From Stenomitos frigidus ULC18 (GTDB taxonomy: Bacteria; Cyanobacteriota; Cyanobacteriia; Leptolyngbyales; Leptolyngbyaceae): a stretch of 32,271 nucleotides of DNA. The translations under genes were made by a program, and so were the position numbers. Each line of letters starts with the position of its first letter. The stretch's first letter is position 1. The notes under the pieces were generated by a model. The model saw only the letters and a program-made list of their open reading frames with translations. It made no database searches and had not been told where the DNA came from. The stretch is from positions 1 to 32,271 of the forward strand of contig NZ_PVWK01000120.1 in NCBI RefSeq assembly GCF_003003795.1, read 5' to 3'. This document shows positions 1 to 32,271 of the stretch, one piece after another.

Positions 1-28
1 AGGTTGGCAGACGGCTGTCTCCCTGTAA

Positions 29-373
29 GATAGCAATATCAGGACTTTATGCCTCCTCACTCAGCGGAACCAGTGCCTAGCCTACTATGCGCCAGATTTG
101 ATGGCGGATCGGACGTGGTATTTGTACATGATTGCCGTGCGACCTGACTGTCAGGGACAGGGACGCGGAACGGCGCTGATACAGCATGTGGAAAAAGCAT
201 TGCAGGCGAGCAGCCAGCGGGTGTTACTGGTTGAGACATCGGGATTGCCGAGCTACGAGCGCACACGGAAATTTTACGCGAAGTGCGGCTACGAGAAGGA
301 GGCGCGCATCCGAGACTTTTACGCGGCGGGTGATGATAAGGTTGTGTTCCGCAAAGTGTTGAATGTAGGCTAA
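29..373 (+). pseudogene. GNAT N-acetyltransferase, C-terminal remnant
   Basis: The frame is open from position 29, just after an in-frame TAA at 26-28, to the TAA at 371-373. The first start codons are TTG 98 and ATG 101. The readable part has the GNAT acetyl-CoA loop in 'RPDCQGQGRGTALI' and the late strand/helix 'YERTRKFYAKCGYEKEARI', typical of the second half of the fold. Whole GNAT domains are about 150 residues; here only about 90-110 remain and the N-terminal strands are missing. The stop at 26-28 means any upstream coding sequence would have to be in another frame, so I favour a broken gene over one cut only by the window edge. Substrate unknown. Confidence 0.6.
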
Positions 374-550
374 GCCATAGACTGTGGTCGTGGGATCCCC
401 CTTCGCTCACGTAGGCGATCACGCCGCACACTGAATAGTATGAGGTGGCAACGCGCAGACAGTCGGTACAAGGGCGGGTCTTACTAACCCCAATGCACAC
501 CGACCGCTGAGAGATCTTTGTTGACTGTTTGTGGTGGGTGCTTGAAAACG

Positions 551-2857
551 TTAACCCTTTGCTACAGCGACGACACTGACAGCGGCATGACGATCGAACA
601 GCACGCGTGGTTTCAGTAAGATTCTAAACAACAGCCAGAGCGATCGCAACTCTCCAGGAGAACAGCGGCTCTTCCACTGCCCAGGACGACAAAACAACAT
701 TTCTACCAAACGACGTTGTTGCTTAAGGTTGACTGGCTCAAACATGATTCGCACTGTAGAAAATTCATCATGTATATCTGTGTAGATTGCCTTGCCCTGA
801 AGCACCAAGCCATCTTCCAGAATTTCCAACTCCACCAGTGTGTTTGCATCAGGTTGGGCGTTTTGGCTGCTTATACATTGGTCAACCATTGGCAAGCCCG
901 CTTGAGTCAGAATCGCCTCTAAACCAACTTCCGAGATGGCAGTGGTAGAACCCCAAAACGTGTGTTCACCCATCTGCAACCGCACGGTTCGTCGCAGGTC
1001 AAACCATTCATAAAGGCTAGGGCGAGGCACATCCAACAGCACGAGGAGAGAGATTGCGAGCGTCAAGAGATTGTAGAGACTCCAGATCAACCCCAGATCA
1101 AAACCCTTCATCTTTTCAGCCATGACAGGTGATATACCTGGTTGCCACATCCCGATCGATAGACCAATGCCCAGGCTTGTCCACAGGCTAAACGCACTGG
1201 CAACAAACACAACAATGAGCGGTAAGGCTAACTGCCAATTGAACGCAAAGCGATCGCTTGATGTTCCTTTGGGTGTGACCTTAAAGCCTTTGCCAAAGGG
1301 ATTTAGCATACTTTGAATGACCGTTAACGCGAGTGGAAAACACAACACTAAGGAGTAGATATCTGCCAATAATGCCGATCGCGATCGGTGGTTGAGCCAG
1401 GAAAAAACGCTGAGATTCACGACGTAATAGGGCACAAAGAAATAGAGAATATCCGCACCTGTTGCCCGCAGCGGAATCACACCCAGGAACGCATACGCCA
1501 GGGGCATTAGCAGAAAGCCAACACGGGAAAGGCTCGTGAACCAGTGCAGTAATCCTTCCAGGTAAGCGAGTCGTTGCAGGAGATTCAGACCGGGAATGGT
1601 AAGCGGATTGGCTTGCACAAAAAAGGCTTGCAGCGTTCCCTGTGCCCAGCGAATACGCTGTAATGCTTGATCCGCAATACTTTCAGCCGCCAAGCCTGCG
1701 CTCAACTTCTCGTTGAGATAAAGCAAACGATAGCCTCGTGCCGTTAACCGAATGCCAGTGAAGAAGTCTTCGCTGAGGGACTCGGTGACAAAGCATCCTG
1801 TTTCCATCAACGCCGATCGCCGGACAACAAACGAGGTACCAGAACAAATAACCCCTCCGGCACCATCCCGCATTGGTTGAATCTGACGATAAAAGACCTC
1901 TTCTTCAGGCGTGAGAATCTGTTCTAAACCCAGATTGCGAGCGATCGGGTCAGGATTGTAAAACGATTGGGGCGTTTGCACCAACCCAACCTGTGCCTCT
2001 TGAAAGAACCCAACGGTACGGGTCAAAAAGTTTTTGGTCGGCACAAAGTCAGCATCGAAGACGACAATCAATTCACCCTCTGTACGGGCAATGGCATGAT
2101 TGAGATTGCCCGCTTTCGCGTGATCGTTGTCCGGTCGAGTCACATATTCACAGCCTAATTCTGCTGCCAAAGCGGCGATTTCAGGTCTTCGCGTGTCATC
2201 CAATACGTAAATCGTTTTCGCTTCATAGGTCAACGCCTGACAGCCAATAATGGTGCGGCGCAGAATGAGAGGCGGTTCGTTATACGTGGGAATCAGAATA
2301 TCCACCGTTGGCGTAAAGCCACCACTCACCACATCCCTGGCAAAGCGATCGGCTTCCGGTCGGCGATCGCGGACTCGCAACAGCAGAACCAGTTGAATCA
2401 TGCCGCCCAGCAACAGCAGCAATTCTAGAAAAAATAAACTGAGACTGAATACTCCATTCAGCGGCGTACTGAGGTTGAGTGTGGAGAGCGATCGCCAGGT
2501 CAAATAACGAACCGTCAGCACAGCCAGAATACCCACCACCAGGTTTCTAGACCAGGGGCGCGGACGAGGGGACAGTTGCATCACTGCCAGCACCACCAGT
2601 AGCAATGCAACTGTCCAAAACAGCAAATATTTCCCCACCATCATCGGCGCTTCTACCCACATGGGTGGGTGTTCCTGCCACTGATTCAGTTGCTGAAAAA
2701 TCTGATTCGTTGTGCCCTGCCCAGCAAACCAGGCTGCAACAATACCAGCCGCTAGCACTACAACCCCTACCATGACCAGCGTGGCAAGCTGAATGCGGGA
2801 AACTCTCTGCCAGAGGGATGCAGGAAAACGCTTCTTACCAAATTGAGACGGTGCCAT
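551..2857 (-). CDS. bcsA: BcsA/CesA-type cellulose synthase (GT2) with C-terminal PilZ-like domain
   Basis: Processive membrane glycosyltransferase expected to polymerise UDP-glucose into beta-1,4-glucan and pass it across the inner membrane. I start at ATG 2857 (768 aa): AGGA lies about 8 nt upstream, whereas the longer GTG start at 2872 has no ribosome site. Numbered from that ATG: N-terminal TM helices to about 160; GT2 core with DILIPTYNEP (~186), D220-D221, DAD 268-270, SED 362-364 and QRIRW 400-404; the BcsA signature FKVTPKG at 525-531; further TM helices; then a PilZ-like tail. The tail keeps RxxxR (R622/R626) but the D/NxSxxG motif reads AISEVG, so cyclic-di-GMP binding may be weakened. 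No BcsB, BcsZ or HlyD-like partner is next to it. Confidence 0.88.
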   Translation of the reverse strand: MAPSQFGKKRFPASLWQRVSRIQLATLVMVGVVVLAAGIVAAWFAGQGTTNQIFQQLNQWQEHPPMWVEAPMMVGKYLLFWTVALLLVVLAVMQLSPRPRPWSRNLVVGILAVLTVRYLTWRSLSTLNLSTPLNGVFSLSLFFLELLLLLGGMIQLVLLLRVRDRRPEADRFARDVVSGGFTPTVDILIPTYNEPPLILRRTIIGCQALTYEAKTIYVLDDTRRPEIAALAAELGCEYVTRPDNDHAKAGNLNHAIARTEGELIVVFDADFVPTKNFLTRTVGFFQEAQVGLVQTPQSFYNPDPIARNLGLEQILTPEEEVFYRQIQPMRDGAGGVICSGTSFVVRRSALMETGCFVTESLSEDFFTGIRLTARGYRLLYLNEKLSAGLAAESIADQALQRIRWAQGTLQAFFVQANPLTIPGLNLLQRLAYLEGLLHWFTSLSRVGFLLMPLAYAFLGVIPLRATGADILYFFVPYYVVNLSVFSWLNHRSRSALLADIYSLVLCFPLALTVIQSMLNPFGKGFKVTPKGTSSDRFAFNWQLALPLIVVFVASAFSLWTSLGIGLSIGMWQPGISPVMAEKMKGFDLGLIWSLYNLLTLAISLLVLLDVPRPSLYEWFDLRRTVRLQMGEHTFWGSTTAISEVGLEAILTQAGLPMVDQCISSQNAQPDANTLVELEILEDGLVLQGKAIYTDIHDEFSTVRIMFEPVNLKQQRRLVEMLFCRPGQWKSRCSPGELRSLWLLFRILLKPRVLFDRHAAVSVVAVAKG

Positions 2858-3266
2858 TAAGGTGTCCTGCACTGGGCTAATACAAGCTGACGTTCAAACA
2901 ATCACTGCATGAGCGAGCGATCGCTGCATCATTAAAGCAAGCTTGTAAGATAGACCTGAGAAAACCCTGAAGACCCTCTGAATGCGCTATGAGAATTTTT
3001 GGTGCTTTTGCACTTGCATGGCTGAACTGTCCTCACACCCTCTATTCTGAGCAGTCGAGTCAGAACGAGACTGGGAAATGGTTAAGCATTAACTGAGAAA
3101 TGTGCAATCAAAGCACATGCATGGTGCTCTTATGCCAGCCTCGTGCTTTTTTAAGCGTCTTCTCATGCAGACTCCGTAAGATGGCTCTATCGTCCATTTC
3201 AATCAAGGCGATTAGTGGTTTCAATGGGCAAAGAACGTTAATCCATTGCCTACAAGGAGATTTCCC
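2858..3266. other. Intergenic region between divergent genes
   Basis: About 400 bases separate the divergent cellulose synthase and the small secreted protein gene. No ORF is convincing. Visible structures are a short stem (TTCTGA/TCAGAA near 3040-3062) and AAAGCAC paired with GTGCTTTTTT (about 3113-3153), which could end a short transcript. The region presumably carries promoters for both neighbours, but I cannot place them with confidence. Confidence 0.4.
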
Positions 3267-3761
3267 ATGAAAAAACTTGCTTACGGTCTGTTGTCTGGCT
3301 TACTGATTCTGGCTACTACGATCCCGGTTGGGGCAACAACAACACCAACTACAATTGCTCAGTCCCATACAATTGCCCAGGCTAACTCGGCGACGATCGA
3401 GCAAATGTTTCGTGAACAGAAGGTGTTGACTGATGAAATCCAGACCTTAATGGCACAGATGAAAGCGATGCTAGCAGAGATGAAGGCACTCACATCGCTG
3501 CCAGAAGGACAGACTCCAACCATGGCTGATTTATACAAACAGCAGCAGGTCATACTAACAAGACTTGAAACGCTGAGTCAGTCACGTTTCGACACCCTTG
3601 TACCGAAAAGAAGTGCGGTGATAGAACAAGGCAAGGCGGCGACAGTACAAGACATCCATCGGCAGCAGTTGGCGATCATCGCTGACTTGAAGACCATGAT
3701 GGCTGAGCTGAAGACCTTGATGGAAATCTATCGCGGTCGGGCTGGCACCTCTGAGCGCTAA
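3267..3761 (+). CDS. Small secreted helical-repeat protein, function unknown
   Basis: Family not recognised. The start is ATG 3267 because AAGGAGA sits just upstream; an upstream in-frame start at 3246 lacks a site. The 164-aa product has a Sec signal peptide (MKK, then a hydrophobic run to about 18, likely cut after VGA at ~23). The mature part is almost all helix, rich in Gln, Lys, Met and Leu. It has three related segments beginning ATIEQMFREQ, TMADLYKQQQ and ATVQDIHRQQ, each followed by a leucine/methionine helix, so it looks like a triplicated helical hairpin or coiled-coil. It is probably periplasmic or exported. There is no lipobox Cys. It stands alone, with about 150 bases to the next gene. 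Confidence 0.7.
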   Translation: MKKLAYGLLSGLLILATTIPVGATTTPTTIAQSHTIAQANSATIEQMFREQKVLTDEIQTLMAQMKAMLAEMKALTSLPEGQTPTMADLYKQQQVILTRLETLSQSRFDTLVPKRSAVIEQGKAATVQDIHRQQLAIIADLKTMMAELKTLMEIYRGRAGTSER

Positions 3762-3910
3762 AGCCACTTGCGGGAGAGACGCTTAAGGTCAAGTGCAGCA
3801 AAGCAGAGAAGCTAAACCACTCTGCTACAAGTTTGAGACACCATCAGTTGCTAGACCCATGAAAATTTCTTGTAGATTACTAATGTCACTGGCAGAATGA
3901 AGAGCGCAGC

Positions 3911-4747
3911 ATGAACGTGAGAGATGTGATCGCCAGAGGTGAAACCGGGTTGGTACGCGGTTTAAATCTACAAATTATTGCGGTGGTTAATGCGATCGCG
4001 CCCAATAGCCTGGTGCGGTTTGACGATCTCAGAGTGAATGTTGAGGGCAATCAAATTAATCCGTTTATGCAAGCGTCTGCAAGAATGTCGCTGCAAATTG
4101 CGCTCCGTGAACGGGGAACAACGTTAGTGGTGAATTCAGCCTATCGCACGGTTGTGCAGCAATACCTGTTACGTCAGCAATTTGAGCGCGGCTTGTTTGG
4201 CATTACGGCTGCTGCGGTTCCTGGTTCCAGTAATCATGAAAGTGGTTTGGCGTTGGATGTGGAAGATCCAGATGGTTGGCAGCCGTATTTTCAACAGCAT
4301 AACTGGATCAGGCTGGGACGAGATTTCGACTTTCCCCATTATGATTATGTGTTTCCTGCTGCTACCCGTCGCGATCTGGGTCGCATTGGCGTGAGGGCGT
4401 TTCAGCGGTTGTGGAATCAATTCCATCCCGGCGATCGCATTCCTGAAGATGGCGTGTATGGACCGCAAACCGCAACACGCTTAGCGAATTCACCGATCAA
4501 TGGTTTTCTGCCTGCTTTCCGGCGATCGCTCCAGCTTCAGGAACCTCGGCTACAAGGTGATGATGTGACAGCAGTTCAGCGGGCGTTACTGCAATCGTCG
4601 ATTGTCCGGGTGAATCTAAACGTCACTGGTGTTTTTGATATGGCAACCGAGAGAGCGGTCAGGCAGTTTCAGCAGGCAACTGGACGCTTGGCGGTCGATG
4701 GTGTGGTTGGACCAACGACACTCAGAGAGTTGGGGTTGTTGAGATAA
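3911..4747 (+). CDS. M15-family (VanY-like) peptidase with peptidoglycan-binding repeats
   Basis: 278 aa. The central domain has the M15 zinc signature SxHxxGxAxD: S107, H109, G112, A114, D116. A third ligand candidate is H143 in DFPHYDYV, preceded by the NWIRLG segment seen in VanY/DacB-like enzymes. Expected reaction: hydrolysis of D-Ala-D-Ala or peptide cross-links in peptidoglycan. Residues ~158-195 and ~205-276 are two peptidoglycan_binding_1-like units (ending DGVYGPQTATRLA and DGVVGPTTLRELGL), the first less regular. No signal peptide is visible, which is unusual for a wall enzyme and is also seen in endolysin-like proteins. GAAGAG lies about 7-9 nt before the ATG. No phage genes are nearby. 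Confidence 0.85.
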   Translation: MNVRDVIARGETGLVRGLNLQIIAVVNAIAPNSLVRFDDLRVNVEGNQINPFMQASARMSLQIALRERGTTLVVNSAYRTVVQQYLLRQQFERGLFGITAAAVPGSSNHESGLALDVEDPDGWQPYFQQHNWIRLGRDFDFPHYDYVFPAATRRDLGRIGVRAFQRLWNQFHPGDRIPEDGVYGPQTATRLANSPINGFLPAFRRSLQLQEPRLQGDDVTAVQRALLQSSIVRVNLNVTGVFDMATERAVRQFQQATGRLAVDGVVGPTTLRELGLLR

Positions 4748-4867
4748 TTTGGATGAATTTTATATCGCTTCTCACACTAAATCCCGTTTAGGGGAGTTAA
4801 GGCATAGTGGTTGAGAAACGTAGCTACAAAAATAAAACCTGCGATCGTAGTTGCAGGCACTTTAACC

Positions 4868-4955
4868 CCTTAACGAATCAAATCAGCGGCAGTAGACACC
4901 CTTTAATTCAACACCAGTAGCTTCTAACTGTCCGCATGCATTTGAATTGTTAGGT
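4868..4955 (-). other. attC-like imperfect palindrome (left)
   Basis: Read on the minus strand it begins ACCTAAC (fits R'' consensus RYYYAAC) and ends GTTAAGG (6 of 7 with GTTRRRY). The outer arms pair as CC-TAAC-x3-TCAAAT-x-GCGG against their complement, with mismatches and unequal spacers (GCAT versus CA), and a non-pairing centre of about 40 bases. This is the architecture of integron attC sites. It begins 10 bases after the stop codon of the macro-domain gene on the same strand, where a cassette attC would lie. No integrase gene is in the window. It could also be a cyanobacterial palindromic repeat. Confidence 0.55.
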
Positions 4956-4964
4956 CGCTCTGTA

Positions 4965-5837
4965 TTATCCCCAAATATCTTGAAACTTACTCAAGTCAAT
5001 ATCTTCCAGATATTTTGAATGTAGGATTATTCGTATCTCTTCAGTAGTGATTTTTCCTCCTTCCTCAAGTGAATTTGCTATTGCCAATAAGTTAAGTTCT
5101 AATAGGTGAATTGAATCCAATCTAATTCCTGTTACTCCACTTCCAATTAGTGGAATATTAATAGGGTTTCCTCTAGCGTAGATACGTGCTTTCTTCCAAA
5201 AAGCTTCCAAAGCAATCCACATCTTTAAGGCGTTACAATTATCACCAGGTATATATCCTTTTAATTCTGTTTCTGTTAAAGAAAATAAAATATAAGGTTG
5301 ACCATCTAAAGATAGAAGTACAGTAGTTCCTAGAGGATAGAATCTTTCATTCTGTTGAGTTTCATCCCTAAATACCTCTTGGAAACTTTCAGTGTGTAAC
5401 GAATCTGCAATTATTTTTTCATAAGTCTCAAATCCCTTAGAACCTTCTCCGCTCTGTGCAAATTTTTGAATGAGCTTACCTTGTAAACTTGCTGGTATGA
5501 CCTGAGTTTCATGAAAGAATCTACTGACAGGAATTACTTTGATTCCATCAAATGAAAATAAATCGCCAAAGACGATTTTAATGTTGGAATTTCCATACTT
5601 TAGGTTTGCTTCTTGAGGTATGGCGCTTCTGTAGGCTCCAATCAACACGCTGATAAGTATTAAGGAAATAAATTTGATTTCCCCTGAGAAATACCTACTT
5701 GCATTTGGAACAATTCCGATAAGAGGTTCTAAGATAGTCCAAATGGTTGCATAAACAACGAATGCATATGTAAATACTTTAAGAGGTTGCTTTCTGAGAG
5801 TAATAGTTATGCGTTTGAAAAGCCCCTGACTATTCAT
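4965..5837 (-). CDS. thsA: Two-TM macro-domain protein, type II Thoeris ThsA-like effector
   Basis: 290 aa. Two hydrophobic helices (about 21-42 and 56-70) are followed by a soluble macro-like domain: VFGDLF (89-94), the loop before GDNCNALKMW (198-207) and the ligand-loop motif PLIGSGVTGIRLD (229-241). An N-terminal TM pair with a C-terminal macro domain is the layout of ThsA in type II Thoeris, where the macro domain binds an ADP-ribose-type signal made by a TIR protein and the membrane part is thought to kill the infected cell. The TIR-like gene lies 68 bases upstream on the same strand, supporting a two-gene operon. The gene is AT-rich and has no GCGATCGC octamer, unlike the neighbours, suggesting transfer. 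Family assignment is from memory of motifs. Confidence 0.68.
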   Translation of the reverse strand: MNSQGLFKRITITLRKQPLKVFTYAFVVYATIWTILEPLIGIVPNASRYFSGEIKFISLILISVLIGAYRSAIPQEANLKYGNSNIKIVFGDLFSFDGIKVIPVSRFFHETQVIPASLQGKLIQKFAQSGEGSKGFETYEKIIADSLHTESFQEVFRDETQQNERFYPLGTTVLLSLDGQPYILFSLTETELKGYIPGDNCNALKMWIALEAFWKKARIYARGNPINIPLIGSGVTGIRLDSIHLLELNLLAIANSLEEGGKITTEEIRIILHSKYLEDIDLSKFQDIWG

Positions 5838-5905
5838 AAAGCGTTGTTCTAGAATCTATTAAGGTTGGTCATAGAGTGAAAACCGAAGAAATTTCTATAG
5901 AAGCT

Positions 5906-7036
5906 CTAAACTTTTTTGAATTCTTTAATTGCTTTCATAAGCTTCATTCCTGTGCTCCAGCTTAGTTCTTCACCCTCAAACTCGCACCGATACAATCCTT
6001 GCAAGTTTGATGGAACGGGTAATCTTTTGTCCCATAATAAGACGACACGGCGATCGTAAAGTACAAAAGCAGCGCCAATTTCAATTAATACATTCTCATT
6101 AATTCGAGGTTCTCTACTCACCTCTCCAGAGTGGATTTGTTCAGCAGAAACAATGATAATTCCAGCTTGGCAACGGCGCATCGCACTAAACACCTTGTCA
6201 GGAACAGGAATTGCTGTTGTCTCTTCTTTGACAGCAACTTCACTCTCAATATCTGCAAGCTCTAGCATTGTCTCTACCTGCGAGACGAAATCAGTATCCC
6301 TACCATGTGATATGAACACTCGTAGCCGCTCACTAGCTTGAGCTTCATTACCCTTTCCTTGAAGGTCTGGGAGTACGTCCCCTTCTGAGGAAACGATTGG
6401 TTCAGGTGATACAGGCTTTAGAGGTTCACCCGGCAAATCTGAATCCTCAGTGGTATTAGATACCCACTCATCTGCCTGCCTAGATGGTTCTTGCCAAGGA
6501 GGAGCAGACGGACCTTCTTCTATGTGTCCTCTAAGCCTGTCTCTATTGATACTGATGCGAGTTGGCTGACCACGGCGACCGATAGTTAGTGTACCAAGCA
6601 TTGCACCTTCGACAAGGCGGAAAAAACAAACTGCTTGATCCTTAAGAGTGTTCTCGTTATCTGTAGCGTTTTCATCAGAGTGATGCTCATGCCAGAATGC
6701 CGCTACATCTACGTTCGTTGCTGTTTCAAGGCTACGGTGAAACATCCATTCGATAGCGGAGCGATAGGGAACAATACTATCAACAGCCTCTAGAAAGAGG
6801 ACTTCAGGAGCTTTAGTCTTACGTGCTAGCTCCCAACCACGATTCGAGAGTTTAATGCGCTCTCCTTCCCGTGTAATAAACCCCCACGCTTGATAAGCCG
6901 ACATCTTACGATGATCTAAAAACTTCTTGTCCAGAATTGCTTTAGCTTCAGATAGATTAGCCCCTGTAGGTTTTGTACGGAGGTAATCAATCACAGTTTT
7001 TACATCTTCGATATCGGTGAGTATCGGAAGCGGCAT
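5906..7036 (-). CDS. Winged-helix/TIR-like (CAP12-type) nucleotide-binding protein
   Basis: 376 aa. Residues 1-75 resemble a winged helix (wing-like WGFITREGERIKLSNRGWELA). Residues ~80-175 are an unrecognised helical/beta region; ~176-235 is a Pro/Glu-rich linker. The C-terminal domain (237-376) begins RVFISHGRD, has GIIIVSAEQ at 292-300, and carries NVLIEIGAAF (315-324). E319 in NVLIEIG matches the Glu of the TIR-like family found in CAP12/Pycsar effectors. Expected activity: NAD+ cleavage, or making an ADP-ribose-type signal for the macro protein. It is the first gene of the pair. Canonical ThsB proteins are mostly a lone TIR domain, so the long N-terminal part, perhaps a sensor, is unusual. 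Confidence 0.72.
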   Translation of the reverse strand: MPLPILTDIEDVKTVIDYLRTKPTGANLSEAKAILDKKFLDHRKMSAYQAWGFITREGERIKLSNRGWELARKTKAPEVLFLEAVDSIVPYRSAIEWMFHRSLETATNVDVAAFWHEHHSDENATDNENTLKDQAVCFFRLVEGAMLGTLTIGRRGQPTRISINRDRLRGHIEEGPSAPPWQEPSRQADEWVSNTTEDSDLPGEPLKPVSPEPIVSSEGDVLPDLQGKGNEAQASERLRVFISHGRDTDFVSQVETMLELADIESEVAVKEETTAIPVPDKVFSAMRRCQAGIIIVSAEQIHSGEVSREPRINENVLIEIGAAFVLYDRRVVLLWDKRLPVPSNLQGLYRCEFEGEELSWSTGMKLMKAIKEFKKV

Positions 7037-7064
7037 ATGGTGCTAGGCAGAAAAGGGGGAAAAT

Positions 7065-7093
7065 CTAATACACACTAACTTAAAATTCTTCAA
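7065..7093 (-). promoter_or_regulatory. Candidate sigma70 promoter of the TIR/macro operon
   Basis: On the minus strand TTGAAG (7093-7088) and TATTAG (7070-7065) are 17 bases apart. Transcription would start near 7058, about 22 bases before the ATG at 7036. No ribosome site is obvious. Farther upstream a CTCG-AAAAA-CGAG hairpin followed by TTTTTG (about 7105-7125) could stop read-through into the operon. Confidence 0.45.
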
Positions 7094-7137
7094 ACGGCTA
7101 CAAAAACTCGTTTTTCGAGAGCAGTGCCACTGATCAC

Positions 7138-7312
7138 CTCTCAAGAGATTAGCGGTCTAACTATTAATAAGCTGAAAATTTCTGCAATCCCACAGTGGGT
7201 GGATAGGCAGAATGGTTCGGCATAACACCCCAAATCTAGCGCTTAGGTAGAATCTTTCCGCATCATACCCTGCTGAAGGTGGATAGGCAGAATCTTTCCG
7301 CATATTTTCAGG
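7138..7312 (-). repeat. ~175-bp MITE-like repeat, left copy
   Basis: The reverse complement of this stretch matches 23230-23413 along its length, at roughly 80-85% by eye. It contains the direct motif ATTCTGCCTATCCACC twice plus a variant. Its two ends are inverted copies of each other (GGAAAGATTCTGCCTA-like start, complement at the end), more decayed in this copy. It ends TATTAATAGTTAGACCG next to the TIR operon. A short minus-strand ORF inside it reads only repeat sequence and is not a gene. Confidence 0.7.
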
Positions 7313-7554
7313 TTTACTATGGGCACGATCGCGTATGTTATGAGATACACCGTACAGTTCGCCTCTACACTCGCTATGCAAGAGCGCCCAAGGAAACTGC
7401 TCGATCGGTTATGAGATGTCATTCAGCTCAAGCACGGCGATCGTGGTATTCGAGGTGACTCTGCGAATGGTTTGAGTTTTTCTTGCCTGACATCAACAAA
7501 ACATTTGAATCTGATGAAGAAGCGTATGGGGCGATCGCTTGCTTTTTACGGCTG

Positions 7555-7905
7555 ATTCAATAGGCAAAATGGCTGTTTGCCTTCTCATTTTGTCCATTCG
7601 CTTTCCCATTTCAGTAGTTTCCGCAAGCAAAAAGGCTCTTTGCTTTCTCATTTTGCCTGTTTGCTTTTGCATTTCAATCGATCGCGCACTCATTTGGGTG
7701 TTTTCCGCAAGCAAAACGGTTATTTGCTTTCTCAAACTGCGGTTTGCTTACTCATTTCAGTACATCGCGCACTCATTTTAGTGTTTTCCGTAAACAAAAA
7801 GGCTCTTTGCTGACTCATTTTGACTATCTGCTTTTGCATTTCAATCGATCGCGCACTCGTTTTAGTGTTTCCCGCAAACAACGCTTGAGCGAGAAATGCC
7901 CACGT
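7555..7905. repeat. 84-bp tandem repeat with 21-bp sub-period
   Basis: The motif ATTTCA plus flanks recurs at 7608, 7671, 7754 and 7838, spacings of 63, 83 and 84 bases, i.e. multiples of 21 except for one lost base. On the minus strand the unit translates as perfect heptads with Met (or Leu) every seventh residue, for example MSARSIE-MQKQTGK-MRKQRAF-LLAETTE. Two short minus-strand ORFs (7926-7732 and 7735-7493) carry the pattern in different frames because one heptad is 20 rather than 21 bases. It is either a decayed coiled-coil gene or a purely DNA-level repeat; I favour non-coding. It lies directly downstream of the MmpL-like gene. Confidence 0.7.
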
Positions 7906-7918
7906 TCCAATGCAGCTA

Positions 7919-10177
7919 TTAATCAACCTTGAACTGGAAGCGATCGAGCCTGAGAAACCTGGGTGACCACCAGTTCCAGCGTCCCATCAGCCGCATTGTG
8001 GCAGGGACGAGGAGCGTGCGGATCAGCGTGGCATCAATCAAGACACCCAGCGCAATGCCCAATCCCAACGCTTTGACAGTCACTAAGCTGGTCAGGGCAA
8101 AGGCTCCTGTCACCAGGATCAGCAGGAGTGCCGCACTCGTAATAATGCCCCCGGTGCGCTCCACTCCTTCCACCACGCTGAGATGATTATTCTGAGTGCG
8201 ATCGTATGCCTCTTTAATACGACACAGCAAAAACACCTCGTAATCCATACTCAGCCCAAACAACACGCAAAACATCGTCACCGCAATCAGCGTATCGAGA
8301 TAACCCAGTGGGGTAAAGTTCAACCACTCGTGCAAATGCCCTTCCTGAAACACAAACACCAGCAAGCCGAAGGATGCGCCCATTGAGAGCAAATTCATCA
8401 CGATCGCTTTAAGCGGCAGCACCACTGAGCTGAGCAACAAACAGAGCACCACAAACGTAACCATCAGCATGGCAGCCAAGACCAGTGGAAACCGCTGCCT
8501 CACAACCTGAATCGTGTCTAGCTGACGAGCGATCGCGCCACCCACTTGCAGGTGCAGTCCCGCTGGCGACAGACTCCGCAGCTTTTCCACCAGCGCTCTG
8601 GAGTCGTCATTGTTGCTACCCGTCCGACTTTTGACAATGATTAACGTGGTCGAGGGACTGCTGAGGTTCTTGACCGCTGTTGCCAGAGCAGGTGGTAACT
8701 GCGCTAGTCGCCCATAGAGTTGCTGATACGCTGCCAGATTCAACGTTGGGTCGAGATTAAACAGACTGTAAACATCCTCCACTCGCGGATCACGTTTCAA
8801 GTCGTTGACCAGTTGAAACAGGGTCGCGACATGAGGCTTAGACAGGATCAGCTCTCCAGGCGTGGCGGCACTCACTGCCAGCAAAATTGGGACAGTTTCC
8901 CCCACGCCAAATGCCTGTTGCAGAACCTCAACGCCCTGCCGTGAGGGAACGTGCTGGGGCAGAATGCTATAGTCTCCCAGACCAAAACGGGCGTGCTGAA
9001 AGGGTGAACTTAGCACGAAAATGAGAGCCGTAACAAATGCCACTGCTGCAATGCTGTGCTTCATGGTGCTACGAGCGATCGTGCCCCAGATGCCCGACCG
9101 CAAAGATGAGGGTGGCACAATGCGCCAACGGTTAATGCCTGCGCCGACCAGACCGAGCAGAGCAGGCACCAGCGTTAAGGCAGCAGCGACGGAAACGAAC
9201 ACGACGATCGCGCCAGCAAGACCGAGCGATCGCAACAGCAATACAGGAAAGCACAACAGGCTCAAGAGTCCAATGCCAACCGTCAGCCCTGAAAAGAACA
9301 CGGCTCGTCCAGCCGCATCCACTGTGCGAATCACACTCTGCTCCACAGCCTCCGGGTGCAGTTCTTCCCGAAAGCGACTGACGATCAACAACGAGTAGTC
9401 AATGCCCAGCCCCAAACCCAACATTGTGGTCAGGTTGAGCGCCAGCACCGAGATATCCACCTGTACGGTAATGATTGCCAGTACCCCAGAGGTGACCGCA
9501 ACCGCCATCACACCCATCACAATGGGAAGCGCCGCCGCCACCACTGAGCCAAAGACAAATAGAAGCGTGACGAGGGTTAAGGGAAGCGCCAATAGTTCAA
9601 CACGCCGTAAATCCATCTGAGTCAGATGTTGTCCATCGCGATCGATCACAGGTTCCCCAGTGAGAAAGGTTTGCAACGATGGATTCGAGTGTTGCTTCAG
9701 GCGCTGTTCAATCTGCTCAATCACCGGAAATGCCTGAGTATCTTCAACGCTCAGGCTGATGGTGCTGTACTCTGTTTGTCCATTGGCAGTGCGATATTCG
9801 GGATGGTCACTGGCACGGGCGATCGTTTTCACTCCATCCAACCGTTGAATCTGATCCAGGGTTTGCTCAATCTCCCCTCGGTGCGATGCCAATGGTTCGC
9901 CAACCGGACTCTGGAAAATCGTGACCAGTGCATTGGTTTCCAGATTCAATTCCTGCTTGAGTAATTGCTCTGCCTGCCCTGCTGCCCCTTGTTCATAGAC
10001 AACACCCAGCCCTTTAAGAACATGCTCCAACCGGGGTGCAAGCAGCAAACTGAGTATGAGTAAGGCGCTCCAAATGGCGATGACAAGCCAGCGGTAGCGA
10101 TAAGAAACACGCCCCATCCAGGCAAAAAATGATCCGTTTGAATTATCTACTGGGGAGACTATCTGGCGATCCAACAT
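7919..10177 (-). CDS. MmpL-type RND transporter
   Basis: 752 aa, inner-membrane proton-driven exporter of the MmpL (MMPL) family, which moves lipids and lipopeptides. It has the duplicated layout: TM at ~28-48, a periplasmic domain, a TM bundle ~193-345, then a second periplasmic domain and TM bundle to the end. The twin signatures are GLGLGIDYSLLIVSRFREE (D260-Y261) and FGLSMDYEVFLLCRIKEA (D645-Y646), the Asp/Tyr pairs forming the proton relay in MmpL3. It is the last gene of the PKS-NRPS operon, 154 bases after the peroxiredoxin-like gene and on the same strand, so its likely cargo is the operon's acyl product. ATG 10177 has no clear ribosome site. Confidence 0.88.
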   Translation of the reverse strand: MLDRQIVSPVDNSNGSFFAWMGRVSYRYRWLVIAIWSALLILSLLLAPRLEHVLKGLGVVYEQGAAGQAEQLLKQELNLETNALVTIFQSPVGEPLASHRGEIEQTLDQIQRLDGVKTIARASDHPEYRTANGQTEYSTISLSVEDTQAFPVIEQIEQRLKQHSNPSLQTFLTGEPVIDRDGQHLTQMDLRRVELLALPLTLVTLLFVFGSVVAAALPIVMGVMAVAVTSGVLAIITVQVDISVLALNLTTMLGLGLGIDYSLLIVSRFREELHPEAVEQSVIRTVDAAGRAVFFSGLTVGIGLLSLLCFPVLLLRSLGLAGAIVVFVSVAAALTLVPALLGLVGAGINRWRIVPPSSLRSGIWGTIARSTMKHSIAAVAFVTALIFVLSSPFQHARFGLGDYSILPQHVPSRQGVEVLQQAFGVGETVPILLAVSAATPGELILSKPHVATLFQLVNDLKRDPRVEDVYSLFNLDPTLNLAAYQQLYGRLAQLPPALATAVKNLSSPSTTLIIVKSRTGSNNDDSRALVEKLRSLSPAGLHLQVGGAIARQLDTIQVVRQRFPLVLAAMLMVTFVVLCLLLSSVVLPLKAIVMNLLSMGASFGLLVFVFQEGHLHEWLNFTPLGYLDTLIAVTMFCVLFGLSMDYEVFLLCRIKEAYDRTQNNHLSVVEGVERTGGIITSAALLLILVTGAFALTSLVTVKALGLGIALGVLIDATLIRTLLVPATMRLMGRWNWWSPRFLRLDRFQFKVD

Positions 10178-10331
10178 GATGATGCAAGCGTTTTAAGCGG
10201 TGGATTGAACAATTGGGTAATCGCGTAAGGGCGGGTTTAATAGTTTGATTGTGTATGCCAAAGTTGTTCGTATAAACCCGCCCCTAAAGAGATTGGGGCT
10301 AATTCAATGGCTTCAATATGATGAACGCAGT

Positions 10332-10889
10332 TCAGGCGATCGCGCGTGATGCTGCATTCAAGCCCGCAAACGCATGGATCACTGACAGATCCAAATGATC
10401 GCCAATATCTCGACCGTAATAGGCAGTGTGAATGGACAAATCGGGATTGATTAGAAAGTCCGCTGGCAGTAAGGCAATGTCATTGTGAGGATTGAAAAAC
10501 ATGAGGTCTTTACGGGCAGCTTCCGAAAAATCTGCGAACCGAAACAAGCCTCGCAACATTCCGATGACAGATGTTTCCACACCATACAGTCTGTAAATCT
10601 TCAGCGTAGGATCGGCAACGATCGGAAAGGGGGCATCCTGTTTGCCCACGTATTTCAGAATCTTATCTTGCGGCGATTCAAAGAAGGCAAGAATCTCAAC
10701 CCCATTGGCTTGCAGTGCCGGATAGGACTGAATCAGTTGATGAACACGCAAATTGCAGAGAGGGCAGGCGGCATGGCGGAAGAATGCCAGCAGCAGCTTT
10801 TTACCTGCGTAGTCTTGCAAGGCGATCGACTGACCGTGAACATCTTCAACGTGGAAGGGCTTGGCAGCGTCTTTAGGGTTTAGTCTCAT
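10332..10889 (-). CDS. Peroxiredoxin-like (AhpC/TSA) thioredoxin-fold protein
   Basis: 185 aa. The thioredoxin-like fold starts at LQDYAGKKLLLAFFRHAACPLC. C42 and C45 form a CxxC in the position of the peroxidatic cysteine, and FPIVADPTLKIYRLYG (88-103) is typical of AhpC/TSA proteins. Expected role: thiol-dependent peroxide or disulfide reduction in the cytoplasm. CPLC instead of the classical PxxxTxxC places it among peroxiredoxin-like proteins of uncertain substrate. It sits between the NRPS and the exporter on the same strand, so it may protect or modify a sulfur- or aldehyde-containing product, or simply be co-transcribed. ATG 10889 is preceded by heptanucleotide repeats. Confidence 0.8.
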   Translation of the reverse strand: MRLNPKDAAKPFHVEDVHGQSIALQDYAGKKLLLAFFRHAACPLCNLRVHQLIQSYPALQANGVEILAFFESPQDKILKYVGKQDAPFPIVADPTLKIYRLYGVETSVIGMLRGLFRFADFSEAARKDLMFFNPHNDIALLPADFLINPDLSIHTAYYGRDIGDHLDLSVIHAFAGLNAASRAIA

Positions 10890-10896
10890 GAGGGAG

Positions 10897-10972
10897 TTGT
10901 TGGTTGTTGGTTGTTAGAAGGAAGCAGAAGGGATGAAGGATAAGGGATGAGGGATGAGGGATGAGGGATGAG
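10897..10972. repeat. Two heptanucleotide tandem arrays (STRR)
   Basis: 10897-10917 holds three heptamers (TTGTTGG, TTGTTGG, TTGTTAG). 10931-10972 holds six (GGATGAA, GGATAAG, then GGATGAG four times). The second array ends at the base before the NRPS stop codon, and the first lies 7 bases from the peroxiredoxin-like start. Such short tandemly repeated repetitive sequences are typical of filamentous cyanobacteria. Effect on expression unknown. Confidence 0.85.
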
Positions 10973-13900
10973 TCAGAAGTTAGGGGTTAGGAGGTTGCGA
11001 TCGATGAAAAAGGAAAGATAGTGGCTCAACCAATCCACATCGATCGCTGGGCAGTTGAGCGTTGTATCAGCGAGACCTGAACGGGTATTTTGACAATCAA
11101 ACTGAAGCTCATGGCTTAAATTGAATAGGGCAGTTGAAGGTTTTTTGCTGGCTGCTGAAAACACGGGTAGGAGCGGGTAAAGGGCGTTGTCTGCAAGCCG
11201 ATCGCCCATCGCTTGCAGTGCAGCCAGCCATTGAGCATACGCGATCGGCTGAATGGCATAGCCTAATGACTGAAGCCAGTGCAGAATCTGCTTCCAACCG
11301 ATCGCAATGTGATGAGGATTGACTAAATGGAAGGTCTTTCCCGATGCTTCTGCCTGGGTGGAAAGATGGACGATCGCCTGACTGACGTAATCAACCGGAA
11401 CAATGTTGAATGACAGGTCTATATCAGGTGCAATTCCTAGTTGGATGCAACCGTTGATCAGGCGAAAGAGTAAATCCTGAGCATTTCCTGCCCCGGTTTC
11501 CTGATGACCCACAATAAAGGACGGGCGGTAGATGGAGACAGGCAGCCCTCGTTCGCGGGCGATCGCAAGCAGTTGCTCTGCAACCCATTTACTCTGGACA
11601 TACCCTGTAGGGAGATTCTGTGCACGATCGGGTATCATCCTCTCCCAAATGGTCTGAGCCTCTGTATTTGGATCGGCAGGAAAGACATGGGTCGTTGAGA
11701 CGAAGTGAACAGGTTTCGTTTTCTGCTGCGCTGCCAGTCTCAAAACCTCCTGTGTACCCAGAACATTGGCAGCTTTCAAAGCCAAATAGGGATAGGTAAA
11801 GTTGACCTGTGCGCCATTGTGATAAATGACATCAATATCATTTGCCAGTTGTCCAAACCGTTCTGGTGTCAGCCCCAATAGTAATTGGGACAGATCTCCC
11901 AGCACAGGAATGATGCGATCGCTAAAGGCTTCATCCCAAAGCGCGTAAAACTCTAGATTTGCCTGCAACCGGTTGCTTCCAGCGGCGATCGTGTCAGACC
12001 GTACCAGACAGTAAATTGTTGCATTAGTTCGTCGGAGCAGTTCATACAGAAGAAACGCTCCCAGATAGCCAGTTGCACCTGTGAGTAGAATGGCTTGCGG
12101 CTGGGTGACAGAACGTACCGAATCGTTTCCTGGACGAATACTCGCATCCAGAACGGCTTCAGAGGCTAAGTCTAGTGCGGTGTCAAGCATCCCATCAGCG
12201 GCATGGGTTTGCAACTGCTCCACGATGGGCGAAAGGGCGGCGATCGTCGGCGATTCAAACAAGCGACTCAGCGGTAATTCAACCTGAAACGCATGAGCGA
12301 TGCGGTTGACCAGTTGCACCGCCAGCAACGAGTTGCCACCCAGTTGAAAAAAGTTGGCGTGAATGCTGACGTGTTCTAAACCAAGCAATTCTTCCCAAAT
12401 TGCTGCAAGTTGTGCTGCTGTTGGATTGCGAGGTGTATCATCAGCCTGAACTGCTTTTGAAAAGTGTCTTTCAAGTTTTGCAAGGGACTGGCGATCGACT
12501 TTGCCATTGGCAGTCAGCGGCAACTGATCCAGCAGTACAAAGCTGGAGGGCACCATGTGAGCAGGCAACTGGCGAGAGAGCGCTTGGCGGAACTGTTCTT
12601 CCCAATCGGCATAATCTCCGTCATTTTTATTCGCAGCAGAAAGCTGATTTTTCAGAACAATGTAGGCAATCAAAGCTTTTTTAACGTCTGATGGCGCTGC
12701 TACAACAACAACGGCTGATTGCACCAGGGGATGTTGGCTCAACGCTGTCTCAATTTCACCCGGTTCAATGCGGAAACCATTGATTTTGATTTGAAAATCC
12801 TGTCTGCCCAAAAATTCCAGGTTTCCATTGGGCAGGTAGCGACCCAGATCCCCCGTTGCATACAATCGTCCCAACTGGGGATGGTGGATAAAACGGGCAT
12901 TGGTTTTCTCTGGATCGCGCCAGTAGCCTTTTGCTAAACCAACTCCAGCACAGTAAAGCTGACCAGGAACCCAAACCGGACAGGGTTCCAGCTTTTCATT
13001 GAGAACGTAGTAACGGGTGTTGGCGATCGGGCGACCATAAGGAATACTTTTCCACGTTGGATCAACTTGCTCAACTGGATACCAAATATTCCACAATGTC
13101 GTTTCTGTGGGACCACCAACGCTCACCAGTTGAACCGTTTCAACCAACGCATGAAGACGTTCTGGTAGCGATAAGGGAATCCAATCGCCGCCCAAAAATG
13201 CCAGCCGTAGTGAATTCGGTATCGTTGGCTGGTTTCGTAAAGTGTTCCCAGAAAGCGATTCCAACAACATTTCCATCATGGCGGGCACCGAATTCCAGAG
13301 GGTGATCTGGTGGCGATGCATCAACTCCAACCAATGGACTGGGTCGCGTTGAGAAACTGCTTCTGGCAGGACGATCGCTCCCCCTGCCGCCAGAATGCCG
13401 AAAAGGTCATAGACCGACATATCGTGATGTAGAGCGGTTAACGCTAAGACGCGATCGGCAGCGGTGACTTCAAAGCGTTGATTAGTTGCGGCGATCGCAT
13501 TCACCACGCCTCGGTGGGCAATCATCACGCCTTTAGGGGTTCCTGTTGAACCGGAGGTGTAGATCACATAAGCAAGGTCATCTGGGTGCTGAATCGCTTC
13601 CAGGGGGCTATCCATCGCTTCCAGGTCGTCTGCATCCACACACAAACACTGAATGGAATCGGGCAAATTCAGTGTGTCTCGCAAGTGCGATTGGGTCAGC
13701 ACCAAGTTGACTTCCCCATCAGTCAAGACATAGTGCAGACGCTCTAGAGGCAAGGCTGGATCGATCGGCAGGTAAGCAGCACCCGCCTGCAACACGCCTA
13801 AAACGGCAACAATCTGTTCCCAGCCTTTCTCCATGACGACAGCCACCAGTTGGTTGGGTTGCGCCCCTCGCTGGCGCAACCAGTAGCCAATTTGATGCGA

Positions 13901-15571
13901 TTGCTCGTGGAGTTCACCATAGGTCAGGGTGAGATCGCCCGCAATGACGGCAATCTGCTCCGGTTGCTGCGGGGCTCGACGATTGAATAGGGTGTGCAAT
14001 AGCTCATCAGGAATAGTCGTTGCGGTTGCATTGATCGCATCGCGCTGTTGCAGTTGATCGATCGGAAGCAACGCTATAGAGGATTGCTGCCAAGTTTCGG
14101 GTTGATCTGCCAGTTGCCGCAATAACGTCTGGTAGGCTCCAAACATGGCTTGCAGAAGTCCCGCTGGAAACAGATCCTCTACCGCATCCCAGCTAAACAC
14201 TAGCCCCCCGTGCTGTTCGTAGACCTGACAATCGAGCCAGACCTGGGGCGTTTGCGTAATCCAGTAGACAATTTCTCCCATCCACCCCAATTGGGATAAA
14301 TCCAATAACGTACTGGTAAACACCACAGGCATCTGAGCGCTCACGCCTGTTTGCCTCAGATGAGCCAGTTCTCGCAGTACCCGAATCCCACTCAGTTGGT
14401 GGTGGTCTAAATCTTGCCAAAGCTGCTGTTGCAGTCGCAGGGCACGATCGGCAAAGGTATCCGATGGGGCATAATCCACCGCCAGGAGATTGATGGAGGA
14501 AAACACACCGACAAGGTCATTGACCTGGGGATGGAGTGGAAGCCGATTGGAGAGCGTGACATTCAACGTGAACTGAAGATGCTTACTCCAGGTGGCTAAA
14601 ACCTGTGCGTAGGCGGCTAATAAAACCCCGGAAGGAGTCAAGCCTTTCTCTTTGGCATGGGTTTTGAGTCGGTTCCAGGTAGCCGCATCCAGCCGATCGC
14701 TTTGCCGCACAAACTGGGGATGAGTAACAGTACCAGGAGTTTTCGCCAGCGGCAGCTCTGGTGCTGGCGGCAGGGTGGGCAGGCGATCGCGCCAATAGGC
14801 AAGGTCTGCCTGCGTAGTTGGCGAGTCCTGAAGCGCGGCTTCTGCCAGCACATAGTCTCGAAAAGAAAGCGGCAACGGTGGCAGAGATAAAGCCGGATTT
14901 TGATACCACTCCGCCCAATTCTGAAACAACAGAAACAGACTGCGACCATCCACAATTAAGCCATCAATGCTGATGTGTAAGCGTGTGGAATGGGTCTCTA
15001 AACGGCTGGCACGAATTTCAAATAAGGGATAGTGATCCGGTTGGCGCACCTGATGGGACATCCGCTGGCGAAGGGCGTTGAGTTGAGCCGCGATCGCTGC
15101 TTCACTTTCGGCACGCAGATCCAGAACCACTATTTCGTAAGGAGGCACCGTTTCGAGGATTTGCTGCTGACCGTTGGGATGAACGATCGCCCGGAGCATA
15201 GCGTGGCGTTTAATCACCTGTCTCCACGCATGGTTGAGTCGTGGTACATCCAGGTCTCGGCAGTCAATTTCCAGATAAACATGAGTGGATACATTGCCAA
15301 TTTCAAAGTTTCCACCGCGACCAAGCCAGTACGCCTGCTGAATATCATTGAGGGGAAAGGGTTGATGTTGTTGGGCTAGGTCAAGTGTGAGTTGCGGCGA
15401 TCGCGGCGATTGTTGCAACCGCGTCATAATTTCCTGCTTTTGACGCACAAGGGCATCGCGCAATGCCTCTGTCAAAGTCCCCTGAGGAGCGCGATAACGT
15501 AGCTGGTCGCCCTCAACCCAAAGCTGCACCTGCTGCTGGCGCAATGTTGCTAACAAAGCATCAACCGTCAT
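10973..15571 (-). CDS. NRPS module: docking-Cy-A-T-thioester reductase
   Basis: 1532 aa from ATG 15571, which overlaps the upstream TGA as ATGA and has GGGAGGAAGG just before it; a longer start at 15592 is unlikely. Order: TubC-like docking domain (1-52); heterocyclisation (Cy) domain (~70-500) with FPLNDIQQAYWLGR and DGLIVDGRS, the intact DxxxxDxxS (D203, D208, S211); adenylation (~525-1030) with YTSGSTGTPKG at 671-681; carrier protein LGGNSL (S1081); terminal reductase with TGATGYLG (1164-1171) and YVQSK (Y1324, K1328). Specificity-pocket residues read D-M-Y-N-F-G-V-L-W (D717, M718, Y721, N760, F792, G794, V818, L826, W827), nearest to Cys codes but not identical. The module should condense the PKS acyl chain with Cys (or Ser/Thr), possibly cyclise it, and release it reductively as aldehyde or alcohol. 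No oxidase domain. Confidence 0.93.
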   Translation of the reverse strand: MTVDALLATLRQQQVQLWVEGDQLRYRAPQGTLTEALRDALVRQKQEIMTRLQQSPRSPQLTLDLAQQHQPFPLNDIQQAYWLGRGGNFEIGNVSTHVYLEIDCRDLDVPRLNHAWRQVIKRHAMLRAIVHPNGQQQILETVPPYEIVVLDLRAESEAAIAAQLNALRQRMSHQVRQPDHYPLFEIRASRLETHSTRLHISIDGLIVDGRSLFLLFQNWAEWYQNPALSLPPLPLSFRDYVLAEAALQDSPTTQADLAYWRDRLPTLPPAPELPLAKTPGTVTHPQFVRQSDRLDAATWNRLKTHAKEKGLTPSGVLLAAYAQVLATWSKHLQFTLNVTLSNRLPLHPQVNDLVGVFSSINLLAVDYAPSDTFADRALRLQQQLWQDLDHHQLSGIRVLRELAHLRQTGVSAQMPVVFTSTLLDLSQLGWMGEIVYWITQTPQVWLDCQVYEQHGGLVFSWDAVEDLFPAGLLQAMFGAYQTLLRQLADQPETWQQSSIALLPIDQLQQRDAINATATTIPDELLHTLFNRRAPQQPEQIAVIAGDLTLTYGELHEQSHQIGYWLRQRGAQPNQLVAVVMEKGWEQIVAVLGVLQAGAAYLPIDPALPLERLHYVLTDGEVNLVLTQSHLRDTLNLPDSIQCLCVDADDLEAMDSPLEAIQHPDDLAYVIYTSGSTGTPKGVMIAHRGVVNAIAATNQRFEVTAADRVLALTALHHDMSVYDLFGILAAGGAIVLPEAVSQRDPVHWLELMHRHQITLWNSVPAMMEMLLESLSGNTLRNQPTIPNSLRLAFLGGDWIPLSLPERLHALVETVQLVSVGGPTETTLWNIWYPVEQVDPTWKSIPYGRPIANTRYYVLNEKLEPCPVWVPGQLYCAGVGLAKGYWRDPEKTNARFIHHPQLGRLYATGDLGRYLPNGNLEFLGRQDFQIKINGFRIEPGEIETALSQHPLVQSAVVVVAAPSDVKKALIAYIVLKNQLSAANKNDGDYADWEEQFRQALSRQLPAHMVPSSFVLLDQLPLTANGKVDRQSLAKLERHFSKAVQADDTPRNPTAAQLAAIWEELLGLEHVSIHANFFQLGGNSLLAVQLVNRIAHAFQVELPLSRLFESPTIAALSPIVEQLQTHAADGMLDTALDLASEAVLDASIRPGNDSVRSVTQPQAILLTGATGYLGAFLLYELLRRTNATIYCLVRSDTIAAGSNRLQANLEFYALWDEAFSDRIIPVLGDLSQLLLGLTPERFGQLANDIDVIYHNGAQVNFTYPYLALKAANVLGTQEVLRLAAQQKTKPVHFVSTTHVFPADPNTEAQTIWERMIPDRAQNLPTGYVQSKWVAEQLLAIARERGLPVSIYRPSFIVGHQETGAGNAQDLLFRLINGCIQLGIAPDIDLSFNIVPVDYVSQAIVHLSTQAEASGKTFHLVNPHHIAIGWKQILHWLQSLGYAIQPIAYAQWLAALQAMGDRLADNALYPLLPVFSAASKKPSTALFNLSHELQFDCQNTRSGLADTTLNCPAIDVDWLSHYLSFFIDRNLLTPNF

Positions 15572-18500
15572 AGCGCCCCTTCCTCCCAACAAACGTTCAC
15601 GCTGGCAACGGGTGGCGCTAGTTGAGCCAGCACTCGACTTGCCAATTGAGCCACCGTCGGACAGTGCAGAAACTCAGTCATACTCAGGCTCAGATTCAGA
15701 TCAGTTTCAATGCCGTGTTTGAGTTCCACCACCATTAAGGAATCCAATCCCACGTTGCAGAGCGGTTCGTGGATCGGTAATTTGGCTGCCATCCCCAACA
15801 CACGGCTGACGCGTTGTTGAAAGTAGGATTCCAATGTGTTTAGGCGATCGCCCACTGGCAAAGACCACAACTGATCTTGTGTCAATGCATCTTGCGTCAA
15901 TGGTTTATTGGTGAATGGTTTGTCGCTAGTGGCTTCCGGTGCCAACGACTGCCTGCACTGAACCTCCGGTTGCGCTGCTGTCTTGAGTGCCGTCACTGGA
16001 ATCAACGATTCGCTGATGGGTGAGAACCAATGTCGTTGCCGCTGCCAGGGATAAGTGGGTAAAGAAACGCACTGCCCCGTAGGATACAGGCGGTTCCAGG
16101 CAACGGGATATCCCTGGCGATACAGCACTCCGAGGGATTGCAGCAAAGTGGCTCGCTCTGGTTGCCCTCGCCGCAAACTGGGCAGCATCATGCCTAATCG
16201 CTGGTGCGGTTGGAGGCATTGGGCGATCGCCGTTCTTAAAACGGGATGGGGACCGATTTCAACAAACCATGAAGGCTCGGTTTGAATGAGTGCTTCCATT
16301 GCAGCCTGAAACAACACAGGCGATCGCAAATTACGGCTCCAGTAAGACGCATCCAGCGTTTGCCCATCCACCCGTTGCCCGGTCACTGTTGAGAATAACG
16401 ACACGGTAATAGGACGTGGTTGAATCGCTTGCAACGCGTGAACTAATTCATCCTGGAGCGGATCGACCTGCCAGCTATGGAACGCATAGTTGACGGGCAA
16501 AAAGCGACAGGTAATGTTCTGCTGTTCCAGGGTCTGCGCCAGGCTTTCCAGCGCAATAACATCTCCCGACAAGACCGTTGCGGTGGGACTATTGACAGCG
16601 GCGATCGATAGGTTGGGATGGTCTTGCAGCAATGGTTTGACCGCAGCGAGAGGGAGATCCACCGTTGCCATCCTGCCGCTTCCAGCCAACCGTTGTAACA
16701 GCCGACTGCGATGGAAAATCACCTGTACCGCATCGGGCAAATTCAATGCCCCCGACACATACGCTGCCGCCACTTCGCCCATACTGTGCCCCACCACTGC
16801 CTCCGGCACAACGCCCCAGGACTGCCAGAGGGCTGCCAGCGCGACTTGTAGGGCAAACAAGATGGGTTGGGCGATCGCGGTTTCCTGTAACCGAGATGAC
16901 GCTTCATCAGCAGTCAATTCATGGAGCAACGACCAGCTCGCACAGTCATAGAACAACGCATCACACTGCTGCAACGCTGCTTGAAAAACGGGTTCCCGCT
17001 CCAGCAGTTCCCTTCCCATCGCCCACCACTGCGGTCCCTGTCCGGAGAAGACAAAGACAATGGGGGGCTGATTCAAGGAGTGAGACTGACGACTGGAGTC
17101 AATAGGTTCCTCGATTGAGTTGGCATCTTGTAGAAACGCATCCAGATGTTCCACCATTTCTGTGTGCGAGTGACCAACCACGGGCAGACGATACGGATGA
17201 TGGCTGCGACGCACACTGGCGGTATAGCAGATGTCTGATAAGGGAAGCCTTCTGGCAGTCTCAGACAAGAGAAACGATCGATAGCTGAGAGCGAGTGCCT
17301 GCAACGCCACTGGACTGCGTGCAGACAATGGTAGTAGTTGAGCAAGTGGCATGGTTGGTGCTTGTTTGCGCTCAATGTCTGTAGGGGGCGCTTCTGACAA
17401 GACGACATGGGCATTTGTGCCGCCAAAGCCAAAGGAACTAACTCCCGCCAAGCGTCGATCGCCCGCCCAGGAAACAAGAGCCGTGGGAATCCAAAAGGGC
17501 GTTTCTTCCAGAGAAATTTTGGGATTCAACGTTTCTAAATGCAGATGGGGTGGAATCTGACGGTGTTGGAGGGCAAGGACTGTTTTGATCAACCCTGCAA
17601 TACCAGCCGCCGCTTCCAAATGCCCGATGTTAGTTTTGACGGAACCGATCGCACATCGTTGCTCCGGCGATCGTCCGTCCATCAACACTGCCTTCAAAGC
17701 GCTTAGCTCAATTGGATCGCCCAGAGCCGTACCCGTGCCATGTGCTTCCACATAACCAATCTCATCCGGTCTAACCCCTGCCTTTTGCAGCGCTTTTTGC
17801 ATCACTCGTTGTTGCGCTAAACCATTGGGAGCTGTTAAGCCATTGCTCAAACCATCCTGGTTGACGGCTGATCCCTTAATGACCGCGAGAATGGTATCCC
17901 CTGCTTCGATCGCACGCTTCAGCGGCTTGAGTACCACGACACCACAACCTTCGCCTCGCCCATAACCATCGGCACTGGCATCAAACGTTTTACATCGCCC
18001 GTCTGGTGATAACATACCTGCTTGGGAAAGCGCGATCGTGAGCGTTGGTGACAACATCAGATTAACTCCGCCTACCAATGCCAAATCGCACTCCCCGGTT
18101 CGCAAACTCTGACACGCCAGATGCACAGCAACCAGGGAAGATGAGCAGGCTGTATCAACTGCCATGCTCGGACCCTGGAAGTTCAGCAGGTAAGAGAGAC
18201 GATTCGCCGCCATACTGTGCGCGTTGCCCGTTGCGGTATAAGCGCTAGCCTCAGCCGTATGTGACTGCAACTGGGCGTAATCCTGACTGCTGATGCCCAT
18301 AAACACGCCCGTCTCACTGCCAGCCAGTTGAGCGATCGATTGTCCAGCCGCTTCTAACGCTTCCCATGCCACTTCCATCAACAAGCGATGTTGGGGATCG
18401 ATCCGGTCTGCCTCACGAGGCGCGATGCCAAAAAACTGCGAATCGAAACCATCAATCTGGTCTAAGAAACCGCCCTGAACGTTGCTAAGCTTGTTGGCTG

Positions 18501-20781
18501 CTGATGGTTCAACCTGAGACCGCCAGCGATCGCGCGGAACGCTCTGAATCGCATCCTTTCCAAATTGAATTAACTGCCAGAATGCCTCTGGACTATCTGA
18601 ACCGGGAAAGCGACAGCCAATGCCGATGATGGCAATATCATCGGTCGATTCAGTGACAGATTGAATGGTATCGCGATTGGCTTCTGACTGCTGTTTCGCA
18701 TTTGAATTTATAGCAGTATGATCAATCGCCAGTGCTTGAGCAAGGGCAGCGATCGTCGGATAGTCATAGATCACGGTGGGAGATAAGCGGCACTCCAACC
18801 AATCTTCCAATTCTCCTGCAAGACTGACCGCTGCCAATGACCCCAAGCCATAGGCTGCAAGCGGTTGATGGATATCGATCGCGCTGGCTGAAACACCCAA
18901 TTTCTCGGCAAGGCGAGCGATCAACCAGGTTTGAATCTCTCGACTTGTTTTTTCGGGTGGTAATCCAGATGGGACAGAAAGAGGTTGTTTAAACCGTCCA
19001 TCGGAATCTGCCGATCGTCCCTGCACTGAAATGATTTGAATTGACTGATGAATAATGGGTAACTGCTCTGTCAGAAACGCCTCCCGGCAGGCAAAGTGCT
19101 GGATCTTGCCGCTGGAAGTCTTTGGGATACTGCCCAATTTCACAAGGATAATGCCATATACTTCCAGGTCATGTTGCTCCGCCACCGCCCGACGAATGGC
19201 TGCGATCATTTCCTCTAAAAGAACCGGATCGCGATCGTGCCGATCAATTTCTCGCACAATGACCAGCCGTTCTTCACCCGCTGCTTCCACCGCAAAAGCG
19301 GCACTACAGCCAGATTGCAACGATACATGGCTGCGATCGACCGTCCATTCAATGTCCTGCGGGTAGTAATTGCGTCCCCGCATAATCATCAAATCTTTCA
19401 ATCGCCCGGTAACAAACAACTCGCTATTTTGTAAAAAGCCCAGGTCTCCGGTGCGTAAAAAATGAACATCATCCTGATCGTTGAGACGTGCCTGAAAAGT
19501 CGCTTTCGTTTGCTCTGGTTGCTTCCAATACCCTTGAGCCACACTGTTTCCTGTTACCCAGATTTCTCCAACTTGCTCCGGTTGACAGGGTGTTAGTGTT
19601 TCAGGATCAACAATCACAACCGCCTGCGTTGGCAACGTGCGACCACAGCTTACCAGCGTCTGACTGTCTTCACCAATCGAAGCGATCGCCTGGTTCTGCG
19701 TTAACCTCGCTTTCTGAAATGCTTTCACAACGGGTGGTTCAGCCTTTCGACCACCTGTAACAATGAGTGTCGCCTCTGCCAAGCCATAACAGGGGTAGAA
19801 CGCTTCTCGACGAAACCCAGAGGGTGCAAATGCTTCCGCAAAACGATCGAGCGTTCCAGCATGGATCGGTTCAGCCCCGTTGAAAGCAATCTCCCAACCG
19901 CTGAGATCCAACTCCAATCGCTGCTCAGGAGTCGTTTTACGAATGCACAATTCATAGGCGAAATTCGGACCACCGCTAACCGTCGCTTTCGCTTGAGAAA
20001 TTGCCTGAAGCCAGCGCAGGGGGCGTTGCAGAAATGTCACGGGCGACATCAGCGTAACTGGAAACCCAGCATAAAGCGGTTGCAGAATGCCACCGATCAG
20101 CCCCATATCATGGTAAGGCGGTAGCCAAATGACACCCTGGCTTTGAGGATGCGTTTGAAAACTGGTAGAAATCAACGATAGGTTATGAAGCAAATTACCG
20201 TGGGTGAGCATTACCCCTTTGGGAAGGGACGTTGACCCTGAGGTGTATTGCAACACTGCCAACGTGTCAGGATGTATTGTAATTTCCTGCCAATCAGTCG
20301 CTAAAGACGGTGAAATGGTATCTGTCGCCAGCCAGTGAATGGCTTTTGCATGATCCATCTGGCTCCAAACAGACTGGTTTTTAGCTAGACTTGCTTCTGG
20401 CGTGAGGATTAAAGCTACTTCAGCGTCTTTCGTGATCGTCGCAATGCGAGGAACATTACGGGTGTTCCGAGGTGGATAGGCAGGCACCGCTACTACTCCC
20501 GCGTATAAACACCCAAACAAAGTAGCAATGTAATCTAATCCAGGCGGATAAAGGATTAACGCTCGCTCTCCAACCACACAGATTTGCTGAAGTTGAGCGG
20601 CGATCGCCCGCGCTTTTCGATCAAGGTCTGCATAAGATAGACTGACGCTCTCACTCTCACCGTCAATCAAGAACGTAAATGCAGTTCGAGACGTATTATG
20701 ACTGGCACGAAAACGAATCAACTCAACCAACGTTGAGTATTGGGGAGAAACTTCAATGATTTTACCGAGGAAACTATTCAT
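15568..20781 (-). CDS. Hybrid FAAL-ACP-KS-AT-ACP polyketide synthase
   Basis: 1737 aa, first gene of the operon. Residues 1-585: fatty acyl-AMP ligase (YTSGSTSLPKG 179-189, GYGLAEATL-type motif at 331-339, TGDLG 444-448), which activates a fatty acid and loads ACP1 (620-690, S648 in GLGSL). KS 714-1130 with the triad C879 (DTACSSS), H1014 (EAHGTGT) and H1054 (NIGHLEAAAG). AT 1240-1530 with S1333 (GHSMGEVAAA) and H1435 in YAFHS; one motif leans methylmalonyl, the other malonyl. ACP2 1645-1720 with S1681 (GLDSL). There is no KR, DH or ER, so the product is a beta-ketoacyl chain one extension longer than the starter. AAGGAAG lies about 11-12 nt before ATG 20781. Its TGA overlaps the NRPS ATG. 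Confidence 0.94.
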   Translation of the reverse strand: MNSFLGKIIEVSPQYSTLVELIRFRASHNTSRTAFTFLIDGESESVSLSYADLDRKARAIAAQLQQICVVGERALILYPPGLDYIATLFGCLYAGVVAVPAYPPRNTRNVPRIATITKDAEVALILTPEASLAKNQSVWSQMDHAKAIHWLATDTISPSLATDWQEITIHPDTLAVLQYTSGSTSLPKGVMLTHGNLLHNLSLISTSFQTHPQSQGVIWLPPYHDMGLIGGILQPLYAGFPVTLMSPVTFLQRPLRWLQAISQAKATVSGGPNFAYELCIRKTTPEQRLELDLSGWEIAFNGAEPIHAGTLDRFAEAFAPSGFRREAFYPCYGLAEATLIVTGGRKAEPPVVKAFQKARLTQNQAIASIGEDSQTLVSCGRTLPTQAVVIVDPETLTPCQPEQVGEIWVTGNSVAQGYWKQPEQTKATFQARLNDQDDVHFLRTGDLGFLQNSELFVTGRLKDLMIMRGRNYYPQDIEWTVDRSHVSLQSGCSAAFAVEAAGEERLVIVREIDRHDRDPVLLEEMIAAIRRAVAEQHDLEVYGIILVKLGSIPKTSSGKIQHFACREAFLTEQLPIIHQSIQIISVQGRSADSDGRFKQPLSVPSGLPPEKTSREIQTWLIARLAEKLGVSASAIDIHQPLAAYGLGSLAAVSLAGELEDWLECRLSPTVIYDYPTIAALAQALAIDHTAINSNAKQQSEANRDTIQSVTESTDDIAIIGIGCRFPGSDSPEAFWQLIQFGKDAIQSVPRDRWRSQVEPSAANKLSNVQGGFLDQIDGFDSQFFGIAPREADRIDPQHRLLMEVAWEALEAAGQSIAQLAGSETGVFMGISSQDYAQLQSHTAEASAYTATGNAHSMAANRLSYLLNFQGPSMAVDTACSSSLVAVHLACQSLRTGECDLALVGGVNLMLSPTLTIALSQAGMLSPDGRCKTFDASADGYGRGEGCGVVVLKPLKRAIEAGDTILAVIKGSAVNQDGLSNGLTAPNGLAQQRVMQKALQKAGVRPDEIGYVEAHGTGTALGDPIELSALKAVLMDGRSPEQRCAIGSVKTNIGHLEAAAGIAGLIKTVLALQHRQIPPHLHLETLNPKISLEETPFWIPTALVSWAGDRRLAGVSSFGFGGTNAHVVLSEAPPTDIERKQAPTMPLAQLLPLSARSPVALQALALSYRSFLLSETARRLPLSDICYTASVRRSHHPYRLPVVGHSHTEMVEHLDAFLQDANSIEEPIDSSRQSHSLNQPPIVFVFSGQGPQWWAMGRELLEREPVFQAALQQCDALFYDCASWSLLHELTADEASSRLQETAIAQPILFALQVALAALWQSWGVVPEAVVGHSMGEVAAAYVSGALNLPDAVQVIFHRSRLLQRLAGSGRMATVDLPLAAVKPLLQDHPNLSIAAVNSPTATVLSGDVIALESLAQTLEQQNITCRFLPVNYAFHSWQVDPLQDELVHALQAIQPRPITVSLFSTVTGQRVDGQTLDASYWSRNLRSPVLFQAAMEALIQTEPSWFVEIGPHPVLRTAIAQCLQPHQRLGMMLPSLRRGQPERATLLQSLGVLYRQGYPVAWNRLYPTGQCVSLPTYPWQRQRHWFSPISESLIPVTALKTAAQPEVQCRQSLAPEATSDKPFTNKPLTQDALTQDQLWSLPVGDRLNTLESYFQQRVSRVLGMAAKLPIHEPLCNVGLDSLMVVELKHGIETDLNLSLSMTEFLHCPTVAQLASRVLAQLAPPVASVNVCWEEGAL

Positions 20782-21577
20782 GCAATGATTCTTCCTTCAA
20801 TCGACACCGGTTACAAAGGCTAGGAAATCGATTTAAGAAATCATCCTTGAATCAACCATTTGGAAGCAAGGTCGATTTGTCATCAATCAAAAAATGGCAG
20901 TAATCCTACTCCATACGAAGCTACAAGCTCTAAATGAGAAGACGCTTAAGGGAGCCTGAGGCTTTTACCTTTGATTGAGGCTCATTGACACAAAGCACAG
21001 GTCAAGACCGCACTCGCTCCGGCGATCGCTCATCCATAGCGGCAGACTTGGCAGCAATCTAATTCGTCAAGACAAACTCGACTTTAAATCTTTGTGCCTC
21101 AATGATGCGTCTTACTTCACTTCACTCGGTGCGAAGGCAGTCACTTTGCCACTCTTCACAGCCACTACCACATCGTATGTAGAGCAATAAGAGAAGGTGC
21201 ATCATTGGCTTTGTTGTATAGGTATTTCATGGGTTCCTCCTGACAACTATTGAATACTGACAAAATCCTTTTTGGGTGAACCCAAGCGGCTCAATGGCTA
21301 CAGAATCCCAGGCAGCACTGAAACTCCTCTGAAACGAAACGACATCTTCCCTAAATTTAGCCTGATAAATTTCTCAGCCGCAACTCAGTCACTTCTTAGA
21401 TTGCGATCGAAGTTGTAGTGATAACATTTAACTCACTGTCCTCAAGCCAGAGCTTTTAGCTCTAATTTTGAGCCTTAAACGACAGAGAACGATCGAATGA
21501 CCTGAATCGATTGAGATGGAATGAACAAGATCCGTTCCGTTGGTCGTTGAGTGTATGAGAGAAATTTGGAATTAGCA
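20782..21577. other. Long intergenic region upstream of the PKS operon
   Basis: About 800 bases between the PKS start and the divergently read chlorite dismutase. It should carry the promoters of both, but no -35/-10 pair stands out. A broken mini-ORF at 21112-21230 is listed separately. A plus-strand ORF of 71 codons at 20975-21190 has no start signal or recognisable motif and is not called. Confidence 0.4.
21112..21230 (-). pseudogene. Frameshifted mini-ORF with strong ribosome site
   Basis: On the minus strand GGAGGAACCC precedes ATG 21230. The first frame reads MKYLYNKANDAPSLIALHTMW and stops at 21167-21165. In the next frame, from about the LHT position, it continues YDVVVAVKSGKVTAFAPSEVK and stops at 21114-21112. 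One added base would give a 39-aa peptide. The ordered second half and the ribosome site suggest a real small gene with a -1 deletion. Family not recognised; it could also be chance. Confidence 0.35.
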
Positions 21578-22141
21578 ATGAGTAATCGACTATTTACCTT
21601 TAGCGGTGGAGACACCGGACCCTGGCAAATTGTCAGCATGACAGCAGTTTTCGGAGATTCGCTACCGGAGGCAACCAGACTAACGGTGGCGAGCGGCTCA
21701 ACTGACTCAACAACTGCGGATGCCAAATGGTGTCTGCGCGGCATTACGAGTAATGAACGCTATGTGACCCGACTGGAGAAAGACCAACTCGTCGCTAAAC
21801 AAGCAGGTCTTGGTCGCCCTGAGGCAATTTGTGCGGCACTGATCCCGATTCGCAAGAAGCCGTCATGGTGGGTTTTACCACAAGATGAGCGGCGAAGGAT
21901 TCTTGAGGAGTGTTCTCAGCATGTTGCGATCGGGATGAAATATTTGCCCGCTGTTGCACGCCGACTGCATCACTGCCGAGACTTAGGAGAACAGGAGCCA
22001 TTCGATTTTCTGACGTGGTTTGAATACACAGCCTCTGACACTGCCGCTTTTGATGATTTAGTTGCTCAACTCCGAGCATCCGAAGAGTGGACTTACGTTG
22101 AAAGAGAAGCTGATATCCGTCTTGTCCGCGAGGAATCTTGA
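21578..22141 (+). CDS. cld: Chlorite dismutase family haem protein (short, cyanobacterial type)
   Basis: 187 aa from ATG 21578; an upstream GTG at 21551 adds nine residues but has no better ribosome site. The ending FDFLTWFEY ... YVEREADIRLVR is characteristic of the Cld family. The proximal His is H115 (CSQHVAIG) and, 13 residues on, R128 (AVARRL) is in the place of the distal catalytic Arg; HemQ coproheme decarboxylases have another residue there. Length and numbering fit the small dimeric Cld known from Cyanothece (H114/R127). Expected reaction: chlorite to chloride and O2, though the physiological substrate in cyanobacteria is unclear. No signal peptide. A strong hairpin follows the stop. 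Confidence 0.85.
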   Translation: MSNRLFTFSGGDTGPWQIVSMTAVFGDSLPEATRLTVASGSTDSTTADAKWCLRGITSNERYVTRLEKDQLVAKQAGLGRPEAICAALIPIRKKPSWWVLPQDERRRILEECSQHVAIGMKYLPAVARRLHHCRDLGEQEPFDFLTWFEYTASDTAAFDDLVAQLRASEEWTYVEREADIRLVREES

Positions 22142-22157
22142 CAGTAAACGGCTTTAA

Positions 22158-22196
22158 GCTGCAAGGTCGATTACTTGCGGCGATCGACCTTGCAGC
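22158..22196. terminator. Perfect 14-bp hairpin after the chlorite dismutase gene
   Basis: GCTGCAAGGTCGAT (22158-22171) pairs perfectly with 22183-22196 around an 11-base loop, 16 bases after the Cld stop. There is no T-run after the stem on either strand, so it is either an atypical terminator or a 3'-end stabilising structure. It lies between converging genes (Cld + and GST -). Confidence 0.5.
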
Positions 22197-22306
22197 AACC
22201 CAGACACCTGGACAAACAGTTGCACAACGCCAGTGATGTAGCCGTTGGCGATCGCCACATCGCTGCTTTGAATGGCAGTTAATCTAAAAATTGAAGCATC
22301 AACTGG

Positions 22307-23002
22307 TTAGACTGGATAACCCAAGGCACCGCGTGCATAACTATCGAACGCATCCAGCAAGCGATCGCGCCACTGATAAACGGGATCATCTTGAGCCAGC
22401 AACTGGATGGGACAAACTGACCTCGCCCATTGAAATTGAGCCAACACCACATAATCGGCAAAAGAAGGCTGCTCACCACTCAGATAAAGCTGACGTGCCA
22501 GTACTTGTCTCAGTGGCGTTAGCGCGGTTCGCAGTGCAGTGATAGTGGCATCATGCGGTGCAGCCGCATCCTCTAACGTCATACCAAGCATCCGCTCCCG
22601 ACTTTCACGAAAGTACGCTTGATCCTTCTCATGCAAATGCTGCAATAAGTCTGGAAGAATAATTTGAAAGATGAGTGGATTGATGGCTTGAAGGCACCAG
22701 AACTTGATGAATAAAGCGCCTGACTCGCCCATCGTGCCACCAAACAAACTGGGGCGATCGGCATACGTTGTTTCCAGGTAGCGCACAATTTCCCAACTAT
22801 CTGTCACTGTCGTATCACCATCCATCAAAACAGGTACTCGCCCCTGACCCGAAAAGGCGATCGCGTCTTTCTCGGTAAACCGCCAGGGAATGGTTTCGAC
22901 CGCCAACCCTTTGTGCTTAAGCGCCATTTTGACTTGCCAGCAAGGGGGACTAAAGCGGCGATCGTCTTCTGCGCCCGCTAAATCGTAAAGTTTAAGTGGC
23001 AT
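22307..23002 (-). CDS. Glutathione S-transferase family protein
   Basis: 231 aa, cytoplasmic. N-terminal thioredoxin-like domain: LKLYDLAG at 3-10, active-site region FSPPCWQVKMAL with S18 and C21, VPVLMDG (56-62) with the cis-Pro, and TDSWEIVRYLE (67-77) holding the glutathione-contact D/ES pair. The C-terminal all-helical domain runs from ~85, with SFADYVVLAQFQWAR resembling the GST helix signature. The SPPC start and the sequence style resemble the LigE/etherase-like subgroup, but the substrate cannot be told. It stands alone and converges on the chlorite dismutase gene. GGAAACC lies upstream of ATG 23002. Confidence 0.85.
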   Translation of the reverse strand: MPLKLYDLAGAEDDRRFSPPCWQVKMALKHKGLAVETIPWRFTEKDAIAFSGQGRVPVLMDGDTTVTDSWEIVRYLETTYADRPSLFGGTMGESGALFIKFWCLQAINPLIFQIILPDLLQHLHEKDQAYFRESRERMLGMTLEDAAAPHDATITALRTALTPLRQVLARQLYLSGEQPSFADYVVLAQFQWARSVCPIQLLAQDDPVYQWRDRLLDAFDSYARGALGYPV

Positions 23003-23229
23003 CTTGTGGTTTCCTCATGAGATCGTCAGTGCTATAGCCTATGGCTTACAACGTATTGCCTGCAAATGCTCTGATCTAGATTAAACGGTTTATTGACTTT
23101 CTCAAGCAGGCTCTTTCAAGTTAGGCACACCGCACTCATCCGAGGTCTAACAGTGACAAAGAGGTTTCACCTCACAGCGCCCCCGTACCAAATCTTTTGA
23201 CTATGCAAGCCGCTTCCCGTTGGCATACA

Positions 23230-23413
23230 ATCTGGAAAAGATATGGAAAGATTCTGCCTATCCACCTTCAGCAGCGTATGATGCGGAAAGATTCTACCCA
23301 AGCACTAAATTTGAGGCGTTATGCTGAATCATTCTGCCTATCCACCCACTGCGGGATCTTAGGCAGAAACTTTCCGTCTATTAATCGTTAGACCGACAAT
23401 TCTCTTGTTGGGG
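23230..23413 (+). repeat. ~175-bp MITE-like repeat, right copy
   Basis: This is the inverted copy of 7138-7312. It begins near ATGGAAAGATTCTGCC and ends GGCAGAAACTTTCCGTCT, so its ends form an imperfect terminal inverted repeat of about 20 bases. Inside are repeated ATTCTGCCTATCCACC blocks. The homology runs on through TATTAATCGTTAGACCG (GTTAGAC at 23387-23393) and fades by about 23413. No transposase ORF. A 64-codon plus-strand ORF across it is repeat sequence only. Confidence 0.7.
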
Positions 23414-23600
23414 CGTAGCGAAAGGTTGCCTGTGAGTTGCAATACTCAAGTAGGCGTAAGTTTTTGGTTCGGGCGTTGTTTGGAAATTGTTTAGGGGCGA
23501 TTGCGCCTAAAGTCCGTAAGTTGGCTATAATAACCCACTACCCCCTTTGCTTATTCCTGCACAGTAGGCTGCGGCAGCTTGTAGTCAGTCCAACTAAGTT
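23414..23600 (+). promoter_or_regulatory. Upstream region of the right-hand gene block
   Basis: About 190 bases with no gene. A clear TATAAT stands at 23526-23531; the best upstream box, TTGCGC at 23501-23506, is 19 bases away, so the -35 is weak. A small GGCGATTGCGCC hairpin overlaps it. The 5' leader to ATG 23601 would be about 60 bases. Confidence 0.35.
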
Positions 23601-25118
23601 ATGGAAACCCAGGTCGTTCTTTACATTTATTCATTTCCTTCATATTTAAGAGAGCAACCGAGGGTAAAAATTGGTAGAACCTCTGGAAGTATTGATGCTG
23701 ATCCTACGGAATTGGCATGGCAGCGTATACGCGCACAGATCAGAACCTCGCATCCAGAAGAGCCTTATTTATTAGGTGCAATTAAAATTCCGGATGAGCG
23801 TGTAGAGTCAATAATTCATTTTCAGTTGACAGCGAAGGGATACCATGTCTCAGAGGCACCTGGTATTGAGTGGTTTAGGTTCCCTAGTCGACAAGAATTA
23901 CAAGATTTTGTAAATAAACTTTATCGTGCTGTAATTTTCGACGATTTCTCAGAACTGGTCGGGGGACGAAGAGATATTGAGGGAGACTCGTTTGAGTCTG
24001 TTGTTGCTGCATTTGGAGTGAAAAAGTTAAGCGGTAGCGAATTTAGACGTGAGACTGAGTTAGTTAGGATGCTTGATAGTGAACTATCTCCTCTCTATCC
24101 TGGTTTCCCTCAATGGCTAGACAGAACAATGAGCGATTCAAGTACTGTCTTCAATGTAGCTTACAGAGATAGACAAGCTATTGGCGTTGCAATTTGGAAA
24201 CCTAAAAGTCGTGGAATAGCTAAATTATCAACTCTCTATGTTTATCAAGATTTTCGACGCAGTGGTATTGGGAGAAACCTGATTTTAACCTGATTTGAAC
24301 AGTGGAAATCAGAGAGAATTAGAAGAGCTTTTGTTACTACAGCTAGAGTTGAGCTTATTCCATTCTTTGAACGTTATGGCTTTTGGGTAGAAGGTATAGG
24401 GCGTGAGATATACGAACGCGAAGGTCATCAACCAGAATGGTTTTTAACGAAGCTACTATTTTATGATCCTGATACAAACAATTTAGATGTTATAAATAAG
24501 GCGAAATATTTATTTCCATCGATTATTGGGTCTTCTTATGATCCTGAAGGTAGAAAGGAAGTCACACAGATTCAATACAACGATGCAACTATCGAGTTAC
24601 TAGACTCAGATGCAAATTCTGTTCATCGTTGCTCTTTTCATTCCTGGCTCAATCTGACATATCCCGCAGAATCAATCTATGCCCCTCGAACGGCTTACGT
24701 TATACCAATTCGTCCTCAGTTTCTAATTCAAATATTTCAAGCTGGCAAGACAGTTTATTACGGCAAGCCCACTTGTATTCAAGATGATATGAGAGGGGCA
24801 TCGATATTGTTTTATGCTAGCCGTCCTATATCTGGTGTTGTAGCGATCGCCAGAATCGTCAATCGATATATTGGAACACCTGCTCAACTCTACAGTGATT
24901 TAGGTGTAAGAGGCGTTCTTACATTAGAGCAGATTGGTGGAGAAGCACAGACTCGACATGCTGTTGAGTTTGACTTCCTCATGCCACTTCGTCAAGCAAT
25001 CAGTCGAAATGACTTATTAAGCAATGGTGTCCTGAATGGAACACCACAAACTATGCATAGTATTTCCTTAGAACGTTATGGAAGAGCCGTTGAACTTGGA
25101 GGTATTTATGCAGGATAA
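23601..25118 (+). pseudogene. GIY-YIG-like / GNAT / PUA-like fusion, interrupted by one in-frame TGA
   Basis: A single 505-codon frame runs from ATG 23601 to TAA 25118 except for TGA at 24291-24293 (codon 231). Residues 1-108 look like a T5orf172/MUG113-type GIY-YIG domain: LYIYSF, VKIGRTS (22-28), E69, H73, EWFRFP (90-95). Residues ~180-275 are a GNAT domain: RRSGIGRN acetyl-CoA loop just before the stop, then ELIPFFERYGF after it. The C-terminal third contains RGASILFYASRP and GVVAIARI, in the style of a PUA/ASCH-like fold. The stop falls in the helix after the acetyl-CoA loop, so the truncated 230-aa product would lack a full GNAT and the PUA-like part. The gene overlaps the next one by 11 bases. 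It is AT-rich, with one GCGATCGC at about 24843. Confidence 0.7.
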
Positions 25119-25605
25119 GCATATTAAGGCACTCAGTATCAAACAGGTTTATGCTGAACGTATTATTGCTGGCAACAAGAAGATTGAGTTAAGAAAGCGC
25201 CCAATCGGTATGGAATTAGGCGATCTTGTTCTTCTATATGAAACTACTCCTGATTCTGTTATAAAAGGAGGCTTTATAGCGGATAAGACTATATCTTTAT
25301 CTCCTTCTAAAATGTGGAACCAGTATCGTCACATTATGGGAGTAGACAAAGAGTTCTATGACGTTTATTTCGAGAGCTGCGAGTTTGCATACGGTACTTT
25401 AATACATCAAAGTTTTTCCTTCCCTGCACTGTCTCTAAAACAAATACAAAAACTTTGTTCGGGATTTGTACCACCGCAAGCCACAATCAACTGGCGTGAG
25501 GATTGGTACATTCAAGCTGAGTGGCTTGATGCACTTCATAAGGGAAGAAATCAATTGATGCAAGAGGAGCGATTGGGCGAACAGTTAAGTTTATTACTAC
25601 CTTAG
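25108..25605 (+). CDS. ASCH-domain protein
   Basis: 165 aa from ATG 25108, chosen because GGAGG at 25097-25101 is well placed; it overlaps the end of the preceding gene by 11 bases, so the two are probably translationally coupled. Residues 7-31, KALSIKQVYAERIIAG then IELRKR, followed by GDLVLLYET at 38-46, are the classic ASCH (PUA-superfamily) core, a small beta-barrel thought to bind RNA or modified nucleotides. The C-terminal half contains SLKQIQKLCSGFVPPQ and an aromatic WREDWYIQAEWL. Function unknown. The context (GNAT/PUA-like, HNH, kinase) suggests nucleic-acid recognition within a defence or modification module. Confidence 0.75.
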   Translation: MQDKHIKALSIKQVYAERIIAGNKKIELRKRPIGMELGDLVLLYETTPDSVIKGGFIADKTISLSPSKMWNQYRHIMGVDKEFYDVYFESCEFAYGTLIHQSFSFPALSLKQIQKLCSGFVPPQATINWREDWYIQAEWLDALHKGRNQLMQEERLGEQLSLLLP

Positions 25606-25663
25606 AATAGATTGGCTTAATCTGAACCTTTGATAATTAACCACCTGTCTACTCCAAATTCGT

Positions 25664-26455
25664 ATGCGATGTATTTTCTGCAAAAATTCTTCCGATAGCT
25701 CTCGTAGTGTAGAGCATATAATTCCTGAATCGCTTGGTAATACGAAGCAAGTTTTACCGCGCGGGGTTGTCTGCGACAAGTGCAACAATTATTTTGCCAG
25801 AAAAGTAGAAAAGCCTTTTCTGGACTCATCTGGTATTACAGAATTAAGAAGCTTTCAGTTCATTCCTAACAAGAGAGGTAATATACCTTTTACTGTAGGT
25901 TATATGAATGGTAAACATCCCGTGCAAGTTTCTCCGCAAGGAGAGGGCGACGTTAAAGCATTTATCAGAGTTGAGACAGAAGTTTTTAATAAAATTATCA
26001 ATGAAAAAAATGGTTTTCTGATTGTGCCTACTGGTAAGTTGCCTGAGCAAGCTAATTTGGTGTCACGATTCTTAGCAAAAGTTGCTGTAGAGGTACTTGC
26101 TCAGCGTCTTTTAAAGACTCTAGGAGGGCTTGATCATCTCATTGATGAACCTGACTTTGATCCTATTCGTAATTATGCTCGGTTAGGACAACCTCAAGAG
26201 TGGGCATACCATACAAGAACAATTTACAACGTTAATGACAAATGTATCGACCTCAGTGGAAAGTCGCATAAAGTGGTCTATGAGTACGATCTGCTTTTCA
26301 CACCGCATCAAGAAGGCTACTTGATTCTTGCACTCTTTGGTATAGAGTTAGCTATAAATATTGGAGGACCTGATGTAGATGGTTATATAGCGTGGCTGAC
26401 AGAAAATAACAAGGCTAGCCCTCTATATATAGGCAAGAATAAAGATGTTATTTGA
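25664..26455 (+). CDS. HNH endonuclease-type protein
   Basis: 263 aa. The N-terminus is a compact HNH with zinc-binding cysteines: C3xxC6, then VEHIIPESLGN (E17, H18), then VCDKCNNYF with C37xxC40 and N41. This is the HNH_5-like pattern of nucleases that cut DNA using a beta-beta-alpha metal site. Residues 60-263 are unrecognised and rich in beta strands and hydrophobic segments; they may hold target recognition. Unlike EVE-HNH restriction enzymes, the PUA-type domain is in the neighbouring gene. The gene is 58 bases after the ASCH gene on the same strand; no good ribosome site precedes ATG 25664. AT-rich. Confidence 0.78.
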   Translation: MRCIFCKNSSDSSRSVEHIIPESLGNTKQVLPRGVVCDKCNNYFARKVEKPFLDSSGITELRSFQFIPNKRGNIPFTVGYMNGKHPVQVSPQGEGDVKAFIRVETEVFNKIINEKNGFLIVPTGKLPEQANLVSRFLAKVAVEVLAQRLLKTLGGLDHLIDEPDFDPIRNYARLGQPQEWAYHTRTIYNVNDKCIDLSGKSHKVVYEYDLLFTPHQEGYLILALFGIELAINIGGPDVDGYIAWLTENNKASPLYIGKNKDVI

Positions 26456-26488
26456 TCAATTCAAAAGCCTATCAAGAAAATAAATTAT

Positions 26489-27025
26489 ATGAGGCAACGT
26501 AGAATAATTTTTGTCGCCGGAGTACATGGCGTTGGTAAAACAACACTTTGCAATAATCTAGTGGCTAGATTTAGCATTGAACATTTTTCAGCGAGTAATT
26601 TGATTGCCAAAGAGAAAGAAGAGGAGCATCTTCGGAGTAAACAAGTTGAAAATATAGCTGGGAATCAAGACTATCTGGTAGTAGCGTTAAATAAATACTT
26701 GAATAGTACAAATTGGTACTTACTCGATGGACATTTCTGTCTTTTAAACAAGGATAATGAAATCACTAGAATTCCGTACTCAACTTATGAGGGCATTGCC
26801 CCTAGCGCAATTCTTGTCTTGATTGACAAACCTGAAAATATTTATGCTCGTTTAAATTCAAGGGATAGTATCAGACACGATTTGTCCTTGTTGGAGTCTT
26901 TTCAGGAACAGGAAATCCTTTATGCTGAATACATTAGGGATGAATTAAGCATTCCTTATTTAATGAGTAATCCCACTGAGGACAAAGACGAGATATTCAC
27001 TTTTATTGAAAGTTTATTAGTTTAG
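26489..27025 (+). CDS. P-loop nucleoside/nucleotide kinase-like ATPase
   Basis: 178 aa. The Walker A motif is GVHGVGKTT (11-19), close to the GxxGxGKT of archaeal-type adenylate kinases and AAA_18-like kinases. LLDGHF (78-83) could be the Walker B-like strand, and ILVLIDKPENIYARLNSRDS (108-127) matches the strand plus arginine-bearing lid region of nucleotide kinases. Substrate unknown; a nucleotide kinase or RNA/DNA end kinase would fit. It is the last gene of the block, 33 bases after the HNH gene, and is followed after about 45 bases by the attC-like palindrome. AT-rich. Confidence 0.75.
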   Translation: MRQRRIIFVAGVHGVGKTTLCNNLVARFSIEHFSASNLIAKEKEEEHLRSKQVENIAGNQDYLVVALNKYLNSTNWYLLDGHFCLLNKDNEITRIPYSTYEGIAPSAILVLIDKPENIYARLNSRDSIRHDLSLLESFQEQEILYAEYIRDELSIPYLMSNPTEDKDEIFTFIESLLV

Positions 27026-27068
27026 ACATAAACAGGGCTGGAATAATGATGCAAGCTCTTACCGAACG

Positions 27069-27155
27069 GTCTAACAATTCCGTTGCACCCGACCGTATCA
27101 AGTCGGCTGGTTGAGTTCGAGAGTTTGTTTGCGCGGGTGAACGGAGCCGTTAGTT
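27069..27155 (+). other. attC-like imperfect palindrome (right)
   Basis: The site opens GTCTAAC (fits RYYYAAC) and closes GTTAGTT (most of GTTRRRY). The outer arms CTAAC-x3-TCCGTT-G-CACCCG and CGGGTG-AACGGA-x3-GTTAG pair fully apart from three internal mismatches and one extra G in the left arm, like the extrahelical base of integron attC sites. About 40 bases lie between the arms. It directly follows the last gene of the four-gene block on the same strand. Confidence 0.65.
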
Positions 27156-27265
27156 TCTTTGAAATTGCGTTGGAAAGACGATCGCAAACACGCTACCCTC
27201 ATCTAGTTGCGATACCGTAAGGTTGCCGTCCATGCCTTCGACCAGTGTTTCACGATCGCCAAGCC
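27150..27265 (-). pseudogene. Histidine kinase C-terminal remnant with frameshift
   Basis: On the minus strand GLAIVKH (the G2-box end of a HATPase domain) is followed, after loss of one base, by LVEGMDGNLTVSQLDEG and SVFAIVFPTQFQRN, then TAA at 27152-27150. These are the last ~38 residues of a sensor histidine kinase; nothing recognisable lies upstream of GLAIVKH. The stop overlaps the GTTAG end of the attC-like site, so the four-gene block appears to abut, or to have inserted at, the end of an old kinase gene. Confidence 0.65.
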
Positions 27266-27344
27266 TCATTCATCTCCTCCAATCAACCAGGTATGCACTT
27301 CATCGACTCGATCATCTTATTCGTTCCATTCAATGAGCCGTTGA

Positions 27345-28040
27345 TCACTTCGTTAACATTGACTCTGTTGCCGTAGGGCTGGCGATAGCAGGCAAATGTC
27401 CAGTTTTGACATAGATGAGACAGCCTGAGTGACTAAATGGGGTGTGCCGACTCCCACTCGGATTGCGTAGCCAGGAGCCTTTGGGATAAGAACCAAATTC
27501 ATCTTCAAATGTGCCCTCTAAAACAAAAATCTCTTCACCCCCACCATGACGATGCGGCTGAAACTGAGTACCAGGTGCCCACTGCACCAGGGCTATATGC
27601 TCTGTGCCATAGGTATGGAGCGGCAGCACCCGTAAACCCTCGACTAAACCAGGTCGCCAGACAGCCTGAGTGGTATAAATGACCACTCGCTGCTGATCCT
27701 GAGGATGCATTTGCCACAGCTTCACCAAAATCGTGCAGCCATCGCTGCTAAACGGCGTATGCGTTGATCCGACAGGATTACGGATATAGGTGCCAGCAGG
27801 GTAATCGCCCTGTTCATCCGAAAAAACGCCGTCTAAGACGAGAAACTCTTCCCCACCGCCGTGAGTATGTGCCGAGAAATGGCTGTCGGGCGCATAACGG
27901 ACGATCGAAGTTGCCCGTGCCACTTCTTCGCCATCCCGCTCCAGCATGCGTCGCTGCACACCTGGCATTGGAGAGTCCACCCAGGGCAGAGCCTCACTCA
28001 ATACCACTACTCGTTGACTAAAATCGGCGTAGAGTTTCAT
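27345..28040 (-). CDS. Bicupin, ChrR-like cupin protein
   Basis: 231 aa with two tandem cupin domains of the ChrR-like (cupin_7) type. Domain 1: HTHGGGEEFLVLDG with H58, H60, E64 and later H94 (GSTHTPF). Domain 2: HRHGGGEEIFVLEG with H163, H165, E169 and H199 (GSRHTPF). Both repeats keep the full His-His-Glu-His metal set and the YxxGxxxRNPxGSxHTPF strand, so each should bind a metal such as Zn, Fe or Mn. There is no N-terminal anti-sigma zinc domain as in ChrR, so it may be a small-molecule dioxygenase or a stress protein. It lies 229 bases downstream of the TetR gene on the same strand. Confidence 0.85.
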   Translation of the reverse strand: MKLYADFSQRVVVLSEALPWVDSPMPGVQRRMLERDGEEVARATSIVRYAPDSHFSAHTHGGGEEFLVLDGVFSDEQGDYPAGTYIRNPVGSTHTPFSSDGCTILVKLWQMHPQDQQRVVIYTTQAVWRPGLVEGLRVLPLHTYGTEHIALVQWAPGTQFQPHRHGGGEEIFVLEGTFEDEFGSYPKGSWLRNPSGSRHTPFSHSGCLIYVKTGHLPAIASPTATESMLTK

Positions 28041-28269
28041 GATTATTTTCCATACCTTGCTTCATTATTTCCTACCAGGTGCCTGTGTGATTAACGACGG
28101 GTGAGCCTTTGGGGCTAACCAGCTTAGGGGAACTACATTCCACCCGCTATCCTTGCTAGTCTGACAACCGCTTCACACAAGTGCATTGCCTATCCTAAGT
28201 GTCAATCATGGTTAGCGTTGGTTTCACAGCGGCGCTCGAACGAAAAAAGCTGCCCTTGACGACGCACAC

Positions 28270-28818
28270 TCACTCATGGCGCAGTAACCTTTCTGGGCTT
28301 TGTTTCAATAGTCGTTCAAACGTGGCTGTACTATTCAATCCTCGTGTGAGCACGAGCGCCCCTTGAATTTGTACAAGCGCCTCTTCAGCCCGTTGATGGG
28401 CAATCGTGGGTGTAATGCCTGCCTCAACGAGCACGGCTGCCAAACGATCAATCCAAAGCTTCAGTGCTTGCTCCACACGCGCTTGAAACAGTTCGTGTGC
28501 CTCCCCCATGCTGAAAAGCGCCAAGAGACAATCTTGCTGCCCATGTTGATAAAACGCATCAATGTTTTGATTCATCGCACGAAGGCGCTCAATGGGTGGG
28601 CGATCGCTGTCTAACGGCGCAAGCAACTGCTCCTTTAAAGCCTGTGTAATGTAATCCAGTACTACCGTTGCCATCTCCTCTTTCCCGTTTGGGAAGTAGT
28701 GATAGAGACTGGCTCGCTTCAACCCAGTCGCTTCCGAAAAGCGGGTAATGCTGGCGCCTTCGTAACCATAGCGCTGAAAAACTCCCATCAACTGGGGAAT
28801 AACTTCTGCTTTTGTCAT
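28270..28818 (-). CDS. TetR/AcrR-family repressor
   Basis: 182 aa. N-terminal HTH: GASITRFSEATGLKRASLYHYF (about 21-42) with the TetR-typical YHYFPNGKEEM following. The C-terminal domain is all-helical with a C-terminal segment like that of AefR/YxaF regulators. It is divergent from the SDR operon. Two near-identical 16-bp palindromes lie in the shared intergenic region and overlap the SDR promoter, so it very likely represses the SDR-hydrolase-DUF1330-MOSC operon and probably itself. The inducer is unknown; the regulated genes suggest an electrophile or xenobiotic. Confidence 0.92.
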   Translation of the reverse strand: MTKAEVIPQLMGVFQRYGYEGASITRFSEATGLKRASLYHYFPNGKEEMATVVLDYITQALKEQLLAPLDSDRPPIERLRAMNQNIDAFYQHGQQDCLLALFSMGEAHELFQARVEQALKLWIDRLAAVLVEAGITPTIAHQRAEEALVQIQGALVLTRGLNSTATFERLLKQSPERLLRHE

Positions 28819-28850
28819 GGGCTGCCCTCAAAGAAGTTTTGCGTTCCTAC

Positions 28851-28879
28851 TTGACAGTATACCAAACGTTCGGTAATTT
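28851..28879 (+). promoter_or_regulatory. Sigma70-type promoter of the SDR operon
   Basis: TTGACA (28851-28856) and TAATTT (28874-28879) are 17 bases apart. Operator 1 fills the spacer and operator 2 covers the expected start site near 28886. On the other strand TATACT (28861-28856) could be the -10 of the TetR gene, without a good -35. Confidence 0.65.
28860..28875. promoter_or_regulatory. TetR operator 1
   Basis: TACCAAACGTTCGGTA is a near-perfect 16-bp palindrome lying between the -35 and -10 boxes. It is the reverse complement of operator 2 (TACCGAACGTTTGGTA) and typical in size for a TetR-family dimer. Confidence 0.8.
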
Positions 28880-28886
28880 AGATTTA

Positions 28887-28902
28887 TACCGAACGTTTGG
28901 TA
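28887..28902. promoter_or_regulatory. TetR operator 2
   Basis: TACCGAACGTTTGGTA is the exact reverse complement of operator 1. Its centre is 27 bases from that of operator 1, about 2.5 helical turns, at the expected transcription start. Confidence 0.8.
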
Positions 28903-28942
28903 AAGACGGAGCGGAGCGCCACAACCCACAAGGAGTAAATTG

Positions 28943-29782
28943 ATGAAAGCCGCATTTAAAGCACGCTTGGCAGTGATTACCGGAGCATCAGGCGGCATTG
29001 GTTATGCCTTTGCCAAATTGCTAGCAAAGCAAGGTGCAAGATTGGTATTGGTTGCCAGAGACGTGAGGCAACTGGAAAGCGTTAAGCAAGAACTGACACC
29101 GCTCACAGACTACATTCAGGTGATTGGTACCGATTTGTCTAACGCTGAAGCTTGCGACGAGTTAATTCACCAATTAGAGCGGTTGCCCTATCCCGTTGAA
29201 GTTTTGATCAACAATGCTGGCGTTGGTGCCTCTGGCTATACGGTTGATCAACCCTGGTCGCGGCTGCATGACATGTGTCAACTCAACATGGTGAGTCTGA
29301 CTCATCTGAGTCACTGGGCGGCTGGCTACATGAAAAGTCGCCGCACGGGCTACATTCTCAATGTGTCTGCTGTCTTGGCTTGCGAACCAGTGCCCTTTTT
29401 TGGGGTTTACAGCGCCACCAAGGCGTTTGTCACCAACTTTTCCATCGCCCTTTATCAGGAGATGAAACGCTTCAACGTCGTCGTTTCCTGTCTACACCCA
29501 CCCTCAACGGCGACGGCGTTTGGGCAAGAAGCGGAAATTCTCAATTCTCGTGCGCTTCAGCTCTTCAATCTACTGCATTCCACATTAAGTGCGGAACAGG
29601 TCGCCAGGGTTGGGCTGCGCGGTTTGGCAGCTCGCCGACCCAGTGTAGTAGCAGGTCTCCTGGGCAAGGTGATCTATGCGTCTGCGGCGTTCACTCCCAG
29701 ATTCTTGGGTCTCTGGCTGATGGAGTTTCTGTTCAAAACCAAGCAAACCGCAGCTCGCCCAATGGGTTTGAGAAGCATCTGA
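28943..29782 (+). CDS. Short-chain dehydrogenase/reductase (SDR)
   Basis: 279 aa from ATG 28943, with AAGGAG at 28930-28935; the TTG three bases earlier is not needed. Classical SDR: TGASGGIG (13-20) for NAD(P), NNAG (90-93), catalytic S142 (LNVSAVLA), Y156 and K160 (YSATK). R39 after the second strand (LVLVARD) suggests NADP(H). The sequence resembles the YqjQ/DltE-like short-chain reductases with a C-terminal hydrophobic extension. Substrate unknown. First gene of the TetR-controlled operon. Confidence 0.9.
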   Translation: MKAAFKARLAVITGASGGIGYAFAKLLAKQGARLVLVARDVRQLESVKQELTPLTDYIQVIGTDLSNAEACDELIHQLERLPYPVEVLINNAGVGASGYTVDQPWSRLHDMCQLNMVSLTHLSHWAAGYMKSRRTGYILNVSAVLACEPVPFFGVYSATKAFVTNFSIALYQEMKRFNVVVSCLHPPSTATAFGQEAEILNSRALQLFNLLHSTLSAEQVARVGLRGLAARRPSVVAGLLGKVIYASAAFTPRFLGLWLMEFLFKTKQTAARPMGLRSI

Positions 29783-29901
29783 GACCAAAAGGGTGTGGTG
29801 CATTGCAGCAAATTAAGGCATCACGGTCAAGCGTTTTCAACCTGCCTTGAAAGGCAAATTCTGTTCAAAACACACATGTTCACAACACAAGGAGCAAGAT
29901 C

Positions 29902-30759
29902 ATGACGACCTACAACACCATTTCGATTGACGGCTTGAATATCTTCTACCGCGAAGCAGGTTCAAAGGAGAATCCGACGATCGTGCTACTGCATGGCTAT
30001 CCGGCTTCATCACACATGTATCGAGAATTGATCACCGAGCTATCTGATCAATTTCATCTGATTGCGCCCGATTACCCCGGTTTTGGCAACAGCGATACAC
30101 CGCCAATTGATCAATTTGAATACAGCTTTGATCATCTCGCTGACATTACTGAGCATTTCCTCCAGGCTTTGGGATTAACTCGCTTCAGCTTGTATGTTCA
30201 GGATTACGGCGCACCCGTTGGGTTTCGGATTGCCACCCGTCATCCTGAATGGATTCAAGCGTTGATTGTGCAGAATGGCAATGCCTATGAAGAAGGCTTA
30301 ACTCCTGCATGGCAAGCCTTTCGTGATCTATGGAGCGATCGCTCAGCAGCCACCGAAGCCCCAGTGCGCGCTTTCCTCAAGCGGGATACAACGATTTTCT
30401 TCTACACGGCTGGGGTGCGCGATCGCCAAAATATCAACCCCGACAACTGGAATCTCGATCAATCCTTCCTGGATCGTCCAGAAAATGCGGCGGCTCAACT
30501 GGAACTGTTCTACAACTACCGGGCAAATCTGGAGCAGTATCCCCAGTGGCATGAGTACTTCCACACCCACCAACCACCAACCCTGATTGTTTGGGGCAAA
30601 AATGATCCGTTTTTTGGTCCAGAGGGTGCCCATGCCTTTCAGCGGGATCTGAAAACGATTGAGGTGCATCTCCTCGATACGGGGCATTTTGTCCTGGATG
30701 AAGAGGGCGAGGCGATCGCCGCTCACATCCGCCGTTTTCTTCCTGCTCACCTTGCCTAG
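29902..30759 (+). CDS. Alpha/beta hydrolase, epoxide hydrolase/haloalkane dehalogenase-like
   Basis: 285 aa. Oxyanion motif HGYPASS (31-37) and PGFGNSD (59-65). The nucleophile elbow reads VQDYGAPVG, giving Asp (D101) rather than Ser, with D235 (GKNDPFFG) and H262 (DTGHF) completing a catalytic set. An Asp nucleophile is the mark of epoxide hydrolases and haloalkane dehalogenases, so C-O or C-halogen hydrolysis is expected rather than ester cleavage. The start is supported by AAGGAG at 29889-29894. Second gene of the operon, 119 bases after the SDR. Confidence 0.88.
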   Translation: MTTYNTISIDGLNIFYREAGSKENPTIVLLHGYPASSHMYRELITELSDQFHLIAPDYPGFGNSDTPPIDQFEYSFDHLADITEHFLQALGLTRFSLYVQDYGAPVGFRIATRHPEWIQALIVQNGNAYEEGLTPAWQAFRDLWSDRSAATEAPVRAFLKRDTTIFFYTAGVRDRQNINPDNWNLDQSFLDRPENAAAQLELFYNYRANLEQYPQWHEYFHTHQPPTLIVWGKNDPFFGPEGAHAFQRDLKTIEVHLLDTGHFVLDEEGEAIAAHIRRFLPAHLA

Positions 30760-30886
30760 TCCATGAGCACCTGGCAACCTGCTTCGTCAAGCTAGTTTCG
30801 ACAAAGTCGGTTGCTAAGGTCGCCTTTTCCACCCTTGCTTTAGGCACTTTTTCCGCTATTGGTTTAGATCTGAAGGAGACACACAC

Positions 30887-31177
30887 ATGACCGTTTACTT
30901 TGTCGTTTCGCTCAAAATTACCGATGCCGATCGCTTCATGGCGTACTTTCAGGCGGTGATGCCGCTGATTAACCAGCGTGGCGGACGCTTGCTCGCTCAA
31001 GGAACTCCCGAAGTGATCGAAGGCAGCGCTACAGCCTTGCAATCAGCAATCTTTGCATGGCCGTCGCGTCAAACCTTTCTCGACTACTGGCATTCCAATG
31101 AGTACGCTGCTATCAAAAAATTGCGCGAAGGTGCGGTAGAGTTTCAGGGAGTCATCGTTGAAGGGGTTGCTCAATGA
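30887..31177 (+). CDS. DUF1330-like dimeric alpha-beta barrel protein
   Basis: 96 aa. VYFVVSLKITDADRFMAYF at the start, a central GGRLLAQGTPEVIEG and FAWPSRQTFLDYWHSNEYAAIKKLR near the end are the DUF1330 (ferredoxin-like, dimeric alpha/beta barrel) pattern. Biochemical function unknown. GAAGGAG is placed well before the ATG. Its TGA overlaps the ATG of the MOSC gene (ATGA), so the two were translated together before the transposon insertion. Confidence 0.85.
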   Translation: MTVYFVVSLKITDADRFMAYFQAVMPLINQRGGRLLAQGTPEVIEGSATALQSAIFAWPSRQTFLDYWHSNEYAAIKKLREGAVEFQGVIVEGVAQ

Positions 31178-31329
31178 AACTAATTTCTGTTTGCGTGGGC
31201 GTGCCGCGTGAAGTGAGTTGGAAAGGAAAGCCTGTCATGACTGGCATCTTTAAGCAACCAGTCGAGGGACGAGTCGTGATGCGATCGCTCAATCTAGAGG
31301 GCGATCAACAAGCGGATCTGACTGTTCAT
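31174..31329 (+). pseudogene. MOSC-domain protein, 5' part, cut by Tn3-family insertion
   Basis: The first 52 codons read like the start of YiiM-type MOSC proteins (VGVPREVSWKGKPVMTGIFK, then EGRVVMRSLNLEGDQQADLTVHG). MOSC domains bind a molybdenum-sulfur group and reduce N-hydroxylated compounds. At 31330 the sequence changes to GGGGTACGAC, a Tn3-type inverted end; the frame runs on to 31500 but that part is transposon sequence. The 3' half should lie beyond the other transposon end, outside this window. Confidence 0.8.
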
Positions 31330-32271
31330 GGGGTACGACACCGTTCCTGGCAATTAAGTACCACATCGCCTGAAACGTTTGCTAGGAAGTGTTTACAGAC
31401 AGCGATTTCCCTCAAAAATCAGCCATCGGATGACTTTGGAGAGACGACAGGGAGACCAAAGTTAATGGGGGGAGGACAGCGATCCATGTCCAAACTGTAA
31501 CGACCAAACCGATTAATGTGTTGCGTCCAATAAGGACTGAGCGCCGCAATGGCTTCTGGTTCAATCTTCATGCCCTCCTGCAGCAGTTCATGGAGGATGC
31601 GACTGAGCTCGAAGACGTTGTAGAAAATCAAACAGTTAGCCACTAAATGGTTGTACTTCACCCGTTTGCGCTGCTCATCACGATTGTTAGTGGCAATGAC
31701 ACCGTCACCACCAAAGGCTAACCACTGCAAGAAGCCATTGAAAGACTCACTCTTGTTGGTGGCTGCCTGAATGACCGCCCGGAGGTCAGGCTCATGGATG
31801 TACTGGAGTAGAAAGCCCGTTCTAACGGCATAGCCCAACTCTTGAAATGCCTGGTAAAGCTTGTTCTTCGCACTATTGGTGCCCAATTTCCGGAGGATCG
31901 TTGAAGCGGCAATCTTGCCCGCCTTGATCGACAGCGTGACCCGTAACATGTCCGGGAGGTGCGTTTTGATCAGAGTCCAGTTCACGCTGTGGGAGAACAG
32001 TTTGTCGATGTGGGTGTAGCGGATGGACGGATCGCTCCGGTAGAACTTGAGGTCTTGCCAGCCGCGAATCCGTGGCATCAAAGTGATGCCTAAGAGGTAA
32101 GACAGTCCAAAGACCGTTGTACTTTGCGCATGGGTATCCCCGTGAATGGTGTCTGGTTGAATGGCGGAAGTGTTTTTCAGCAAGCCATCCAGTAAGGAGA
32201 TTTCTGGCAAAGAATTTACCCAAGCTTCTAGAATATTCTTATGTTCTTGCAAAAAGTAAGGCACAAGCGTT
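31330..32271. mobile_element. Tn3-family transposon, one end and 3' part of the transposase
   Basis: The inverted end starts GGGGTACGACACCG (31330) and has the usual GGGG start and a TTAAG near its inner side (31354-31358), like Tn3/Tn4430 ends of about 38 bp. It is directly next to the interrupted MOSC reading frame. TTCAT (31325-31329) should be one copy of the 5-bp target duplication. The element continues past the window. Confidence 0.75.
31419..32271 (-). CDS. tnpA: Tn3-family transposase (TnpA), C-terminal part
   Basis: The frame is open to the window edge (it continues ...TLVPYFLQ before the first internal start), so the true start lies outside. Tn3 marks: GDTHAQSTTVFGLSYLLGI with the second catalytic Asp, LMPRIR, then NKSESFNGF with the catalytic Glu, and the ending LSPYWTQHINRFGRYSLDMD typical of TnpA C-termini. 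About 284 residues of an enzyme near 1,000 are visible. It performs replicative transposition with 5-bp target duplications. The stop at 31419 is ~50 bases inside the inverted end. No inactivating change is visible. Confidence 0.92.
   Translation of the reverse strand, partial: TLVPYFLQEHKNILEAWVNSLPEISLLDGLLKNTSAIQPDTIHGDTHAQSTTVFGLSYLLGITLMPRIRGWQDLKFYRSDPSIRYTHIDKLFSHSVNWTLIKTHLPDMLRVTLSIKAGKIAASTILRKLGTNSAKNKLYQAFQELGYAVRTGFLLQYIHEPDLRAVIQAATNKSESFNGFLQWLAFGGDGVIATNNRDEQRKRVKYNHLVANCLIFYNVFELSRILHELLQEGMKIEPEAIAALSPYWTQHINRFGRYSLDMDRCPPPINFGLPVVSPKSSDG

What the first reader, a model, noticed from the sequence alone, without database searches (positions are those of the whole stretch)
23387..27155. 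Four-gene GIY-YIG/GNAT/PUA - ASCH - HNH - P-loop kinase block: candidate undescribed defence or modification module
Seen: four same-strand, AT-rich, closely packed genes (11-bp overlap, then 58- and 33-base gaps) with two candidate nucleases (GIY-YIG-like, HNH), two PUA-superfamily-like readers, an acetyltransferase and a nucleotide kinase. Known: PUA-like EVE or SRA domains joined to HNH act in modification-dependent restriction (EVE-HNH enzymes). Inference: here reader and nuclease are split into separate proteins, and an acetyltransferase and kinase could build, mark or sense a modified nucleotide. I do not know this gene set as a named system.
Basis: partly seen in the sequence, partly recalled or inferred. 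Interest (0 to 1): 0.75.

Follow-up and report, generated by a model that had tools for sequence, protein, structure and literature searches.

The report
Integron cassette carrying variant defence module
Four linked cyanobacterial genes form a variant of a little-studied predicted anti-virus gene set that is packed as one mobile integron cassette; its main effector gene is broken here, but most of the set recurs across distant microbes.

Summary
The block is real and more than chance, but not undescribed: orf1+orf2 match PADLOC's candidate pair PDC-M11A/B, and nuclease-GNAT-PUA + ASCH + AAA_17 is the (PIN)-GNAT-EVE/ASCH/AAA_17 set that Bell et al. 2020 predict to be a toxin-antitoxin/virus-conflict system. 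New here: (1) orf1 has a T5orf172 nuclease where relatives often have PIN; (2) HNH_5 is a recurrent partner: around 80 HNH homologues, 26 ASCH frames lie within 4 kb and 0 farther out in comparable sequence; (3) the finding's limits are those of an integron cassette: an attI crossover (DNA 77% and 76% identical to that beside this genome's two full intI genes) and an attC hairpin, without intI. The window holds a second such unit with a Thoeris-like pair. orf1 is stopped by an in-frame TGA; of six cyanobacteria with this orf1 type or its remnants, one copy is intact, while ASCH is kept in five. Best reading: a mobile, TA-like anti-phage module whose nuclease-acetyltransferase effector is controlled by the ASCH protein, kinase and HNH being accessories. 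Identity and cassette status are well supported; the mechanism is inferred, activity untested.

The parts
23229..23394 (+). attI-like site without intI; crossover in GTTAGACC at 23387-23394
   Evidence: 77% identical to C6 and 76% to C33, just upstream of the two full intI genes, similarity ending at the crossover; a full intI beside such a site also in other genomes
23388..27149 (+). the gene cassette proper (about 3.76 kb, four genes)
   Evidence: first bases GTTAGACC (23387-23394) are the exact reverse complement of GGTCTAAC (27068-27075), as expected of R'/R'' of a circular cassette (read; the same 8-mer also occurs at 23144-23151); attI and attC at the two ends
23601..25118 (+). orf1: T5orf172 (GIY-YIG type) nuclease - GNAT - ASCH/PUA-like tail (PDC-M11A-like), broken
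   Evidence: intact 506-codon relative in genome G153 (L038)
23619..23915 (+). T5orf172 (GIY-YIG type) domain of orf1
   Evidence: PF10544 1.2e-5, residues 7-105
24102..24386 (+). GNAT acetyltransferase domain of orf1 (end of range taken over from the intact relative)
   Evidence: PF00583/PF13508/PF13673
24291..24293 (+). in-frame TGA that splits orf1
   Evidence: searches show relatives without it
24471..25115 (+). C-terminal ASCH/PUA-like reader domain of orf1
   Evidence: hhalign vs ASCH alignment, PDB profile (97), AlphaFold2 model pLDDT 76.7 (103), Foldseek/VIA (109, 110)
25108..25605 (+). orf2: ASCH protein (PDC-M11B)
   Evidence: PADLOC 2.2e-21, ZmASCH in PDB
25664..26455 (+). orf3: HNH_5 endonuclease-like protein
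   Evidence: PF14279 1.3e-12; relatives
26489..27025 (+). orf4: AAA_17 P-loop kinase
   Evidence: PF13207 1.8e-16; alignment with module kinases
27069..27155 (+). attC site (87 bp) closing the cassette
   Evidence: hairpin with unpaired spacers and one bulged base on the bottom strand; scan score 15.2; partial copies, 82% identical, on contigs C160 and C57

Best explanation
The block is one four-gene integron cassette lodged at an attI site that has no integrase gene beside it. Its cargo is a variant of the predicted conflict module nuclease-GNAT-PUA (M11A) + ASCH (M11B) + AAA_17 kinase, with HNH_5 as an optional but recurrent fourth gene. Most likely mechanism (inferred): M11A is the toxic effector. 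Its ASCH-like tail docks it on a particular RNA or DNA (perhaps one with modified bases), the GNAT domain acetylates the target (for example a charged tRNA or a base) and the nuclease domain (often PIN in relatives, T5orf172 here) cuts. The ASCH protein restrains it or controls its expression (in alphaproteobacterial relatives it carries a helix-turn-helix). The small kinase phosphorylates a nucleotide-like signal or the target, and the HNH protein adds DNA cleavage. On phage infection the balance tips and the cell or the phage genome is attacked. Shown here: gene content, profiles and tail fold, linkage, cassette anatomy, decay of orf1. Inferred: every biochemical step and the anti-phage role. 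In this strain orf1 is broken, so the unit is probably inactive.
For: PDC-M11A/B matches. Bell et al. 2020 describe the same operon with PIN. HNH link: tags ATK 7, AT- 18, A-K 1, -T- 1, --K 1, none 52 of 80 loci; ASCH ORFs 26 in 565,075 bases within 4 kb of HNH, 0 in 495,413 beyond; the label changes 16 times on the HNH tree, at least 7 forced by starred branches, against 25.5 when shuffled. Kinase next to ASCH also in G153 and G022. Tail and orf2 share the ASCH fold. Cassette: attC, attI, genome intI. In this genome other attI sites are followed by a Thoeris-like pair, Lamassu genes and a NACHT protein. Purifying selection in orf1: dN/dS 0.126 vs G005, 0.153 vs G153.
Against: No test of the whole module is known to me; only one relative of orf2 (ZmASCH) has been assayed in what I saw. 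In Cyanobacteria HNH and ASCH co-occur only in this genome (ASCH in 22, HNH in 4 of 292). The RNA-cleft residues of ZmASCH are only partly kept in orf2: Tyr47 yes, Lys53 and Ser128 no, so it may be only a binder. PADLOC tallies beside attI sites of relatives were not clearly richer than on the upstream side. 'orf1 broken, ASCH kept' is suggestive only: by gene length alone, five of five breaks would fall in orf1 rather than orf2 with probability about 0.2 (my arithmetic). The linkage profiles were iterated on the same loci, and the 80 HNH loci are the best of 121, some of them close relatives.
Confidence: 0.6

Rival explanations
1. A non-defensive nucleic-acid modification or RNA-quality module: GNAT makes an acetylated base, ASCH proteins read or remove it, nucleases clear mis-modified molecules.
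For: ASCH relatives include a single-strand RNase (ZmASCH) and an N4-acetylcytidine amidohydrolase (YqfB); Iyer et al., as cited by Bell et al., proposed DNA-base acetylation.
Against: The Thr of the YqfB triad seems to be Glu in orf2 (motif comparison by eye, partly recalled). Patchy distribution (7 of 386 cyanobacterial genomes have any orf1 match at E<=1e-10), mobile cassette and repeated breakage do not fit a housekeeping role.
Confidence: 0.18
2. A chance pile-up: selfish GIY-YIG and HNH nucleases next to an unrelated acetyltransferase and kinase.
For: HNH and GIY-YIG families include homing nucleases (recalled); HNH occurs without the module in 52 of 80 loci.
Against: 26 vs 0 ASCH neighbours near vs far; module genes beside the HNH in Rhizobium, Azospirillum and Prevotella records; all four genes share one cassette and one strand.
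Confidence: 0.05
3. A phage-borne counter-defence cassette (GNAT-EVE as in prophages), captured by the integron.
For: Bell et al. place PIN-less GNAT-EVE commonly in prophages. PHROG phage-protein families match: phrog_10674 covers the Rhizobium relative of orf1 almost end to end (2e-207), phrog_3136 orf2 (9.4e-21), phrog_761 orf4 (7.3e-14), phrog_35254 part of orf3 (1.9e-9).
Against: The intact orf1 relative has no tblastn match at 1e-5 in 50,697 phage records and no viral-contig pattern match (both find close relatives only); five viral HNH loci lack the partner genes in the 2.8-12.8 kb held; PIN-bearing versions are tied to host defence loci.
Confidence: 0.12
4. A dead relic: the cassette was a defence module but now has no function in this strain (not exclusive of the best explanation).
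For: orf1 broken in 5 of 6 genomes with the GIY type or its remnants; the unit lacks intI.
Against: orf2-orf4 are open; dN/dS 0.09-0.14 in orf2 and 0.11 in orf4 (orf3 not tested); the breaks differ, so they look recent and independent.
Confidence: 0.3

Closest known systems
PADLOC candidate system PDC-M11 (M11A + M11B)
   Same: orf1 tail and orf2 match M11A and M11B; same adjacency; intact relative of orf1 matches M11A at 2.4e-16
   Different: N-terminal T5orf172 nuclease; kinase and HNH are not part of the PADLOC pair as far as the model names show
(PIN)-GNAT-EVE + ASCH + AAA_17 operons (Bell et al. 2020, PMC7641849; Iyer et al., cited there)
   Same: GNAT fused to a C-terminal PUA-superfamily domain, ASCH partner, AAA_17 kinase; predicted TA/virus-conflict role
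   Different: T5orf172 in place of PIN; tail closest to ASCH rather than EVE; HNH_5 partner ('HNH' occurs once in the paper's main text, as EVE-HNH fusion; figures and supplements not seen); integron cassette
ZmASCH of Zymomonas mobilis (PDB 5guq, 5gus; PMC5615036)
   Same: fold of the orf1 tail and sequence of orf2
   Different: Lys53 and Ser128 of its RNA cleft are not kept in orf2
Defence genes in integron cassettes (Darracq 2025, Kieffer 2025, Getz et al., seen only as cited in PMC12409362)
   Same: anti-phage genes as attC cassettes
   Different: here a four-gene cassette behind an attI without intI, in a cyanobacterium

Membership tests
PDC-M11 (PADLOC) | M11A protein | tested here: met
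   3.5e-9 for the C-terminal piece; 2.4e-16 for the intact relative; the upstream piece (nuclease + part of GNAT) has no match
PDC-M11 (PADLOC) | M11B ASCH protein next to it | tested here: met
   2.2e-21; 11-bp overlap
PDC-M11 (PADLOC) | anti-phage activity | not testable with these tools
   no experiment; no paper in the library holds the name PDC-M11
(PIN)-GNAT-EVE/ASCH/AAA_17 module | GNAT with C-terminal PUA-superfamily domain | tested here: met
(PIN)-GNAT-EVE/ASCH/AAA_17 module | the C-terminal domain is EVE in particular | tested here: inconclusive
   ZmASCH ranks first (Z 16.5); THYN1 and 2eve match by Foldseek at 8e-5 and 2e-4; Pfam EVE hits 7 of 49 relatives
(PIN)-GNAT-EVE/ASCH/AAA_17 module | N-terminal PIN (frequent, not obligatory) | tested here: not met
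   T5orf172 instead; of 49 relatives T5orf172 hits 1, the PIN models 12, 5, 2 and 1
(PIN)-GNAT-EVE/ASCH/AAA_17 module | ASCH gene and AAA_17 gene beside it | tested here: met
EVE-HNH modification-dependent restriction enzyme | reader and HNH in one protein | tested here: not met
   separate genes
Integron gene cassette | attC at the 3' end, complementary cassette ends | tested here: met
Integron gene cassette | inserted at attI | tested here: met
   by similarity to intI-adjacent DNA; binding by IntI not tested
Complete integron | intI beside attI | tested here: not met
   tblastn of both IntI against the window: none at 1e-2; intI is elsewhere in the genome
Integron gene cassette | excision as a circle by IntI | not testable with these tools
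   needs a recombination assay
Toxin-antitoxin system | toxin neutralised by its partner | not testable with these tools
   only indirect: breakage of orf1 with orf2 kept

The most novel reading that the evidence does not exclude
In this cyanobacterial lineage attI sites have been scattered over the genome and stripped of intI, and act as single-slot ports that a resident integrase serves in trans, several of them holding one multi-gene conflict system (here the GIY-YIG/GNAT/ASCH/HNH/kinase module, a Thoeris-like pair, Lamassu), so that whole defence operons can be swapped as cassettes.
Probability: 0.2. Interest if true: 0.85.

Novelty: new variant of a known kind. Interest (0 to 1): 0.6.

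Why it matters
It ties an uncharacterised candidate defence family (PDC-M11) to a specific, testable architecture: a variable nuclease (PIN or T5orf172) on an acetyltransferase-reader, an ASCH partner and a recurrent HNH. It suggests that multi-gene defence-like modules can travel as single integron cassettes in cyanobacteria, and it points to dispersed attI sites without integrase, which cassette finders that look for intI or clusters of attC may overlook (inference).

Tried and rejected
Empty-site search: joining the window flanks and comparing with the 82% similar stretch on contig C110 and with three relatives gave no clean empty site. The similarity to C110 runs about 40 bases into the attC, so C110 looks like a second right end with a decayed attC rather than an empty site. 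The GST gene upstream is found in 1 of the 29 other genomes, where the similarity stops at 23066, before the attI.

The first attC scan missed the 27069 site because of its right box GTTAGTT; the scoring was relaxed after I had seen the site by eye, with shuffled controls (2 sites at >=15 in the window, 0.1 per shuffle). The scans were relaxed further and had no shuffles. The hairpin energy alone is not unusual (z -1.5, 13 of 200 shuffles as good).

AlphaFold2 of whole orf1 failed (pLDDT 48.9), probably because the aligned relatives carry PIN at the N-terminus; only the tail model is used. A PDB profile search with the HNH alignment found nothing.

Do attI sites of relatives carry defence genes? 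62 ORFs downstream and 67 upstream of attI, drawn from 29 regions, were scanned against PADLOC; the family tallies (149 vs 81 families, kinases on both sides, only the first 25 shown) do not give a count of proteins and I call it inconclusive. attC-like sites were commoner downstream than upstream of attI (12 vs 1 of 30 regions; L224 and L232 show the same site, so 11 vs 1 of 29).

tblastn of the intact orf1 relative in plasmids and phages: no match; viral-contig scans with orf1 and orf2: nothing. Promoter/terminator scan at chance level. Rfam: none. Considered and dropped: EVE-HNH restriction enzyme; recoding of the stop (the two stop-bearing genomes have different stops at different places). 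One search was mis-specified (one base aligned), and one search took the wrong frames as IntI; one search repeats it with the right ones.

Dropped or arguable rows: for the HNH tree four loci were left out (L058, L059, L070 as duplicates of listed loci, L066 broken); the 31 'module' rows include the window, three plasmid loci and the partial L098 and L104, while L085 (kinase fragment only) counts as without. In one search, 20 of the 21 ASCH genomes other than G000 were fetched (G224 not). In some searches I fetched 30 of the 58 attI matches outside the own genome listed, mostly the better ones.
Full report
WHAT IS THERE. Four same-strand frames lie at 23601-25118, 25108-25605, 25664-26455 and 26489-27025, GC 0.37-0.41 against about 0.50 around them. 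Pfam gives T5orf172 (of the GIY-YIG superfamily, recalled) + GNAT for the first half of orf1, ASCH/DUF3850 for orf2 (just below the curated cut-offs), HNH_5 for orf3 and AAA_17 for orf4. orf1 is one frame with an in-frame TGA at 24291-24293, inside the GNAT domain. The orf1 tail, blank in Pfam, is an ASCH-superfamily domain: PADLOC M11A/M11B matches, hhalign to the orf2 family 97.1%, ZmASCH in a PDB profile search, and a tail model (pLDDT 76.7) with ZmASCH first (Foldseek 6e-10; Z 16.5, rmsd 2.7, 140 aligned), followed by YTH, EVE and other PUA-like folds.

KNOWN NAME. PADLOC lists the orf1 tail and orf2 as PDC-M11A and PDC-M11B; no paper in the library holds that name. Bell et al. 2020 (passages and section 10 read) describe (PIN)-GNAT-EVE fusions, almost always with an ASCH gene and often an AAA_17 gene, and predict a toxin-antitoxin/virus-conflict role; they credit Iyer et al. 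for an earlier description (not read). So three of the four genes are a known, untested module. That 'PDC' means phage-defence candidate is recalled and fits the papers listed (listing only).

WHAT DIFFERS. (a) Nuclease: of 49 M11A-like proteins scanned, PIN models hit 12, 5, 2 and 1 (these may overlap) and T5orf172 hit 1, the intact relative L038; many have neither at E<=0.01. Of 386 cyanobacterial genomes 7 have an orf1 match at E<=1e-10; six are of the GIY type or remnants of it (G022 and G251 are assigned by remnants only) and one (G101) is another M11A type. (b) HNH: from 121 HNH relatives in genome contigs the best 80 were kept. Of these, 25 have M11A-like + ASCH genes within 4 kb (7 with the kinase too), 3 have one or two parts, 52 none; ASCH frames number 26 in 565,075 bases within 4 kb and 0 in 495,413 bases farther out. 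Hosts include Pseudomonadota, Acidobacteriota, Bacteroidota, Clostridia, Planctomycetota, Elusimicrobia (partial) and a Thermoplasmata archaeon (titles). Some loci are close relatives (four clostridial ones), and the profiles were iterated on these loci. On an HNH tree of 86 rows (31 labelled as having the module) the label needs 16 changes (7 forced by starred branches; shuffled 25.5), i.e. it is clustered but was gained or lost repeatedly. In plasmids 8 records have the HNH; of the 6 that I opened 3 carry module genes: Rhizobium WSM4643, Azospirillum and Prevotella. Against: in 292 cyanobacteria ASCH occurs in 22 and HNH in 4, together only here.

INTEGRON CASSETTE. The genome has two full intI genes (TIGR02249 469 and 459 bits, cut-off 265), two partial ones and weaker fragments. 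At 27069-27155 lies an 87-bp attC-like hairpin, with partial copies, 82% identical, on C160 and C57. Bases 23229-23393 are 77% and 76% identical to DNA directly upstream of the two full intI genes, and the similarity ends at the GTTAG(AC) crossover. The cassette's first bases GTTAGACC (23387-23394) are the exact reverse complement of GGTCTAAC at the start of the attC (27068-27075), as expected for a circularised cassette. No intI match is in the window. Thus the finding's limits are the ends of one 3.76-kb cassette. Cassettes generally hold one frame, two having also been seen (PMC8618304, passages).

SECOND UNIT AND OTHERS. On the minus strand 7314-7154 is another attI (86% to the first), then a TIR gene (7036-5906, PF10137; PADLOC PDC-S35, not ThsB), a ThsA-Macro gene (5837-4965, PF20016 1.2e-26; PADLOC ThsA 9.2e-44) and an attC at 4955-4868. 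The own genome has 9 attI-like matches at E<=0.001 plus a weaker one on C57. C87's is followed by LmuA, LmuC and a split LmuB (Lamassu); C33's (with intI) by a NACHT protein; C57's by an Arr-ms/TPR protein; C6 is an ordinary array; the first genes behind C26, C100 and C139 gave no PADLOC match, and C22 lies at a contig end. In relatives, 11 of 20 genomes (own included) have such sites. Of 30 regions fetched (29 distinct sites), attC-like sites follow in 12 (11 distinct) and precede in 1. Full intI lies next to the site in L229, L230, L234 and L237, and near another copy in the L224/L232 stretch; short or weak intI remnants lie beside it in L210, L212, L216 and L225; in L217 one is farther off, and L221 and L226 have distant weak matches. 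So these orphan attI sites look mainly like integrons that lost intI. The PADLOC comparison of the two sides in relatives was inconclusive.

DECAY OF ORF1. Among six cyanobacteria: G000 in-frame TGA, G005 in-frame TAG elsewhere, G331 interrupted by an insert with a TnpB-like gene (named by eye), G022 only the tail end, G251 only about 42 N-terminal residues, G153 intact. ASCH persists in five (none found in the G251 stretch; in G022 it ends a few codons early); the kinase is kept in G000, G153 and G022. orf1 dN/dS is 0.126 (vs G005) and 0.153 (vs G153), and 0.143 and 0.168 in the tail, downstream of the stop, so the loss looks recent. This fits a costly effector with a retained partner, but by length alone five of five breaks in orf1 rather than orf2 have a probability near 0.2, so it is a hint.

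MECHANISM. Inferred: ASCH-like tail as reader, GNAT and nuclease as effector arms, ASCH protein as antidote/regulator, kinase and HNH as accessories. ZmASCH is an RNase for single-stranded RNA; mutants of Tyr47, Lys53 and Ser128 bind or cut less (PMC5615036, passages). orf2 keeps the Tyr only, so binding rather than cutting is likelier. YqfB-type amidohydrolases use Lys21, Thr24 and Glu74 (PMC9599836, passages); orf2 and its relatives have a G-x-K-x-x-E-x-R motif (G, K, E and R invariant in 20 rows), in which I find no such Thr (placement by eye, partly recalled). That integron cassettes hold anti-phage genes is reported for Vibrio (PMC12409362, passages).

VERDICT. A new variant of a known candidate kind, in an unusual vehicle. 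My odds: identity about 0.9, cassette about 0.9, defence role about 0.6, the detailed mechanism about 0.35.

Noticed in passing
window 4868-7314 (minus strand): Second attI-cassette-attC unit with a TIR gene and a ThsA-Macro gene (Thoeris-like), also without intI.
   Followed up: partly
G000:C87, locus L176 5049-8766 (minus strand): attI-like site followed by Lamassu genes LmuA, LmuC and LmuB split in two frames; no attC-like site was found there.
   Followed up: partly
G000:C33, locus L072 919-4443: Full intI, attI, then a 739-aa NACHT protein as the next gene.
   Followed up: partly
G000 and relatives, loci L167-L199, L210-L239: Several attI-like sites per genome in this family, many without intI beside them, some with N-terminal intI remnants.
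   Followed up: partly
L119 5559-9964 and L123 2242-6705: HNH gene flanked by GNAT-tail proteins on both sides, one of about 513 aa and one of 362-368 aa.
   Followed up: no
L126, L127, L130, L131, L138, L144, L148: Clostridial M11A is 622-628 aa; the one scanned on its own (L126) has an extra N-terminal ASCH before PIN.
   Followed up: no
L208 5036-8380: G331 orf1 interrupted by an insert with a TnpB-like gene (by eye); ASCH intact.
   Followed up: partly
window 27109-27315 and G000:C110 (locus L161 1459-1669): The right part of the attC and the DNA behind it are about 80% identical to a stretch on C110: another right end with a decayed attC?
   Followed up: no
window 15568-20781 (minus strand): Large synthase gene; the translation looks like fatty-acyl-AMP ligase plus polyketide synthase by eye.
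   Followed up: no
window 31419-32264 (minus strand): Tn3-family transposase fragment at the window end.
   Followed up: no
G000:C57, locus L076 5977-7703 (minus strand): Weak attI, Arr-ms (rifampin ADP-ribosyltransferase-like)/TPR protein and attC: possibly another orphan unit.
   Followed up: no
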